Source: Rivularia sp. PCC 7116
Lineage (GTDB): Bacteria > Cyanobacteriota > Cyanobacteriia > Cyanobacteriales > Nostocaceae
Direction of reading: 5' to 3'
Length of the DNA stretch: 64,000 bases
Assembly: GCF_000316665.1 (NCBI RefSeq)
Contig: NC_019678.1
Coordinates: 1,116,001-1,180,000, forward strand
The notes beneath the pieces are model-generated. The model was not told the DNA's origin and made no database searches. It saw only the letters and a list, made by a program, of their open reading frames with translations. The position numbers were made by a program, and so were the translations under genes. Positions 1 through 64,000 of the stretch are shown here, piece by piece (position 1 is the first letter of the stretch; each line of letters opens with the position of its first letter).

Positions 1-144
1 CGCAGCAGCAGCTATGCTAATTGCACCAGTTCCAGCAAAAGGCTCTACCAACCTATTTATTTTACTAGGGAAAAAACTTAGAATCCTTGATGCAAGGTTT
101 CTCTTACTACCTTGGTATTGAACGGGATGAGGTAGATTGGTCAT
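1..144 (-). CDS. D12-class DNA adenine N6-methyltransferase, N-terminal fragment at window edge
   Basis: The complement reads leftward from an ATG at 144 and stays open to the window edge, giving the first 48 residues only. The peptide begins MTNLPHPVQYQGSKR and continues to LVEPFAGTGAI. A YxGSK segment followed by an EPFxGxG glycine-rich loop is the N-terminal layout of D12 (Dam-like) adenine methylases, where the second motif binds S-adenosylmethionine. The catalytic DPPY motif would lie outside the window and cannot be checked. It could be an orphan methylase or part of a restriction-modification system; the neighbour inside the window, a GNAT acetyltransferase, does not help decide. Family assignment is fairly secure despite the short length. 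Confidence 0.72.
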   Translation of the reverse strand, partial: MTNLPHPVQYQGSKRNLASRILSFFPSKINRLVEPFAGTGAISIAAAA

Positions 145-271
145 TATCGAGAAAGAACAGATAATTTCATCGCATTTTACCATGAGATTATCTTGAAATA
201 AAAATGTAGAGACGTGGTTTATTCCGTCTCCATCAATTACCGATTCCCAATGCCCAATTCCCAATTCCCAA

Positions 272-805
272 TCAAAAATAATCTGGCTGCCAATTTTCGC
301 GGAGAATGGAATAGTAAACTACGTCAGTTTTGTAGAAATGGGCATCTTTTTCGTAAACTAAGCCAGCTTTCTCCATAACTCGGCGAGAAGCAATATGTTT
401 TGGAGATGCGATCGCGACAATTTTATAGAGTTTGGCAGACTCGAAACCGTAGTTGATAGCAGCTTTTGCGGCTTCAGTAGCAATACCTTGATTCCAGTAA
501 TTTTGGTCGAAACGGTAAATAACTTCGATATCGGGAGTATTAGGTAGACAATTAAGTCCGCAATGACCGATTAATTTTCTACTAGTTTTTTCGATAACAG
601 CCCATACACCGAAGCCGTATTTTTCCCAATGTTCGATGAAATATTCTAAAATTTCCCGAGTAACTTGTTTTTCCTTTCCTTTGGGAATGACTCCTCTAGG
701 AGAATACTTCATAACTTCGGGATTGCTCAAAATTACAGATAATTTATCCACATCATCCAAAGTATAAGGTCTGAGTCGCAGTCTTGCAGTTTCGATTTCT
801 GCCAT
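272..805 (-). CDS. GNAT family N-acetyltransferase (RimJ/RimL type)
   Basis: A 177-residue cytoplasmic protein of the length expected for RimJ/RimL-like acetyltransferases, which move an acetyl group from acetyl-CoA to an amine. It opens with the family's typical TxRLxLRPYTLDD segment (residues 7-18). The acetyl-CoA pyrophosphate-binding loop is visible as YWNQGIATEAAKA near residues 103-115, and the late ASRRVMEKAGLVYE stretch matches the usual NxxSxxxxEKxGF region. The substrate cannot be inferred: this subfamily includes ribosomal-protein acetylases, antibiotic-modifying enzymes and many uncharacterised members. The stop lies directly beside CCCAATG-type repeats that fill the gap to the methylase gene. 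The other flank is also repeat-rich, so the gene is probably monocistronic. Confidence 0.85.
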   Translation of the reverse strand: MAEIETARLRLRPYTLDDVDKLSVILSNPEVMKYSPRGVIPKGKEKQVTREILEYFIEHWEKYGFGVWAVIEKTSRKLIGHCGLNCLPNTPDIEVIYRFDQNYWNQGIATEAAKAAINYGFESAKLYKIVAIASPKHIASRRVMEKAGLVYEKDAHFYKTDVVYYSILRENWQPDYF

Positions 806-888
806 AATTTACTCAAATTATCCTTCTATCCAGTTACAAGTTTCACGTAAATTAAATCTTGTCCGGTTTTTTGGGAAGAGGGTTTTGG

Positions 889-1016
889 GGGAGAGGGGGA
901 GGGAGGGAGAGAGGGAGGGAGTGAGGGAGGGAGTGAGGGGGAAGAATAAATTCCCAATTACCAATGCCCAATGCCCAATGCTCCATGCCCAATGCCCCAT
1001 CCCCAATTCCTAATTA
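889..1016. repeat. G-rich GGGAGTGA tract followed by CCAATGC heptamer repeats
   Basis: Positions 889-945 are almost pure purine on the plus strand, with runs of GGGAGGGA and GGGAGTGA. Positions 952-1008 are tandem variants of CCAATGC. The purine part is the complement of the CACTCCCT satellite at 6766-6821, so the same repeat family occurs in both orientations. Several GGG runs in a row make it a G-quadruplex candidate. No coding potential is credible here. Confidence 0.8.
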
Positions 1017-1853
1017 TTAACTCCAATAAGTTAAAGGTTCTTCTTGATTGCGATATCCGATAAACATGGACATAGAAACTCTAGGACCACCATGAGAAGC
1101 TCTGACTGCATGAACTCTTGCAGAATCAAATAAAATTAATTCTCCGATTTGGGGTTTAATAACTGCTGTTGCTGATGGTAAAATGCTGCGGTCGATGATT
1201 CCTTCGTATTTATATTCTTTGTCGTGAATTTCTGGTTGTTTGGTTGCTGCTGGTTTGACGTTCCAAATTTCTAATTCTCCGCCAAATTTGGGGGTGCGTA
1301 AGTAGATATTGCTGCTGAGTTGAGTTACTAAGTTGGAGAAGGGATAGGTAGGATAAATAGGAGCGTCTAATACATCCCTTGCCAAAATGTCTTGATGGGG
1401 TGGAAGTTCAAAGTTATCTTCAAATACTCTACCAATTCCGGCTAACATAGTGCGATTGTGAACGTTTTCTATGCAGGCACCAGCTAACCACATATCTCCT
1501 AATTCTAATCTTAATTTGTCGATGGGGGAAAGAAAAGGAGAGCAGGTGTAGCGGATATTTTTGTTGCAAGCTGGAGCTTGTTGGTAATAACGTTCGAGCA
1601 TTTCTATATTGCCATTGGTTTCAAAGAAGGTAATTCCAGTTCTTTGTACTCCTACATCTGGCGCTCGATGATATCTTTCTAAACTGTCTTGCTCGATTAA
1701 TTCTTCACTAATTTTTTGAGCTTGTTCGTGGTGGTAGTAGTTGGGAATTCGTAAGGCAAGTAGTTTACCGTGCAATAAATCCAGTAAATCGGTAATTATC
1801 AGATTTTGAGAAATTTTTACCAAGGTGTTTTGTTGCTGTTGAATTAATTGCAT
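1017..1853 (-). CDS. 2-oxoglutarate/Fe(II)-dependent oxygenase-like protein
   Basis: A 278-residue protein with the facial-triad pattern of non-haem Fe(II)/2OG oxygenases. HQD at residues 153-155 (in PPHQDILARD) supplies His and Asp. The distal His is H248 in SARVHAVR, followed ten residues later by an Arg (PRVSMS, R258) placed to bind the 2OG carboxylate. An Asp in the HxD position points to a hydroxylase rather than a halogenase. I chose the ATG at 1853 because AAAGGAAC lies just upstream at normal spacing; a longer GTG-initiated frame would run through an intergenic repeat. It lies 178 bp downstream of the peroxidase gene on the same strand, so co-transcription is possible. The substrate is unknown. 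Confidence 0.75.
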   Translation of the reverse strand: MQLIQQQQNTLVKISQNLIITDLLDLLHGKLLALRIPNYYHHEQAQKISEELIEQDSLERYHRAPDVGVQRTGITFFETNGNIEMLERYYQQAPACNKNIRYTCSPFLSPIDKLRLELGDMWLAGACIENVHNRTMLAGIGRVFEDNFELPPHQDILARDVLDAPIYPTYPFSNLVTQLSSNIYLRTPKFGGELEIWNVKPAATKQPEIHDKEYKYEGIIDRSILPSATAVIKPQIGELILFDSARVHAVRASHGGPRVSMSMFIGYRNQEEPLTYWS

Positions 1854-2031
1854 ACAATTGTTCCTTTGTAATTTCAATGTTTTTGATTGGCGTGAGTTCG
1901 ATAACTTTTCTCTAACCCCTCTCCGAGTCGGAAAGGGGAAGAAAATGAAGGTTTTACAATTTGTCGAATTCACGTGCTTATTGCTGAAGAGGTAAATAAC
2001 TTCTCACTGATAACTATTAATTGTTAACTGT

Positions 2032-4332
2032 TTACAGCTTCACTTTCACCATCATGGTGTTGTCGGAATTGGAATTTGAATCAATCAAATCGTCAAAAGC
2101 AAGTTTGAAGACGTTGGTATCTTCGCTACCGAGTTCGATGATGCTGGCATTATCTTTGTTTGCAGTACCGAAGGATAGTAGTGCTTGGGCATTACCGTTT
2201 TCAAAGTCTTCTATGTTTCCATCTGCAATTAAATAGGGAGCGAGGAGACTATTATCTGGTAAATCAACGTGGAATTTTTGCTTGCTCTTGTTATCTGCAA
2301 TTTGAAAATCCACCACGCTATTGTTAATTGCAGCTTTCTGATAATCCTCTCCATCTTCTGGAGTCAGGGTTGCACCGGTTACTTCGTCTACAATTGTGCC
2401 GTCTTTATCTTCAACTCGATAGAAACCAACGGTGTTATTAGACAAAGATTTTTGCTTAACTACGATTGTGGCTTTACCATCATCACCTTGTAAATCTAAT
2501 AATCCATCGTTGAAAAGATTCTCCGTATCTAGGGGATTTGCTTCGGAAACTTCTAAAAAAACATTTTCTTGCAGCTCGCTAATTTCAGTATTCAACTTGA
2601 TGATGTCGGCATAACTCGTCTCCTGAATTTCCTTTATCTCCTTCTTAGTAAAATAACCACCCTGCTTAAAAGTTCTTTCAAACCAAAATCTATCGGCATC
2701 TCTCAACCTTTCAAACTGCTCTCCCACAACAGCTTGAATTGTTTCCCCGGCTCCGGAAGGTGCTACAGAATTTTCTGCAAACATTCCTACAAGTAAATCA
2801 ACATCTTCTACAGTGCCATATAAATCTTCCAAAGTATCGGCTAACTGTTTATCTGAAGTTAACTCATCAAAGCTTTTTACCCTTTCCAAACCAAAATCGG
2901 CTCTGACTTGATTGTAATCAGCTAAACCTCTTTCCCTTCCCCTCTGAATATTTGCCGAATACAAATCAAATCCCACACCTGCCGGGGGAAATAAAGCATT
3001 TCGTAAGTCGAAGACTACATTAGTATCGACATCCTCATCCAAAGTTACCGTACTACCCTTTAAAATCTCATCAACATCTTTACCCTCGGTAACATTCGGG
3101 GCTCCAAACGTGGTTAACAACGGTAAAGTTGTTGCATTCCCCTCGCTATCAACCGTCTCTATTTTATTACCCGTTTGAGAATGTCCGAAACGAAAGCCAG
3201 CGGCGTTAAATTCATCGGAGATTTGGGGAGTTTCACCTGCATCGTACCCCTGATACTTACTTACTTCCCCTATCTGCTGCGGCAACCACTCATACATCAC
3301 CACCTGTTGATATTGAGCAATATTAATTTGCCGCGCTCTTTCAAATATCTGTTTATCGTCCCATTTTGGATGAAATTGAGATAAATCTTGAGCAACTCTA
3401 TTGTGATTCCTCAACCACAAAGTATGTTGAGCAACTAAAGCATCTTGCTCGCTAACTCTTTCATCTCCAGCTAAAAAACCTACCCCCTGAAAAAATCCTC
3501 CTCTCATTACTAGCTCTGTATCTGCTGGCATCAAATCATCGCTAGTAGACTCAGTCTCCTCAGAAAAAACTTTTAGTTTACCTTCCTCAAAACTCCTCAA
3601 AGAATTAGCTAATCCCTCATCCGAGCCATAAACAACAGATAAATCCAGCCAGTGAGTTAAATCGTTAGGTACCTCTGCTGGCACAGATTCAACTCCCGTG
3701 CCCTCAGCAAAAGCATTTCTGGGAAACTCAAACTCCAATCCTCCATCTTGCTGCCGATTAATTGTCGGAGTTGGGGGAATATCCCGAGTAAAATTCGCGT
3801 CATCTTCAGGAATATCAATATTGAAACTATCCTCACTCAACCTAGCCAAATTTAAATCATGATTAATTAACTGCCCAAAAGCCCAATTAATCCCAGTCAA
3901 ACCTTTAGAGCTAGGATCGGTTTCACCCTTTTCTAACTTAGAGGTTGCATTACTAATTACCCTAGCACTAGGGCGATCCAAAGGGTTTAGTAAAACGAAA
4001 GGTGCATCCGGATTATTACTTAAACCATCCTGATTGCTAACCACCTCCAAACCAGATTTCTGCAAACGTGTTTTTTCTACCTGACTAAAAATCGGAATCG
4101 GTTGACGGCTAACAGTATTACCATCAACACCGATTAAAGCATTTCCGGAAGCATCGCTTGCAACCCCCGCAGGGCTGGCAACTCCATACTCATACTCCAC
4201 AGATGCAAGACGAATAAAAGGCGTGCCCGTAGCTCCTAACTCAGGATTATGTAAATTATTTTCCGAACCATCAATCTTGCGAAACGAACCTAACTTTTTA
4301 CCTCTATAGGGATTTCTGGCGATGATTGACAT
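2032..4332 (-). CDS. Animal-type haem peroxidase (peroxinectin/LspA-like)
   Basis: A 766-residue member of the animal haem peroxidase superfamily, which oxidises halides or organic substrates with hydrogen peroxide. Visible signatures are the distal histidine in FGQLINHDLNL (H158), the Ca-site/active-site segment LDLSVVYGSDE, the catalytic arginine in TLWLRNHNR (R308), the proximal histidine in FRFGHS (H384) and RGRERGLADYN. The last 150 residues are a separate beta-rich region of unknown role. There is no Sec signal peptide, as in several cyanobacterial peroxidases; non-classical or type I secretion is possible but unproven. The ATG at 4332 is preferred over a GTG three codons upstream because AAAGGTG sits six bases before it. 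The 2OG oxygenase gene follows downstream. Confidence 0.9.
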   Translation of the reverse strand: MSIIARNPYRGKKLGSFRKIDGSENNLHNPELGATGTPFIRLASVEYEYGVASPAGVASDASGNALIGVDGNTVSRQPIPIFSQVEKTRLQKSGLEVVSNQDGLSNNPDAPFVLLNPLDRPSARVISNATSKLEKGETDPSSKGLTGINWAFGQLINHDLNLARLSEDSFNIDIPEDDANFTRDIPPTPTINRQQDGGLEFEFPRNAFAEGTGVESVPAEVPNDLTHWLDLSVVYGSDEGLANSLRSFEEGKLKVFSEETESTSDDLMPADTELVMRGGFFQGVGFLAGDERVSEQDALVAQHTLWLRNHNRVAQDLSQFHPKWDDKQIFERARQINIAQYQQVVMYEWLPQQIGEVSKYQGYDAGETPQISDEFNAAGFRFGHSQTGNKIETVDSEGNATTLPLLTTFGAPNVTEGKDVDEILKGSTVTLDEDVDTNVVFDLRNALFPPAGVGFDLYSANIQRGRERGLADYNQVRADFGLERVKSFDELTSDKQLADTLEDLYGTVEDVDLLVGMFAENSVAPSGAGETIQAVVGEQFERLRDADRFWFERTFKQGGYFTKKEIKEIQETSYADIIKLNTEISELQENVFLEVSEANPLDTENLFNDGLLDLQGDDGKATIVVKQKSLSNNTVGFYRVEDKDGTIVDEVTGATLTPEDGEDYQKAAINNSVVDFQIADNKSKQKFHVDLPDNSLLAPYLIADGNIEDFENGNAQALLSFGTANKDNASIIELGSEDTNVFKLAFDDLIDSNSNSDNTMMVKVKL

Positions 4333-4800
4333 TTGGCTCACCTTTGTAGCTTTATATACAAATTGTAAAAAATATATTTGTCAAAAGGTGTATCTACAAA
4401 TACTTGAAAATCAAATTATCATGGATATGGCTACTATTAAAATCCCTTATTGTTCCCGTAATTAATGAAGTTTTACAAAAGAGTTATATCTATGAAACCC
4501 AAATATCGCAACAGTTTCCACAAATATAATAGTTGCGCTCAGAGCGATCGCCTTCAATGCCGTGATATCATCTCAAACCCTTGCGATAGCTTTATTTGAA
4601 TGGGAATCGTATATGATGCTCTTAATAAGTCGTGGAACATTGTAGTCAAGTTTAAACTTGTGAGATATTTATTTTAAAAAAATTCCAATTAAACAGCAGT
4701 AATCTTGGGGGAATTGCAGATATAGCCAAGCATGGTGAGTGCAAGCATCGATAAAAAAATCATCTTACATTTGATGAAAAATTAATATAATGCAGTTATT
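4333..4800. other. Intergenic region between divergent peroxidase and ABC exporter genes
   Basis: This 468-bp AT-rich gap must hold promoters for two divergent genes. A HIP1 octamer (GCGATCGC) lies near 4543. A TATAAT at 4786-4791 sits just before the exporter start codon, but no well-spaced -35 box is evident, so I do not call a promoter. No ORF, repeat array or RNA is supported. Confidence 0.5.
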
Positions 4801-6684
4801 ATGAGCATCTCCAAACCTCTAAAAAAATCTTATAAGCAGAATCGCTCTCGTAAAAACGACTGGCGATTATTTTTGCGTTTAGTTCCATACGCCACTAATT
4901 ACAAACAGCTTTTGGCGACATCAATGTTACTGTTAGTACCGGTAGCGGTAGCCAATGCCGTACAGCCGTTAATTGTGGGACAGGTAATTGCCTTAGTTCG
5001 GAAAGAACCTAGTACTTACGATTTTCTCAGCACTAATCCCGAACAAGGATTGTTAATCCTGCAAATACTTTTATTGACTACTGTGGTGATTAAGCTCGTA
5101 TTAACAGGTTTTCAGGGATATCTAGTGCAAAAAGTAGGGCAAAACATTACTGCCGATATTCGTAAAGACTTATTTCATCATGTAACTTCTTTAGCAGTAC
5201 GTTTTTTTGATAAAACCCCCGTAGGAAAATTAATCACGCGATTGACATCCGATGTTGAAGTTTTAGGAGATGTATTTGCAACAGGGGCAGTAGGCATATT
5301 TTCCGATATATTTTCTACCTTAGTAATTATCGGCTTTATGTTTTACACCCAATGGCAGCTAGCATTACTGCTGCTATTTTTACTTTTCCCCGTATCAGCC
5401 TTAATTACCTACTTCCAGCAGCAGTTTCGTAAAGCCAATTATAAAGTCAGAGAAGAGCTTTCCGCCCTCAACTCTCAGCTACAGGAAAATATTACAGGTA
5501 TCAACGTAGTACAGCTATTTCGTAGAGAAAGATTTAACGCTCAATTATTTGAGAAAACCAATCACCGTTACGTAAAAGAAGTAGATACAACCATATTCCA
5601 CGATTCCGCAGTTTCAGCCACATTAGAATGGATTGCCTTAGTAGCGATCGCCGGTGTATTGTTGGTTGCAGGTTGGTTAATCTTAGGAGATAATCTGACC
5701 GTTGGCATACTATCAAGCTTCATCCTTTACGCTCAACGATTGTTCGATCCCTTACGACAATTCGCAGAAAAATTTACCATCATTCAAGCAGGTTTTACAG
5801 CCATCGAGCGAGTTACCGATATATTAGATGAACCCATAGAAATTAGGGATAAAGCAAATCCCAGATATTCGCTGACAAATAGCTTTGAATTTGGCTATAT
5901 AGATGAAATCGTCGATAATTTAGAAAATATCGATGATAAAATTGACCCAACCAAATTGGGAGAAATCCGTTTTGAAGAAGTTTGGTTTGCTTATAAAGAT
6001 GATGATTATGTAATCAAGAATTTAGATTTTACCATCAATCCCGGAGAAAAAATTGCTTTAGTAGGTCCCACGGGAGCGGGAAAAAGTACCGTAATTCGTT
6101 TATTATGTCGTCTTTACGAACCCAGCAAAGGACGGATTTTAGTCGATGGCATAGATATCAAAGAAATACCCCAAGCCGAATTAAGAAGATATTTAGCAGT
6201 CATCTTACAAGAAGGATTCTTGTTTGCCGGTGATGTTAAAAGCAACATTACATTAGGTGATAATTACACCTTTGAAGAAATTCGTGAAGCAGCCCAATCC
6301 ACCAACGTCGAGGAATTCATCGAACAATTACCCCAAGGTTATAACTCAGCACTTCGTGAAAGAGGAACTAATATTTCCAGCGGAGAAAAACAGCTTTTAG
6401 CCTTTGCACGCGCCGCAATTCGCAACCCACAAATACTAGTATTAGACGAAGCAACAGCTAATTTAGACGTAGCAACAGAAGCCAAAATTCAAAAATCATT
6501 AAATCAGCTTTTACAACAGCGTACAGCAATTATTATTGCTCACCGTTTATCCACTATTCGCAACGTTAACAGAATTTTTGTACTCAAACGTGGTGAATTA
6601 ATCGAACAAGGTAGTCACGAACAACTATTAGAGCAAGGTGGTTTATACGCGACATTACACAACTTACAAATGCTCAATCGGTAA
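4801..6684 (+). CDS. ABC exporter half-transporter (fused membrane and ATPase domains)
   Basis: A 627-residue ABCB/MdlB-type exporter, expected to work as a homodimer or heterodimer in the plasma membrane. About six transmembrane helices occupy residues 35-330. The ATPase domain follows with Walker A GPTGAGKST (422-430), a Q-loop near VILQEGFLF, a variant signature ISSGEKQ (525-531) instead of LSGGQ, and Walker B ILVLDEATANLD (545-556). Residues about 350-388 form an acidic insertion (SFEFGYIDEIVDN onward) linking the two domains, longer than usual. The deviant signature is typical of one half of heterodimeric exporters, but no partner gene is adjacent. The substrate (lipid, peptide or drug) cannot be inferred. 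Confidence 0.9.
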   Translation: MSISKPLKKSYKQNRSRKNDWRLFLRLVPYATNYKQLLATSMLLLVPVAVANAVQPLIVGQVIALVRKEPSTYDFLSTNPEQGLLILQILLLTTVVIKLVLTGFQGYLVQKVGQNITADIRKDLFHHVTSLAVRFFDKTPVGKLITRLTSDVEVLGDVFATGAVGIFSDIFSTLVIIGFMFYTQWQLALLLLFLLFPVSALITYFQQQFRKANYKVREELSALNSQLQENITGINVVQLFRRERFNAQLFEKTNHRYVKEVDTTIFHDSAVSATLEWIALVAIAGVLLVAGWLILGDNLTVGILSSFILYAQRLFDPLRQFAEKFTIIQAGFTAIERVTDILDEPIEIRDKANPRYSLTNSFEFGYIDEIVDNLENIDDKIDPTKLGEIRFEEVWFAYKDDDYVIKNLDFTINPGEKIALVGPTGAGKSTVIRLLCRLYEPSKGRILVDGIDIKEIPQAELRRYLAVILQEGFLFAGDVKSNITLGDNYTFEEIREAAQSTNVEEFIEQLPQGYNSALRERGTNISSGEKQLLAFARAAIRNPQILVLDEATANLDVATEAKIQKSLNQLLQQRTAIIIAHRLSTIRNVNRIFVLKRGELIEQGSHEQLLEQGGLYATLHNLQMLNR

Positions 6685-6685
6685 T

Positions 6686-6835
6686 TAATAATTGGGGATT
6701 GGGAATTGGGAATTGGGCATGGGGCATTGGTAATTGGGAATTTATTCTACCCCCCTCTTCCCCCTCACTCCCTCACTCCCTCACTCCCTCACTCCCTCAC
6801 TCCCTCACTCCCTCACTCCCTCCCCCTCTCACCAA
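6686..6835. repeat. Heptamer repeats and seven-copy CACTCCCT satellite
   Basis: Just after the exporter stop codon come degenerate GGGAATT/GGGCATT heptamers. They are followed by seven uninterrupted copies of the 8-bp unit CACTCCCT at 6766-6821, flanked by CCCCTCTTCC-type pyrimidine. The complementary strand has regularly spaced GGG runs and could form G-quadruplexes. A short reading frame through this region is a product of the repeat, not a gene. Confidence 0.9.
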
Positions 6836-6915
6836 CATAGGTAATCTTCTGCAAAAGCAAAACGGCTGTTATCTGGATATTTCATGCCATCGTAAGTAAT
6901 GACACTGCTTTTTAT

Positions 6916-6925
6916 GGGGGGGGGG
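6916..6925. repeat. Poly-G tract (G10) upstream of the FHA-like gene
   Basis: Ten consecutive G residues lie 62 bp before the start codon of the two-partner-secretion protein at 6988. Homopolymers of this length are prone to slippage. The position, inside the likely promoter or leader, recalls phase-variable adhesin promoters in other bacteria. Only a single allele is visible here. Confidence 0.8.
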
Positions 6926-6987
6926 ATAGTATCAGAAAGATAATGGGAACTATAAATCCAGAAGATAACTAAATAAATTTCAACAAC

Positions 6988-9462
6988 ATGAAAGGGATTG
7001 CGTTTGTATCTGGATTGATAAGTGCTTTACTAACCTTTGGAACTTTACCAGCACCCGCTCAGGTACTATCTGATAACACTACTAATACAACTGTTAACTT
7101 AAACGGTAATAATTTTAATATTCTCAACGGTATTCAAAAAGGGAATAATTTATTTCATAGCTTCAAGGAATTTTCTATTCCTAGTGGTGGTGAGGCAATT
7201 TTTAAGAATTCTAATAATATTGTAAATATAATTAATCGGGTTACTGGTGGAAATATTTCCAATATTGATGGCTTAATAAAAGCTAATGGTAATGCAAATT
7301 TGTTTTTAATTAATCCTGCCGGGATAGTATTCGGTGAAAATGCTTCTTTAGATATTAGTGGTTCATTTTTGGGAAGTACCGCAGAAAGTATTTTGTTTGA
7401 GGATGGGTTTGAATTTAGTGCGGTGAATGCTCAAAGTGCACCATTATTAACCCTTAGCGTACCATTGGGATTGCAGATGGGGAGTAATTCCGGCAGTATT
7501 ACTGTACAAGGAAATGGTCATGCCATCACCGGAGGAGCATTTTTTCCTTTGAATTTAAATGACACAGCTACAGGGTTAAAAGTTAGCCAGGGAGAAACTT
7601 TAGGATTAATTGGCAACGCAATTAACTTAATTGGAGGAATTATCAGAGTACCGGGGGGAAATATTCAGTTAAGTAGTATTGAAGAAGGGAGATTAAAGCT
7701 TGATAATAGTTCCCCATCTTGGCAATTCGATACCTCACAGGTGCAAAAATTTGCAAACATTAACTTATTAGAAAAATCTCTTGTAGATACCAGTGGAATT
7801 ATTACAGGTGATATTCAATTACAAGCAAGAAATATTACCCTTAAAGACGCTTCCGCAGTTATTATTCAAAATAATGGTACTCAACCTTCTGGAAATATTA
7901 CTCTTAATGCTACCGATACAATACTAATTGCCGATGAATTTAGGAATGCACCAGATCGAGTCACGCCTTTCGGCACTATAACAGGTATTGCTTTTTCTCG
8001 ATTAACTACAGAAACCTTGGGTACAGGCAAAGCAGGGGATATCTTTATTTCTAGTGGTAATTTATTTCTCAAAGATGTAGGTTTAGTTCTTACCCGCACC
8101 TATAGTACAGGGGATACTGGTAGTATTGATGTTAATATCGGCGAACTAATTGAAATTGATGGCTTTTCCTCTTTCATTCAAGATGTAGCTAGTAGTATCG
8201 CTGTAGCGAATTTTGGCAATGGTGATGCTAAAGAAATTAATATTTCCGCTCAAAATTTCAATGTTTTAAATGGAGCTTTGCTTACTTCAAGTAACTTTAG
8301 TAGCGCTCAAGGAGGAGATATTCAGATTAATGTTTCCGAGAGTTTAACCATGAGTGGTTTTAGTCAAACAGACACTAGTTTGATAAGTAGTTTAGCTTTA
8401 CGCACAGGAAATAGTGGTAATGTCACAATCAATACTTCTAAACTGGAAATATTTGATTTTGCTAATATTGGTACTTCTACTTGGGCAGAAGGCTCTGCTG
8501 GTAAATTAACTATCAATGCCTCCGAATCTATAAATATCAGTGGTGTAGGGAGTGCTATAGATTCTAGCGCACCAGTTTTGAATGAAATTTTTCGCCAAAC
8601 TCTTGGACTTCCTGATTTACCTAGCGGTGACTCAGGAAGTATAGTTGTTAATACCCCTGGCTTAACTGTTACAGATAGTGGAGTAGTATCAGTTGACAAT
8701 CAAGGTTTGGGTAATAGTGGAAATATAGAGATTAATACCGACCAGATTTTTCTCGATAACAAAGGAAATATCAATGCTTTTAGTGCTTCTGGAAAAGGTG
8801 GTAGCGTTAGGTTAAATATTCAAGATTCTTTGCTATTACGCAATACTAGCTCGATTAATACAGAAGCTAAAAGTACAGGCAATGGTGGTAATATCACCAT
8901 TAATTCTCCCGTAATTGCCGGTTTTGAAAATAGCGATATTATTGCCAATGCTGTTGAAGGAAACGGGGGTAATATCAACATTACAACTCAAGGAATATTC
9001 GGTTTAGAATTTCGTAACGAGCTAACTGAAGGAAGCGATATCACTGCAAGTTCCCAACTCGGTGTTAACGGTACGGTAGAGATTAATAATATTAGTATCG
9101 ATCCTAGTTCTGGCTTAACAGAATTACCCGTAAAATTAGCAGATTCATCGCAGCAAATAGCAGCAGGATGTTCTAGTAATACCGGCAGTACTTTTGTTGC
9201 TACAGGAAAAGGTGGAGTACCGCATAATCCAAACCAATCCTTATATTTAAATCGTATTTGGTCGGATATTCGCAATTTATCACAATATCGTCAGCGAAAT
9301 AGTAATTCTGAAGTTACAACTATTTCAAATAAACTAACAATTGTAGAAGCTACTGGTTTTATGCGTAACAATAAGGGAGAAATTGAACTTGTTGCTTTGC
9401 GAAATACTCCTTTAAGAACAAAACAATTATCTGAATGCAGCGGAGCAAATCACAACCTTTAG
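6988..9462 (+). CDS. Filamentous haemagglutinin-type two-partner secretion protein (TpsA)
   Basis: An 824-residue secreted protein. Residues 1-25 are a Sec signal peptide (cleavage expected after PAPAQ). Residues about 30-150 are the TPS/haemagglutination-activity domain, shown by LFHSFKEFSIP, a run rich in NIVNIINRVTGG, and the hallmark LINPAGIVFG. The middle is a long repetitive beta-helix with many GNSGNI/GGNI turns. The C-terminal 100 residues (YLNRIWSDIR; VEATGFMRN) match the conserved tail of cyanobacterial TpsA proteins. Such proteins cross the outer membrane through a TpsB/POTRA porin; none is in this window, so the partner must be encoded elsewhere. A G10 tract lies in the upstream region. 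Likely role: surface adhesion or contact. Confidence 0.9.
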   Translation: MKGIAFVSGLISALLTFGTLPAPAQVLSDNTTNTTVNLNGNNFNILNGIQKGNNLFHSFKEFSIPSGGEAIFKNSNNIVNIINRVTGGNISNIDGLIKANGNANLFLINPAGIVFGENASLDISGSFLGSTAESILFEDGFEFSAVNAQSAPLLTLSVPLGLQMGSNSGSITVQGNGHAITGGAFFPLNLNDTATGLKVSQGETLGLIGNAINLIGGIIRVPGGNIQLSSIEEGRLKLDNSSPSWQFDTSQVQKFANINLLEKSLVDTSGIITGDIQLQARNITLKDASAVIIQNNGTQPSGNITLNATDTILIADEFRNAPDRVTPFGTITGIAFSRLTTETLGTGKAGDIFISSGNLFLKDVGLVLTRTYSTGDTGSIDVNIGELIEIDGFSSFIQDVASSIAVANFGNGDAKEINISAQNFNVLNGALLTSSNFSSAQGGDIQINVSESLTMSGFSQTDTSLISSLALRTGNSGNVTINTSKLEIFDFANIGTSTWAEGSAGKLTINASESINISGVGSAIDSSAPVLNEIFRQTLGLPDLPSGDSGSIVVNTPGLTVTDSGVVSVDNQGLGNSGNIEINTDQIFLDNKGNINAFSASGKGGSVRLNIQDSLLLRNTSSINTEAKSTGNGGNITINSPVIAGFENSDIIANAVEGNGGNINITTQGIFGLEFRNELTEGSDITASSQLGVNGTVEINNISIDPSSGLTELPVKLADSSQQIAAGCSSNTGSTFVATGKGGVPHNPNQSLYLNRIWSDIRNLSQYRQRNSNSEVTTISNKLTIVEATGFMRNNKGEIELVALRNTPLRTKQLSECSGANHNL

Positions 9463-9589
9463 TGTCGCCCTCATCTCATAAATGATAATATTTATAATTA
9501 TCTAATAATTAATATATTTGGCTTTAATTTAAGCTTAGTCAATTTTACTTTTTCTAAACTAAATACTGAGGGTCTATATTTATTAATAC

Positions 9590-9673
9590 CAACTACCAAT
9601 TACCAATTATCAATTACCAATTATCAATTACCAATTACCAATTACCAATTACCAATTACCAATTACCAATTAA
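9590..9673. repeat. Tandem CCAATTA heptamer array
   Basis: About eleven head-to-tail copies of CCAATTA, with a few TCAATTA variants, run up to the last codons of the pentapeptide gene on the complement (stop at 9670). The final repeat unit contributes the stop codon TTA of that gene. This is the cleanest example in the window of the 7-bp periodic repeats characteristic of filamentous cyanobacteria. Confidence 0.9.
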
Positions 9674-10479
9674 TCACCAGTAGCAGGCAATTGTTCTAGA
9701 GAACTAAATAAAGCAACTTTGAGACGAATATATTTATTAATATGCTTGATAATCGTATTTCTAATCGCTTCCTGAGTGGTATTCTCGCTTCTAGGAATAT
9801 TCCAATAAAGCATTGCAACAGCATCTTGAATATAAGTTTCTAGTTGTATTAATTCACTAGTATTCAATTTCATAATATTTGAATCTCCAGGATTATTAAT
9901 ATTATCCAAGATATATAAATTAGGATGGGAAAAATACTTACCGTTAGGCATTACCGCATCATGCAAAATAGTGTTTCGCAGTTTGACTGAGGAAATAACC
10001 GCTTGATGCAGATTAGCACGAGTAAAATCAGCATTAGTTAAATCTGTTCGTATCAGTTGAGCCTTTACTAAAGAAGCACTTTTCAAATTTGCATCAGTGA
10101 AATTTACCTCTGTTAAATTAGCACCAGATAGCTTCGCACCGCTTAAACAAGCACCACTCAAGTTGCTTCCGCTCAAATTTGCATTCATAAGCGTCGCACC
10201 CGTTAAATTAGCACCCGTCAAATTAGCACCTTTGAGATTTGCTTCTCTTAAATCGGCTTCCCCTAAGTCAGCTTCACTTAAATTTGCTCTTGCAAATCTA
10301 ACCTTACAAAGCTTGGCGTTAAATAAATCGATTCTGAATAAATTAGCATCTGCCAAAATCGCAGACTCTAAGTTCACATGAGAAAGCTTTGCATCTACTA
10401 AAGATAAAGAAGCCAACTCAGCTTCGCTAAAGTTTCTTAAACCATCCGCGTAGCTTTGCAACAATTCTTTAGCTTTCAT
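9670..10479 (-). CDS. Pentapeptide-repeat protein
   Basis: A 269-residue protein. Residues about 25-180 are A(D/N)LxxA-type pentapeptides (for example ANLKGANLTGANLTGATL) that fold as a right-handed quadrilateral beta-helix of roughly eight coils. The N-terminal 24 residues (KELLQSYADGLRNFSEAEL) are helical. The C-terminal 70 residues are a separate helical domain with DAVAMLYWNIPR and no recognised family. There is no signal peptide or membrane segment, so it is probably cytoplasmic. Some pentapeptide proteins mimic DNA or bind gyrase, but most cyanobacterial ones have no known function, and I assign none. It stands alone, convergent with the TpsA gene. Confidence 0.88.
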   Translation of the reverse strand: MKAKELLQSYADGLRNFSEAELASLSLVDAKLSHVNLESAILADANLFRIDLFNAKLCKVRFARANLSEADLGEADLREANLKGANLTGANLTGATLMNANLSGSNLSGACLSGAKLSGANLTEVNFTDANLKSASLVKAQLIRTDLTNADFTRANLHQAVISSVKLRNTILHDAVMPNGKYFSHPNLYILDNINNPGDSNIMKLNTSELIQLETYIQDAVAMLYWNIPRSENTTQEAIRNTIIKHINKYIRLKVALFSSLEQLPATGD

Positions 10480-10803
10480 TTGATAAGAAAAACCTAATGG
10501 TATAATAAGTAAAGATAAACATTAAGAAAATATTAAATTATTTTCTATAAAATAGTCTATAAAAATGCATATTTCTTAATATAAAATGAGTAAGTATATA
10601 ATAAAATTTAATGTAATTTTACATAATAATCATCTTTAGATAGTTTACTTATTGCATTATTTGCTGTGACATTGAAAAACAATGAGTAAAATCTAATACA
10701 TGAATTAGCTCAAAACCTACACTCAAGCTAATTTTAAATCCGGAATTGAAAAATCATAAACCTAATTTTTAAAACTCATATTTTGTCTAATTCCAGACAA
10801 TAG
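10480..10803. other. AT-rich intergenic region upstream of pentapeptide gene
   Basis: About 320 bp of AT-rich sequence that must contain the leftward promoter of the pentapeptide gene. No repeat, ORF or RNA structure is convincing until the terminator hairpin at its right end. Confidence 0.5.
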
Positions 10804-10833
10804 AAAAAACCTGGCTTCAATAAACCAGGTTTT
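10804..10833 (-). terminator. Rho-independent terminator of the charged small-protein gene
   Basis: Read on the complement, AAAACCTGG pairs perfectly with CCAGGTTTT around a ten-base loop, and the right arm merges into a run of six U residues. It lies 38 bp beyond the stop codon of the gene at 10871. Confidence 0.85.
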
Positions 10834-10870
10834 AATTGAATAAAATTAATAAATCTGTCAGAATTGCGAT

Positions 10871-11344
10871 TTATTTAGAAGGAGCTTTAACCTTACTAGC
10901 CATATCTAAAAATGAATTCATATTTGCACCAGGGCGACGGCGAACATTATCGTTTTTAGGTATGAGATATTTAGGTGCAAAAAGAGTTTCTTTATCATCT
11001 TCTGGGCTAACTGCATCCGATACAGCTTTTTTTGCAGCTTTCTTTTTAGCTTCTTTCTTCTCTACAGGAACAACCTTAGCTTCTACGCCTTTAGCCGTTT
11101 GAACCATTTCCACATCCACTTCTTGAACTTTGTCGGATGCTACTTCTTTAACTTCGTTCTCTGCATCTTTCACCTTAACTGTATCTGTCTTTGCTGTAGT
11201 AGCTGACGAACGTCCATTATTAGATGCAGGAGCTTCAACCGACTTAGAATTAGCCTTTGCCATTGGCTCGTCAGGCTCATCTTTTAATTCTAAAAAGAAG
11301 TTACCATCTTTCTTACCGCTGAAAAGTCCAGAAATAAATTTCAT
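10871..11344 (-). CDS. Conserved cyanobacterial hypothetical protein, Lys/Glu/Ala-rich
   Basis: A 157-residue soluble protein in three parts. It has a short conserved N-terminus (MKFISGLFSGKKDGNFFLEL), a long low-complexity middle rich in Ala, Lys, Glu and Val that is likely disordered, and a conserved C-terminus with APKYLIP, RRRPGANMNSFLDMA and SKVK. The arrangement of conserved ends around a variable charged linker recalls hypothetical proteins I know from other filamentous cyanobacteria, but no function is known to me. It has a G-rich Shine-Dalgarno stretch immediately before the ATG and its own terminator downstream, so it is a monocistronic, probably well-expressed gene. Confidence 0.7.
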   Translation of the reverse strand: MKFISGLFSGKKDGNFFLELKDEPDEPMAKANSKSVEAPASNNGRSSATTAKTDTVKVKDAENEVKEVASDKVQEVDVEMVQTAKGVEAKVVPVEKKEAKKKAAKKAVSDAVSPEDDKETLFAPKYLIPKNDNVRRRPGANMNSFLDMASKVKAPSK

Positions 11345-11775
11345 AATCCCCCCAAATTAAGGTTTTGATAAAACTAAACGTGCTTAATCTTCGTCTTTTA
11401 TACCCGAATTTTGACCAAAAAAATTAATAATTACGCAATGAAAGTAAACAATTATCAAAAATGCTTGTTTACCATTACCCATCTACATTTCAAGAATTGT
11501 AGTAGATAGAGATAGCTTGAGTAACAGTTTTAATTAATTCTACTACCTGCAACTGCTAAATGTCTTATAGCTCAAGCGATTGAAGGTAATTGAAACTTCA
11601 TCTCAATTATTAGATTTTCTTGTAACTTAGAGCAAGACTGTGAAAGATGATTTAACAAAAGTTAACAAATTAGTTGTTAGTGGTTAGTTGTTAGTGTATT
11701 TCTTCTTTTCTACTTCCCCATGCCCAGTGCCCAATTCCCCCAATACGCTACATTTAATAGGCTAAAGTTAATTCT
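11345..11775. other. Intergenic region with short TAGTTGT heptamers
   Basis: This divergent promoter region contains a short run of TTAGTTGTTAGTGG heptamers near 11670-11697 and CCCAGTGCCCAAT-type units near 11721-11742. No gene or RNA is supported. Confidence 0.55.
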
Positions 11776-12393
11776 ATGTATAAAATGACTCAGACCCCTC
11801 GACAACGCAATCCGGTATTGTTAGTTCATGGCATTTGGGATACTGGCAAAGTATTTAGGAAAATGATTTCTTTCCTTAACGAAGCTGGTTGGAAAGTTTA
11901 CGATTTAGATTTAACTCCTAACGACGGTAGGAAAGGATTAGATGAATTAGCTTTACAGGTAGCCGATAAAGTTGAAGCGACTTTCGGGGAAGAACAACCT
12001 TTTGATTTGCTTGGTTTTAGTATGGGGGGAATAGTAAGTCGTTATTACGTGCAGCGGTTGGGAGGAATCAACCGGGTACAAAGATTTATTGCACTTTCAG
12101 CACCGAGCCACGGTACTTTGACGGGGTATTTTAATCAAGGATTGGGCTGCGTGCAAATGCGTCCTAATAGTAGTTTAATTAGAGATTTAAACAGCGATGC
12201 TGACATGCTATCGCAAATTAATTTTACTTCTATTTGGACACCCTACGACATGATGATTGTCCCGGCAGATAGTTCTAAAATGCCAGTAGGAGATAACTTG
12301 ACGGTACCAGTTTTAGTTCATGCTTGGATGCTTGTTGATAAGAGAAGTTTGAGTGCGATCGCAACAGCATTATCGGCTCCAGTGAACAGTTGA
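11776..12393 (+). CDS. Lipase-like alpha/beta hydrolase
   Basis: A 205-residue alpha/beta hydrolase resembling bacterial triacylglycerol lipases and PGAP1-type esterases. The oxyanion strand is LLVHGIWDTG (residues 15-24). The nucleophile elbow is GFSMGG with Ser82, the acid is probably Asp158 in TPYDMMI and the catalytic His is H182 in VLVHAWML. There is no signal peptide, so a cytoplasmic carboxyl-ester hydrolase is the best description; the substrate is unknown. Two ATG codons lie three codons apart (11776, 11785) without a decisive Shine-Dalgarno sequence, and I used the first. A HIP1 octamer sits within the last codons, and GTGAACA heptamers begin right at the stop codon. Confidence 0.82.
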   Translation: MYKMTQTPRQRNPVLLVHGIWDTGKVFRKMISFLNEAGWKVYDLDLTPNDGRKGLDELALQVADKVEATFGEEQPFDLLGFSMGGIVSRYYVQRLGGINRVQRFIALSAPSHGTLTGYFNQGLGCVQMRPNSSLIRDLNSDADMLSQINFTSIWTPYDMMIVPADSSKMPVGDNLTVPVLVHAWMLVDKRSLSAIATALSAPVNS

Positions 12394-12474
12394 CAGTGAA
12401 CAGTGAACAGTGAACAGTGAATTAATTCTTAACTATTAACTATTAACCACTAAATCCTAACTCCTAACTCTTTA
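12389..12474. repeat. GTGAACA heptamer array and TTAACTA repeats
   Basis: Four tandem GTGAACA units start at the stop codon of the lipase-like gene and pass into TTAACTA/CTAACTC-type heptamers. They fill the gap between two convergent genes. The same GTGAACA unit recurs at 15602-15620 and near 32180. Confidence 0.85.
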
Positions 12475-12475
12475 C

Positions 12476-12907
12476 TCAAGCCCTGTCGCCAATCTGAGTA
12501 AATTCGGCATTACCAAAAATTGCTTCGGGATAGCGATAATATTTATACTCCATCAAGTTGTAAAATGGGTCTTCTAGAAAAAAGGTACGATGTTCGAGGG
12601 GAGTATTTACAAAGCGGTTTTTAGCTGTTTCTCGAAATGGTAAATTTTTTTGTTGGGCTTTTGCTAGTAAATCTTCCCAGTCAGCTTCTTGAGTAAAAAC
12701 CAAACCGAAATGTCTGGGATAAATACCGCGCTGGGGTGCTAGGGGTTCCTTAGTTACATGAGCGACAAGCTGATGTCCGTAAAGGTTGAGAATTACAGCA
12801 TTGCGATTTTCCCTTCCGGAGGTGCATCCCAAACCATCGACATAATATGCTTTAGTTTGAGAAATATCGGTGACGGGGAATGCTATGTGAAAGATGACTT
12901 TATTCAT
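12476..12907 (-). CDS. VOC-family (glyoxalase/dioxygenase fold) protein
   Basis: A 143-residue protein with the beta-alpha-beta-beta-beta pattern of the vicinal-oxygen-chelate superfamily. Candidate metal ligands sit at expected places: His in FHIAFPVTD near the N-terminus, His in PRHFGLVF at mid-protein and Glu in NLMEYKYY near the C-terminus. SQTKAYYVDGLGC is the usual helix that follows the first strand. Members include glyoxalase I, extradiol dioxygenases and fosfomycin-type resistance proteins; none is specifically indicated. FFLEDPFYNLMEYKYY resembles cyanobacterial proteins annotated simply as VOC family. It is convergent with the lipase-like gene across a heptamer repeat. Confidence 0.85.
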   Translation of the reverse strand: MNKVIFHIAFPVTDISQTKAYYVDGLGCTSGRENRNAVILNLYGHQLVAHVTKEPLAPQRGIYPRHFGLVFTQEADWEDLLAKAQQKNLPFRETAKNRFVNTPLEHRTFFLEDPFYNLMEYKYYRYPEAIFGNAEFTQIGDRA

Positions 12908-13077
12908 GGGAATTGGGCATTGGGCATTGGAAATTGGGAAATATATATCCCTATATCAAAATGGTATCAATACAGCTTGCCAAAAAATATTTGTTACTTT
13001 AATTTATTTGTAAAATCTCAAAATTGTTTCTTTTTGCTTTTACCAATATCAATATATAGATATAAATTTATTTCTTT

Positions 13078-13122
13078 TAACAACTATTTACTAACAACTA
13101 ACAACCAACAACTAACCAACAA
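13078..13122. repeat. CTAACAA heptamers abutting the nagZ start codon
   Basis: Heptamers related to CTAACAA/CCAACAA run directly into the nagZ ATG at 13123. No Shine-Dalgarno sequence is left between the repeat and the start codon. Confidence 0.75.
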
Positions 13123-14193
13123 ATGAACTTCGGAAATCATTTAATTATCGGTGTTTCAGGTACTGAATTAACCGATGAAGATAAAAGAATATTAAGTACA
13201 ATCAAACCTGTAGGAGTTTGCTTTTTCGCGAAAAATTTCCGCGATGGAGAACCCTATGAAGTTTGGTTGGAAACTTACAAAAAACTCAGCCAAGAAATCA
13301 GAGAATATACCGAACGCGAATCGATGTTTATTTCCATCGATCATGAAGGGGGAAGGGTAATTCGTCCACCTTTGCCAATTACGCGATTTCCTTATAGTTA
13401 TGTTTGTCGCAAACGAGCGCGGGCAGTCGCGAAGGCGATGGCAACCGAACTCAAATCCTTGGGTATCAACGTATCTTGGGCACCAGTGGCAGATATATTT
13501 TCCAACCCCAGCAATCCCATCATCGGACCTCGTTCCTTCGATACAACACCAGAAGCAGCCGCCGAATATGCCCGCGAATATTTTATCGGACTCAAAGAAT
13601 CGGGAATTATAGCCTGTGCCAAACATTTCCCCGGACACGGAGATACCAACACCGATTCTCACTTAGCATTGCCGGTACTCAATTTAACTAAGGAAGCTAT
13701 AGAAAAACGAGAATTAATACCTTTCAAAACTTTGATTGCCGAAAAAATTCCCTTAATTATGACAGCTCATATCCTCTTCCCAGAAATCGGAGGGGATAAA
13801 CCAGCAACATTTTCTCAATCAATTTTGAATCAGATATTGAGAAAAGAACTTGGTTTTGAAGGAGTTGTGGTATCGGATGACTTAGATATGAAAGCCGTTG
13901 CGGATATGTATGACAAAAGCGGTACCGTCGCAAATACATTAAATGCAGGCTGCGATATATTTTTGATGTGCGGTAATTTGCCATCGTCATCCACCGAACG
14001 AATCGAATTTATTGCTGAAGATTTTTTCAAGTCGTTAGCAAACGGTAGCCTTGATGAATCAGTGGTAGCAGCAGCTAATAGCAGAATTGAGAAACTTTTG
14101 AGCGATACACCGCAGTATACAGTGGAAATGCTCGATAAAAGCGTTTTATTGCAACATGCAGAACTGGCGATCGCCTGTAGTTTTGATAATTAA
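13123..14193 (+). CDS. nagZ: Glycoside hydrolase family 3 beta-N-acetylhexosaminidase (NagZ-like)
   Basis: A 356-residue single-domain GH3 enzyme of NagZ length. These enzymes release N-acetylglucosamine from muropeptides during peptidoglycan recycling in the cytoplasm. The family signature KHFPGHGDTNTDSH (near residues 165-180) carries the conserved Asp-His acid/base loop typical of NagZ. VVVSDDLDMKAV provides the nucleophile aspartate. Upstream, FISIDHEGGRVIR matches the conserved substrate-binding strand. No signal peptide is seen, consistent with a cytoplasmic enzyme. The start codon is preceded by repeat DNA rather than a ribosome-binding site. It is monocistronic. The family is certain; NagZ rather than another GH3 glycosidase is very likely from the motif set. 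Confidence 0.9.
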   Translation: MNFGNHLIIGVSGTELTDEDKRILSTIKPVGVCFFAKNFRDGEPYEVWLETYKKLSQEIREYTERESMFISIDHEGGRVIRPPLPITRFPYSYVCRKRARAVAKAMATELKSLGINVSWAPVADIFSNPSNPIIGPRSFDTTPEAAAEYAREYFIGLKESGIIACAKHFPGHGDTNTDSHLALPVLNLTKEAIEKRELIPFKTLIAEKIPLIMTAHILFPEIGGDKPATFSQSILNQILRKELGFEGVVVSDDLDMKAVADMYDKSGTVANTLNAGCDIFLMCGNLPSSSTERIEFIAEDFFKSLANGSLDESVVAAANSRIEKLLSDTPQYTVEMLDKSVLLQHAELAIACSFDN

Positions 14194-14255
14194 AGCTACG
14201 CTAATCGTGCGTTTGATTAAATATGATGCGTAGCTAAAAAAATTATTCCATGTAG

Positions 14256-14321
14256 GGTGCTGTGACGGCTAAAATAATTTATCTTAATTAATAAATAATT
14301 ATCATAATGCCGTCACGCACC
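14256..14321. repeat. Palindromic repeat family, copy 1
   Basis: A 66-bp element with inverted ends GGTGCTGTGACGGC and GCCGTCACGCACC and an AT-rich centre. It is one of six related elements in the window (14256, 21561, 25085, 27186, 48411, 48561). Transcribed, it would fold into a long hairpin. It has no coding capacity. Confidence 0.8.
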
Positions 14322-14510
14322 GATAAATTGATGTTTTATCGATTTTAATCTTTTTCCAATGCCCCATGCCCAATTCCCCATTTCCTAAAATTTACCATTA
14401 TCCCAGCATCTTCTCAGCAAAAACTAATCTAAGGAAGAAGGAAAAGTATTTAAATAAATTTATAAAACATTAAATCTGCTACCAGATTTTTGTCAGCCTT
14501 GTAGAATCAA

Positions 14511-14545
14511 CGGTGGGGTGGGTTTTTACCTACCACCGCTTTTTT
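14511..14545 (+). terminator. Terminator-like hairpin 87 bp upstream of arsM
   Basis: CGGTGG and CCACCG, extended inward by TGGGT/ACC pairing, form a stable stem followed at once by six U residues. It lies between nagZ (which ends 318 bp upstream) and the arsM start. It may end an upstream small transcript or act as an attenuator in the arsM leader. A smaller hairpin, AATCTG-CAGATT with trailing T residues, precedes it. Confidence 0.7.
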
Positions 14546-14631
14546 CAATTCAGAGGTTTTTATTTAGCCTTTGTCTAACGGAAATTATTGATATTACTAT
14601 CTATACAGCGAAATCTAAAATTTTCAATCGA

Positions 14632-15600
14632 ATGACCTATTTAGAAACAGCAGCCCAATTTTATAGTGAAGTAGCGCAAACCCCCGAAGTGGGATTATGT
14701 TGCGTGCAGAGTACCCCCATGCAGCTACCGGGGTTGCATATTCCTTTGAAAATGCAGGAAATGAACTACGGTTGCGGTACTACTGTTCATGCGAACGAAC
14801 TTAGTAATGAACCTACAGTATTGTATGTAGGCGTTGGTGGTGGTTTAGAAGCTCTACAATTTGCTTATTTCTCCCGTCGTGCTGGTGCAGTAATTGCCGT
14901 CGATCCAGTTGCAGATATGCGCGAAGCTGCCAAGCAGAATTTAGAAGTTGCAGCCAAAGATAATCCTTGGTTCGATACTAGCTTCGTCGAAGTTCGCGAA
15001 GGTGATGCTTTTAATATACCAGTTGCTGATAGTTCGGTTGATATTGTTGCTCAAAACTGTCTTTTTAATATTTTTGAACCTGAAGATTTAACTCGTGCTT
15101 TAAAAGAAGCATATCGCGTATTAAAACCGGGCGGACGCTTGCAAATGAGCGACCCAATTGCAACTCGTTCAATACCAGAACATTTGAAAAAAGATGAAAG
15201 ATTGAGAGCAATGTGTTTATCTGGAGCGTTAACTTATGAAGACTACGTTCAACGCATTATTAATGTTGGTTTTGGACAAGTTGAAATTCGCGCTCGTCGT
15301 CCTTATCGTTTGCTAGAAGCTTCTACTTATAACTTAGAAGAAAACCTACTTTTAGAAAGTCTTGACTCTGTAGCTTTTAAAGTACCAATCCCAGAAGATG
15401 GAGCTTGTGTTTTCACCGGGAAAACAGCTATTTATGCCGGTTCAGAGCCATTCTTTGATGACAACAACGGTCACATTTTACAACGAGGAATTCCAGCCGC
15501 TGTATGCGATAAAACTGCTATAAATTTAGCCGCTGCACTTCCAGAAAAAGTGATAGTCACCGATTCCACTTGGTATTATGACGGCGGCGGATGCTGTTAA
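14632..15600 (+). CDS. arsM: Arsenosugar-pathway arsenite S-adenosylmethionine methyltransferase ArsM
   Basis: A 322-residue enzyme that methylates As(III) with S-adenosylmethionine. The class I methyltransferase fold shows motif I VLYVGVGGGLEALQ (residues 63-76) and an acidic strand end in AVIAVDPV. Cysteines lie where ArsM coordinates arsenic: C48 (NYGCGT), C143 (AQNCLFNIF) and C195 (RAMCLSGAL). The CC pair at residues 23-24 and the C-terminal DGGGCC tail are extra thiols typical of the cyanobacterial arsenosugar-type ArsM. I used the ATG at 14632; an in-frame GTG farther upstream would fall in the terminator hairpin. The partner gene arsS follows 216 bp downstream. Confidence 0.93.
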   Translation: MTYLETAAQFYSEVAQTPEVGLCCVQSTPMQLPGLHIPLKMQEMNYGCGTTVHANELSNEPTVLYVGVGGGLEALQFAYFSRRAGAVIAVDPVADMREAAKQNLEVAAKDNPWFDTSFVEVREGDAFNIPVADSSVDIVAQNCLFNIFEPEDLTRALKEAYRVLKPGGRLQMSDPIATRSIPEHLKKDERLRAMCLSGALTYEDYVQRIINVGFGQVEIRARRPYRLLEASTYNLEENLLLESLDSVAFKVPIPEDGACVFTGKTAIYAGSEPFFDDNNGHILQRGIPAAVCDKTAINLAAALPEKVIVTDSTWYYDGGGCC

Positions 15601-15601
15601 C

Positions 15602-15815
15602 AGTGAACAGTGAACAGTGAGCAGTTAGGAGTTAGGAGTTAAGAGTTAGGAATTATAAAAGCATTTGTAGTGGGAGCATCTTGCTCCCTTGTTGTTTTTC
15701 ATATATTAAAATCCCCAATTTCCAATCCCTAATGACCAATTTCCCATGCCCAATTCCCAATGCCCTATTACCAATTACCAATTACCCATTACCAATTACC
15801 CATTACCAAATAATT
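15602..15815. repeat. Heptamer repeat field between arsM and arsS
   Basis: GTGAACA and TTAGGAG heptamers follow arsM directly. After about 50 bp of unique sequence, CCCAATT, CCAATTA and CCCATTA heptamers run to within a few bases of the arsS ATG. No Shine-Dalgarno sequence is visible before arsS. Confidence 0.85.
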
Positions 15816-15816
15816 T

Positions 15817-16803
15817 ATGATTCAAACTACAGTAACACCGTTCAATCGTAAACTTAATTCGACTTTAACTAAAAAGGAAATCAATGTTTTACAAATTAAT
15901 TTAGGTAAGCGTTGTAATCTTGCTTGCAGTCACTGTCATGTTGATGCGGGACCAAAAAGAACTGAAGAATTATCTCCAGAAATTTGCGAGCAGTTGATAG
16001 AAGTAATTAATAGATTTGGAGAAATTAAAATTGTAGATTTAACAGGTGGCGCGCCGGAGATGAATTACGGTTTCAAGCCATTAGTTGAAGCTGCAAGGAA
16101 TAATAGCAAACAGGTAATTGTTCGCTCTAATCTAACAATTTATTTTGAAGATGGATTTGGCGATATCCCCGAATATTTTGCCAAACATAAAGTCAGAGTT
16201 GTTGCTTCACTGCCTTGTTACCTTGCCGATAATGTTGATAAAATGCGCGGTGATGGTGTATTCAATGCTTCGGTGAAAGCGCTGCAATGGTTAAATAAAT
16301 TAGGCTACGCTAATAAATCGGATTTAATTTTAGATTTGGTTTACAATCCACAATTACCTACAAATGAAAAATTTGCTTTAACTCCCAACCAAGTAAAATT
16401 AGAACAAGATTACAAAAAGTTCTTACAAGACAACTTTGGTATTGTATTTAATAACTTATTTGCCATCACGAATTTACCAGTTGGTAGAACTAAGTTTCAT
16501 TTGGAAAGAACCAAATTATATAAGCCTTACCTCCAGTTTTTGGAATCAAATTTTAACCCCGTCACCGTAGAAAACTTAATGTGTCGGGATGAATTGTCTA
16601 TTGATTATCTCGGTAACGTTTACGATTGCGACTTCAACCAGATGATGAATATACCAGCTAAAACTCGCGATGGTGAAGACATCACAGTAGGGAAATTGCT
16701 CAAAGCTGGTAATTTGAATTTAATTAATGAAGTTCAGACTGCTAGCTATTGTTACGGCTGTACTGCTGGTAGCGGATCGAGTTGTGGTGGTGCTTTGTTG
16801 TGA
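15817..16803 (+). CDS. arsS: Arsenosugar biosynthesis radical SAM protein ArsS
   Basis: A 328-residue radical SAM enzyme. The CxxxCxxC cluster is C33-C37-C40 in KRCNLACSHCHVDAG, followed by the SAM-binding segment LTGGAPEMN. The C-terminal third is a Cys-rich auxiliary domain (LMCRDELSIDY, YDCDFNQ, SYCYGCTAGSGSSCGG). ArsS is known to add a 5'-deoxyadenosyl group to dimethylarsinous acid, the step that commits methylated arsenic to arsenosugars. Next to arsM it gives a complete methylation-adenosylation pair; no arsR, arsB or acr3 lies nearby. Some family members carry selenocysteine in the C-terminal Cys motif, but here the codon is an ordinary Cys. A terminator follows about 130 bp downstream. 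Confidence 0.93.
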   Translation: MIQTTVTPFNRKLNSTLTKKEINVLQINLGKRCNLACSHCHVDAGPKRTEELSPEICEQLIEVINRFGEIKIVDLTGGAPEMNYGFKPLVEAARNNSKQVIVRSNLTIYFEDGFGDIPEYFAKHKVRVVASLPCYLADNVDKMRGDGVFNASVKALQWLNKLGYANKSDLILDLVYNPQLPTNEKFALTPNQVKLEQDYKKFLQDNFGIVFNNLFAITNLPVGRTKFHLERTKLYKPYLQFLESNFNPVTVENLMCRDELSIDYLGNVYDCDFNQMMNIPAKTRDGEDITVGKLLKAGNLNLINEVQTASYCYGCTAGSGSSCGGALL

Positions 16804-16931
16804 ATGGGTAACAAGCATATAAAACCTAAACAAAATCACTCCGTTACCAAAAATGTTACCAGCTAACTATTAATGTTCGCAAATTATACAATAGCAATTA
16901 AATAAGCAAGTCTCCTTACACCATATTAACA

Positions 16932-16972
16932 AAACCGTGGACCTCCCTGAAATATCCCACGGTTTCTTTTTT
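16932..16972 (+). terminator. Rho-independent terminator downstream of arsS
   Basis: AAACCGTGG (16932-16940) pairs perfectly with CCACGGTTT (16957-16965), followed by TCTTTTTT. It is the first strong terminator after the arsM-arsS pair. Confidence 0.85.
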
Positions 16973-17256
16973 ATAGAAGTTTTTAGTTTAATAAATACAT
17001 CCCTCTCCCTTAATAAGGAAAGGTTTATGTGAGGTATTTTACTCAAATTAAAAGCCGTATATATACAACCAGCTAATATAACAATGTATAATTTAATATT
17101 TAAAAATAAATAGTTATCTAATAAAAAGTATTGTTTCAAAAATTGATACAGAAGCAATTATCTAGCAAGTTGCTGGTTATAATGATATCAAAGTTAAGCT
17201 CCTCACATTACATTCCCGAACCGTGAAACTTCATGTTTTGCGGTTTTTTCTCCTTT
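16973..17256. other. AT-rich intergenic region after arsS terminator
   Basis: No repeat or gene is supported. A leftward 95-codon frame crosses the arsS terminator and has no family features, so I treat it as chance. The last 50 bp contain a small hairpin (GAACCGTGAAAC with GTTTTGCGGTTTTTTC) that could end the lipocalin-like gene transcribed leftward. Confidence 0.5.
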
Positions 17257-17727
17257 TTACGCTGATTCTACCCGTTCCCAGGTCAATTCAAAGATTTTTG
17301 GGATATTATCGCTTTTACTAGGTGGAGTTTTCAAAGTTACTCGATTTTGATTTAATGTAAAAGTCCTAGTCAGAGCTTTTCCGACACGATTAGGAATTGA
17401 TGCAATTTCTACGTGATGAATAACTTTATTGTCATCAATAGTATAGCTGCCAGCATAGGAATTAAACGTAGAAAAAGCTTCGGCTCGTTCTTCGATTGGT
17501 ACCGAATGTATGGCGGCAGTTAGGGGTGAAGCCGAATTACCGCTTAAGGGTGCGCGATCGCTCTTTGAGAAAAGCACCATCATTTTACCTTCTATTGTGT
17601 AAGTAATGTAGCCAATCGGGTTACTTCCAAATGCTTCGCTATCAACTTTTCCGTCGGGGAATATGGCTGTAATCGATATTAATTTCCAGGTTCCAAGTAG
17701 CGGGTTGTTTTGAGAAAAAATCGGCAT
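17257..17727 (-). CDS. Lipocalin-like domain protein
   Basis: A 156-residue protein of the lipocalin-like family. The start NNPLLGTWKLISI holds the conserved GTWKL strand, and GYITYTIEGKMMVLF is the second typical strand. The C-terminus ends in RVTLKTPP and IFELTWERV. Such proteins form a small beta-barrel and often bind or modify small hydrophobic compounds; many occur beside biosynthetic genes, but none is adjacent here. There is no signal peptide. The two upstream heptamer repeats (GGTAATT type, 17735-17770) separate it from the lysozyme gene on the same strand, so linkage is uncertain. Confidence 0.8.
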   Translation of the reverse strand: MPIFSQNNPLLGTWKLISITAIFPDGKVDSEAFGSNPIGYITYTIEGKMMVLFSKSDRAPLSGNSASPLTAAIHSVPIEERAEAFSTFNSYAGSYTIDDNKVIHHVEIASIPNRVGKALTRTFTLNQNRVTLKTPPSKSDNIPKIFELTWERVESA

Positions 17728-17776
17728 TCTTAAATAATTGGTAATTGGTAATTAGTAATTGGTAATTGATTATATA

Positions 17777-18442
17777 TTAATTTTTACTTTGAAATAAATT
17801 TCCTTCATCCCGACGACGATTAATTAAACCCGGTAATTTTTTACCACTACCATGAACCCAACGATTTAATTCGCTCGGTACGGAATTATAATCTTGATTA
17901 TTTAATTTAGCTAACAATGTAGAAGATGCAAATTGCGTTTCTCCGATATTAAAAACAAAACTTACGAGTGCATCAAATTGATTTTGATTCAGCGGTACTT
18001 TGACTAGTTTCTTAACGGTTTTTTCTGCTTGTTTAACATCATCTCGTAAAATCTCCATTGCTCTTTCTTTGGTAATTCCACGTTTAAACTCTTCCGATTC
18101 GGAGCCATCTATTGGACCGTGATGTACTAAATGCCCGACACCAATTGTTGCATGATTAGCTGGGTCATTATATAAATGTAAAATCATTCCTTCATGGTCT
18201 GCGATAAACTTTAAACCATTATCGCTAATTTTTTGATTGTGATTGTTACTAGCTTTAATATGATTTTCTGATGGCAAATAAACAACTTGACCGATTTGTA
18301 AACGTCGCGCTTCATTTTCGGTAAAACATTCTCCCGTATCTTTAGTTATTTCTTGCCAACGGTTAGCGGTGCCTAAATACCGTTGTGCAATTTCACTGAG
18401 AGTATCGCCAGATTTGATAGTGTAAGAAGTACGATTGTTCAT
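17777..18442 (-). CDS. LysM domain plus phage-type (GH24) lysozyme
   Basis: A 221-residue peptidoglycan muramidase. Residues 1-50 are a LysM domain (SYTIKSGDTLSEIAQRYLG to GQVVYLPSE) for glycan binding. Residues about 70-221 are a GH24 lysozyme, with catalytic Glu in ADHEGMILHLYND, the Asp/Thr of the active site in YNDPANHATIGVGH, and the C-terminal LPGLINRRRDEGNLF typical of T4-like enzymes. I used the ATG at 18442 rather than an in-frame TTG nine codons upstream. No signal peptide is visible and there are no holin or phage structural genes nearby. A cell-wall remodelling or non-classically exported enzyme is therefore more likely than a prophage remnant. Confidence 0.9.
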   Translation of the reverse strand: MNNRTSYTIKSGDTLSEIAQRYLGTANRWQEITKDTGECFTENEARRLQIGQVVYLPSENHIKASNNHNQKISDNGLKFIADHEGMILHLYNDPANHATIGVGHLVHHGPIDGSESEEFKRGITKERAMEILRDDVKQAEKTVKKLVKVPLNQNQFDALVSFVFNIGETQFASSTLLAKLNNQDYNSVPSELNRWVHGSGKKLPGLINRRRDEGNLFQSKN

Positions 18443-18484
18443 GAGAATATTATATACAAGTTGTGACAATTAAATATTACAAGA

Positions 18485-18511
18485 AACCCGGTCTTTTTAG
18501 AAAACCGGGTT
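18485..18511 (-). terminator. Hairpin terminator between beta-helix and lysozyme genes
   Basis: AACCCGG pairs with CCGGGTT around an AT-rich loop. On the complement it is followed by TTCTTG rather than a long U run, so it is a moderate terminator for the beta-helix gene. It belongs to the same AAACCCGGTTT-type palindrome family as 25247-25316. Confidence 0.6.
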
Positions 18512-18556
18512 GATTAATTATCAAGCTTTGCTATTTACTAAAATAATCAATAGCAA

Positions 18557-19948
18557 TTAAACAAAACTGATAGTATTGTTATTCCCATTATCAACAATAT
18601 TATCAGCAGTCAGATTTGTACCGGCGAGTATTTCCAGGATATTGTTATCACCACCGATTACGATAGCTCCGCTTTGATTATTCTCAAAAGTACTACTTCC
18701 AATAGTAATAGAGTTCTCGTTACCAGCAATATCTAATCCCCATTCACCGTTATCGTAAATCTCTACATTAGAAAGACTAACAGTATTTTGGTTACCAAGA
18801 ATTTCAATACCGTCTTCAGCATTACGAAGAATTTCCGAATCGTTAATAGTTAGATTATTATTCTCTCCGGTGTAATCGAATGAAAAGCCACTAGAGCCGT
18901 TATCTAACAAAAAGCTATCTTTGATAGTAATCGTATTAGCATCGCCGTCAACTTCAAAACCTTGTTCTTTGTTGTCAAAAGATTGGACATCTTCCCAAGT
19001 AACAGTGTTGTTACGTCCAAAAATATCAAATCCATCGTCACCATTGTTGCGGAATCCACTTTCAATAACTTCTACAGTATTACCAGTACCTCGAAAGTCG
19101 ATATCAAAACCATCTTCCTTGTTTCCGCCGAAAACGCTTCTATCTTGAATAGTAACTTTATTGTTACGTCCATCAATCTCGAAACCCTCTTCAGCGTTGC
19201 CATCAGAAGATACATTCTTCAAAGTAATTGTATTATCGGAACCTTCTATGTCAAAACCATCATCACCGTTATTACGAAACGTGGTTGCATTTAGAGTAAT
19301 TTCGTTACCAGAAGCAGTAATATCATCGCTGAAACCATCTCCACCGTTATTAGAAAAGTTATTGTTGCTGCCGGTAATTTTATTTTTACTTCCATCAATC
19401 TCTAAACCATCCTCAACATTACCAGTTGAAGAGGCTCTATCTAAAGTAAAAGTATTGTCATTACCAAAGATATCAATCCCATCATCCTTGTTGTCAAAAA
19501 ACGCCGAATCTTGGATATCTATATTGTTTCCTACACCCGTGCGAGGAATATTTAAACCATCTCGGTTTGCTTCAAATTCACTAGTGTCGATTTTGATATT
19601 GTTGTTGTTACCATCAAGCTCTAAACCAGATTCTTCATTGAAACTGGCTTCCACTCGAAATAAATCTACAGTATTCTTTTCCCCAAAAACATCTATACCG
19701 TCATCACCATTGAGGTTAAAAGTAGAATTTTTCGCTGAAACAGAAGCATTGCTCACATCACCGTTAATATCAAAGCCATCATCTCCATTTTTGGTAGCTT
19801 CAACCTGTTCAAGCTCAACACTTACACCATCCTCTTGAACTGCAATACCATCTTCCTTAAAGTTGCTGAAAGTTTCGCCATTCAAATTAGTATCTGAGGT
19901 AATTTCTAATCCGTTTCCTGAATTCATGTCATTTGTAGCTGTAGCCAT
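18557..19948 (-). CDS. Acidic right-handed parallel beta-helix repeat protein
   Basis: A 463-residue protein made almost wholly of coils of about 22 residues. The coils alternate two types: one with GDDGFDIxGxxNT and one with xExGxEIDGxxNxI. It is extremely rich in Asp, Asn and Gly, with the Asn ladder usual in parallel beta-helices of the NosD/pectate-lyase kind. No catalytic residues of a known lyase are evident and there is no Sec signal peptide. The composition and missing signal resemble type I secretion substrates, and HlyD/HlyB-like genes lie 10-30 kb away, but that link is inference. AGGAAGAATC before the ATG supports the start. Probably an extracellular structural or adhesive protein. 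Confidence 0.82.
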   Translation of the reverse strand: MATATNDMNSGNGLEITSDTNLNGETFSNFKEDGIAVQEDGVSVELEQVEATKNGDDGFDINGDVSNASVSAKNSTFNLNGDDGIDVFGEKNTVDLFRVEASFNEESGLELDGNNNNIKIDTSEFEANRDGLNIPRTGVGNNIDIQDSAFFDNKDDGIDIFGNDNTFTLDRASSTGNVEDGLEIDGSKNKITGSNNNFSNNGGDGFSDDITASGNEITLNATTFRNNGDDGFDIEGSDNTITLKNVSSDGNAEEGFEIDGRNNKVTIQDRSVFGGNKEDGFDIDFRGTGNTVEVIESGFRNNGDDGFDIFGRNNTVTWEDVQSFDNKEQGFEVDGDANTITIKDSFLLDNGSSGFSFDYTGENNNLTINDSEILRNAEDGIEILGNQNTVSLSNVEIYDNGEWGLDIAGNENSITIGSSTFENNQSGAIVIGGDNNILEILAGTNLTADNIVDNGNNNTISFV

Positions 19949-20493
19949 GATATTGATTCTTCCTGGAAATTAAAGATTGTACTAACAGGAACTAAATAAA
20001 AATTGTCGCTCAAAAATTGCAGCAAGTATTCAGCTACTAATTTCTCGATTCACCGATATGCTTGCCGATTAAAAAAGAAAAGTTACTTAGGAAATGTGGA
20101 TAAAATGTAGCCTATTTATACAAAAAATAACCGAAAAACGTGCTAAAACACTATCAAAGGTAATCTCAACACCATTCCTTGTAGTTTCAGGCTTAAATTG
20201 ACATAACCTGTAAGTTAAGAATTTTTACTTAGCTCAAGTTAATTCAATAGTGACAACTAAAAATTATCTTTTCTTTATTTGCAAATTAAAACTTAGTTGT
20301 TATAAAGTTAACAAAAAGATAATCATACCTACGGAAGGGAAGCGTATATCTATAGGTATATATCTTTGTGCATCGGAATTATTTAACATATAAGTATTAA
20401 AAACCCTGCATCCCTTCGCATTGAAAAAAAACTTTCCTATAGTGCTTCTAAAAATGTAGATTTATTGTACTGTAGGCTTTAAAAATAAGAAAT
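19949..20493. other. Divergent intergenic region, beta-helix and oxidoreductase genes
   Basis: 545 bp of AT-rich sequence. The only structure I noticed is a small AT-rich inverted repeat around 20347-20363 (TATATCTATAGGTATATATC). It must hold promoters for both flanking genes. No gene or long repeat is supported. Confidence 0.5.
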
Positions 20494-21492
20494 ATGAAAG
20501 CAGTATTGATGACAGCACCCGGAAGCCCGGAAGTATTACAACTGCGGGAAATTGCAAACCCGCTTCCTCCTCAAAACACAGAACTTTTGGTACGTTTAAA
20601 AGCTGCTGGTGTTAACCCCATCGATACTAAACTTCGCAAACGCGGTACTTTCTACCCAGATAAAATGCCTGCAATATTGGGATGCGATGGTGCCGGTATA
20701 GTAGAAGCCGTAGGAAGTAAAGTTAAACGGTTTCAAGTAGGTGATGAAGTATATTTTTGTAGCGGGGGGATTGGCGATCGCCAAGGTAATTACGCAGAGT
20801 TTACAATTGTAGAAGAACGTTTCGTAGCTGCAAAACCAAAATCTGTATCCTTTATAGAAGCCGCTGCCGCACCTTTAGTATTAATAACAGCCTGGGAAGC
20901 ATTATACGAACGCGGACGTTTAGAACCCGGTGAAAAAGTATTAATTCATGCCGGTGCTGGTGGTGTCGGGCATGTAGCAATTCAACTAGCTAAACTCAAG
21001 GGTGCCGATGTTTGTACAACGGTAAGTTCTCAGGAAAAAGCCGATTTTGTCAAGAATCTGGGGGCTGATTATGCAATTAATTACAAAGAAAATGATTTTG
21101 CCAAAGCCGTTTTAGATTGGACAAATGGGGAAGGCGTTGATTTAGCATTCGATACCGTTGGTGGAGAGACATTTGAGAAAACATTCCCAGCCATACGGTT
21201 TTACGGGGATATTGTGACAATATTGCAACCAAGCGAGCAAACTAATTGGAAAGTAGCCAGACAAAGGAATTTGAGAATTGGTTTGGAATTGATGTTAACG
21301 CCAATGTTGCAAGGAATTGTAGAAGCGCAAGCCCATCATGGCGAGATATTAGCAGAATGTGCGAAGTGGATGGATGAAGGAAAATTGAAAATTTGCGTTA
21401 ATCGGACTTTTGGTTTAGAAGAAGTTGGGAAAGCTCACGAGTTGTTGGAAGCGGGTTCGATGATTGGGAAATTGGTGGTTGGTATTGGGTAA
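20494..21492 (+). CDS. Zinc-independent quinone oxidoreductase-like medium-chain dehydrogenase
   Basis: A 332-residue MDR-superfamily enzyme close to NADPH:quinone oxidoreductases. The N-terminal catalytic domain has GVNPIDTKLRKRG and GCDGAGIVEAVGSKV. The Rossmann domain begins with HAGAGGVGHVAIQLAK (AxxGGVG nucleotide loop, near residues 152-168), and VDLAFDTVGGETF is typical of the family. The structural-zinc cysteine lobe of alcohol dehydrogenases is absent, so it most likely reduces quinones or alpha,beta-unsaturated carbonyls with NADPH. A HIP1 octamer lies inside the gene. It is monocistronic, with a palindromic repeat element just downstream. Confidence 0.88.
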   Translation: MKAVLMTAPGSPEVLQLREIANPLPPQNTELLVRLKAAGVNPIDTKLRKRGTFYPDKMPAILGCDGAGIVEAVGSKVKRFQVGDEVYFCSGGIGDRQGNYAEFTIVEERFVAAKPKSVSFIEAAAAPLVLITAWEALYERGRLEPGEKVLIHAGAGGVGHVAIQLAKLKGADVCTTVSSQEKADFVKNLGADYAINYKENDFAKAVLDWTNGEGVDLAFDTVGGETFEKTFPAIRFYGDIVTILQPSEQTNWKVARQRNLRIGLELMLTPMLQGIVEAQAHHGEILAECAKWMDEGKLKICVNRTFGLEEVGKAHELLEAGSMIGKLVVGIG

Positions 21493-21560
21493 TTGGGAAT
21501 GGGGCATGCTACAAAACGGTTTCTAAGAACCAAGGGTGTGAGGTCTACCACACTCTTAAT

Positions 21561-21640
21561 ATACAAGGGTGTGTTACGGCAACGAAATGGTTGCGGGGAA
21601 ACAGATATCTAAGTTAATGCCGTAACGCACCATCTTGTAT
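21561..21640. repeat. Palindromic repeat family, copy 2
   Basis: Core ends GGTGTGTTACGGC (21568-21580) and GCCGTAACGCACC (21619-21631) are exact enough to pair along 12-13 bp. An outer pair, ATACAAG/CTTGTAT, extends the stem. It lies between the oxidoreductase gene and the NACHT gene. Confidence 0.85.
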
Positions 21641-21837
21641 TTCAAAGCTTAAGCATTAATTTTTTTAATTACTCCTTGTAGTTATATTGTTAACTCAGTA
21701 TTGTATAAATATCTTGATTTAAGTGTACAGTTCTAATTGTTATAGAGATAACACTTTGGTTCTAATACCTTGACTAAAGATGTGATACTATCATGCAACG
21801 CTAATTACACTAATCTGTTACAGAAAAAGTATTGAAA

Positions 21838-24800
21838 ATGGGTTTTCAAAGTAGATATACACCTCATTTCTCCTTTTATATATTTCTAGCGATCGCTGCT
21901 GCTGTAGTTCTAACCTCTTTCACAATCAATACTGTATTAGAAACGATTATTCTTGCTGTTTTCATAATTGTAATCATTGTATTAACTAAGACAGCGTGGG
22001 AACCTGCACATCGAGGAGGAACTAATGTACGCTTACGTTCTCTTCAAATTGCTAGTGGTGTTGTAGTAGTATCACAACCTTGGTGGAAACCCATTTTAAA
22101 TTTGCTTTCTAAACCTTTTTTAAACAAGCTACCTGCCCCCATAAACTCACCCGAATCTCCATCAATTGCTGTTTTACTCTTCATAGCTTTCGTAATTTTT
22201 ATTGTTAATCATTACACGCAAGATAAAACAGCAATGGGCAAGCATCCAACGCCCATAGAGAAGGAGTTTCCAGAAAAAAGTTACCAAGATAGACTAAAAG
22301 CATTTTGCAACTATTTTGCCGATGACATTAGGAAAATAGACCGAGAAAATAGATGGAATCCAGATGCTTATATTCCTCTTGATGCTGAAGTAGAAGTACA
22401 GTCTGGTACTAAGAGGTTAAGAAAAGTTACCGACTTACTTAATGCAATTCGCTCTGATAAGAAAAGCCGAGTTTTTCTAGTTTTAGGCGATCCAGGTTCT
22501 GGTAAAAGTGTAGCTCTTAGAAAACTATGTCTGGAACTATTTCTTGAAAGTGAAAAAACAGGAAAACTCCCTTTATATATAAATCTTAAAGAGTGGAAAC
22601 CCCAAAGACTTTGGACGGAAGAAAACCCTCCTACAGTAGAAGAATTACAACAGTTTGTATTTGATAACTTAATTGGCAGAGGAGATTACTACACCAATGA
22701 GTTTATGCGAGCCACTTTTGATAAAATGCTATTGCATGGCAGATTTTTTATTATTCTTGATTCATTCGATGAAATCCCTACAGTATTAGACGAGCAAGAA
22801 AATTCTTGGTTGATTGATAAACTTTCAGATATAAGTCATAGATTTCTTTGTGGAGCGACTGAATCTAGGGGGTTACTTGCTTCAAGAGTCTTTAGAAAAC
22901 CGACAAGTAAATTTGATGCAAAAACGACACTTGAAATTCGTCCCTTGACTGAAGAAAAAATTATTAATCTTTTGAAAAAATCACTTTCATATAATGACAT
23001 CTTAGTAAAACGTATCTTTAAGGATAGACAAGAATTTGTACCTATTGCAAGGAATCCTTTTACAGCAACTTTGATTTCAAGCTATGCTCAGGCTCATGAT
23101 AATAGCCTTCCTCAAAACCAAGCAGAGCTTTATGCAAGTTACATCGATCGCAATCTTCAGGCATCGATGGACAAAATAAAAAAAAATGAACTGACAAAGG
23201 AAGAAGTTATTCAGTGTGCGACTGATATCTCAGATGTGATGCTCACTGATAAAAAATTAGGACTTGAAGCATCAATTTCAGAACTAAATGCAAGATTGCC
23301 TAACTATTCAGTAGAGAAGGTAATTGATGTTTTGAAATATGCAAGATTGGGAAGATTAGGTTCAGGAGATGAACAACAGTTCAGTTTTGTTCACAGAAGA
23401 TTCAATGAGTATTTTGTAGTAAAAAGATTGCTTGAGAAACCCCAAAGAGTTCCGAAGGATGCTATTCCAAGTGATTCGCGATGGCGGGATGCCCTTGTTT
23501 TATATTGTGAAGTAGCACAAGAAGATGAAGTAAAACAAATTGCTAACTTTTGTTGGGCAGAAATTAATCAAATAATTAAAGATGGCTTGGATATGAGAGA
23601 TCCTCGATTTCTTCGTATGATTCATTGTTTGCGTTTCATTAAGGAAGCTTTTAGAGCAAGAGTTAGCTGTATAGAAGATTTTCGAGGAGATTTAGCAGTT
23701 TTTATTCATCAAATTCTTGAGAATGACAATCAAAATATTCTCTTGCAGAAAATTGTAGTTGATGCAGTAGGTGTTTTACGAGACGAAGATATTGACACAG
23801 CAATTATTCAAGCAATAAGTATAGGCGATCCTTGGATTAATGAGACAGCTTTAAGATCCTGCCGTCATTTACCAAAAATTAGTCATGACTTGAAGTATGC
23901 AATTATAAATTATATTAATAGTTTTGATCTTCTAAAGCTTTTTCGTAAAAAAGATGACTTATTATTTTCCTTAAGTCTTTCCGATGGTTTTACTGAAGTC
24001 AATAAATTTTTAAGATGGCGAGTCAGAGATATTTATACTTTTACCGTAGGATTTGCTATCTGCTGGGCACTCAATATAATTCTCATGCCTATAATAACAG
24101 CTTGTTTGTACCTAACAATAGTTGGGTTCAAAAATATCTTATCTGAGTTTTCTTCTTTCCGACGCTTTATTTCATCTATTTTTGAACATAGAGATGTTAT
24201 TCCTCATATCATATTTAACAAGCTGTATTCCTTACAACCTCGAATGATATTAGGTATTGCAGCCTTATTTGCTTGGTCATTTATAATTGAAAGCAGCCCT
24301 AATTTATATCCTAATGATGTATGGGGTTATCTCAGAAATTTTTCTTATATTAGCTTACCGCTCTTATTTCCTATTTATTATATTCCTTTCTATCTTATTC
24401 CTTTCATAAAGGAAAATTTGATGCCTTCAATAGAGGAAAGCAGCAAGTTGCTATTTTCATTACATTTTTTAAAAACTATATCGATAGGGCTTTTGAAATT
24501 TTTATTCACACTCTTATTATTTATTTTTAGCGTCTCAATTTTGTTTTTCATCTTATTCTTTATTTTATTATTGCCATTAGCAATTATTAATTATTTATTT
24601 ATCTTGTTTAATAACTTTCTACTTAGCTATTCTCCGGATTTGAGAAACCTGCTAAAATCTTTGTTTTTGATGTTGCCATATCTGTTAACAATTTTATTTG
24701 CAGTAATTATACCTTCATTATTTGGCATATTTATTATTCGTCAATATGTTCATGACTGGCAGAATATAAAAAAGCAAATTAAGATTGTTTCTATAAATAG

Positions 24801-24990
24801 AGAAAATATTGAGAAACAACTTAAAGTCTTCAAAACTAGTTGGGGACGAATGGAGTATGTTAAATTTTTACAGCATGAAAATATTAAACCAATTGGTAAC
24901 TGGTCAACTAGTAATTTACCAAATTACAAAGATCCAGCAAGTAGCTTATTAGCAAGACTTGAAGAGAAGTGGTTAGGTTTAGATAGGTAA
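21838..24990 (+). CDS. Membrane-anchored NACHT-domain P-loop ATPase
   Basis: A 1050-residue STAND-type NTPase. The N-terminus has two hydrophobic helices (about residues 12-50) and another near 110-125. The NACHT core follows with Walker A GDPGSGKS (217-224), Walker B FIILDSFDE (304-312) and a downstream IRPLTEEKI segment typical of NACHT modules. The middle (about 400-700) is helical without clear repeats. The C-terminal third holds about six to eight hydrophobic helices with short charged linkers and ends in a soluble tail. Bacterial NACHT proteins often act in antiphage defence or programmed cell death; here a membrane-acting effector is plausible but inferred. I prefer the ATG at 21838 over a TTG two codons earlier. 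A macro-domain gene lies 467 bp downstream. Confidence 0.85.
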   Translation: MGFQSRYTPHFSFYIFLAIAAAVVLTSFTINTVLETIILAVFIIVIIVLTKTAWEPAHRGGTNVRLRSLQIASGVVVVSQPWWKPILNLLSKPFLNKLPAPINSPESPSIAVLLFIAFVIFIVNHYTQDKTAMGKHPTPIEKEFPEKSYQDRLKAFCNYFADDIRKIDRENRWNPDAYIPLDAEVEVQSGTKRLRKVTDLLNAIRSDKKSRVFLVLGDPGSGKSVALRKLCLELFLESEKTGKLPLYINLKEWKPQRLWTEENPPTVEELQQFVFDNLIGRGDYYTNEFMRATFDKMLLHGRFFIILDSFDEIPTVLDEQENSWLIDKLSDISHRFLCGATESRGLLASRVFRKPTSKFDAKTTLEIRPLTEEKIINLLKKSLSYNDILVKRIFKDRQEFVPIARNPFTATLISSYAQAHDNSLPQNQAELYASYIDRNLQASMDKIKKNELTKEEVIQCATDISDVMLTDKKLGLEASISELNARLPNYSVEKVIDVLKYARLGRLGSGDEQQFSFVHRRFNEYFVVKRLLEKPQRVPKDAIPSDSRWRDALVLYCEVAQEDEVKQIANFCWAEINQIIKDGLDMRDPRFLRMIHCLRFIKEAFRARVSCIEDFRGDLAVFIHQILENDNQNILLQKIVVDAVGVLRDEDIDTAIIQAISIGDPWINETALRSCRHLPKISHDLKYAIINYINSFDLLKLFRKKDDLLFSLSLSDGFTEVNKFLRWRVRDIYTFTVGFAICWALNIILMPIITACLYLTIVGFKNILSEFSSFRRFISSIFEHRDVIPHIIFNKLYSLQPRMILGIAALFAWSFIIESSPNLYPNDVWGYLRNFSYISLPLLFPIYYIPFYLIPFIKENLMPSIEESSKLLFSLHFLKTISIGLLKFLFTLLLFIFSVSILFFILFFILLLPLAIINYLFILFNNFLLSYSPDLRNLLKSLFLMLPYLLTILFAVIIPSLFGIFIIRQYVHDWQNIKKQIKIVSINRENIEKQLKVFKTSWGRMEYVKFLQHENIKPIGNWSTSNLPNYKDPASSLLARLEEKWLGLDR

Positions 24991-25084
24991 GGTTATTAAC
25001 GAAGCTAATAATACCTCAAAATCTTGTAATTGTCTCATGTTTCTTTAATTAACAGGACTTAAACAATTGTCATAATACTTGGGT

Positions 25085-25139
25085 GGTGCGTGACACCATA
25101 AACCGAATTATTATGTTAAAAATCATTGTGTACAGCACC
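25085..25139. repeat. Palindromic repeat family, divergent copy 3
   Basis: Ends GGTGCGTGACACC and TGTACAGCACC match the family only partly. The left end pairs imperfectly with the right, suggesting an old copy. Confidence 0.55.
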
Positions 25140-25246
25140 CTGCAAGAAAATATGCCAGTTGAGTAAGTCCTAATCAAGTCTACATTCATGGAAATTCCTG
25201 AATAAATACCTCAGTCTTATCCATCTGACATCTTGCAGCAATGTCA

Positions 25247-25316
25247 GAAACCCGGTTTCTTTGCGATTTTATAACGAGATAATCGTGCTTTCACGACAAG
25301 AAACCGGGTTTCTTTG
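25247..25316. repeat. Paired AGAAACC-CGG-TTTCT palindromes
   Basis: Two nearly identical 18-bp units (25247-25264 and 25299-25316), each itself palindromic (AGAAACC with GGTTTCT), flank a small CGTGCTTTCACG hairpin. A relative occurs at 18481-18511. It probably forms a cruciform or RNA hairpin; no coding role. Confidence 0.75.
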
Positions 25317-25368
25317 AACTTTTTGAGAATGGTGCAAGATTTGAGATCCATAAGACTTCTGCTATTAT

Positions 25369-25389
25369 CCCAGGGTTTGCAACCCTGGG
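25369..25389. repeat. Perfect 9-bp stem hairpin CCCAGGGTT-TGC-AACCCTGGG
   Basis: A perfect palindrome with a three-base loop, 69 bp upstream of the macro-domain start. There is no U run after it on either strand, so it is a repeat or leader hairpin rather than a simple terminator. Confidence 0.7.
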
Positions 25390-25457
25390 CGGGTAATACT
25401 TGTAACCAAAAACTTAAAAATTTCTACTACAATAGTATTCAAGCGGAGAAATAAAAC

Positions 25458-26054
25458 TTGAGACTAATTCTAGTAGCGCCCGATTCATTATTAACAACAG
25501 CTTTTCAACGACATTTCAATTATTTTCCTAACATCGAAATCGTTAACAACTACTTTGAGTGGTTGCCAACTTTCGATTGTTTAGTTAGCCCTGCGAATTC
25601 TTTTGGGATGATGGATGGTGGTATGGATGCTGCCATTATCAAGTTTTTCGGTGATTCGTTGATGGATAGGGTACAGCAACGCATCCTTGAAGATTATTTA
25701 GGAGAACAACCTGTAGGAACATCAATGATTGTGGAAACGGGTAATTCTAAACATCCTTTTCTCGCACATACACCTACCATGCGAGTTCCCATGTCTATCG
25801 TAGGCACAGATATTCCTTATGTAGCGATGTGGGCTATGCTTTTAGCCGTGCGCCGTCATAATCAATTTTCTCAACATCAAATTAATACTGTAGCTTGCCC
25901 CGGTTTGGGTACCGGAATTGGTAGAGTTGATTATCATGAAGCAGCCAGACAAATGGCTTTAGCTTACGATAATTTTCTTTATCCACCCAAGCATCTTAAT
26001 TGTTTTGTTGCAGCTTCCAGACAGCTTTTGATTTGGGAAGGTGGAAATTATTAG
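25458..26054 (+). CDS. Macro-domain protein
   Basis: A 198-residue protein with the macro-domain pattern for binding or hydrolysing ADP-ribose derivatives. It shows VSPANSFGMMDGGMDAAI (residues about 43-60, the asparagine-glycine substrate loop) and VACPGLGTGIGRVD (residues about 150-163, the phosphate-binding loop). Start: no ATG occurs near the N-terminus, but TTG at 25458 is preceded by GCGGAGA eight bases upstream, which decides for a TTG start. Macro domains remove ADP-ribose from proteins, process ADP-ribose phosphates or sense NAD-derived signals. The subfamily cannot be fixed by eye. The gene lies downstream of the NACHT ATPase on the same strand, separated by repeat DNA, so joint function is only a possibility. 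Confidence 0.85.
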   Translation: MRLILVAPDSLLTTAFQRHFNYFPNIEIVNNYFEWLPTFDCLVSPANSFGMMDGGMDAAIIKFFGDSLMDRVQQRILEDYLGEQPVGTSMIVETGNSKHPFLAHTPTMRVPMSIVGTDIPYVAMWAMLLAVRRHNQFSQHQINTVACPGLGTGIGRVDYHEAARQMALAYDNFLYPPKHLNCFVAASRQLLIWEGGNY

Positions 26055-26392
26055 GAATCAGTTAAACTACCTAAAAATATTTGAAGATATACCAAGATTA
26101 ATCTAAAGAAATGTTTAGCCATTTCCTTAGTACTTAGATAATTGCAATTACCTTAGCCTAAAATCACATAATTTATACTTAATATTACGTATCTATAAAA
26201 AAAGCAGCAATAAATGCTACTAGAGAAAAGTTTTTTCACTAGTTTCTATTACGACTCTAATACTAAGTAAAACAATTATGTTTAAGCCTTGATAAAGATA
26301 TCAATTTACATCTTGTCCCTCAGTAAATACTCGGTTATTACTATAATATAGGGAACAGAGATTCACTAAATCCAGTTTAAAGAGAAATAGAT
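26055..26392. other. Intergenic region upstream of PEP-CTERM gene
   Basis: 338 bp with an AT-rich inverted repeat around 26217-26247 (ACTAGAGAAAAG with TTTTTTCACTAGT). This may terminate the macro-domain transcript. Nothing else is seen. Confidence 0.5.
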
Positions 26393-26992
26393 ATGAATTT
26401 TTTTAACAAGATTGCTACAACCGTTGCTAGTGTTGCTGTTTTAGCTGCTGTAATGCCAACTAATTCTGCTCGGGCGGCAAGGGTTACCCTTGGTTTTGAT
26501 GAATTTAACAACTTTGAAATTATCTCTGGTGATACTTTTAGCGATTTAGGTGTTGTTTTTGATAATTCTTTACAGATCTTTAATGCTTCTGTAGGCACAC
26601 TGCCTCAATCTGAAGCAAACACAGCAGCAAATCTAACTCCCATTGCAGGAGATATTAAGGGGTTTTTCATAGAAGCAGTTGACTTTATTTCAGTCTTTGC
26701 AGGTGATGCTACTCCTGATGTTGATACAGTGACTCTTCTAGGTTTCGATCAGTTTAATAATCTTGTTGCTTCTGACACTTTTACAGATTCATCATCACAG
26801 ACTTTATCGATATCCGGTACTGATATCACTCGATTTGAAATTAACAGTGGTGACTTTTTTGCTATTGATGACTTTACATTCAATACAGCAGGTACTATAC
26901 CAGCAGCAGTTCCCGAGCCTTCAGTCATACTTGGCTCATTAGCTGCCATTGGTATTGGTGCTGCTAGTAAAAGAAAGAAAAAGGCTAGCTAA
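26393..26992 (+). CDS. PEP-CTERM sorted exported protein
   Basis: A 199-residue exported protein. Residues 1-29 form a Sec signal peptide ending in NSARA. Residues about 30-165 are a beta-rich extracellular domain (GFDEFNNFEI, TLLGFDQFNNL). The C-terminus is a canonical PEP-CTERM signal: VPEPSVILG, a hydrophobic helix (SLAAIGIGAAS) and a basic tail (KRKKKAS). PEP-CTERM proteins are processed by an exosortase (EpsH/XrtA type) and are usually linked to exopolysaccharide and sheath formation; no exosortase gene is in the window. A terminator follows directly, so the gene is monocistronic. Confidence 0.9.
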   Translation: MNFFNKIATTVASVAVLAAVMPTNSARAARVTLGFDEFNNFEIISGDTFSDLGVVFDNSLQIFNASVGTLPQSEANTAANLTPIAGDIKGFFIEAVDFISVFAGDATPDVDTVTLLGFDQFNNLVASDTFTDSSSQTLSISGTDITRFEINSGDFFAIDDFTFNTAGTIPAAVPEPSVILGSLAAIGIGAASKRKKKAS

Positions 26993-27089
26993 GATTGATA
27001 TAATTGTCGTAATAAAATATTTTTGTACGCTCAAAAATAATATCAATCTTCAAAAGTCGCCTAATTAATTGTCAATAATTACTATTATT

Positions 27090-27131
27090 ATTCCTCTCAT
27101 TCAATCCAGGATGAGGGGATTGTTTTGTTTG
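27090..27131 (+). terminator. Terminator downstream of PEP-CTERM gene
   Basis: CCTCTCAT pairs with ATGAGGGG (one G-U pair) and the right arm runs into TTGTTTTGTTTG. It lies about 100 bp after the stop codon. Confidence 0.75.
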
Positions 27132-27185
27132 TTGTGACAACTTTACCGATATTTTTGCCTACCTACTTTTGGATAAATATTCAAT

Positions 27186-27248
27186 GATGCGTTACGGCAA
27201 TATAATTGATAACCTTTTATTCAAGGTAATTTTAAGCTATCACGCACC
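27186..27248. repeat. Palindromic repeat family, copy 4
   Basis: Ends GATGCGTTACGGC and GCTATCACGCACC match the family with several changes. It ends 36 bp before the start codon of the next gene, the gap being filled by CCCAATG heptamers. Confidence 0.7.
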
Positions 27249-27284
27249 TTGCAATTCTTCCCAATGCCCAATGCCCAATCCCCC

Positions 27285-29450
27285 ATGCCCAAATTCATCT
27301 ACACGCTATTTATATTTTTACTATTATTTATCCAACCAGTATGGGCTGCCGAGCCTCAACCACAGCGAAATATTTTAACTTTAGAATTATTACAAGAAAG
27401 AATTAATTCCCCTATCGTCAATGAAGGAAGTTTGACAATAGATTTACGGGAGATGGAAATTAATTTGCAACCTGAAAACAAGGATTTCAGGGATAATTTT
27501 TATAAATTTCTGCAAGATGAATTGCAAAAAAACGGTACAAAACCTGTAGGTTTAGATTTAAGCGATTCGATAATTAATGGCGATTTTATTGGTAGCGATT
27601 TAGGTTTAAGAACTCCTTTGTACGCTCAAGCGATTGCGCCAATTTTTACTGAAACCGAACAAAATCAACTCGAACGTTTGCGCGAAGTTTGTTTGCAATC
27701 CCTGGCTTATTCTGTTCCCAACTCTAGGGATTGTCGTTCGTTATTAGGAAAGGATGTAACAACTTCGGCTCAAATTTCGGTGTTTCGCGGTTCTTTAATT
27801 TTTAAGCAAACTCGTTTTAAAGGTAAGGTGGAATTTAACCATACCTTTTTTCTTCAACCCGTGGAAGGAGAAGATGCTATTTTTAATGATACTGCGAATT
27901 TAATCCAAGCAAGATTTAGCCGAAGAGTTAGTTTCGCAAATGCAAATTTTCGCCGTCAAGTTGATTTTGATGGAAGTGTTTTCTTTGATGAAGTAAATTT
28001 CAAGGAAGCTGAATTTAAAAAAAATGCTGAGTTGAAAAATACAACTTTTGAAGATTCCGCAAATTTTTCAAGTGCTAATTTTCAGCAGTTAGCTAATTTC
28101 AATCGCGCTCGTTGGGAAGGTACGACAAATTTTTCTAAAGCACGTTTTCTGGAACAAACTCAATTTACTAAAGCGAATTTTCAAGACTTTCTATTTTTAA
28201 AAGAAACAAGTTTTACACAATCTGTCATCTTTCGAGAGGCACAGTTTAATTCACCTGTAAACATGCGCGGTGCTAGCATTCTTAGTCAAGCTGATTTTAG
28301 CGATGCTGTTTTTGCTAAAGGTGCTTATCTCAACGTACCAAGTTTAATTTTTAATTCCGATAAAGCCAAAATTTTGGGTAATCCTGGTGAAATTGGTGCG
28401 ATGTTAAGAATACCTAGATTATCGGGGAATCAAAATGTGTTGCGTAATTTGATTCAAAATTTTCGGCAATTGCAGCAAATCCCCGATGCTAACGAATTAG
28501 AATACAGCAAACAGCGCTTGTATTCAAAGTATTTAATTCGTCGTTTGCTAGATGCGAATATAAACGATGCTTCAAAAAAACGTTTAATCAATTTGGGTTT
28601 TTCCAAAATTCAAGCAGAAGCAATTATTAAACGTCGTCAAAACGAACCCTTTCAAGTCAAAAGCGAACTACTGACATTAGCCGATATCGACGAAGAAACA
28701 TTTACACAACTTGCTTCGTGCTTTGTAGTCGGTGAAACTCTGACTCCAGTTAAATGGTTGCTGCAAGCATGGAAATGGTTGGGGTTAAGTTTGTTACTGT
28801 TGCTATCGGGATACGGAACAAATTTTTATCTCGTATTTGGTGTGGGAATAATTGCGATCGCGTTTTTTAGCATAGTATTTTGGTTAGTTGATAGATTTCG
28901 TCGGGTACATCCCAATAAAATTGTTCCTACAGTTTACGAAACCACTTGGATGTTAGGAAGTTTTGCTATCAGCACATTATTTGGTTTGATTGCCATCTTC
29001 CGCAACACACCACAACCGTTATTAACTTTAGCCTGCATAACGTTTATTATCGTACCTTTACCGGGTTTTTTATTGTTCCGACTTTACCAAGAAGGGCGTT
29101 ACCACGATTTAATGGAAACATCATACTTTACAGAAGATGGTACTTTAAGACAATTGCGGTTACTAATCGGACGTTTACCCGTAATCCCAAGGTATGAATT
29201 ATTTCGCGAACGTTATAAACATTTATTGTGGGATCGTCGCTGGAACTGGCTTAATTATTATGACTTTAGTTTGAATAACCTTTTAAAGCTAGGCTTCAAC
29301 GACGTTCGCTTGCGAGACGAACACCTCCCCGGAATTATCAGTACTTTAGCCTGGTATCAGTGGAGCTTAGGTATACTTTACATCACGTTAGTTTTATGGA
29401 CGCTTTCCCGCACTATTCCCGGATTGAACTTATTGATTTATCTTAAGTAA
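27285..29450 (+). CDS. Exported pentapeptide-repeat protein with C-terminal membrane helices
   Basis: A 721-residue protein. Residues 1-20 are a signal peptide or anchor ending QPVWAAEP. The middle (about residues 165-365) is a degenerate pentapeptide beta-helix of the A(N/D)F type (for example ANFSSANFQQLANFNRARW). Next comes a helix-hairpin-helix-like region (LINLGFSKIQAEAIIKRR, LTLADIDEETF). About five hydrophobic helices follow (GLSLLLLLSGYGTNF onward) with a last one at the C-terminus. The ATG at 27285 is the first that yields the hydrophobic leader; the upstream frame runs through CCCAATG repeats, and no Shine-Dalgarno sequence is seen. The combination suggests a membrane scaffold or sensor; the function is unknown. 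Confidence 0.8.
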   Translation: MPKFIYTLFIFLLLFIQPVWAAEPQPQRNILTLELLQERINSPIVNEGSLTIDLREMEINLQPENKDFRDNFYKFLQDELQKNGTKPVGLDLSDSIINGDFIGSDLGLRTPLYAQAIAPIFTETEQNQLERLREVCLQSLAYSVPNSRDCRSLLGKDVTTSAQISVFRGSLIFKQTRFKGKVEFNHTFFLQPVEGEDAIFNDTANLIQARFSRRVSFANANFRRQVDFDGSVFFDEVNFKEAEFKKNAELKNTTFEDSANFSSANFQQLANFNRARWEGTTNFSKARFLEQTQFTKANFQDFLFLKETSFTQSVIFREAQFNSPVNMRGASILSQADFSDAVFAKGAYLNVPSLIFNSDKAKILGNPGEIGAMLRIPRLSGNQNVLRNLIQNFRQLQQIPDANELEYSKQRLYSKYLIRRLLDANINDASKKRLINLGFSKIQAEAIIKRRQNEPFQVKSELLTLADIDEETFTQLASCFVVGETLTPVKWLLQAWKWLGLSLLLLLSGYGTNFYLVFGVGIIAIAFFSIVFWLVDRFRRVHPNKIVPTVYETTWMLGSFAISTLFGLIAIFRNTPQPLLTLACITFIIVPLPGFLLFRLYQEGRYHDLMETSYFTEDGTLRQLRLLIGRLPVIPRYELFRERYKHLLWDRRWNWLNYYDFSLNNLLKLGFNDVRLRDEHLPGIISTLAWYQWSLGILYITLVLWTLSRTIPGLNLLIYLK

Positions 29451-29631
29451 TTAATTGGGCATTGGGCATTGGGGATTGGGCATTGGTAATGGGTAATTGG
29501 TAAGAAATTAAAATATTAACTAACCACTAACTATCACGGATTAAATGGATTTCACTGATTTCACTGATTGATTTATTACTAACTAACAACAAACAACTAA
29601 CCACTAACAACTAACAACTAACAACTAATTT
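29451..29631. repeat. Heptamer repeat field upstream of exonuclease III
   Basis: GGGCATT/GGTAATT heptamers, a TTTCACTGATT duplicate and CTAACAA heptamers fill the whole 181-bp gap. The last unit lies within three bases of the exonuclease III start codon. Confidence 0.85.
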
Positions 29632-30429
29632 ATGAAAATTGCTACTTGGAATGTAAACTCAATTAGAACTCGTTTAGAACACGCTATTAATTGGTTAAAA
29701 GCAAGCGATGTTGATGTGCTTTGTTTGCAGGAAACTAAGGTTGTAGATGAACTTTTTCCGAAAGAACCTTTTGAAGAGTTAGGCTATCATCTTTATACTT
29801 CGGGACAGAAATCATACAACGGTGTTGCTATAGTTAGCCGTCAACCTTTAGAAGATGTTTCAGTTGGCTTTACTTCTATTTTGCCCGATGTAGATGCAAA
29901 ATGGGACGAACAAAAACGGGTAATTTCAGGTGTAATTAATGGTATTAGAATCATCAATCTTTACGTACCCAACGGTTCTTCTATAGGTAGTGAAAAATAT
30001 GAATATAAATTGCAGTGGTTAAAAATATTGGGAGATTATTTACAGAAACAATTGAAATCTACACCTAATATATGCATGTGCGGAGATTTTAATATAGCTT
30101 TAGAAGACAAAGATATTCATGAAAAAGCCAAACCAGCAACTCATATCATGTCATCCGATGCAGAACGGCAAGCCCTACGAGATAATGTTTTAAGTTTGGG
30201 TTTTGCCGACGCATTTCGTAAATTTACCTCAGAAGCCGGACATTTCAGTTGGTGGGATTATCGAGCCGCCGGATTTCCCCGTAACCGAGGCTGGCGCATC
30301 GATCATCATTATCTCACACCCGACTTATACGAAAGTGCAAAAAGCTGCACCATCGACATCGAACCCAGAAAATTAACCCAGCCAAGCGATCATACACCGG
30401 TGGTGGTGGAGTTAGGAGTGAGCAGTTAA
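29632..30429 (+). CDS. xth: Exodeoxyribonuclease III (AP endonuclease)
   Basis: A 265-residue member of the exonuclease III/AP endonuclease family, of normal length. It starts KIATWNVNSIRTRL, and LCLQETKV carries the metal-binding Glu. YNGVAIVSR, CMCGDFNIALEDKDIH (catalytic Asp-Asn) and RIDHHYLTP with PSDHTPVV (catalytic His) complete the active site. It incises abasic sites and trims 3' ends in base-excision repair. No ribosome-binding site separates the heptamer repeats from the ATG. It is encoded alone; the HlyD gene 120 bp downstream is functionally unrelated. Confidence 0.93.
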   Translation: MKIATWNVNSIRTRLEHAINWLKASDVDVLCLQETKVVDELFPKEPFEELGYHLYTSGQKSYNGVAIVSRQPLEDVSVGFTSILPDVDAKWDEQKRVISGVINGIRIINLYVPNGSSIGSEKYEYKLQWLKILGDYLQKQLKSTPNICMCGDFNIALEDKDIHEKAKPATHIMSSDAERQALRDNVLSLGFADAFRKFTSEAGHFSWWDYRAAGFPRNRGWRIDHHYLTPDLYESAKSCTIDIEPRKLTQPSDHTPVVVELGVSS

Positions 30430-30549
30430 CTGTTGTTAGTTGTTAGTTGTTAGTTGTTGGTGGTTAGTTTATATTTTTTACCTCTTACCAATTACCCATT
30501 ACCCATTACCCATTACCCATTACCAATTACCCATTACCAATTACCAATT
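30430..30549. repeat. GTTAGTT and CCCATTA heptamers ending at the hlyD-like ATG
   Basis: The array consists of TTGTTAG units, then about nine CCCATTA/CCAATTA units. The last unit, CCAATTA, supplies the A of the start codon ATG. No Shine-Dalgarno sequence remains. Confidence 0.9.
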
Positions 30550-32046
30550 ATGAAATATTCTTTAGTTGCCGATGCATCCCAAGCACAAAGGACAAAACAA
30601 GAATTTGCAAAACCCGACGAACAGTTATCTTATGAGTTGGGTAAAGCCGTACAGGAATTACCACCGCTTTATACCAGACTTTTAGCGGGAACTATTAGCG
30701 CTATTGTGTTTGGTTCGATTACTTGGGCGTATTTTTCCAAAATAGATGAGGTGGCTACTGCACCGGGAAAAATTGTTGCTGCGACACAAATTAGACCAGT
30801 TACATCTTTGGGTAATGGTTCAATTTTGAAAGTGGAGGTTAAAGAAGGAGATACAGTTGAAAAAGGGCAAGTATTAATTCAACGCGATCCAGATTTGCAG
30901 CAAGCAGATGTCGTTCGTTTGGCGAAAAGCGCTAATTTAATCCGAGATGATTTACGCCGCTTGGATGCCGAACGTACTGGGGCTAATACAGCAGGGAATG
31001 AATTACAAGATGAGCTTTTGCAGTCTCGCTTAAAAGATTACCAAGCACGTCAAACTGCTGCGGAAGCGGAAGCAAATCGTCAAGCAGCCCTGGTAAAACA
31101 AGCAAAAGTGCGTTTAACTCGCTTGCAAGAAAATCTTGCTAATGCCAAAACTGGTTTAAAAAATGCCATATCAAACAAGAACAATGCCCAGGAGCTTCGC
31201 GATAAAGTTGGCAGCAATGTAGCTTTAGCGAAGAAAAGAGAAGAAGGTTTACGCGGTTTGACTACTCAAGGTGCTGTGCCGCGACTCGATTATTTGGATG
31301 CACAGGATAGACTCAACCGGGCTAATGCTGAAATTACCAGAGCTGCGGATCAAATAATTAACGCAAAAACAAAAGTAACCGAAGCAGAAGACAAAGTTAC
31401 ATCTTTGCAAAAAGACTTAGCCGCACAGCAACAAGAAATCAGCCAAGCACAAGCAGCTTTTGAAGCAGCACAGAGTCAAGCACAGCGCTTAGCTTCAGAA
31501 CGTCAAAGTGAAATTCTCAGTCAAATCAACAAGCGCAAAGAAGAATTAACTAATATTACAGGTCAGTTAGAACAAGCCAAAAAACAGCAACAATTAGAAA
31601 CTATCAAAGCTCCGGTACCTGGGGTAGTGTACGACGTTAAAGCTACTATTGGTCCCGTACAATCAGGGGAACAGTTGCTTTCAATTGTACCCGAAGGAGA
31701 AGAATTGTTATTAGAAGTCAAAGTCCTCAACCGCGACATTGGTTTTATTAATAAAGGAATGCAAGCAAAAGTTAAACTAGCAACTTTTCCTTTCCAAGAA
31801 TTTGGTGCGATTAATGGCGAAGTAGTTAGTGTTAGTCCTAATGCAGTAGTTGATGAAGAATTAGGACTGGTATTTCCCACCACGGTTAAGTTAAATAAAA
31901 ATAGTTTAGTCGTGCGCGGTGAAGAAGTCGGGTTTACACCTGGAATGACTGCTAATGCTGAAATTGTTACCCGTAAAAAATCAATTTTGACATTCTTAGT
32001 TGAGCCAGTAACCCGTCGCTTTAGCGAAGCATTTTCTGTGAGGTAG
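30550..32046 (+). CDS. HlyD-family membrane fusion protein of a type I secretion system
   Basis: A 498-residue periplasmic adaptor. A single transmembrane helix (LLAGTISAIVFGSITWAYF, about residues 40-58) follows a cytosolic N-terminus. Next is the first half of a lipoyl-like domain (GSILKVEVKEGDTVEKGQVL), a coiled coil of over 200 residues rich in Ala, Gln and Lys, the second lipoyl half (TIKAPVPGVVYDVKATIGPV) and a beta-barrel/MPL region ending NAEIVTRKKSIL. HlyD adaptors bridge an inner-membrane ABC transporter and an outer-membrane TolC channel. The likely ABC partner in this window is the split gene 15 kb away, preceded by a parvulin. The start codon merges with the heptamer array. Confidence 0.9.
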   Translation: MKYSLVADASQAQRTKQEFAKPDEQLSYELGKAVQELPPLYTRLLAGTISAIVFGSITWAYFSKIDEVATAPGKIVAATQIRPVTSLGNGSILKVEVKEGDTVEKGQVLIQRDPDLQQADVVRLAKSANLIRDDLRRLDAERTGANTAGNELQDELLQSRLKDYQARQTAAEAEANRQAALVKQAKVRLTRLQENLANAKTGLKNAISNKNNAQELRDKVGSNVALAKKREEGLRGLTTQGAVPRLDYLDAQDRLNRANAEITRAADQIINAKTKVTEAEDKVTSLQKDLAAQQQEISQAQAAFEAAQSQAQRLASERQSEILSQINKRKEELTNITGQLEQAKKQQQLETIKAPVPGVVYDVKATIGPVQSGEQLLSIVPEGEELLLEVKVLNRDIGFINKGMQAKVKLATFPFQEFGAINGEVVSVSPNAVVDEELGLVFPTTVKLNKNSLVVRGEEVGFTPGMTANAEIVTRKKSILTFLVEPVTRRFSEAFSVR

Positions 32047-32163
32047 TAGTTAGTAGTTAGTAGTTAGTAGTTAGTGGTTAGTAGTTAGTAGTTAGTAGTT
32101 AGTGGTTAGTGGTTAGTAGTTAGTAGTTAGTGGTTAGTAGTTAGTAGTTAGTGGTTAGTAGTT
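32044..32163. repeat. GTAGTTA/GTGGTTA heptamer array
   Basis: About seventeen tandem 7-bp units of GTAGTTA with GTGGTTA variants, starting inside the hlyD-like stop codon region. A short GTTCACT run (complement of GTGAACA) follows near 32179-32200. Confidence 0.92.
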
Positions 32164-32213
32164 AGTTGCTTTATTAACTGTTCACTGTTCACTGTTCACT
32201 GATAACTGCTAAC

Positions 32214-33206
32214 TCAAGCTCCTCTAAACTTAATAAATATTACCCCTATCAAACCTAATAAAAGTATTATCCAAGCTCCAGAAGCAAATTTAGTCAGCTT
32301 TTTGGCTTGGATATTTTCCAACCAACCGCTAGGGCGTACATCTTGCAGTAAAAGAGTGGCGATCGCTGCTAAATTCAAGCTGGCAATATTGGCAAAAACT
32401 AGTACCATTGCTCCAAAAGCGGGTTCCCATTCACCAGAACCCATTAACATTCCCCAGGTGACTAAGGGAGGTAGTAAAGCAACCGAAACCATTACACCAA
32501 CAATAGAACTGATTTCGCCAGCAGTTAAAGAAATAGCAGCGGCAGCACCGGAAGCCAGCGCTACAACAATATCGGGCAAAGTTAGTTTGGTGCGGAGCGC
32601 GATTTCTGGTAAGTCTGGGCTGATAGGAATCAACAAACCGATTAAAATCGAAAAAAGAATCGGAATTGTAATCCCCACAAATCCAACTTTTATAGTTTTT
32701 AAAGCTAAAGATAAATCTCCTAAAATAGTAGCAACTGCTAACGCCATGTTGGGTTTGAGTAATGGTGCTATCACCATTGCACCGATTATCACCACTTCAC
32801 TACCGCGTACCAAACCAACAGCAGCAATACTAGAAGATAGCAACAATAAAGAAATTTGCGTCCAGGAAAAATGAACGCTTGTGGCTACATTAGTATAAAT
32901 TTCTTCGCGATTGATGCGATTTGGTGCATCTTGCAAATTAAATGAATTCTCGGATGATTCCAACCTAGGTAAGGAAGCTTCTACTGGTAGTAGCAGCAAT
33001 CGAAAACCTTCTACTTCCGTGAACTGGGAAACTAAACAATCAACTAAAGGCTCTACTTGTCCGCTTGAAAGCAATATTTTAAACAACAGTTGATTATTCT
33101 CTAATTTTTTTTGCCAAACTTCCAAAGAAGAATATTCGGCGATTAATTCTTCAAATCGTTCACCTTTTTCCTGTGGTAGATAAACCTCAACCAAGCGTAG
33201 ATTCAT
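32214..33206 (-). CDS. DUF389 family membrane protein (TIGR00341-like)
   Basis: A 330-residue protein. The N-terminal ferredoxin-like region (RLVEVYLPQEKGERF, about residues 1-75) precedes five or six transmembrane helices. The family hallmark GAMVIAPLLKPNMALAVATILGD lies in two parts at about residues 140-165, and GAAAAISLTAGEISSIVGVMV is the second conserved membrane segment. DUF389 proteins are widespread inner-membrane proteins whose transport substrate or role is unknown to me. The gene is convergent with the HlyD gene across a heptamer array, and no partner is co-directional, so context gives no function. Confidence 0.88.
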   Translation of the reverse strand: MNLRLVEVYLPQEKGERFEELIAEYSSLEVWQKKLENNQLLFKILLSSGQVEPLVDCLVSQFTEVEGFRLLLLPVEASLPRLESSENSFNLQDAPNRINREEIYTNVATSVHFSWTQISLLLLSSSIAAVGLVRGSEVVIIGAMVIAPLLKPNMALAVATILGDLSLALKTIKVGFVGITIPILFSILIGLLIPISPDLPEIALRTKLTLPDIVVALASGAAAAISLTAGEISSIVGVMVSVALLPPLVTWGMLMGSGEWEPAFGAMVLVFANIASLNLAAIATLLLQDVRPSGWLENIQAKKLTKFASGAWIILLLGLIGVIFIKFRGA

Positions 33207-33769
33207 GTGCGGCGATGTTTAAAAAAGTTTTTGGTACTAGTGATTAAGCCTAGCTGATTCTAACCGAAAAAGCTTGTTCTATCTAATACGCTGCTGGTAT
33301 GAGTTTAATTTATGACTTTGTACCGTTGCTATTTTTATATGCATCCTCAAATACATATAGTCTTGCGTATCAATACTTACAATATATCCTAGTTTTTCAA
33401 AGAATATATATAGCCTTTAAAAATTATCAAATTTTAAAGTTGAAAATATGAATATAGCAATAAGTAATTTAATCGTCTTATTTTCTTAAACATTTTTTGT
33501 AGGTTCAGCTTATTTCAATAGAAATAACTTTATCTTCTTATCAGCAAAGTCACCCTTGGGAATATCTATTTTCTCAAGTTACAAAATATATATACAAACA
33601 ATTTGTTAACAGGACTTACCTAAATATTTATCGTGATGTTTAATTATTGGAATTCGGTAAGCCTACTTTTTAATAAAAATTTAGCTTAATAAAATCTGAG
33701 CTAGAAAGCAACATTCATTTGTTGCTATTTAATGCTGAAAAAATTAATCAATATAAAAAATAAGTATAC
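33207..33769. other. AT-rich divergent intergenic region
   Basis: 563 bp between the DUF389 and CAP genes, unusually AT-rich with no repeat or ORF that I can support. Promoters for both flanking genes must lie here but none has a clear consensus. Confidence 0.45.
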
Positions 33770-34483
33770 ATGCGGTTATCTTCTTGGTTGACTTTGCCAA
33801 CATCTTTATTAATAGCTACTTGCTGTCAGTTTTCTGCAATTGAACCGATTTTTGCACAATCGTCAGTTGAAGCTACTGTTACTCAAGCCAAAAAAAATAG
33901 CCCAACTTTATTAGCAAAATCAAGTTACCTCTCGCAGCTAGAAAAAGAGGTAATCATTGAAATGAATAAAGTACGGCAAAATCCTCAATCATATATTCCC
34001 ATTCTCCAAGAGTATAAACAGCGCTTTGAGGGAAACAAAATCAAAATTGGCGATCGCAAATACATGATGACTAAAGAAGGAGTTGCAGTAGTTGACGAAG
34101 CAATTGAATTTCTCTCCAAACAGCAACCTGTCGGTTCGCTAATTCCATCGAGGGGAATGTCTTTAGGAGCTAAAGACCATGTTAAGGACCAAGGTGTTAC
34201 GGGTAAATACGGCCATTATGGTAGCGATAAAAGTGACCCTTTTACTCGCGTTAACCGCTATGGAAAATGGCGAAAGATAGCAGGAGAGAATATTGCTTAC
34301 GGTTACAAAACCGCTCAAGATATTGTTATGCAGCTAATTATTGATGACGGCATACCTAATCGCGGTCATAGAATAACTATGTTCAATCCTGAATACAATA
34401 CTACTGGAGTCGCTTTTGGGAACCACTCTGTCTATAGAGTTATGTGTGTGATTACATATGCCGGTGATTATGAGGAATTGTAA
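33770..34483 (+). CDS. Secreted CAP (SCP/PR-1-like) domain protein
   Basis: A 237-residue exported protein. Residues 1-30 are a signal peptide (ending EPIFAQ). The CAP domain spans about residues 60-235: [16 protein letters not shown] is the opening helix, [13 protein letters not shown] and [14 protein letters not shown] supply the first conserved His and acidic residues, GENIAYG is the CAP2-like signature, and [19 protein letters not shown] supplies the second His-bearing CAP1-like motif. Bacterial CAP proteins are extracellular; some bind calcium, lipids or cell-wall material. It lies at the left edge of a cluster of secreted peptidases and is convergent with a subtilisin gene. Confidence 0.9.
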
Positions 34484-34545
34484 ATTTATTCAATTTCGAT
34501 TTAGTGGTTTGTCTTATTAGTTTCGAGGGGTTAATCATTGTTCGT

Positions 34546-34602
34546 AGTTGCGCTTTAGCGCCTCATATTCCGGTATCCGGAGGCGCTAAAGCGCAACTAC
34601 TA
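34546..34602. terminator. Perfect 21-bp-stem palindrome between convergent genes
   Basis: GTAGTTGCGCTTTAGCGC continues into CTC and pairs without mismatch over 21 bp with its complement, around a 15-base loop. It lies between the CAP stop (34483) and the subtilisin stop (34630), so it can serve both strands. The sequence resembles a repeat common in cyanobacterial genomes and is not a dedicated U-tailed terminator. Confidence 0.75.
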
Positions 34603-34629
34603 ACCCTTCAGAATTAATCAAATATACTA

Positions 34630-36156
34630 CTATCTCTCAAGCCTTAACAGAACTTCATCCTCTTCAAGCATACTTTCAATATCGTCGCTAAATAATCGAT
34701 TATTAGGATTTTTCCAAGCATTTTGTTGATAATTGATGAACTGCGATTCAGAATACGGTTTTGCAGACTTATCAATGCTCATTGAGGAATCAAAAACCAT
34801 AGTCTTACCAGAATCAAAACTTCTACTAAAACTTGGCATTATAGGATTACTATCAAAATCAAAGTTAAACTCAGAATCACCGCTTGGAATCAAATCAGGA
34901 AAATAATCGGTTAAATCCGGTAGTATAGGTTGATTACTCGCCTCATTTTTCGATGTTTCTTCAAGAGTCTGCCGTATCAGATTACTATCAAAACTGGGAT
35001 TCGCACTTAACATTAAAGCAACAACTCCTGCAACATGTGGAGTTGCCATAGAAGTACCGCTATAGGATTCATATTTATTGTCTGGAAGAGTAGAGTAAAT
35101 ATCGACTCCCGGAGCAGTAACGTATGTTAACTCTTCAGAACCTGCTTGATTAGAAAATGAAGCCATGTTTTTATCTTCATCTATAGCTCCTACGGCAATT
35201 CCATATTCATCTGCATAGCGAGCCGGATAGAGGGGCATATCACCGCCGCTATTTCCAGCAGCCATGACTACGGTTACACCTTGCTCGCTGGCGTATTGTA
35301 TAGCTTCTGAGACACCAAAACTAGGAAAAGAACCACCAAGTGAAAGATTAATTACATCCGCTCCATTATCTACAGCGTAATAAATACCATCAGCAACCGC
35401 AGTATTAGATCCAGAACCGAAATCATCCAAAACTTTTACCGGCATTATTTGAGCATCATAAGCAATACCGGTTACACCAAAACCATTCTTTTCACCAGCA
35501 ATAGTTCCAGAAACATGAGTACCATGTCCATCAACATCGATAGTACTGTTGTTATCTCCATCAAAATTCCAGCCATAGAAATCATCTATATAGCCATTAC
35601 CATCATCATCCTTACCGTTATTTTCAATCTCGCCGCTATTAGTCCAAATATTATTTTTTAAATCGTCGTGAGTGTAATCCACGCCAGTATCTAGTACTGC
35701 AACAACTACACCTTCACCCGTATATCCTTGCTCCCATACTTCTGGTGCATTAACTGCATCAGCCCCCCAATTCTTACCTCCTTTATCGGGAACATCATCA
35801 AAAGTATCTTCTCCAATAACTCTTGCTACTGCTTCTGATGCATCTACTAAACCATAGCCAGTTTCAGAGCTATATTCATCGCTATCTAAAGCAGAAAAAT
35901 TTGCAGTTTGATTAGTACCAGTTTGATTGGAACTGTAACTGTCAGCACTTAATTGATTTGTGCTACCTACATCCTGTAAATCGGAGTTATTTTGATTGAG
36001 TATTGCAGAATCATTATGAGAATATTCAATACTACTACGAGCTAAAAAGTTTAGACTATTGGATGTTAAATCATCACTTAACTCATTTGTCGGGGTAATA
36101 TAATTAATGTTAGCTGATTCAGAAAATAAATCGCTATTACTAAAATTAACTTGCAT
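34630..36156 (-). CDS. Subtilisin-like serine peptidase (family S8)
   Basis: A 508-residue peptidase. The catalytic triad is Asp156 (VAVLDTGVD), His211 (VDGHGTHVSGT) and Ser369 (SGTSMATPHVAG); Asn302 in AAGNSGG is the oxyanion residue. A calcium-loop-like DDDGNGYIDD lies between the first two. The N-terminal 110 residues are Ser/Asn-rich and disordered-looking. There is no Sec signal, and the C-terminal 110 residues are acidic and Ser-rich. That layout fits a type I secretion substrate or a leaderless export route. It is the first of three large leftward peptidase genes between the HlyD-like and HlyB-like genes. Family assignment is certain; route and substrates are inferred. Confidence 0.93.
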   Translation of the reverse strand: MQVNFSNSDLFSESANINYITPTNELSDDLTSNSLNFLARSSIEYSHNDSAILNQNNSDLQDVGSTNQLSADSYSSNQTGTNQTANFSALDSDEYSSETGYGLVDASEAVARVIGEDTFDDVPDKGGKNWGADAVNAPEVWEQGYTGEGVVVAVLDTGVDYTHDDLKNNIWTNSGEIENNGKDDDGNGYIDDFYGWNFDGDNNSTIDVDGHGTHVSGTIAGEKNGFGVTGIAYDAQIMPVKVLDDFGSGSNTAVADGIYYAVDNGADVINLSLGGSFPSFGVSEAIQYASEQGVTVVMAAGNSGGDMPLYPARYADEYGIAVGAIDEDKNMASFSNQAGSEELTYVTAPGVDIYSTLPDNKYESYSGTSMATPHVAGVVALMLSANPSFDSNLIRQTLEETSKNEASNQPILPDLTDYFPDLIPSGDSEFNFDFDSNPIMPSFSRSFDSGKTMVFDSSMSIDKSAKPYSESQFINYQQNAWKNPNNRLFSDDIESMLEEDEVLLRLER

Positions 36157-36535
36157 AATATTTGACTCGGTAAAAGGTTTGTTTTTATTTAGATGACAGC
36201 ATTCTCTATAAGAAACTGAAAATTTATTCAGACTTTTAGCTGAGAAAATATTCTGTTTAAATATAATTACTATGAATTTAAAACTTAAAATGCCAATTAT
36301 TTAACAATAACTTTATTTTGTAAATGCTAATTCATATTATTCAATAAATGATAATAAAATAACATTCAATTTAAACAAGTATTTTTATCAAAATGTATAG
36401 TTTAAACTTTTTATCTTTGTGAATATGTTCCTGCCCGATATAATCGCTTTAAATACTTAAAAAAATAATCACAGTAGGGAATACCACTCCCTACTGCCGT
36501 ATTATATTCATTCTTGAAAGTATCGTAATCCTTTA
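36157..36535. other. Intergenic region between subtilisin and calpain-like genes
   Basis: AT-rich, 379 bp, holding the leftward promoter of the subtilisin gene and the calpain-gene terminator at 36462-36496. No other structure is seen. Confidence 0.5.
36462..36496 (-). terminator. Rho-independent terminator of the calpain-like gene
   Basis: CAGTAGGGA pairs perfectly with TCCCTACTG around a seven-base loop. On the complement it is followed by TGATTATTTTTTT. It lies 40 bp beyond the stop at 36536. Confidence 0.88.
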
Positions 36536-39500
36536 CTAAGTAGAAACTACATTACTAATCGTAGAATCCCAATAGCTAAAGTTACTGGTAATTTCACTCC
36601 AGCTTAACTCTAAAGTTCTGGACTTTACGGCATTGTTGTCAGTACTCCAAGGATTCAATAAAGTGAATTTTTGAGTTTCAGCATTATAGTCAACTAAAGC
36701 ATAGGCATGAGAAGTAACAATATTTGATGCCACACCACCAGATTTTGAACCAAATCCTACTACTTCACCAGATTGGAAAGCATTAACCACTTTATCAAAG
36801 CTGAGAAATCTTCCTAAAGCAGCTTTCTCTCCAGTAATATGCTTGAAAGCATCACTCAAATATCCAGCATTACCAATACCGTTATAAGAATTGGTACCAT
36901 CTTGATTAATCCATTCAGCTTCGTTGAGTTGAGCGTAAGCTTTTTCTGCAAGTGTTACCCAAAGTTCATTGTTAGCATTTCCATGATAATCTCCGGCATT
37001 AGCATACACAAAATTACCTATATTATTCGTTGGTAAATATCTGTCTACAGTTACATAATCAGCAACTCCATTTTTATAGAAACGAACTGTAAAAGTTCCA
37101 TCTCCATTATCAATAAACATATTTTGGATAATTTCCGGTGACTGTACCAAAGTTGCACCCAAACCAGCTAAGAAGAAACAATTGTTGATATAACCTTGTC
37201 TAATATCATCATGACTGATTCCATTTTGGAACAGAGAACCTTGGGCATATTGATAAGTATGAGCAGTCTGGGGACGCTCGCTGCCTCTAAACCACTTATT
37301 AATTAACTTATCTAACTGCTCGCTGCTACTTCCTGCTTGTAAGTTACCGGATTTATTTGCAGTATCACCGTTCACAACCTTATTTGCTAAAACCCTGACA
37401 TAGTCATCGATTCCTAGATAAGAAGCATTGCTAAGAATGGTACGAAAATCTTTGATTTCGGTTGCATCAACAATATTATTATCCTTAGCATCTTCAAGGA
37501 TAGCAATCATATCGTTACGGTTTAGAGTCTTATCTGAAAATAATGTTCTAGTCTTATTACGTATTTCTGTATCAATAATATTTCTTTCAAACCAATCTTT
37601 CTCAGGTTGCGGGGGTACGACACCAGTAATTTGGAAAGATTTTTCTAGTTCGATATACTCATTTGCTTTATCGTTGATTCTGGCAAGTAACTTGTAATTA
37701 CCATTTTGGAGAGAATCGAGATTGTAATCAAAACTGAATGAACCATCGGCATTCTTACGGAATTGAGATATATCTGCGACTTCTTGCTTAACTCCGTTGT
37801 CTTTTTGCAACCAGAGTTTAACCTTATCAATATCGTCTATACCATTCGCATCAAACACCCTTACATTAGTTAGTTCGATTCTTCCTCCTGTGGTTTGAAT
37901 ATCAAAATCAAGTTGGCTGGGAGCTACATTCTTGATTGAAAAAGACTTTTGCTCGACATTTCCGTAACTATCTGATTTATCGCGGCTTCTAGCCCATAAT
38001 ACGTAATCACCAGATTCCAAAGAATCCAAATTGTAATTAAAGCTAAAGGAACCATCAGCATTCTCGCTGAAATCTACAGCATCTTCGATATCTTGCCAAC
38101 CTTCATCGTCTTTCTTTAACCAAAAGTCAACTCTAGTGATATCGGCAATACCGTTTGCGTCATACACTTGAGTATCTACAAGACGAATACCACCATCGAT
38201 AGTCTCAATATCAAATAGCAAGTCTGTTGGTGCAGCATTCTTGACTTTGAAATAGGTGGTTAAAGTTTCGCTATTCTCTCCAGCTTTATCGATAGCTGTG
38301 GCTTTAAGTTGATAATTACCTTGTTCTAAATTATTGATACTGTAACCAAAACCAATCGAGCCATCGTTATTTTGACTGAATTCAACAACGTCTTCAATAT
38401 CAATCCATTCACCGCCCTCTTTCTGAAGCTGGAAATCAACTTTTTCGAGGTCATTTATACCATCTGCATCAAATACCCTGGCATTTCTTAACTCAATTCC
38501 TCCACTTATTTCTCTGAAGTTAAAATCGAGTTGAGAGGGTGCCGCATTACCGATATTAAAAGTTGCTTGCTTACTATTACTGTATTTATCTTCTCCATCA
38601 CGAGCTCTTGCCCATAAGGTGTAATTACCTTTTTCCAGGGAATCAATGCTGTAATCAAAACCGATTGAGCCATATTCATCTTGATTACTACGGAATTCAA
38701 CAGCATCCTCAATATTCTGCCAATTACCACTCTCTTTTTTCAGCCAAAAATCAACTCTGCTCAGGTCATTTATACCGTTAGCATCAAATACTTTAGTATC
38801 AGTAAGACGAATCCCATTTTCAACAACTTCAACTTCAAATGCTAAATCGGAAGGAGCAAGATTATCAATCCGGAAAAAACTCCTTAAAGATTCGCTGCTC
38901 TCACCAGCTTTATCGTAAGCAGTAGCTTTAAGCTCGTAATTACCTGCTTCTAAACTAGAAATACCGTAATCAAATCCGAATAAATTACCATCTACTTGCT
39001 TAAAATCAGTAGCGTCAGCAATCTCAATCCATTCACCGCCCTGTTTTTTGAGTTGAAAAGCAACTCTTTCTAAATCATCTATACCATTTGCATCATATAC
39101 CCGTGCATCATTAAGCTTAATTCCTCCATTACTACTTTCTATAGTAAAATCGAGCCTTGAAGGTGCTACATTCTCAACTTTTGGATCGACAAAATTTGTA
39201 ACCTCAAATATTTGTCCCCAACCATTGCTTCTATATCCAAAATTATCGGTAGCTCTACCCCATAGATAGTATTTTCCTTCTTCAAGATTGTCGATATTGT
39301 AGTCAAAACCGATTGAACCGTCGTCACTATTGTGATTAAATTCGGTTACTATACCGGCTTTTCCCCATCTTTCACCTTCTTTCTTCAGCCAAAAATCAAC
39401 TTTTCTGATATCACCAGCACCATCGGCATCAAAAATCTTGGTATCTGTAAGGCTAATATCCCCTTGAACCGTTTCTACTTTAAATTGAAATTGTTCGGGT

Positions 39501-39853
39501 ATATGGTTACTTCTATATTCTAAACCGTAGGAAATTTCAGCATCATCAACTTGATGCACTTCAATAAAATACGTACCCGCATCTAAAACCCTTGCTATAC
39601 TTTCGTTCCTAGTACCACTAAGGGATGAACTCGCAACTTGAGAACCATCATTGCTCAATAAGCTAACATCTGCATTATCCGACAAATCATTTAATACAAC
39701 TTCAAAATAACTGCGACTACTTAACTGAACGCTGTAGTAATTGTCAGTATTATTTAAATTTACTTTACCTTCGATAGTTGTCCATTCTTGAGTCGTATGT
39801 AAATAAGTTGAAGAATCGGGAAAGTTAACCCCATTACCTATATCTATCGGCAT
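36536..39853 (-). CDS. Calpain-family (C2) cysteine peptidase with PPC domain and six tandem repeats
   Basis: A 1105-residue protein. Residues about 15-110 are a PPC (bacterial pre-peptidase C-terminal) beta-domain (DNYYSVQLSSRSYFEV; GTYFIEVHQVDD). Then come six Ig-like repeats of about 105 residues, each with DANG(I)xD and VDFWLKK or FQLKK strands; repeats 1, 3, 5 and 2, 4 are alike, so the array grew by two-repeat duplications. The C-terminal 220 residues are a calpain-like protease with Cys892 (YINNCFFLAGL), His1049 (TSHAYALVDYN) and Asn1067 (LLNPWS). The triad is complete. No Sec signal is present. The ATG at 39853 is preferred over an upstream ATG that adds 20 hydrophobic residues of promoter-like sequence. 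Likely exported. Confidence 0.9.
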   Translation of the reverse strand: MPIDIGNGVNFPDSSTYLHTTQEWTTIEGKVNLNNTDNYYSVQLSSRSYFEVVLNDLSDNADVSLLSNDGSQVASSSLSGTRNESIARVLDAGTYFIEVHQVDDAEISYGLEYRSNHIPEQFQFKVETVQGDISLTDTKIFDADGAGDIRKVDFWLKKEGERWGKAGIVTEFNHNSDDGSIGFDYNIDNLEEGKYYLWGRATDNFGYRSNGWGQIFEVTNFVDPKVENVAPSRLDFTIESSNGGIKLNDARVYDANGIDDLERVAFQLKKQGGEWIEIADATDFKQVDGNLFGFDYGISSLEAGNYELKATAYDKAGESSESLRSFFRIDNLAPSDLAFEVEVVENGIRLTDTKVFDANGINDLSRVDFWLKKESGNWQNIEDAVEFRSNQDEYGSIGFDYSIDSLEKGNYTLWARARDGEDKYSNSKQATFNIGNAAPSQLDFNFREISGGIELRNARVFDADGINDLEKVDFQLQKEGGEWIDIEDVVEFSQNNDGSIGFGYSINNLEQGNYQLKATAIDKAGENSETLTTYFKVKNAAPTDLLFDIETIDGGIRLVDTQVYDANGIADITRVDFWLKKDDEGWQDIEDAVDFSENADGSFSFNYNLDSLESGDYVLWARSRDKSDSYGNVEQKSFSIKNVAPSQLDFDIQTTGGRIELTNVRVFDANGIDDIDKVKLWLQKDNGVKQEVADISQFRKNADGSFSFDYNLDSLQNGNYKLLARINDKANEYIELEKSFQITGVVPPQPEKDWFERNIIDTEIRNKTRTLFSDKTLNRNDMIAILEDAKDNNIVDATEIKDFRTILSNASYLGIDDYVRVLANKVVNGDTANKSGNLQAGSSSEQLDKLINKWFRGSERPQTAHTYQYAQGSLFQNGISHDDIRQGYINNCFFLAGLGATLVQSPEIIQNMFIDNGDGTFTVRFYKNGVADYVTVDRYLPTNNIGNFVYANAGDYHGNANNELWVTLAEKAYAQLNEAEWINQDGTNSYNGIGNAGYLSDAFKHITGEKAALGRFLSFDKVVNAFQSGEVVGFGSKSGGVASNIVTSHAYALVDYNAETQKFTLLNPWSTDNNAVKSRTLELSWSEITSNFSYWDSTISNVVST

Positions 39854-40518
39854 AATTATAACTGTTTTTATTATATAAAGTTTGTAAAAAGCACCTTCTA
39901 GAGAAGGAATCAAGGTAAAGATTTTATCTTGATTTGTAAATTCCTTATCTTTGGGATAGGAACTTCTATAGTGCTATTTACATTGCCAAAACAGCTAGGG
40001 AAAAATTACGTATTAATCAAAAATAAAAAATTTATATCAAGCATATAGCTATTAGGCTTTGCTGATTTTTTTTCAGTATTCATGCGATGCATTGTGAATT
40101 TATTTAAAAGTGGCTTATCGTATACTTGTGTATTATATCGATAACTGAAAAGCTTTATTGATAAGGCTTTCAAGTAATTATGTGTCTACTAACTATTTAG
40201 TTTTGACCAACAAAAAATAATTTACTTATAATTCTTTTCTTCACCTAAATTATATATATTTGCTCGTACAACCTTACTACGTAGGTAATAAAAGATAAAA
40301 AAATACCTGATTTATAACAAAATCTCTTTAGTAATAAGCACAATGCTAAAAAAATCTGTACTCAGGGTAAAATACAGAAAATCCGGAAAGAATCTTGTTT
40401 TTAAGAATTTATTATGCTTTTCAGGCTGCGGATAAATGATTAATAAGTTGTGACAACAATGAAAATGTAAACACAAACTTTGCAACCAAGAAAAGTTTTT
40501 AATCCTCTATTTATATAA

Positions 40519-40672
40519 GACTTACGCAACCAAAATAAGTCATTGCGACGGTTACTACGTGTAGGGAAGCATTCACCGGCGAGTGTGGATTATTGGATTA
40601 CGTCGCTGTCGCATGTCCTAACGGACACGCTGCGCTAACGCAATCACGCAATCATGTTATTTTGCGTAAGTC
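40519..40672. mobile_element. MITE-like element with GACTTACGCA ends
   Basis: A 154-bp non-coding element with inverted ends GACTTACGCA and TGCGTAAGTC, extended by AAAATAA/TTATTTT. The interior contains GTCCTAACGGACAC and GCGCTAACGC palindromes. A fragment with the same TTGCGTAAGTC end lies near 55391-55402. No transposase is encoded. Confidence 0.65.
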
Positions 40673-40697
40673 CTGTATATTTTTTCCTAGAATACTA

Positions 40698-40852
40698 AGA
40701 GGATGTTTAGGAAGTCATAAATAAAACTCGTAAATCTTAAGATCCCCCTAAATCCCCCTTTTTTAAGGGGGAGCCGTTACCCCACTTTTTAAGGGGGGAA
40801 GGGGGGATAATCCGAAAGTTGGGCTAAAAACTATACTTTCCAAACATCCTCT
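40698..40852. mobile_element. MITE-like element with AGAGGATGTTT ends
   Basis: A 155-bp non-coding element. The 18-bp terminal inverted repeats (AGAGGATGTTTAGGAAGT at 40698-40715 and its near-complement at 40835-40852) differ at two positions. TAA-like flanks on both sides could be a short target duplication. Inside is a CCCCCTTTTTTAAGGGGG hairpin. It needs a transposase in trans. Confidence 0.75.
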
Positions 40853-41066
40853 AAGAATTTAACTTCAAACAAAAAACTCAGACATAATTACCAAAAATAA
40901 AGGTATATGGTAATTGGAAATATACTGAATTTCCCTTCACCACATACCGATGATTAATCAAAAGTAGATAAATAAATATAGATGCTGCGCCTAAATCTTA
41001 AATATGAATCTTGAAAGTAGATGCCTTATAGCTGTTTTTAGATAACCTTGTATACCTTATACCTAC

Positions 41067-43220
41067 CTATGCAAAACCCCGTGCAATAGCTAAAGCCCTT
41101 CGCACTGCTGCATCCGCATTAATAAAACCGTGTCCGTAAACTTCGTCATAGCCCTGATTGCCTAAATCATAAGCAGTTTCGGAAATGATAGCTTTAACCT
41201 GCCCCGCACTTAAATTAGAATTCGCACTCCATACCAATGAAGCAACTCCAGAAACATTTGCTGTCGAAGCCGAAGTTCCATTAAATTTATCGTTGTATGC
41301 AAAATCGAAACTACCCGTACCGTTGCGATTGGCACTAGTAGTAAAAAACTCAGATGGTGCAGTTACAGTTAAACCATTACCGTAATTAGAACCCCACCAA
41401 TTATCATAAGCAACCCTTTCACCAGGATTTCTAGAATTACCATACCAATCTTGAGTTCCCCAGGAAGAACCCACAGCTACCACATTACCGTACCTCGCCG
41501 CCAAATCTGCGGGACTGGCAATACTATTACTATTACCATTCCCAGAAGCAATTACGAATAAAGCTGTATTTTGGTTAGCTGCAATTAGTTGTTCAAATTC
41601 TACCGAGTAACCGCCAGCCAAACTAATATTGACTACCAAACGCTTACCTTGAGCATTGGCTTTATCTATCATCGCTTGTGTTGCAGTGGCTAAATTATAA
41701 TCAAGCGGATTGTCGCCAACTACATCGACGAGCATTAAGTCAGAGTTCCAATTAATTCCAGCTCCTCCCATACCGTTATTGCTTCTAGCAGCAATACCTC
41801 CTTGTACTAAAGTTCCGTGGGAAAAATTACCCCACTCATCAACATAGTTGCTACCAATAAAACTAGCTGGGCGTAAATCGGGATGAATATTGCCACTACT
41901 ATCAGTACCACTACCGGTATCTTGGATGCCAATCATGACGTTAGACGTACCAGTAGTAAAACGCCATGCATTATGAACTCCCATCCCGTGTAAATTCCAC
42001 TGCTGGCTAAATTGAGGATCGTTAGTTGTTACCGATAAGTTGATAGTAGTGTCGGCAAATCTGATCGCATCAATACTTTCAAATAGAATTTGGCTGCCAT
42101 CACTAAGCGTTAATGCATCAAATATGCGGTTGCCATTGCCGGAGTTATAAACAACTCCTCCATTCGGATTGGTTGCATAATTAAAGGCTGCCGAAGTCGA
42201 AACGAATTGGGATAAATCAATTAAATCCCGCCCTCCGCTGCCAAAATCAACATTACCGTTACCCGAAAAAATTGTCCGACTGTAACCAGACTCGAATGTG
42301 AAAGTATCAGCCCTTAAAGTTCCAGCTTGGCTGCGGGTACTACCAGCGCTTTGAGGTACAGCAGAAGTAGGAATCGGGGATGATTGATTTGCTGAAGTTG
42401 CAGCTGTATTACCAACGGAAGTCGGAATTAACTCCATCTCCCCAGAATTAGAACTGTTTTGGCTTGGTAAAGAAGCCGATAACTTGAGATTGTAGAAAGT
42501 TTCGCTGCTGTTGTAGGAATAAACCTTTAGATAGTAAGTACCTGTTTCTAAAGTTTGATTAATCGACTCGCTAGCAGCGCCGCCGTTAATTGAGTTAGCA
42601 AGAATATTTCCTTGGCTCGACAGCAACTGCAAGTCAGCATCAGCACTTAAACCGGCAACTACAACTTTAAAATCACTGCTATTACTCAGGTTGAACCTAT
42701 AGTAATCCTGGGAATCTAGCTTTCCTACCCAATCGCTAACAATTTTCGTTTGGGAATCAACGCTTATTTCACGAGCATTATTGAGAGTATTTCCCGCACT
42801 GTCAAACGGTACCGCCGAAACAGTTAAATGATAGTTAGTTTCTATATTGCCGTAAGGATAAACTTCGATATAGTAATCACCCGCAGCTAAACTGGTGTTG
42901 ATTGATTCGGCTAATGTACCTCCATTGTTGGAATAAGCAATCGTTTCGTCTTTATCGAATTTTCCATTTGCATTTTTATCCCTAATCAGCCTTACGTCTG
43001 CATCCGCAATTAAGCCATCAAGACTAAGGTTAAAACTGCTACGACCTTGGATAGTGAAACTGTACAAGTCGTTGGTTTTAATACTATTTAATGTATCAGT
43101 ATATATTTGTTTGCTAGTATTAATACTTAATTGATTAGCTGAATGCAGTAACCCTCTCGTACCACTTTCTGTCATATCTTTCACATCCAAAAGAACAGTG
43201 TGTATTAACTTAATATCCAC
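41067..43220 (-). CDS. PPC-domain subtilisin-like serine peptidase (family S8)
   Basis: A 717-residue peptidase. Two PPC beta-domains come first (about residues 48-135 and 160-250), then a Ser/Thr-rich linker. A repeat region (about 300-395) follows, with GDGSQ-like strands such as LTLSDGSQILFESIDAIRF, resembling calcium-binding beta-rolls. The S8 catalytic domain has Asp434 (IGIQDTGSGTD), His468 (FSHGTLVQGG), Asn561 (ASGNGNS) and Ser650 (FNGTSASTANVSG). The PPC domains are N-terminal here, the reverse of the usual order. The GTG start at 43220 is supported by AAGGAG five bases before it. There is no Sec signal, so type I export is plausible. Its large promoter region is shared with the divergent DUF92 gene. 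Confidence 0.9.
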   Translation of the reverse strand: MDIKLIHTVLLDVKDMTESGTRGLLHSANQLSINTSKQIYTDTLNSIKTNDLYSFTIQGRSSFNLSLDGLIADADVRLIRDKNANGKFDKDETIAYSNNGGTLAESINTSLAAGDYYIEVYPYGNIETNYHLTVSAVPFDSAGNTLNNAREISVDSQTKIVSDWVGKLDSQDYYRFNLSNSSDFKVVVAGLSADADLQLLSSQGNILANSINGGAASESINQTLETGTYYLKVYSYNSSETFYNLKLSASLPSQNSSNSGEMELIPTSVGNTAATSANQSSPIPTSAVPQSAGSTRSQAGTLRADTFTFESGYSRTIFSGNGNVDFGSGGRDLIDLSQFVSTSAAFNYATNPNGGVVYNSGNGNRIFDALTLSDGSQILFESIDAIRFADTTINLSVTTNDPQFSQQWNLHGMGVHNAWRFTTGTSNVMIGIQDTGSGTDSSGNIHPDLRPASFIGSNYVDEWGNFSHGTLVQGGIAARSNNGMGGAGINWNSDLMLVDVVGDNPLDYNLATATQAMIDKANAQGKRLVVNISLAGGYSVEFEQLIAANQNTALFVIASGNGNSNSIASPADLAARYGNVVAVGSSWGTQDWYGNSRNPGERVAYDNWWGSNYGNGLTVTAPSEFFTTSANRNGTGSFDFAYNDKFNGTSASTANVSGVASLVWSANSNLSAGQVKAIISETAYDLGNQGYDEVYGHGFINADAAVRRALAIARGFA

Positions 43221-43978
43221 AAGTACTCCTTTTTAATGTAAAAAAAGAGACTATGTGTTAACTTTAACCTTAAACCTACAATAAATTTACTTAATCTTCA
43301 CTAAAACTTTGAACTTTCTAAATTGTTTGTTTGTAGAAAATACCCAAATTTTCTTTTTGATAATAAAAATTATAGTCTGAGTTTATTTCTAAGTGTTTTT
43401 ACATTCAAGGCTATTTATTGCTTGTTTTCCGTCTTGCCGAAATTGATGAATATTCAAAAAAATTAGTCAAAATATTGCATTTTGCAAAACCTTTGGCGAA
43501 ATAAAAATCGTGTATCATCTTAGCAGTAGAACAACACTTGCCGCAATTGTTTTAGAGAATACATTGTGATTCTATGCTCCCTAAAAGCAAGACCAATTAT
43601 TTTGTTGTTAAGTATAATTAGTAACTAACATGCTTGTATGCTGCTATTTGATTTATCAATTGAAGTGAAAACGAATTAAGTAAGCAAGGTAATCATTCCG
43701 TTAAGTTTAAAGAACACATTTTTTTTGGTCGGTATGCTACTAGTAGAAATTTTTTCGTGAAAGTATAGAATTTTATTCCTAGATCGCAATCAATAATTTA
43801 TCGGAATATGTATAATTTGCTGTTGACATGAATAATGTTTTGTTAATTCTTAGAATCCCCCCATTATATGCCTGGGGAGAATATCAAATACTTAGGAATT
43901 AAGAATCATACATCTTGGCGTATGGACAGTTAGTTGCAATACTTGTGATGTAACGAAAACGTTGATTAAAAATAGCTG
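43221..43978. other. Divergent intergenic region upstream of PPC-subtilisin and DUF92 genes
   Basis: 758 bp of AT-rich sequence without an ORF or long repeat. A CCCC-ATTATATGCCT-GGGG hairpin lies near 43858-43877, about 100 bp before the DUF92 gene. Confidence 0.5.
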
Positions 43979-44758
43979 ATGCTGTCTTTATACGATTTTT
44001 CAAATTCCTGGCTAATAGCAGCAGGGTTGAACACTTTGCTTTTGGCTATTGTTTGGTTGGCACCGAAAAAACTGCTTACGCTTGCTGGAATAGTTAATGC
44101 CTGGTTGCTGGGTGTTTTGATTTGGGGAACCCTTGGTTTAAAAGGTTATGCGATAGTTTGTGTTTATTTTATAGTTGGTTCGGGTGTTACCCGCATCGGC
44201 ATGGCAGAAAAAGAACAATTAGGTATTGCCGAAAAGCGTTCCGGTGCAAGAGGTCCAGAAAACGTTTGGGGTTCGGCTTTTACTGCTGCATTATGCGCTT
44301 TAGGAGTTGGAATTATTGATTGGTTGGGAACAAGCGAAACAGTTTTTTTAAGTTCTTTGCTGCTATTGGGCTACGTCGCTAGTTTTTGCACTAAGCTTTC
44401 CGATACCTGTGCTAGTGAAGTTGGTAAAGCCTACGGTGAGCGGACTTTTTTGATTACGACTTTGCAGCCAGTACCAAGAGGCACGGAAGGAGCAGTTAGT
44501 CTGGAAGGAACCCTAGCTGGAATCTTCGCTTCGGTGGTGCTAGCAATACTTGGTTGGGGAGTTGGCTTAATTGATGTGTGGGGCATTATATGGTGTGTAT
44601 TCGCTGCATTCATTGCTACTAATTTGGAAAGCGTGATTGGAGCCACTTTGCAATCCCGATGGCAGTGGTTAACCAATGAATTAGTTAATGTTCTCAACAC
44701 CTTGATAGGAGCTGCTACTGCGATACTGTTTGCCTGGATGCGAGCAAATATTTTTTAA
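43979..44758 (+). CDS. DUF92/TIGR00297 membrane protein (VTE6-like phytyl-phosphate kinase candidate)
   Basis: A 259-residue integral membrane protein with about six helices. The family signature is visible as SGARGPENVWGSAFTAAL (about residues 85-102), KLSDTCASEVGKAYG (about 137-151) and GAVSLEGTLAG (about 170-180). The cyanobacterial and plant members of this family (VTE6) phosphorylate phytyl monophosphate, recycling phytol from chlorophyll breakdown into tocopherol and phylloquinone synthesis. That specific activity is inferred from family knowledge, since eukaryotic and bacterial DUF92 members share these motifs. It is monocistronic and unrelated to the secretion genes on either side. 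Confidence 0.85.
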   Translation: MLSLYDFSNSWLIAAGLNTLLLAIVWLAPKKLLTLAGIVNAWLLGVLIWGTLGLKGYAIVCVYFIVGSGVTRIGMAEKEQLGIAEKRSGARGPENVWGSAFTAALCALGVGIIDWLGTSETVFLSSLLLLGYVASFCTKLSDTCASEVGKAYGERTFLITTLQPVPRGTEGAVSLEGTLAGIFASVVLAILGWGVGLIDVWGIIWCVFAAFIATNLESVIGATLQSRWQWLTNELVNVLNTLIGAATAILFAWMRANIF

Positions 44759-44962
44759 ATAAAAGTGTTTTCTGAAATAAATTGTTAAAAATCAGTAACC
44801 TATAAGTATTTGTACGCGGCATGTTATCGGTTTTTGTTGCGGCATTACTGCAATATAAATTTGTATTAAAGTAGCATTAAGCTTATCGAGTGTCAGTTGA
44901 ATGCGATTGCTTTTAATTTTGCTACTTTATATTTTTTAAGGTATTTTCTAAGTATTAACAAT

Positions 44963-45721
44963 ATGGAATCTTCATCGTTTTTAACTGTTAACGACCGGCT
45001 AATTTCAGTAAAGCAGGCAGTACAGTATTTACAAGTTAGTGGAAAATTAGGTCAGTTTATTAGAGATATTCTACGTCAGGATGTGATCGAGCAAGAAATT
45101 CAAGCCAGAGAAGAAATTGAGCTTTCTCCAGCTTTAACCGAACAAGCAATTATTGATTTTCGGCTGAAAAATCAACTTAGCGACCAGCAAAAGTTTCAGG
45201 ATTGGTTAAATAATAGCGGTACCGATTATGCAACGTTTCACTCTACAGTGGCTTTCGGGTTTAAATTAGAGAAACTAAAAACTTTAGTGGCAGAGCCGAA
45301 ATTAGCAGAATATTTTATTGAAAGAAAGATTTTTTTGGATAGGGTGGTACTTTCTCGGATTATTGTTGATAATCGAGAGTTAGCTGAGGAGTTACACACC
45401 CAAATTGAAGAAGGTACTAGTTTTGAGCAGCTTGCTAGGGAATATTCCTTAGCAGACGACAAGATTGTTAACGGCATGATGGGACCTGTGAGTCGCGGAA
45501 CAATGCCGGATAAGCTTCGCGCTGCTGTAGATGTAGCTAGTACTGGGGATATTTTAGGGCCTGTAGAACTAGAGCAACGTTATGGATTGTTTCGCGTGGA
45601 ACAGCTCCTACCAGCATCGTTGGAAGATACTCAACTTAAGCAAGCACTACAAAATGAACTGTTTGAGAAATGGCTAGCCGAGAAAATTCAAAAGCTGACA
45701 GTCAAACTGCAAGTAAAATAA
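44963..45721 (+). CDS. Parvulin-type peptidylprolyl isomerase, cytosolic form associated with secretion ABC genes
   Basis: A 252-residue protein without a signal peptide. Residues about 20-110 are a SurA-like helical segment (LGQFIRDILRQDVIEQEI). Residues about 125-225 are a PpiC/parvulin domain: VVLSRIIVDNRELAEEL, FEQLAREYSLADD, GGMGPVSRG-like NGMMGPVSRG and LGPVELEQRYGLFRVE. The ATG at 44963 follows the usual MESSSFLTV start; a TTG farther upstream would add unrelated residues. The stop overlaps the next gene by 52 bp, so both are translated from one mRNA. Parvulins next to peptidase-like ABC exporters are a common arrangement in cyanobacteria and probably help fold or stabilise the exported substrate. 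Confidence 0.88.
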   Translation: MESSSFLTVNDRLISVKQAVQYLQVSGKLGQFIRDILRQDVIEQEIQAREEIELSPALTEQAIIDFRLKNQLSDQQKFQDWLNNSGTDYATFHSTVAFGFKLEKLKTLVAEPKLAEYFIERKIFLDRVVLSRIIVDNRELAEELHTQIEEGTSFEQLAREYSLADDKIVNGMMGPVSRGTMPDKLRAAVDVASTGDILGPVELEQRYGLFRVEQLLPASLEDTQLKQALQNELFEKWLAEKIQKLTVKLQVK

Positions 45722-46440
45722 ACGTTTCAAATAATCAATATCAAGCAACTGTTTTGGCTTCTCCAGCTTGGAACCAACCACCTTTATGCTGGCTGAGTGA
45801 CGAACAAAAAACCCTATTGCAAAATCAATCGGATATTCTTGATTTTCGTTTGGGAGAGAAAATTTGGTCTCAAGAAGCTGTTGGTTATCAATTTCTCATC
45901 GTTTCGGGCAAAGTCCGCCTCCGCGAAGAAGGCATTGGTAAACCAATAGCCGCCTTAAAAACAGGAGAATGGTTTGGCAGTTTAAATAATTATCCCACAG
46001 AATGTAAAGCTGTAGCAGCTAGTAAAGAAGTTTTAGTGCTGCGTAGCAATACAGATTTATGGGCAGAATTCTCAACCCCGCAGATCGAAGAATTTTGGAG
46101 CGGGGGAGAGGCAAGTAAACAAGGAGAGGACACTTCTGTGGGGGAGTTCCCCCAGTTGAGGAAAGTGCCCGTAGAAAAGGAGACGAGGAGACAAAAAGAA
46201 AATGTAGAAATATCTTCCCCCTCTCCCCCCCTCTCCCCCCTCTCCCCCTCCTCCCACCTCCACCTACCCTTTCGTCTCCAGCGCCAACAGTGCGGCTGCT
46301 TGCTTGACAATGGTGGCGCAGTATTTAGAAATTTCGGTGAAGTTGGAATGGGTACAGCGCCAAGTGCGATCGCAACGTCCGAAAAATGTTGTGGAAGCTG
46401 CCGAGAAACTTGGTTTGGTGCTGCGGAGGCTGCAAGTTGA
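45670..46440 (+). pseudogene. Type I secretion ABC exporter, N-terminal part (cyclic-nucleotide-binding-like domain), frameshifted
   Basis: Residues about 35-135 of this frame form a cyclic-nucleotide-binding-like domain (FRLGEKIWSQEAVGYQFLI, VSGKVRLREE, LKTGEWFG). A Glu/Lys-rich linker follows. In related cyanobacterial exporters this domain is fused to a C39-like domain, membrane helices and an ATPase; here those lie in another frame (next entry). The frames switch between about 46208 and 46270, within a C-rich tract, so the last 60 or so codons of this frame are out-of-frame read-through. It overlaps the parvulin gene by 52 bp. Labelled pseudogene because it is incomplete alone; it may instead be a phase-variable gene or a sequencing error. 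Confidence 0.75.
46215..46258. repeat. Homopolymeric C-rich tract at the ABC-exporter frameshift
   Basis: C5-TCT-C7-TCT-C6-TCT-C5 followed by TCCTCCC. It resembles the intergenic pyrimidine satellites at 889-945 (complement) and 6750-6830 but lies inside a coding linker. One lost or gained base here would join the two frames. Confidence 0.85.
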
Positions 46441-48379
46441 TTGGGATGATTTGCAGCAACTTTCTTTTCCGGCTTTATTGTTGTGGGGAAACTCAGAGAC
46501 TGCTAATTGGGTAGTGGCTTATGGGCTTAAAGGTAATAACTTGATTATTGCTAACCCCCAAAATCCAGATTGTAATTGCGAGACTGTATCGGGTGAAGCA
46601 ATTGAAACATTTTGGGATGGCTATTTATGGCAAGTAGAACAAACACAACAGCAGGAAAAGTTTAATTTAAGCTGGTTTTTACCGGCAGTTTGGCGATACA
46701 AAGGTTTACTTACAGAAGTACTGCTGGCATCCTTCACCTTACAACTGCTGGGATTAACCACACCGTTGATTACTCAAGTCATCATCGATAAAGTCATGGT
46801 GCAAGAGAGTTTGGCGACTCTCGACGTAATGGCGATCGCCATGCTGTTGGTAGCGGTGTTTGAGTCGGTGTTGGGGATTCTGCGTTTGTTTATTTTCACC
46901 CATACAGCCCGCCGTTTGGATTTAAGTTTGTCGGCTCAATTATTCCGTCACTTAATGCGCTTACCCTTATCTTATTTTGAGTCGCGACGGGTAGGAGATA
47001 CCGTGGCAAGGGTGCAAGAATTAGAACAAATTCGTCAGTTTCTTACAGGTACGGCATTAACTGTAGTTCTCGACAGCATATTTGCTGTAGTTTACCTGGT
47101 ACTAATGTTTTACTACAGCAGTACCCTAACCTTCGTAGCGCTGGCAGTACTGCCATTATTTGCCGGATTAACCCTGAGTGCAACACCAATTTTACGTAAA
47201 TGGCTCAACGAAACCTTTAATAGAAGTGCTGACAGTCAATCATTTCTTGTAGAAACGGTAACGGGAATTCATTCGGTAAAAGCCCATGCAGCCGAACCTG
47301 CAACCAGGGATAGATGGGAAGGTTTGTTTGCTCGCTTTGTCCGTACTGGCTTCAAAGCTTCCACAACTTCCAATATCAGCAGTAACATCGGCGACTTTCT
47401 TACCAAACTATCCAGCCTATTGATACTTTGGTTTGGAGCCAAACTAGTTATTGAAAATAACTTTACCGTCGGGCAATTGGTCGCTTTTCAAATGCTATCC
47501 GGAAGAGTTACCGGGCCACTATTAAGATTAGTTCAACTGTGGCAAAATTTACAGCAAGTACTGTTATCGGTAGATAGAATCGGCGACATTCTCAACGTTT
47601 CCCCAGAAGCAGAGCCGGGAACCGGATTAGTATTACCACCCCTCGAAGGAGAAGTTAAATTCGATCAAGTATTCTTTCGTTACAAAGAAAATACCGAACC
47701 AGTTCTCAAAGGGATTTCCTTCAAAGTAGAACCAGGTCAATTTATTGGTATAGTAGGGCGCAGCGGTTCCGGTAAAAGTACGCTTTCCAAACTTTTGCAA
47801 AGACTTTATCAAATCGAATCCGGACGAATTTTAATAGATGGATTCGACGTAAAAAGCGTTGACTTAGCTTCCTTAAGGCAGCAAATAGGCGTAGTTTTGC
47901 AAGAAGACTTTTTGTTTAACGGCAGCATCCTAGAAAATATCACATTAGGAAACCCCGAAATCTCTGCCGAAGAAGTAGTACAAGCCGCCAGAATGGCAGT
48001 AGCCGACGACTTTATCAGCGAACTACCCAAAGGCTACGAAAGTAACGTTGGTGAAAGAGGTACCGCATTATCCGGAGGGCAAAGACAAAGGGTTGCTTTA
48101 GCTAGATTATTTCTTTTGCAAGCACCAATATTAGTATTAGACGAAGCAACCAGCGCCTTAGACAGCGAAACCGAACAACAGGTATTGCAAAACTTGAAAA
48201 ATACCACGCAAGGAAAAACGGTATTTTTAATTGCACACCGTTTCGCACCATTAAAACGAGCCGACATGATTTTAGTAATGGAAAAAGGAATCATCGTTGA
48301 AAGAGGAACCCATGACGACTTATTGCAGCAAAAAGGATTGTATTATTCCCTTTATCAAAAGCAGCAAATGAACGTTTAA
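46304..48379 (+). CDS. Type I secretion ABC exporter, C-terminal part (C39-like domain, membrane domain, ATPase)
   Basis: 691 residues from a TTG; the frame is open from 46208. Just upstream it reads PFVSSANSAAACLTMV, where C39 peptidases have DCGxACL: the catalytic Cys is Ser. The His and Asp positions are also changed (ANWVVAYG, IIANPQNPD). It is therefore a degenerate C39-like domain, as in HlyB. Membrane helices follow (about residues 130-400), then Walker A GRSGSGKST (485-493), LSGGQRQR and Walker B ILVLDEATSALD. Such exporters move unfolded proteins with C-terminal signals to an HlyD/TolC channel. The HlyD-like gene at 30550 is the nearest partner. Fused to the upstream frame the protein would be about 900 residues. 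Confidence 0.85.
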   Translation: MTMVAQYLEISVKLEWVQRQVRSQRPKNVVEAAEKLGLVLRRLQVDWDDLQQLSFPALLLWGNSETANWVVAYGLKGNNLIIANPQNPDCNCETVSGEAIETFWDGYLWQVEQTQQQEKFNLSWFLPAVWRYKGLLTEVLLASFTLQLLGLTTPLITQVIIDKVMVQESLATLDVMAIAMLLVAVFESVLGILRLFIFTHTARRLDLSLSAQLFRHLMRLPLSYFESRRVGDTVARVQELEQIRQFLTGTALTVVLDSIFAVVYLVLMFYYSSTLTFVALAVLPLFAGLTLSATPILRKWLNETFNRSADSQSFLVETVTGIHSVKAHAAEPATRDRWEGLFARFVRTGFKASTTSNISSNIGDFLTKLSSLLILWFGAKLVIENNFTVGQLVAFQMLSGRVTGPLLRLVQLWQNLQQVLLSVDRIGDILNVSPEAEPGTGLVLPPLEGEVKFDQVFFRYKENTEPVLKGISFKVEPGQFIGIVGRSGSGKSTLSKLLQRLYQIESGRILIDGFDVKSVDLASLRQQIGVVLQEDFLFNGSILENITLGNPEISAEEVVQAARMAVADDFISELPKGYESNVGERGTALSGGQRQRVALARLFLLQAPILVLDEATSALDSETEQQVLQNLKNTTQGKTVFLIAHRFAPLKRADMILVMEKGIIVERGTHDDLLQQKGLYYSLYQKQQMNV

Positions 48380-48410
48380 ATGGGTTAGTTGTTAATAAGT
48401 ATTTTTGTAG

Positions 48411-48474
48411 GGTGTGTAACGGCTCGAATAACTGTTAATAACAACTTGTTAATTTGAAAATGCCGTTACGCACC
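48411..48474. repeat. Palindromic repeat family, copy 5
   Basis: Ends GGTGTGTAACGGC and GCCGTTACGCACC are perfectly complementary. It lies 32 bp after the exporter stop and is the left half of a tandem pair; the 55 bp that follow are repeated after copy 6. Confidence 0.9.
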
Positions 48475-48560
48475 ATTTACTTACCGAGAAAAATAAAAAT
48501 TTATCATTACTTCTTCCCTTTGCATTCTCTGGGTTCTTTGCGTGTTTTTATCATTTTTAG

Positions 48561-48623
48561 GGTGTGTAACGGCTTGAATATTTTGCTATATAAATTATTA
48601 ATTGTAAAATGCCGTTACGCACC
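48561..48623. repeat. Palindromic repeat family, copy 6
   Basis: Same perfect ends as copy 5. The downstream flank (TTTATCATTACTTCTTCCCT) is shared with the flank of copy 5, so a block of about 125-150 bp including the palindrome was duplicated in tandem. Confidence 0.9.
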
Positions 48624-48989
48624 ATTAATTTATGGAGAAAATAAAATATTTATCATTACTTCTTCCCTTTTCATATCTTGCACCATCTGATTCTCGTCAC
48701 TATGATTCATAGTTATCTTTTCTCGTTTTGAGCCGCCTGGGACTGCAAGTTCCAGTCTAATAGCAAAAGTCCTATAAATAGGACTCATAATATTTTTTAT
48801 TAGTATGAATATTAATTTAAAATGTATAAAATTAACTTTTATGCATAAGCGTTCATTAAAATTACGACAACACAGAAGATTCTATATAACCACCATGAAT
48901 TGCATTAAATAACCCCGAATCAATCAGCCAATCTTGGTAATCGAGCGAAAGCAAATCAACCGATGGTGCCGTAATAATTTGCGTTAACC

Positions 48990-49151
48990 ATGAATTTACA
49001 ATTAACTGCAAAGATGAAATTAGCTGGTAAATATAAAGATGACCTGCAATTTGATGAGATGATGGAATATATAGAACAAGAACGACGTGAAGACTATGCT
49101 CGAATGGAAGAATATTATGGTCAATTAGATGCTGAGAATGAAGCTAAATAA
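48990..49151 (+). CDS. Small antitoxin-like protein upstream of a vapC remnant
   Basis: A 53-codon frame (MNLQLTAKMK to QLDAENEAK), rich in Glu, Tyr and Met, ending three bases before the PIN-toxin remnant. The position and the acidic C-terminal part (KDDLQFDEMMEYIEQ) fit the toxin-binding tail of a type II antitoxin. A DNA-binding N-terminus is missing, so the gene may be truncated. It was too short for routine detection. The identification rests on position plus composition and is moderate. Confidence 0.5.
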   Translation: MNLQLTAKMKLAGKYKDDLQFDEMMEYIEQERREDYARMEEYYGQLDAENEAK

Positions 49152-49154
49152 TCA

Positions 49155-49530
49155 ATGTGGATACTTGATACAGATTGCTTATCACTTTTTCAACGGGGAC
49201 ATCCGATAGTTACACAGCGAGTTAATGCTGTTGATAGTGAAGAAATTTTTACTACTATTGTTACTAGAGCTTCTTCAGATGAAGCTCTAATATCAGCATA
49301 TGAAGGATTACGAGATACATTAGAAGATTTAGAAAGTCTGAATATTCTGTATTTCAATCAAGATGCAAGTGTTTGTTACAAAAAATTATTGAATTAGAAA
49401 ATCCATATTGGTACAAAAGACTTACGAATTGCCGCGATCGCTTTCAGTGAATGGTATTTTAGTAACGCGCAATCAACGAGATTTTGTGAAAGTACCTAGA
49501 TTTAGATTTGAAGATTGGACTGTTAGTTAG
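49155..49530 (+). pseudogene. VapC-like PIN-domain toxin pseudogene
   Basis: The first frame (49155-49397) begins WILDTDCLSLFQRGHP, the PIN-domain start with its two Asp residues. The segment between TTIVT and RASSDEALISAY lacks the roughly 13 residues that normally carry the active-site Glu (VEEQLRGR-type motif). The frame stops at 49397. Later frames continue recognisably as IGTKDLRIAAIAFS and, after a second shift, NGILVTRNQRDFV and RFEDWTVS, stopping at 49530. An internal deletion plus two frame disruptions show a dead ribonuclease toxin. A normal VapC of this type has about 130-140 residues. Confidence 0.8.
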
Positions 49531-49712
49531 TTTTATAAAAATATCTTAGTGGAAGCGACAAAAACAACATTTTTACTAAAACCGATTAAAAGAATCCGAA
49601 ATATAACTGAAAAAATTGTAGCATTTTAACGATGTAGTTAAATTTATAGTTTCGCTCAAACAAGAAATTACAAGCTGCATTCAAGTATAAAATTATTTTG
49701 TCTTCTCCAATC

Positions 49713-51098
49713 ATGCTCATACTTAGCCGCTTTATTAAAAAATTTTTTATACTTTTTTCTTTTACGCTTCTCCTAATTTTTATTCTCTCTTTCCCTTGGT
49801 TTAATACCACACAAGCATCCAAATCGAAGCCGCAACCTTGGCAGATTAACGGCATTGTGGCTGCCTTAAATGATGGCTATCTGGAAGTGCAGGCATATGC
49901 TTTGCTCAAGTTATCTGCATATGAACCATCAGATTTTAAAGCCTTACTTAAGCAGCCAGATGATATTGCTCAGAAAGCTGTGAAAATTATTAAAGATAAA
50001 TCGCTTAACTCAAGCGTTCGTAGCGGTGCCGCAAATGGCTTGGGAAATTTAGGAGATGCAGCCAAACCCTACGTTAAAGATGTCGCCTATATTATCAAAG
50101 ATGAATCTGTTGATTTATATGTTCGTAGCAATGCCGCAATTGGCTTAGGGAATATGGGGGATGCAGCTAAACCTTATGTCAAAGAAATTGCCGATATTCT
50201 TAAAGATGAATCGGTTAACTCAATTGTTCGTGAGGGTGCCGCAATTGGCTTAGGGAATATGGGGGATGCAGCTAAACCCTATGTCAAAGACATTGCTAAT
50301 ATTCTTAAAGATGAATCGGTTAAATCAACAGTTCGTGGTAGTGCGGCAGATGCTTTAGGGAATATGGGGGATGCAGCTAAACCCTATGTCAAAGACATTG
50401 CTAATATTCTTAAAGATGAATCGGTTAACTCAACAGTTCGTGGTAGTGCAGCAGAAGCTTTAGGGAATATGGGGGATGCAGCTAAACCCTATGTCCAAGA
50501 CATTGCTAATATTCTTAAAGATAAATCTGTTGACTCATTTGTTCGTTGGCGTGCAGCAGATGCTTTGACAAATATGGATGTAGCTAAACCCTACGTTAAA
50601 AATATTCTCGACTTGATCGAAGATAAATCCGTTAACTTATTAGTTCGTATTGGTGCAGCTTATACATTAGGAGATATACAGCAATTGGAATTACAAGAAG
50701 CTGTTATCATTCTTGATCAAGTTTATGATGCAGAAAAATCATCCACATATTCATTCGGATTTGAAGTTTGGCGTTTCTTAACTTATTTTCTCAGCGGTAG
50801 CACCGACGAAATAAAAACGTTGCTTGAATGGACTGGTTTTCCGCAAACAATTCCACATCAAATAACTCGTGACGAATCCGTTAAAACCTTACAAATCTTT
50901 GCTAAAGCTTGGGAACCGACTCAGGATTTGACTCGATTGCGAACAGATTTAGCCAATAAAATTGCTTCAGTTGTAGAAAAAGGTTCTTGGCAACCGCAGG
51001 ATATTGTCTTACTTGAACAACATTACCGCAACCTCAAACAAGAGGGATACGAAGAAGCCAATACTTTACACAAAGTTATTGTTAATCTCCAAGGTTGA
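49713..51098 (+). CDS. Exported HEAT-repeat protein
   Basis: A 461-residue protein. Residues about 3-30 are a strongly hydrophobic leader (FFILFSFTLLLIFILSF) ending near NTTQASK: a signal peptide or anchor. Residues about 45-300 are HEAT/PBS-like repeats of 35 residues with the unit ILKDESVxSxVRxxAAxxLGNMGDAAKPYV. Central copies are almost identical in DNA as well as protein, a sign of recent expansion or homogenisation. The C-terminal 150 residues (VWRFLTYFLSGST; TLHKVIVNLQG) are a separate helical domain. The repeats form an alpha-solenoid for protein binding. The ATG at 49713 is preferred to an upstream TTG. No function can be assigned. Confidence 0.85.
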   Translation: MLILSRFIKKFFILFSFTLLLIFILSFPWFNTTQASKSKPQPWQINGIVAALNDGYLEVQAYALLKLSAYEPSDFKALLKQPDDIAQKAVKIIKDKSLNSSVRSGAANGLGNLGDAAKPYVKDVAYIIKDESVDLYVRSNAAIGLGNMGDAAKPYVKEIADILKDESVNSIVREGAAIGLGNMGDAAKPYVKDIANILKDESVKSTVRGSAADALGNMGDAAKPYVKDIANILKDESVNSTVRGSAAEALGNMGDAAKPYVQDIANILKDKSVDSFVRWRAADALTNMDVAKPYVKNILDLIEDKSVNLLVRIGAAYTLGDIQQLELQEAVIILDQVYDAEKSSTYSFGFEVWRFLTYFLSGSTDEIKTLLEWTGFPQTIPHQITRDESVKTLQIFAKAWEPTQDLTRLRTDLANKIASVVEKGSWQPQDIVLLEQHYRNLKQEGYEEANTLHKVIVNLQG

Positions 51099-51378
51099 CA
51101 ATGTTTTTTTAATTTTTTGTGCGTTGTTAGTTGTTAGTGATTAGTTGCAGATAAAAATTATGGTTCTTCAGCACAAAGGGGTGCTATTTAAATAGTCGTT
51201 TTTAGGCAGTCGGCAGTAGAGAAAAAGCAGAGTAAAATCATCAAAAATTAAATATATAAAATGTCAAATCCCTACACAGTAAGCATTTCGGTATTTTTTA
51301 TTCAGAATTTAGCATCCCTTTCAACAGATGAGCCAAAATTATTTACTTTTTCTTTCTCCCCATCTCCACATCTCCCTC

Positions 51379-52056
51379 TTACTCTCGCAAAACATACCCA
51401 ACACCCCTAACCGTTTGAATCAATCGCTTTTCCTTATTCGCTTCTAACTTCAACCGCAAATAACGCACGTAAACTTCAATAATGTTGGAATCTCCCATAA
51501 AATCGTAACCCCAGACTTCTTCGAGAATTCTGTCTCTTGTAATAACTTGTCGGGGATGGGAAAGTAAATATTCCAGTAAATCGAATTCTTTAGCCGTCAA
51601 TTCAATTAAGCGTCCGTTTCGGTAAACTTCCCGAGTACTGCGGTTTAATTTTAAATCTTCAAATTCTAAATTATCTTCGCTACTTTCATCGGAAGTCCTG
51701 CGAATGCGTGCCCGTACCCTCGCCAATAATTCTTCTACACTGAACGGTTTAACTACATAATCATCCGCGCCTGCATCCAAACCAGCAACGCGATCGCTAA
51801 CTTCATCTTTGGCAGTCATCAAAATAATCGGTACCTTATCCCCCGTGCTTCGCAATCTGCGACAAATTTCTAAACCAGTCATTCCTGGCAGCATCCAATC
51901 TAAAAGGATTAAATCGGGACTTGACTCGCGTGCCATAGTTAATCCAGTTAATCCGTCATTGGCAACGCTGACTTGATAACCTTCAAAACCTAATTCTAAT
52001 TCAACAAATTTAGCGAGTTTAGCTTCGTCTTCTACCAATAAAATGTGCGCTGGCAT
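51379..52056 (-). CDS. OmpR/PhoB-family response regulator
   Basis: A 225-residue two-domain regulator. The receiver domain (1-120) has the acidic pair D10/E11, phosphoacceptor D53 (LLDWMLPG), the switch Thr in ILMTAKDE and the conserved Lys in VVKPFS. The C-terminal winged helix (about 130-225) shows [16 protein letters not shown], the recognition-helix region [15 protein letters not shown] and [12 protein letters not shown]. All functional residues are present. It is divergent from the GAF histidine kinase gene with 246 bp between them, which suggests but does not prove that the two form a pair. The regulon cannot be read from sequence. Confidence 0.93.
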
Positions 52057-52302
52057 AAAAGTAAATTATTCTAATTATATAAAATTGTTCTTTGTATTGA
52101 TTCTATGTATATATCATGATTCCTGTCTAATAATTGATGTTACAATAACATCGCTTTTATCTGAGTAAAATTATTGTATATTATTTATATTTATTGGAAA
52201 AAATATTGATTCTGGATATTAAAACAAGCGTTTGTGACAAGAAAGTATTCTAATATTCAAAAAAATTAATAATACTATTAAATAATTAATTAGGAAAAAT
52301 CT

Positions 52303-53556
52303 ATGACAGTAGAATCTCAAGCTTCGCAACGGAAACAGCGAACTTTAGAAGTTTTATCATCTTTGAGTTATCGCAACGGAGAACTCAACAAATTTTTACA
52401 GGAAATTGCGACAGGTGTTAGTAAGCTAATTACCATTGATTGGTCTGTAGTTACTCTTTGTCACAACGGTTTCGACAAGATTCTTGCTAGCAGTATAGAA
52501 TTAGATGATTACGAAACTACTTATTCGCTGCATGGTGTGGTAACTGGAACCGTAGTAGAAACAGGAAAAAGCCTTACAGTTGATGATACCAAAACTTGTA
52601 CAAAATACGGTGCAGTACCAGAAGGATATCGTTCTTATTTAGGAGTACCTTTACGCACTTCCCAAGGAGAAGTTATCGGGACAATTTGCTCGTTTCACCA
52701 AAAGCCCCGTAAATATAATTATGAAGAAGTTGCAATTGTCGAATTATTTGCCGAGCGTGCGGCAACTGCAATTGATAATTATCAACTTTATCAGCAACAA
52801 TGTAAATTCAATGAAATATTAGAAGCTGAAGTTGCGAAAAGAACGGAAGAATTAAAAGCAGCGCAAGCAAAACTTGTAGAAAGAGAACGTTTAGCTGCGA
52901 TTGGAGAATTTGCATCCGGAATTATTCACGAAATTCGCAATCCATTTACTACTATGAAAATGGGTTTGAACTATTTTAAAAAAACAGATAAATCCGAAGC
53001 TGCTCAAATGCGAGTATCTTTAGCATTAGAAGAAGCAGATAGATTAGAAAGATTGTTAAAAGAAATTTTGATGTACGCAAAACCTCAAAGATTAGATTTA
53101 GAAGAAATTGATATTAATTGGTTTATTTCTCAAATGTTGGAATCGCTGCGAATGATACCGGCAGCAACCCAACGGCAGATAGAATATAATCCCCCATCAA
53201 CTCAATTAAAGGTAATGGGGGATAAAGATAAACTAAAGCAAATTATAATTAATCTTGTGCGTAACGCTTGTGAAGCTATAAGCGTGGGAGAAACCGTAAA
53301 AATTCAGCTTGAAAAGCTTGATAATTCTAAAGAACAAAAACAAATATCAGTTAATATTTGCAACGGAGGAGAACCCATACCCCCAGAGGTTTTACCAAAA
53401 TTAACCAAGCCTTTTTATTCAACAAAATCCTCTGGTACTGGATTGGGGCTGGCAATAGTTAAACGCATAGTAGAATCTCATAATGGTGGATTATCGATTA
53501 AATCCAACGCCGAAGAAGGAACAATAATAAGTGTAAAATTACCAATTAGCTCTTAG
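52303..53556 (+). CDS. GAF-domain sensor histidine kinase
   Basis: A 417-residue soluble kinase. Residues about 25-160 are a GAF domain (DWSVVTLCHNG; GYRSYLGVPLRTSQGEVIGT). A coiled coil (165-200) leads to the dimerisation/phosphoacceptor helix with His209 (GIIHEIRNPF), and then to the ATPase with the N box IINLVRNACEA and G box KSSGTGLGLAIV. There are no membrane segments, so it senses a cytoplasmic ligand or light; the GAF Cys residues do not form an obvious bilin-attachment CH motif. AGGA eight bases before the ATG supports the start. Its last four bases overlap the convergent Mo-nitrogenase-family gene. Confidence 0.92.
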   Translation: MTVESQASQRKQRTLEVLSSLSYRNGELNKFLQEIATGVSKLITIDWSVVTLCHNGFDKILASSIELDDYETTYSLHGVVTGTVVETGKSLTVDDTKTCTKYGAVPEGYRSYLGVPLRTSQGEVIGTICSFHQKPRKYNYEEVAIVELFAERAATAIDNYQLYQQQCKFNEILEAEVAKRTEELKAAQAKLVERERLAAIGEFASGIIHEIRNPFTTMKMGLNYFKKTDKSEAAQMRVSLALEEADRLERLLKEILMYAKPQRLDLEEIDINWFISQMLESLRMIPAATQRQIEYNPPSTQLKVMGDKDKLKQIIINLVRNACEAISVGETVKIQLEKLDNSKEQKQISVNICNGGEPIPPEVLPKLTKPFYSTKSSGTGLGLAIVKRIVESHNGGLSIKSNAEEGTIISVKLPISS

Positions 53557-53840
53557 CAATAAGCTGTAATATCTTCACCACATTCATCAGCAAGATAGCA
53601 CAAAGCTTTAAAACGTAAAGTAACAACTTGCTCGTAAAGAGGATTTAATTTGCACATTGGAGGAATGTGAAATAATTTGCGTCCGAAAACTACAATATCG
53701 CGTTCAAAAGGACATTGTGCGGGAATAAGTTTGCAAAGAAAGTGAGCGAATTTTGAACTGCGAACTTCTTGAGAATCCAGCCATTGACGAATGGGGAAAA
53801 GAAAGTCGCAATGGGATTTATTTTGAGCAAAGCTTGTCAT
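53553..53840 (-). CDS. Mo-dependent nitrogenase C-terminal family protein
   Basis: A 95-residue protein that matches the small cyanobacterial family named Mo-dependent nitrogenase C-terminus: FLFPIRQWLDSQEVRSS, FAHFLCKLIPAQCPFERD and FHIPPMCKLNPLYEQV, with conserved Cys residues and a CGEDITAYC-like end. Stand-alone members occur in cyanobacteria that often, but not always, fix nitrogen; the biochemical role is not known. The stop codon overlaps the stop of the convergent histidine kinase gene by four bases, an unusually tight packing that could allow transcriptional interference. No nif genes are in the window. Confidence 0.85.
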   Translation of the reverse strand: MTSFAQNKSHCDFLFPIRQWLDSQEVRSSKFAHFLCKLIPAQCPFERDIVVFGRKLFHIPPMCKLNPLYEQVVTLRFKALCYLADECGEDITAYC

Positions 53841-54380
53841 GATTTTTACCTAATTATTTAATAGTAGAGCCGGGAACTTTAAATCCTTTTCTATATATAA
53901 ATAGGTGCGGATTTAATCAGTTATGCATAACATTCCAACGAACACCTATAACTACATGCAGCTATTTGAGGGTTCCGGATGTTTTAAGGAGAAAATAATT
54001 GTCAATTCATTGACAGAATTCGCAAAACAAAAACTATAGAATTTGTGGAGTTTTTGGATTAATGAATCAATAGTTATTTAGATAATTATGAATTTATTTA
54101 TTAAATTTATATGAACTATAATATTGTTTCAATTTAAAGTGATACATATCACTGACATCGAAACGTTACGCTGCAAAGTATTTGTATTTCTCGCTTTGTA
54201 TCAAAAATATTAAATTCAAGAACCCGATTTTTTCAAAAAACCAGGTTTATAGCGACTTGAGATTTTTTAAATAATACACAAGAACCATAAAAGCCCCAAT
54301 AAGATAAGATAGCAGCGTAGACAAATCACTGTTTGCCTTCCGATTAGTCAATAACAATCAGCAACGAGGCGATACTTAAG
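53841..54380. other. Intergenic region upstream of queD
   Basis: 540 bp, AT-rich. A weak AACCCG/CCAGGTT hairpin lies near 54224-54248. I looked for a preQ1 riboswitch before queD and found no convincing match. No ORF is supported. Confidence 0.5.
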
Positions 54381-54770
54381 ATGCCCAAGTGGAAACTTGT
54401 TACCGAATTTACCTTTGATAGCGCCCATTACATCAAAGATTATAATGGTCCTTGCGGTCGGATGCACGGGCATAGTTATACAGTGCGGATTGAAGCAATT
54501 AGCACCAAACTACACTCTTCAGAATTTTGTCCTCATCCGGTGATGGTTGCCGATTTTAGAAGTTTACGTTGGGCTAAAAAGGATGTCGCCAAAGGAGGAT
54601 TAGACCATTGCGTGCTTAATGAAGTGATGCCTCCCGAATACGAAACCACGGCGGAGATGATTGCTAAATATATATATGACGAAACCAAGAAGAAGTTACC
54701 GGAAGGGGTAAAAATCAAAGTTGCCGTGTCAGAAACTGCTAATTCTTGGGCTGAGTATGAGGATGATTGA
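54381..54770 (+). CDS. queD: 6-carboxy-5,6,7,8-tetrahydropterin synthase QueD
   Basis: A 129-residue enzyme of normal length that converts 7,8-dihydroneopterin triphosphate to 6-carboxytetrahydropterin, the first committed step towards queuosine and other 7-deazaguanines. Zinc ligands are H16 (FDSAHY), H29 and H31 (GRMHGHSY); the catalytic Cys is C25. VADFRSL and GLDHCVLNE provide the conserved Asp and His, and VKIKVAVSETANSWAEY carries the substrate-binding Glu. The other queuosine genes (queC, queE, queF) are not nearby. It is monocistronic, in line with its household role. Confidence 0.92.
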   Translation: MPKWKLVTEFTFDSAHYIKDYNGPCGRMHGHSYTVRIEAISTKLHSSEFCPHPVMVADFRSLRWAKKDVAKGGLDHCVLNEVMPPEYETTAEMIAKYIYDETKKKLPEGVKIKVAVSETANSWAEYEDD

Positions 54771-54858
54771 GAAAGTAACTCATAAAATGACTGGGTTACA
54801 AAAAACCTGCAACCGAGTCAATTTGATTGAATTCTAAAATAGATGGGGTTGAATTCTT

Positions 54859-55296
54859 TTATTTAATAGCTTCCTCGATGTTAGCTCCTTTGAGTTTGGC
54901 TCCTTCGAGGTTAGCTCCCTTGAGTTTTGCTCCTTCGAGGTTAGCTCCAAACAAAACAGCGTTCTGTAAATCTGCTCCGTAAAGGGTTGCCTTTGATAAA
55001 TCGGCTTTCTGTAGGTAAGCTCCTGATAGATTTGCTTTTTGTAAATAAGCTCCCGACAAATTGGCTGCTGATAAACTAGATCCTGATAAGTCGGCTCCTG
55101 ACAAGCTAGCTCCTGATAGGTTAGCTCCATAGAGCTTTGCGCCTGATAGGTTAGCTCTATAGAGTTTTGCTCCTGACAAATCCTTCTCATGTAAATCTGC
55201 TCCCGACAAATCACATTTTGGACATCCGTTTTCAATTAGTTTATCTAAGTCAGTTTGAACGAATGCATAAGCAGGAGAATTCTGAGAGGAAAAACT
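54859..55296 (-). pseudogene. Pentapeptide-repeat protein with a broken signal-peptide region
   Basis: The complement frame is open from 55296 to 54859 and reads SFSSQNSPAYAFVQTDLDKLIENGCPKCDLSGADL, here given in two parts only for orientation: SFSSQNSPAYA is the end of a signal peptide and NGCPKCDLSGADL is the CxxC start usual for exported cyanobacterial pentapeptide proteins. About 110 residues of A(N/D)LxxA repeats follow. In the place of the signal-peptide core an in-frame TGA (55297-55299) occurs, and no ATG lies after it. A TTG inside the repeats could start a shorter protein. The gene is therefore either inactivated at its 5' end or frame-disturbed. Confidence 0.65.
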
Positions 55297-55299
55297 TCA

Positions 55300-56020
55300 A
55301 AACCGAGACTCAGTATTGATTAACGCATTTATTAGAAGAATAATTATCCGGTATTTTGTCCCAAAAATTTGGCTTTAATTTCTAGTTCCAGTTGCGTAAG
55401 TCTTATGTAAAACAAATCTGATGATGATTAATATTAGATTTTAGTATTAGAGAAGACAGACAAACAAAGAGTAATAAGTGATATTACTAAATGAGAAATG
55501 AAATAATACTTTAACTTCTCAATGTATAAGCAGCTTTGTAAGTCGCTCCGCTGTTATAGTCATTAGTCACTAATGACAGAATTATTGGTATACATACATT
55601 TTCTAGAGCATAATTAAACGGCATTCAGTGTGTTCCGAAGCCGCATAGTTAGAGTGAAAAGCTTGAAGTGTTTCCATTCATAGTTCACCTTCGGGGAATT
55701 GGATAAAATGATCCCCTGTAAAAATTAAGGTGTCAGGCTTCCATATGCCGGGAAGCTTACTGCTCAATAGCACATAGTAAAACGCTTTCACTAAGAATTT
55801 ATTTAATCATAATTCATGCAATCCACCATTACGTACTCCACAAACCCTACCAGGGGCTTTGATGGGGATTAGTTGGTAGACAAAATATTTGCGTGTTTTT
55901 GAGTTTTTCATTCACCCCAGCTGTGGTTGAAGGTTATTTTTTTGTTCCCTTATTAGACTGCTAGTTTTCATAAACAAAAAGTATTTGAACTTTTACTAGT
56001 TTCCAGGAATTATACAACTT
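55300..56020. other. Long leader/intergenic region upstream of the four-gene cassette
   Basis: 721 bp. A fragment of the GACTTACGCA repeat lies near 55391-55402. From about 55630 to 55850 several hairpins are possible: GGGGA/TCCCC near 55694-55717 and GCTTCC/GGAAGC near 55738-55756. A structured 5' leader for the aminotransferase operon is possible. It matches no riboswitch class I recognise. Confidence 0.45.
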
Positions 56021-57244
56021 ATGAAAACATTAAATTGTGTGGATCTGACTCAACATGAAGTTGAAGCATTACAGCATGAATTTAACTTTGCTAATGCCTT
56101 TACTCAACAGAGCCAATCTCCTTCACAAATGGATATTGTTAACAGATTACCGGAGTTATGGTTAGAGGCTGAACGAAGCAAACAGCAAGATTTGAATAAT
56201 AAGTTCATAGAATCTTTCTATACCACTCGTGGTTTAAAAAGTGCATTGAAGCCAAACAATATTATGCTGCATTATTCCGCTTCAATTGCCATAATGCATA
56301 TTGCAAATTATTTATTCAAAAAGCGCTTAAGTGTGACTTTAATTGAACCCTGTTTTGATAGTCTTTTCGGCGTATTAAAAAATTTCAATATTCCAATTAA
56401 TCCGTTAGAAGAAGAGCTTTTGTATGACGGTGATACTATTTATAAAAACCTCAAAAATAGCATTAAAACAGATGCTATTTTTCTTGTAGACCCCAACAAT
56501 CCCACAGGTTTTACTACATTAGGTACTCAGAACAAGAAGATTTTTCAAGAAATTATCAGGTACTGTAAAGATTACAATAAACTTCTAATTATAGATTACT
56601 GTTTTGCTAATTTTCTGATGTATGACCCGAACATTGAGCTATATGACACTTATCAGTTATTGAAAGAGTCTGGTATCAAGTATATGGCAATTGAAGATAC
56701 TGGAAAATGTTGGCCAATTCAAAGTACTAAAGCGGCAATGTTAAAAGTATCCGATTGTTTATATCAAGATATGTATGAAATTTATACTTCTTATATATTA
56801 AGTGTTTCTCCATTTATTCTTAATTTATTAAGTGAATATATTCTAGATTCCCATCGCAATTATTTTGGCCATATTAGAAATTTACTTAGAGAAAACAGAG
56901 CTATTCTTCAAGAAAATCTCCAAGGACAAATTTTACACCTGCCAGATACGATGGCAAAAACTAGTGTAGCTTGGTGTGAAATTAAAGACGATTCTATTAA
57001 AGCAACTGACCTACAAAAGTTTATTTTTAAAGAAAAGGGCGTGTATGTTTTACCTGGAACTTTCTTTTTCTGGAATAATCCTACTTTAGGCGAGAAATAT
57101 ATCAGGATTGCTTTAGCCAGAGATACAGATAATTTTATGCAGGGGATGATATTACTCAAAGAAGGATTAGAGTTATTAAAGCCACAGAATTGGGTCTTAA
57201 AAACAGAAAATTTGCCGATAAATCCTGCAATATTAGCACTTTAA
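56021..57244 (+). CDS. PLP-dependent aminotransferase (fold type I, class I/II)
   Basis: A 407-residue fold-type-I enzyme. Visible elements are the NNPTG loop (DPNNPTGF, residues 158-164), the pyridine-N-binding Asp192 (LLIIDYCF), the PLP lysine most likely K229 in AIEDTGKCWP, and a C-terminal carboxylate-binding Arg in EKYIRIALAR. The Lys context, TGK rather than the usual SxSK, marks a divergent subgroup seen in amino-acid secondary metabolism, so the substrate should not be assumed. It starts a four-gene rightward cassette: the IPMS-like gene begins 49 bp after its stop. It could transaminate the alpha-keto acid made by that enzyme. Confidence 0.88.
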   Translation: MKTLNCVDLTQHEVEALQHEFNFANAFTQQSQSPSQMDIVNRLPELWLEAERSKQQDLNNKFIESFYTTRGLKSALKPNNIMLHYSASIAIMHIANYLFKKRLSVTLIEPCFDSLFGVLKNFNIPINPLEEELLYDGDTIYKNLKNSIKTDAIFLVDPNNPTGFTTLGTQNKKIFQEIIRYCKDYNKLLIIDYCFANFLMYDPNIELYDTYQLLKESGIKYMAIEDTGKCWPIQSTKAAMLKVSDCLYQDMYEIYTSYILSVSPFILNLLSEYILDSHRNYFGHIRNLLRENRAILQENLQGQILHLPDTMAKTSVAWCEIKDDSIKATDLQKFIFKEKGVYVLPGTFFFWNNPTLGEKYIRIALARDTDNFMQGMILLKEGLELLKPQNWVLKTENLPINPAILAL

Positions 57245-57293
57245 AAGCCCTAAATAATCGAAAAACCTGAAAGTATTTAATCGAATCATAATT

Positions 57294-58514
57294 ATGGATG
57301 CGAGCAATTTGATATATAACTGGAACAGGTCATCAAATAATAATTTGAAATCTGTTCAAATATGTGATGAAACCTTACGAGATGGTTTAGAAGGTGGTGT
57401 TAATCGTATTCCTTCTGTAGAAGAAAAGCTGGACTTACTGAGCCTAGCAAATGACTCAGGAATTAACGATGCAATGGTGGGCTTTCCCGGTCAGGAAGTC
57501 GCTTATAAGCAAGCTCTAGCTCTTTGTAAAGGAGCAGAAATTAGAGGGTTAAATATCAGATTTGGTCTACTTGGACGCATGGTAGAAGCAGATATCCACG
57601 CTATTGATAGGATTCGTCAAAATAGTAGCCATCCTGTAATAGCTCATTTATTCATTCCTTGCTCTCCTATCCGTCGTTATGTAGAACGGTGGGAAGTAGA
57701 TGAACTAGAACGACTAACCCGTTTTGGTGTTGCTTTAGCAACTAAATTAGGTTTACCTGTTAACTTCTCTCCTGAAGACACTTCTAGGGCTGAGCCGGAA
57801 ATAGTAGAGCGTTTATGTCAAGCTGCGATTGAGGAAGGAGCAACAGAGATTACAGTTTGCGATACAGTAGGCTATTTAACTCCCACAGGAACAGAGCAAC
57901 TAGTTAAGCACTTGCGACAGTTTTTTGATGAAAAGGGTTTCAAAGTACGCTTAGATTTTCACGGTCACAACGACCGAGGTTTAGCATTAGTAAATTCTCT
58001 GGCTGCTGTAAACGCAGGGGTTGATTGTATCCAGGGTACGATGCTCGGTATTGGCGAACGTGCTGGTAATGCACCTTTGGATTTAATAATGATTAATCTA
58101 CAGATGCAGGGGCTTTGGAATAGTCAAAACTTGATAAAACTCAGAGAATATTGCATGAAAGTTGCTCAACTTTGCGAGTTAAATATTCCGGAAAAATACC
58201 CAGTTTTTGGTACAAATAGCTTCCTGACTCAGATGGGTGTTCATGCATCAGCTATTCTCAAAGCTGAACTCCAACAAAACAAAGATATAGCAGCTTGTAT
58301 TTATTCAGGAGTCGATCCAAGTTTAGTTGGATTAGACTACGGTATTCAAGTTGGTCCTTACAGCGGTCGTGCCAATGTCAAGTTTTTATTACATCGAAAA
58401 GAAATAGAAGTAGCAGATGAAATTGTAGATGAAATTTTAACTAAAGCCCGCACTGAAAATCGAATTATTGAGAATGATGAAGTAGTACAAATGGCAAATT
58501 TATTAAGTTTGTGA
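57294..58514 (+). CDS. Isopropylmalate/homocitrate synthase-like DRE-TIM enzyme
   Basis: A 406-residue DRE-TIM metallolyase-type protein. It carries DETLRDG (residues 25-31), the barrel start with catalytic Arg29 and metal-ligand Asp30, and the HxH metal ligands in LDFHGHNDRGLAL. It also has GTMLGIGERAGNAPL, typical of the LeuA/NifV group. The C-terminal part is short, without the long leucine-sensing regulatory domain of true LeuA. It condenses acetyl-CoA with an alpha-keto acid, in principle lengthening it by one carbon. The usual follow-up enzymes (LeuB, LeuCD-like) are absent here and would have to be borrowed from leucine synthesis. It is not clearly nifV: no nif genes are near. It is co-transcribed with the aminotransferase. 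Confidence 0.87.
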   Translation: MDASNLIYNWNRSSNNNLKSVQICDETLRDGLEGGVNRIPSVEEKLDLLSLANDSGINDAMVGFPGQEVAYKQALALCKGAEIRGLNIRFGLLGRMVEADIHAIDRIRQNSSHPVIAHLFIPCSPIRRYVERWEVDELERLTRFGVALATKLGLPVNFSPEDTSRAEPEIVERLCQAAIEEGATEITVCDTVGYLTPTGTEQLVKHLRQFFDEKGFKVRLDFHGHNDRGLALVNSLAAVNAGVDCIQGTMLGIGERAGNAPLDLIMINLQMQGLWNSQNLIKLREYCMKVAQLCELNIPEKYPVFGTNSFLTQMGVHASAILKAELQQNKDIAACIYSGVDPSLVGLDYGIQVGPYSGRANVKFLLHRKEIEVADEIVDEILTKARTENRIIENDEVVQMANLLSL

Positions 58515-58650
58515 GTGCATAAATAGAGTTACTAATTACAAGTATTTGTTCGTAATTAATTAAGTAATTATTTGAGCAAAGACTTGCGATTAAATTATCA
58601 GTATATCAGCTCCAATATATATCTTTTATCGGCAAGACTATTGTATTTTT

Positions 58651-59451
58651 ATGGCACAAATAATCGCTTTTTCTCTTGCTTTTATGCAGAAATTGCTAGT
58701 TCCTGTCTTAACACTATTAATATCAGGAACGATACTCTGGATATGGGAAATTAATCAACCTTTCCGTAAAATTCAATATTTGTCTACATTTCTCCAAGAC
58801 TTGAAAGAATTGCCCATAATTTTGTTATTTATAATTCTTTCTGCTCAAATTTATGCTTATATAGGTAATCTATTTATTTTCCCTGGGATAGAAGCAGTTA
58901 CCCATTGGACAGGTTGGACATTAGTTCTCTCCCTTCCTTTGTGGTTAAGAATTATTTTTGCAATTCTAATCAAGGATTTGATTGCCTATTTTTACCACTG
59001 GCTAATGCATCATAATCTTGTTTTTTGGCGAGTTCATAAATGGCATCATTTGCAAAGCTCTATGTACTGGCTTAAGGGAAATAAAAATTCCTTAATTGCT
59101 AAGTTTATTGCGAAATGGGATTTTTTAGGGTTTCCACTATTAGGAATTCCTTTAGAGATTACCTTAATTTGCGTGCTTGCTTATTCATTCTTTACTTTTT
59201 TTGTTCACAGCAATATTCAGTGGCTACCTTGGATGAGAGCAGTTGAATGGGTGTTTGTTACACCGAGGTATCATTTAGTTCATCATTCGAGCGATATTCA
59301 ACTGCAATACAAAAATCTCGGCGATGTATTCACATTTTGCGATCGGATATTCGGAACCTATGTAGATCCAGAAACTTTCGATTCTAGCAATGGAGAATTT
59401 GGTTTAGATAAGGAAGAATCCCTAACTGTGAGAATGATTATGGGCATTTAG
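58651..59451 (+). CDS. Membrane di-iron hydroxylase/desaturase (sterol desaturase-fatty acid hydroxylase family)
   Basis: A 266-residue membrane enzyme with three to four hydrophobic segments (for example LLVPVLTLLISGTILWIW). The eight-His di-iron motif set is present: HWLMH in YHWLMHHN, HKWHH in RVHKWHHLQ and HLVHH in YHLVHHSSD. The last, with HSNIQW before it, completes the set. Family members hydroxylate or desaturate lipids, carotenoids or, in secondary metabolism, small molecules with O2. It lies 136 bp after the IPMS-like gene on the same strand and just before an MFS exporter. I therefore place it in the cassette as a tailoring oxygenase, by context only. Confidence 0.87.
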   Translation: MAQIIAFSLAFMQKLLVPVLTLLISGTILWIWEINQPFRKIQYLSTFLQDLKELPIILLFIILSAQIYAYIGNLFIFPGIEAVTHWTGWTLVLSLPLWLRIIFAILIKDLIAYFYHWLMHHNLVFWRVHKWHHLQSSMYWLKGNKNSLIAKFIAKWDFLGFPLLGIPLEITLICVLAYSFFTFFVHSNIQWLPWMRAVEWVFVTPRYHLVHHSSDIQLQYKNLGDVFTFCDRIFGTYVDPETFDSSNGEFGLDKEESLTVRMIMGI

Positions 59452-59565
59452 AATCCTAAATCATCAAAGTTAAAGTTCATACATTTGATAATTTTCAAGG
59501 CTCCATCTTGGGGCTTGAGGAAATCTTGATGCCATTCAGTATAAAGTTTTTTTACACAAAAAAAT

Positions 59566-61059
59566 ATGACTCATCAACTAACTACATCTGACAAACGGTG
59601 GGTAACTCTAGGAATTGGAATCAGCGCATTTATGATTGCTGCGGAGTTATACATAGTAGGTGCAATGATTCCGATACTGGTTGAAGACTTTCATACCACC
59701 TTCGCAACTGCCCAGTGGATAATTTTAATTTATACTCTTGTACTGACAGTGCTGGTACTAACTGTGGCAAGGTTAGGCGATATGTTTGATAAGAAGCTAT
59801 TGTTTTTGAGTGGCTTGGTGTTGTTTACTATCAGTTCACTATTCTGTGGATTAGCACCAAATATTGCTTTTTTAATTACTTTTCGAGGATTACAAGGACT
59901 CGGAGCTGTATTAGTATGGGCGCTACGGAATGCAATAATTGCAGAAATTTTTCCCCAACAAGAAAGGGGACGTGCATTAGGTAGGGTTACGGGATTAGCT
60001 TCTTTGGGATTAGCTTTAGGTCCAGGATTAGGTGGACTGTTGATTGGTTTTGGTGGTTGGCGTTTAGTTTTTTGGGTAAATCTGCCAATTGGTATTATTG
60101 CTAGCATAATTGTTGCCAAGTATCTCCCATCTTGTGTTGGTAGTGGGCTTCGTAAGAGTTTTGATGTGATTGGATTTCTTTTGATGTCCCTTACACTCAG
60201 TTGCTTTGTTCTGGGAATAACAAGATTACAGGATAATGGTTTTGGCGATTTAAAGGAAATTATTTTGATTGCTCTAGCTGCAATCGGTTTAGTGTGTTTT
60301 TTACTTTTAGAGTCTCGTTTAGAAGAGCCAATACTCGATCTAAAAATGTTGCGCTCGCCAAGTTTCAGTTTTTATTTGCTGTTATTTGGCATGATTTATA
60401 TTATTGCTGGTATTATCCAATTAGCTCTACCTTTATTTCTAGAATTAGTTTTGCACTATTCTCCCCAAAAAGTAGGGTTATTATTAACAGTATTGCCACT
60501 AGCATCAGTAGTAATTGCACCAATAACAGGCTCTGTTTGCGACCATTTCGGAGAGCGTATAGTCAGCTTATTCGGGCTTTTATTAATAGCAATTGGATGT
60601 TTAACTGGTAGTAATTTGAATCTTGAAACTACTACTATGGGCTTTTGTATACGAGGAATTCTCATAGAAGTAGGGCTAATTAGCTCCATTATACCTATCA
60701 CCAACATAGTTATGGAAGCTGTAGAACATAAAAAACTAGGAATTACCTCTGGTTTATTAGCTTTATCAAGAACATTGGGGATAGTAATAGGTACGTGTTT
60801 GTTCAGTATTCTTTTTTCAAGAGTTACTGTTTATAATACTCAGTTATTAACTGGCAATAATGTCACCTCTGAGTCCCATCAACTTCTTGATATTGCGACT
60901 GCACCCGTCGGAGCATTAATTAAAGGTATAGATACCACTTTTGTGACGATGACTCTAATTACCTTTGCCTCAATTATGTTGGCAGTTTTCCTCTGGTGGC
61001 AATCTGCAAATACAAGCAAGGCTAACATTGAAGTTTTAATAGTAACTTCTAAAAACTAG
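59566..61059 (+). CDS. MFS exporter, 14-helix DHA2 type
   Basis: A 497-residue transporter with about fourteen transmembrane helices. The conserved MFS motif A appears as ARLGDMFDKKLLF after helix 2, motif B near FRGLQGLGAVLVWALRN and motif C as LGLALGPGLGGLLI in helix 5, which marks proton-driven drug/metabolite exporters (DHA2, EmrB-like). A second A-like motif is SVCDHFGERI. It follows the hydroxylase gene by 114 bp and ends the rightward cassette, so it most likely exports the pathway's product or gives self-protection. The substrate is unknown. Confidence 0.9.
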   Translation: MTHQLTTSDKRWVTLGIGISAFMIAAELYIVGAMIPILVEDFHTTFATAQWIILIYTLVLTVLVLTVARLGDMFDKKLLFLSGLVLFTISSLFCGLAPNIAFLITFRGLQGLGAVLVWALRNAIIAEIFPQQERGRALGRVTGLASLGLALGPGLGGLLIGFGGWRLVFWVNLPIGIIASIIVAKYLPSCVGSGLRKSFDVIGFLLMSLTLSCFVLGITRLQDNGFGDLKEIILIALAAIGLVCFLLLESRLEEPILDLKMLRSPSFSFYLLLFGMIYIIAGIIQLALPLFLELVLHYSPQKVGLLLTVLPLASVVIAPITGSVCDHFGERIVSLFGLLLIAIGCLTGSNLNLETTTMGFCIRGILIEVGLISSIIPITNIVMEAVEHKKLGITSGLLALSRTLGIVIGTCLFSILFSRVTVYNTQLLTGNNVTSESHQLLDIATAPVGALIKGIDTTFVTMTLITFASIMLAVFLWWQSANTSKANIEVLIVTSKN

Positions 61060-61302
61060 TACTGCTTCGCGGAAGTAAGAAGTAAGAAGTTTGATATCTG
61101 CGGCTTTTCAGCCATTTTTAATGGTTACCTTATTTACGCCGAAACAATAACAATAACGATTGTCTGTGCCCTTACAGCCAAAATTATAGGACTCTTATTT
61201 GATTTTTGAAAAAGTCTCAGTACATTTTCTATTCCCTGTTCTCTATTCCCCGTTCCCTTCCTCAACTAATTATTTCAATATTCAAACCGGATTGCTATAT
61301 AT

Positions 61303-61725
61303 CTAAGGATTATTAACTATTTCTAAAGCCCCTTCCAAATCTTTAACCCGCTTTTCGGTAACATCAGCTAAGCAGCCAAGTTCGAGAACTGGTTCTAAAG
61401 TACCTCCCGCAGCAAAGCTAGATCTAAACTTACAAGTTTTATCTCTAAACTGAATCCAAGCAAGTTGAGCATTAACTAATTTTTTTTGCTGGCTTTTGCC
61501 TAATTTAGGCTTCAATTGTCGATAAACTTGATTCAATTTCTTATCTGCTGCTTTATAACTTCTATCTGCACAAACTCTCATCTCATAAGTTGTTTGAGCA
61601 TTATTACAGTTACTAATTTGAGCTATTTTATCAGAACTACCGCGAGCTAAGTTTGGTAATGCGACAATACCCAATATTGGTAAAGAAATAAGAGCAGCTT
61701 TTTGTAAGGTGGAACGTAATTTCAT
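61303..61725 (-). CDS. LprI-like (DUF1311) exported protein
   Basis: A 140-residue protein. Residues 1-29 are a signal peptide (ISLPILGIVALPNLARG). The mature part has the LprI/DUF1311 signature: CNNAQTTYEMRVCADRSYKAADKKLNQVYRQL in segments, then AQLAWIQFRDKTC, with four conserved Cys residues able to form two disulfides. The family includes mycobacterial LprI, which inhibits lysozyme, and many periplasmic proteins of unknown role. The window also encodes a lysozyme at 17.8 kb, but distance gives no support for a link. It is monocistronic, convergent with the MFS gene. Confidence 0.85.
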   Translation of the reverse strand: MKLRSTLQKAALISLPILGIVALPNLARGSSDKIAQISNCNNAQTTYEMRVCADRSYKAADKKLNQVYRQLKPKLGKSQQKKLVNAQLAWIQFRDKTCKFRSSFAAGGTLEPVLELGCLADVTEKRVKDLEGALEIVNNP

Positions 61726-61921
61726 TTAGTTAAATATCCTTGTTTGTTGTAAGTATCACCTCAGCTTTAACTTTCTAGATTCCAGATTTAACTGGTTAAA
61801 TTCCTGCAATTTTATATAGCTTGGTTAAAGTATGCTGGAGAGGGCTATTATTTTTTCTACCCCCTCTATTCCCTCTCCATCCTTACTCGTTAAAATTAAT
61901 GAAATCGAATACTAGTACTAA

Positions 61922-63637
61922 TTATTCCATCAAAAACTGTTGAGGCTCGCCCTCTTCAGGAACAATATCAATTTCTATTTTGAAAGTACCAACAAAACCA
62001 GTGCCGCGAACTTCAAATTCCCAACCACCATCAATAAATTCCATGACTGTGGCGTTATTTTTATCGGCAAATTGTTCGTCGCGATGTAAGAAAAGCTGTA
62101 ATTCTTGACTTTGAGTTGGTAGCAAAGCCCGAATATAGTACTGCTTGCGGAAAATTACATTGTCGGAAAAACCTATACCTAATAAATCTCGTTCTCCAAC
62201 ATAAAAATCAAGTCGCATTACCATATCTTTTTCAGCAATACTTTCATCTTGCAAAATAGATTTAGTATCGAAATAACCTTCCCAAATTAATTTGTTATCG
62301 TCAGCCCAACTAAAACCAAGTTCGTCATTAGTTTCCCCGAAATCAATATTGTTATCAGAATATTCGGTATTAGTTTTACTAAAAGGACCGTAACAATTTT
62401 CTGCTTCTTTACTTTGATGAAACAATTCAAAGTCTACACCACGAGGCTTTATGCTAACTCCTAAAAAGAATTCACTTTTACCAAATAAATCCTTACCGCG
62501 AGTGACTTTTCCGCGCACAAAACGCAATCTTGCTCTTAAGTTACCAAAAAAGAAGCGCGTAGCAATTTCAAACGCTTCTCTTGAAGTGACTATAGAATCT
62601 TTACCGCTATGACTTTTGTGGATAAATGTTCTTAGTGCCCCTGGTATTTGAGCATAACTTTGTTTAACTAAGCCATCGCTGCGATTGTAATTAGTTCCGT
62701 ATTCATCTTCTATAGAAAATAATCGGTTTGCAAAGGATGCTGCTCGTATATCATAAGTACGATAATTTGTACCAACTATGGCAAGCATTCTTTCTAACGG
62801 AAAATATTTATGGAAGTTAACGAAAGACTCTGGTTTTTCGGCATCTTTTTGAAAATTAGGATTAAAATGCTCGATTTCATCTTTGGCACTAATTCCAATC
62901 CAATTTTCCATCAATTGAAATGAAATTCCTTGATGGGGTGTACCAATAGTCACGATTTTGTTAATAAAATCTTCCCCTTTCTGATTATTTTCAGGATAAG
63001 TACGCTGTATCGCTTCCCGCACCAGCAGCCCGCCCATAGAATGAGCAATAATATTTACCTTTGGCTTTGGTTTATCAGGGTTTTGCATGTGTGCGAGTTC
63101 TCGAATAAAGTTGATTAAACGCACAAGTGCCTTACCGTAAGTTGTAAATGTCCTATCGTTTAAATCGTAGTAACGAAACACCCAAATCGTCTGACAAACA
63201 TTGTCTACCGATTCAAGTAAATGTAAAGCCATTGCTGGATCGATAATTACTTTATCTCCCGAAAAATAATTTTCTGATTGCAAATGCTTGAAGTTTTGTA
63301 CAACGTTTTTATCTTCAAGTCTTTGCAGTTGAGGGGATAAAGGAACTCCTCTACGGACTAAATCTTCTAAATTCAGTAACTTGCGAGGAAGTACCGGCTC
63401 ATTATTTATCACCTTGCCATAGTAACCAACAACATTTGTCGCATCTTGGTACTTCCAGTCTGACTTTAAAAACCTGAGAATAAATCCTTCATAAATATAG
63501 TTTTCTCCCTTTTTGTGCGGGTAAACAGTACTATTATTAAATCCTTGGTATGCATCTTGTTTCTCGTCCGAAACATCCAACTGACCAAAACCTCTAATTA
63601 AAATTATCGGCTGAGAATTTCTTGTAGATTCAGACAT
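61922..63637 (-). CDS. Large lipase-fold (PGAP1/esterase-like) alpha/beta hydrolase
   Basis: A 571-residue protein. The N-terminus (IILIRGFGQLDVSD) is the oxyanion strand. The nucleophile is Ser200 in NIIAHSMGGLLV, and TIGTPHQGISF follows as in lipases and PGAP1-like hydrolases. An HKSHSGKDSIV segment, about residue 340, is a good place for the catalytic His. The C-terminal 200 residues are a separate beta-rich domain (WEGYFDTKSIL; WEFEVRGTGFVGTFKIEI) probably for substrate or membrane binding. No signal peptide is present. GAGAGG-like GAGAGGT upstream of the ATG supports the start. Acts on an ester or lipid, otherwise unknown; it stands alone in its neighbourhood. Confidence 0.8.
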   Translation of the reverse strand: MSESTRNSQPIILIRGFGQLDVSDEKQDAYQGFNNSTVYPHKKGENYIYEGFILRFLKSDWKYQDATNVVGYYGKVINNEPVLPRKLLNLEDLVRRGVPLSPQLQRLEDKNVVQNFKHLQSENYFSGDKVIIDPAMALHLLESVDNVCQTIWVFRYYDLNDRTFTTYGKALVRLINFIRELAHMQNPDKPKPKVNIIAHSMGGLLVREAIQRTYPENNQKGEDFINKIVTIGTPHQGISFQLMENWIGISAKDEIEHFNPNFQKDAEKPESFVNFHKYFPLERMLAIVGTNYRTYDIRAASFANRLFSIEDEYGTNYNRSDGLVKQSYAQIPGALRTFIHKSHSGKDSIVTSREAFEIATRFFFGNLRARLRFVRGKVTRGKDLFGKSEFFLGVSIKPRGVDFELFHQSKEAENCYGPFSKTNTEYSDNNIDFGETNDELGFSWADDNKLIWEGYFDTKSILQDESIAEKDMVMRLDFYVGERDLLGIGFSDNVIFRKQYYIRALLPTQSQELQLFLHRDEQFADKNNATVMEFIDGGWEFEVRGTGFVGTFKIEIDIVPEEGEPQQFLME

Positions 63638-64000
63638 GACAACCTCTCAAAAATTATTTATTGTATTTAAGTAGTTTATATATTTAATTTTATACCTAAT
63701 ATTAATATACTTACGTATTTACTTTCAAAAAAATACATACTCTTGCATTAATAATTATTTCTTTAATAACCGTATGGGTCATAGTAATAGTTAAGCTGAA
63801 AATTGTTGCTTATTTAAGATTGACTCAAATTAACTATTTTTTTGTATGTCCATCGGATGTCGCAGTAGGAAAACCGTACCTATAAGCAAACTTCAGCATC
63901 CAGAAAGTAGCTCGTAAGGGTTAAGCTTTATTAAAGTAGCTTTTCCCAACCGAGAAGCGATAATAAACTTTCGGTTTTTGTTAACTTTTAATTGCGCTGT
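63638..64000. other. Window-edge intergenic region with a terminator-like hairpin
   Basis: AT-rich sequence for about 200 bp, then a more GC-balanced stretch from about 63845. Near its end AACCGA(G)AAG pairs with CTTTCGGTT (about 63951-63981), followed by TTTTGTT on the plus strand. A short untranslated RNA ending here is conceivable; I cannot match it to a known family. Confidence 0.4.

Follow-up and report, generated by a model that had tools for sequence, protein, structure and literature searches.

A calpain-type protease with a bead stalk encoded among type I secretion genes in Rivularia sp. PCC 7116

The stretch of Rivularia sp. PCC 7116 DNA analysed here (contig NC_019678.1 of GCF_000316665.1, positions 1,116,001 to 1,180,000; 64,000 nucleotides, referred to as the window) encodes a calpain-type protein whose gene is flanked by the HlyD gene of type I secretion (T1SS) on one side and by PpiC-HlyB on the other, together with two S8 subtilases. 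This secretion-gene context, which the first-pass annotation had missed, bears most on function: the enzyme probably works outside the bacterial cell. With moderate confidence we favor an extracellular protease that would be exported by T1SS along with the two subtilases, carried on a stalk of beads and folded with the aid of calcium, possibly within a protease cascade. The features of the locus are listed in Table 1.

Table 1. Coordinates of the calpain-type gene, its domains and key residues, and of its neighbours (positions in the window)
Feature	Position	Strand	Remark
Calpain-type protein, 1105 aa	36536..39853	-	PPC - six FN3/Ig-like repeats - pre-catalytic domain - CysPc
PPC domain, residues 38-100	39554..39742	-	PF04151
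Repeat R1, residues 119-224	39182..39499	-	separate clade throughout genus
Repeat R2, residues 229-331	38861..39169	-	'even' type
Repeat R3, residues 332-435	38549..38860	-	'odd' type; in R3-R4 fold model
Repeat R4, residues 436-539	38237..38548	-	'even' type; in R3-R4 fold model
Repeat R5, residues 540-643	37925..38236	-	'odd' type
Repeat R6, residues 644-743	37625..37924	-	limited to Rivularia sp. PCC 7116 and its nearest relative
Pre-catalytic domain, about residues 753-850	37304..37597	-	no Pfam hit over cut-off
CysPc (calpain catalytic) domain, residues 853-1088	36590..37297	-	PF00648 (Peptidase_C2), E 2.2e-21
Asp883, aligned with Asp of calpain Ca site 1	37205..37207	-	nearly invariant
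Gln886 (oxyanion Gln)	37196..37198	-	invariant, 31/31
Catalytic Cys892, sole Cys of the protein	37178..37180	-	
Glu970, aligned with Glu of calpain Ca site 1	36944..36946	-	invariant, 31/31
Catalytic His1049	36707..36709	-	invariant, 31/31
Catalytic Asn1067, NPW motif	36653..36655	-	invariant, 31/31
HlyD-type adaptor of type I secretion	30454..32046	+	TIGR01843 over cut-off
S8 subtilase S8a, 508 aa, no Cys, pI 4.05	34630..36156	-	PF00082
S8 subtilase S8b, two PPC domains, no Cys, pI 4.57	41067..43220	-	
PpiC-type prolyl isomerase of secretion locus	44897..45721	+	
HlyB-type exporter ATPase with C39-like domain	45670..48379	+	TIGR01846 over cut-off

The 1105-residue open reading frame is uninterrupted between its ATG (39853) and its stop codon (36536) and, in agreement with the initial description of a calpain-family protease fused to a PPC domain and six repeats, carries the expected Pfam domains and six repeats of about 104 residues (100-106 aa each). 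The CysPc domain scored 76.6 bits with PF00648 against a curated cut-off of 23.8, and its profile matched m-calpain (1kfu) at E 4.6e-20, while the PPC match was marginal (PF04151, 26.8 bits against a cut-off of 25.9). Pfam gave no match to calpain III (C2-like) or penta-EF-hand domains in the protein. The likeness to human calpain-2 (m-calpain, 1kfu) is one of CysPc only, where the core, Cys/His/Asn and the acidic Ca site 1 residues line up, with no counterpart of calpain III, the penta-EF-hand or the small subunit. Bacterial calpains had been called uncommon, which is fair, although they are not rare: PF00648 was matched in 77/217 genomes of the family and 59/388 genomes of the class. The PPC-calpain architecture class is not new, such fusions having been published from cyanobacteria (PMC4631099, PMC9380684). 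According to the available parts of these accounts, Alr0369 of Nostoc PCC 7120 (PMC4631099) and the 13 calpains of PMC9380684 share with the present protein a PPC domain before a C-terminal CysPc and Cys-His-Asn; they have no signal peptide, and none is visible by eye in the present protein. Unlike them, it has six FN3/Ig-like repeats between PPC and CysPc.

By sequence, the Cys-His-Asn triad is intact, as had been proposed: Gln, Cys, His and Asn were invariant in all 31 aligned CysPc domains (the window protein plus 30 of the 72 listed domain hits) and occupied the same columns in 1kfu. A model of the catalytic domain by AF2, computed from two sequences alone, had a pLDDT of 33. The residues of calpain Ca site 1, which we take to be Gly, Asp and Glu, were all present at the aligned positions (G878, D883 and E970), while for Ca site 2 the stretch after NPW did not align by eye with the eukaryotic loop. 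The protein would be expected to have proteolytic activity and to depend on calcium.

Directly in front of CysPc lies a conserved domain of about 97 residues, nearly confined to calpain-bearing genomes, which is reported here as new and is absent from the available accounts in PMC9380684 and PMC4631099. Residues 753-850 gave nothing above cut-off in Pfam and chance-level matches alone in a PDB profile search. A calcium-binding pair of EF-hands seems unlikely for this region: the acidic loops looked EF-like by eye, but had no Pfam or PDB support and were too close together for such a pair.

The stalk is predicted to consist of beta-sandwich beads. Structure prediction for the R3-R4 pair gave an FN3/Ig-like tandem with a pLDDT of 92, and comparison of this model with FN3 tandems gave a Z of 12.9 and a Foldseek E of 8e-8. 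Similar tandem beads occur in the giant adhesin SiiE (2yn3) and in the FN3 tandems 1qg3 and 2vkx, with 9-19% identity in the structural alignments and without clear sequence similarity; the TM scores were modest (0.33-0.54), perhaps because of the hinge angle. SiiE is a type-I secreted protein and has no enzyme domain.

The repeats had been described as alternating, with 1, 3 and 5 resembling each other, and likewise 2 and 4, through duplication of a two-repeat block. The pairwise identity matrix bore this out for R2-R4 (56% at the protein level; R4 nearest R2 in 93% of column bootstraps by protein and 100% by codons) and for R3-R5 (58%; R5 nearest R3 in 82% and 87%, respectively), with identities of 36-51% between neighbouring repeats. 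The fit was poorer for R1 and R6. R1-R3 identity was 49.5%, with R1 nearest R3 in just 80% (protein) and 50% (codons) of bootstraps, and R1-R5 identity (42%) was below that of R1-R4 (45.5%); R6 was nearest R5 by protein and R4 by codons. On average, repeats two apart shared 52% identity against 46% for adjacent ones, a pattern equalled by 32 of the 720 possible orderings of six repeats. R6 could not be kept as a clean 'even' repeat, since in sliding windows its N-terminal half was nearer R2/R4 and its C-terminal half nearer R5/R3, and in the tree it formed a long, unsupported branch with the odd group.

Congeners have 3, 4, 5 or 6 repeats, and calpain stalks overall 1 to 7 beads, with zero in some. 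A tree built from 48 repeats showed that a two-repeat block distinguishes the 3-repeat form from the 5-repeat form: R2 and R4 formed one clade together with repeat 2 of the congeners that have three (92/92), R5 grouped with repeat 3 of those congeners (86/72), and R1 was a clade of its own in 8/8 congeners (100/100). The order R2-R3-R4-R5, with R2 like R4 and R3 like R5, is not derivable from single tandem copies alone. Taken together, the sequences support a stalk that would have grown partly by copying of two-bead blocks, with single-repeat changes as well: one congener is without R3 alone, and a single-repeat duplication was found outside the genus. A second genus with seven repeats showed its own alternation. 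Block growth was supported for the interleaved middle repeats and does not explain all six; R1 in the tree, AU analysis and bootstraps did not support a strict odd-even history. A simple gain from three to five is not favored by the tree, which leaned towards placing R4 and R5 beside the 3-repeat species and would mean losses, but the AU test did not separate a block gain from two losses (p 0.22 and 0.20). Copying of several domains at once is likewise described in the available text of PMC1553488, where the repeats are mostly eukaryotic, whereas here block and single steps fall within one bacterial genus. The genus also supplies a natural set of stalks, with 3, 4, 5 and 6 beads, in which bead-stalk growth can be followed.

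The gene set HlyD - S8a - calpain - S8b - DUF92 - PpiC - HlyB was kept throughout the genus and in G193, which belongs to another genus. HlyD was matched in 210/217 family genomes (a single match in nearly all) and PpiC in 214/217. In at least 28 of the 77 calpain-bearing family genomes, and in 10/26 genera, a calpain had PpiC or HlyD no more than 10 kb away, against about 0.6 genomes expected from random placement. This figure was counted from the whole family tables among the matches listed (G077 adds one); it did not use the loci L123-L133, picked for T1SS nearness, or L111, L112 and L116, known to be near when picked. Linkage clustered by genus, so that independent events number fewer than 28. 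T1SS genes also adjoined calpain in G217 and G578 (f2), G240 (f25), G300 (f44), G260 (f48) and G372 (f50), which makes six families, five of them beyond that of Rivularia sp. PCC 7116; none of six random windows contained these genes. Moreover, four genomes (G220, G253, G272, G288), from three additional families, encode RTX nonapeptides and a calpain domain in one polypeptide. Gloeobacter Glr4140, an RTX-calpain according to the available text of PMC4631099, resembles the present protein in its type I secretion features and C-terminal enzyme, but has RTX repeats where the present protein has PPC and FN3-like ones. On literature searches pairing calpain with T1SS or RTX for cyanobacteria, a calpain-T1SS link is not known to have been published. 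The accounts available in PMC9380684 and PMC4631099 contain no secretion-gene linkage, and the two calpain mentions in PMC3034196 refer to host calpain.

These data bear on a rival reading, in which the enzyme is a cytosolic protease, as was proposed for cyanobacterial calpains in 2022, and the T1SS genes are chance or housekeeping neighbours. The apparent absence of a signal peptide or transmembrane helix, a feature from which the cytosol was deduced in the available part of PMC9380684, agrees with that reading, as does the lack of a nearby T1SS gene at most calpain loci: no linked secretion genes were present in 49/77 family genomes, among the matches listed, or in the majority of the 34 loci from the class. 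Secretion-gene proximity, the sole, catalytic Cys and the lack of a visible Sec signal together argue against it, as do the spread of linkage over six families, the RTX fusions and the PPC and FN3-like beads, which are typical of exported proteins; we regard a cytosolic location as unlikely.

The protein itself has a pI of 4.4 and one Cys in 1105 aa. Exactly one Cys was present in 50 of 70 calpain ORFs. The 70-row calpain tree comprised the 72 domain hits minus both fragments of the G029 calpain, which is broken; L106 has no calpain ORF by the profile used. Acidic pI and few or no Cys are named as T1SS cargo features in the available text of PMC11424642, the main text of which does not contain the word 'calpain'; low Cys and acidic pI were equally found in unlinked calpains, so that linked ones were not singled out. 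No hydrophobic N-terminus of a Sec signal was seen by eye in the calpains or S8a of the genus. By eye, the window protein had none of the RTX repeats that usually mark T1SS cargo of the CLD type, and its 88%-identical counterpart in G190 had fewer than two pattern matches. As a point against export, an exoproteome study of Anabaena (PMC4390845) mentions neither Alr0369 nor calpain in its main text.

S8a was the most constant neighbour of calpain (its absence from L067 and L069, which end near the calpain gene, means little), and the T1SS of the locus might serve mainly S8a, with calpain present as its working partner and exported by another route. Loci L134 and L135, which lack calpain, retain DUF92, PpiC, HlyB, S8a and HlyD, and in six loci (G070, G071, G172-G175) S8a lies beside calpain without a nearby T1SS gene. 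Since G217, G240, G300 and G578 have calpain adjoining T1SS genes but no S8a match in the vicinity, and neither protein has a Sec signal visible by eye, we consider this route improbable.

In the favored explanation, export by the flanking T1SS, calpain, lacking a Sec signal, would be synthesised in the cytosol and leave the cell unfolded, together with the two subtilases, through HlyB, PpiC and HlyD, with a TolC-type channel encoded elsewhere. HlyB reads as split over two frames in the window, around 46200-46300, which counts against this explanation; the C39-like domain of its relatives lacked Cys in 13/13 cases with a readable motif (7 others were not read), a feature of exporters of uncleaved cargo in the available text of PMC8277102, and the domain would be dead. 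Outside, abundant calcium would aid folding, and the PPC and FN3/Ig-like beads may form a stalk keeping the C-terminal CysPc off the cell or sheath, where the Gln-Cys-His-Asn machinery would cleave extracellular or sheath proteins; calpain and the neighbouring subtilases might activate each other in a cascade. A stalk-plus-enzyme design of variable length could also suit a contact-dependent or predatory effector presenting the protease to other cells. Domain profile searches recognised no immunity gene, toxin-delivery domain or binding domain, and congeners with different bead numbers had the same gene neighbours, which makes such a role very improbable.

In the available text of the 2022 survey, which calls the function of bacterial calpains unknown and places them in the cytosol (PMC9380684), no such context was described. 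Linkage to single-copy secretion genes in several families makes both function and location directly testable. Human relatives of this calpain act inside cells, and discussions of the calpain core usually treat it as an intracellular calcium sensor. Tentatively, many cyanobacterial calpains may be extracellular, exported by an ancestral T1SS within a linked set of cysteine and serine proteases and equipped with a clade-specific pre-catalytic folding or activation switch, and the calcium dependence of the core may predate, and be separate from, intracellular calcium signalling. An extracellular, ancestor-like calpain in calcium-rich surroundings, if true, would recast the role of calcium for this fold.

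The calpain was the sole match to PF00648 in its 8.7 Mb cyanobacterial genome, and among named sequences its closest match, with 88% identity over residues 1-1101, lay on a contig from the metagenome assembly of a Rivularia sp. A profile of 31 CysPc domains matched m-calpain (E 4.6e-20), and Gln886, Cys892, His1049 and Asn1067 were invariant across all 31 aligned domains. The columns aligned with calcium site 1 of calpains held a nearly invariant Asp and an invariant Glu. PPC-calpains are already known, according to the available text of two papers (PMC4631099; PMC9380684).

Features of the calpain gene and the flanking subtilases
Feature	Position	Strand	Remark
Calpain-type protein, 1105 residues	36536-39853	-	open reading frame
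PPC domain	residues 38-100		Pfam match, marginal
R1	residues 119-224		
R2	residues 229-331		
R3	residues 332-435		
R4	residues 436-539		
R5	residues 540-643		
R6	residues 644-743		
Pre-catalytic domain, ~97 residues (about 753-850)	37304-37597	-	conserved, precedes CysPc
Peptidase_C2 domain	residues 853-1088		Pfam match
S8a subtilase, 508 aa	downstream of calpain	calpain's strand	
S8b PPC-subtilase, 717 aa	upstream of calpain	calpain's strand	

The pre-catalytic domain, with invariant Trp, Asp, Arg and Glu, had no Pfam match above the cut-off, and its PDB hits did not exceed chance. It is probably helical, a weak hint being the helices that appeared only in an unsuccessful low-confidence model. 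It was present in 16 of the 31 relatives' genomes, in one copy each and always within the calpain gene, and at class level in 52 of 388 genomes, 50 of which also had PF00648; 9 of the 59 calpain genomes of the class were without it. Matches lacking PF00648 belonged to a 1018-aa frame in genome G301 and a 65-aa frame in G516. The domain may act as a propeptide, assist folding or form a regulatory lobe.

The first-pass annotation described the repeats as Ig-like and alternating (1/3/5 versus 2/4) by duplication of a two-repeat block. An AF2 model of R3-R4 (10-row alignment, pLDDT 92) was almost entirely beta, and its best PDB matches were FN3 tandems (Foldseek E 8e-8; Z 12.9), so that, judged from this model, "Ig-like" holds at the fold level and FN3-like is more exact; the SiiE beads ranked tenth in the Foldseek list. 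Repeats related to these FN3-like ones also occurred within very long frames of 2027 (L058, G236), 2021 (L059, G224) and 3672 aa (L060, G225).

The alternation stood for R2/R4 and R3/R5, which paired at distance two by identities, bootstraps and lag statistics, and was less clear for R1 and R6. Since pairing across a neighbour is impossible by single tandem copies alone, a two-repeat block must have been copied, as was borne out by both pairs and a tree of 48 repeats. In this tree R1 from all 8 congeners formed a single clade (100/100), R2 and R4 fell together with repeat 2 of the three-repeat species (92/92), repeat 3 of the latter grouped with R5 (86/72), and the array of congener G191 resolved as R1, R2, R4, R5. 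A repeat profile run over 21 proteins gave six repeats for both G190 and the window protein, five for G185, four for G191 and three for G186-G189; beyond the genus there were seven in G194, two in G077 (a single-repeat copy, 90% alike), one in six others and none in five. The three-repeat arrays may represent either the ancestral state or the product of block loss. The seven G194 repeats made a separate clade (98/97) and alternated, with 3/5/7 being 80-91% and 4/6 85% alike, and neighbours among repeats 3-7 72-80%. They belong to a 1327-aa calpain (L071, contig C54, 7851-11834), whose alternation is independent of the window's genus. Block-wise growth of domain repeats is a generally known phenomenon (PMC1553488, available text).

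The calpain is flanked by genes of a type I secretion system (T1SS) running in the opposite direction, HlyD on one side and DUF92-PpiC-HlyB on the other, with HlyB passing the TIGR01846 and HlyD the TIGR01843 cut-off. This order was constant in the genus and largely so in G001 and G193. The window HlyB consists of two overlapping frames (45670-46440 and 46304-48379), the split falling in C-rich, low-complexity sequence around 46240-46280. In relatives the gene is a single ORF of 853-938 aa; the break in the window may be genuine or may come from slippage or an error of assembly, three causes indistinguishable here. The intergenic stretch upstream of the calpain (40540-40830) contains inverted C/G-rich, palindrome-rich sequence, by eye resembling a kind common among cyanobacterial interspersed repeats. 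Elsewhere in the window (21832-26054) lie a gene for a 1052-aa NACHT ATPase ending in an NCH3 domain and, after it, a Macro-domain gene; the two may form a pair that acts in defence or signalling.

PpiC was found in 214 and HlyD in 210 of the 217 family genomes, almost always as one match each, so that calpain proximity can be judged: the calpain lay within 10 kb of either in at least 28 of the 77 calpain-bearing family genomes (10 of 26 genera; 0.6 expected). On a tree of 70 calpain domains, T1SS linkage took 10 changes and S8a adjacency 9, counts inflated by losses and contig ends; the linkage is thus not a single event inherited once. S8a was within 3 kb of the calpain at 29 of 70 loci, or 18 of 59 without L123-L133, loci chosen for T1SS proximity. 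Two Nostoc-type loci without calpain retained DUF92, PpiC, HlyB, S8a and HlyD. T1SS genes adjoined the calpain in six genomes outside the family, namely G217 and G240 (four inspected, including G218 and G220) and G300, G372, G578 and G260 among 34 class-level regions, most of which had no adjoining T1SS genes. RTX nonapeptides and a calpain domain shared one polypeptide in G220, G253, G272 and G288; the RTX pattern matched 6, 6, 6 and 8 times in L081 (G220), L192, L193 and L199, respectively. Such a fusion in Gloeobacter was noted by Rawlings (PMC4631099, available text).

The calpain (pI 4.4) has the catalytic Cys as its only one, and S8a (pI 4.05) and S8b (pI 4.57) have none, the yardstick being 29 window ORFs of at least 250 aa, raw ORFs rather than genes and a loose guide. 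Exactly one Cys was present in 50 of the 70 calpain ORFs. Unlinked calpains had the same composition as linked ones, a result compatible with export throughout the family or with some other cause. In the C39-like domain of the relatives' HlyB, Ser or Thr replaced Cys in 13 of 13 readable cases (7 others unread); exporters with such a domain serve uncleaved cargo, according to the available text of PMC8277102.

In the literature searched, we did not find described a six-bead member, the within-genus stalk-length series, the calpain-secretion-locus linkage or the pre-catalytic domain. The export proposed here departs from the cytosolic location suggested for cyanobacterial calpains in 2022 (PMC9380684, available text); the S8a neighbour is in line with the S8 peptidases that the same text lists among predicted calpain partners in three species. 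In our best reading, the calpain would be a calcium-stabilised cysteine protease carried on a bead stalk and putatively exported, which the adjoining T1SS would secrete together with both subtilases.
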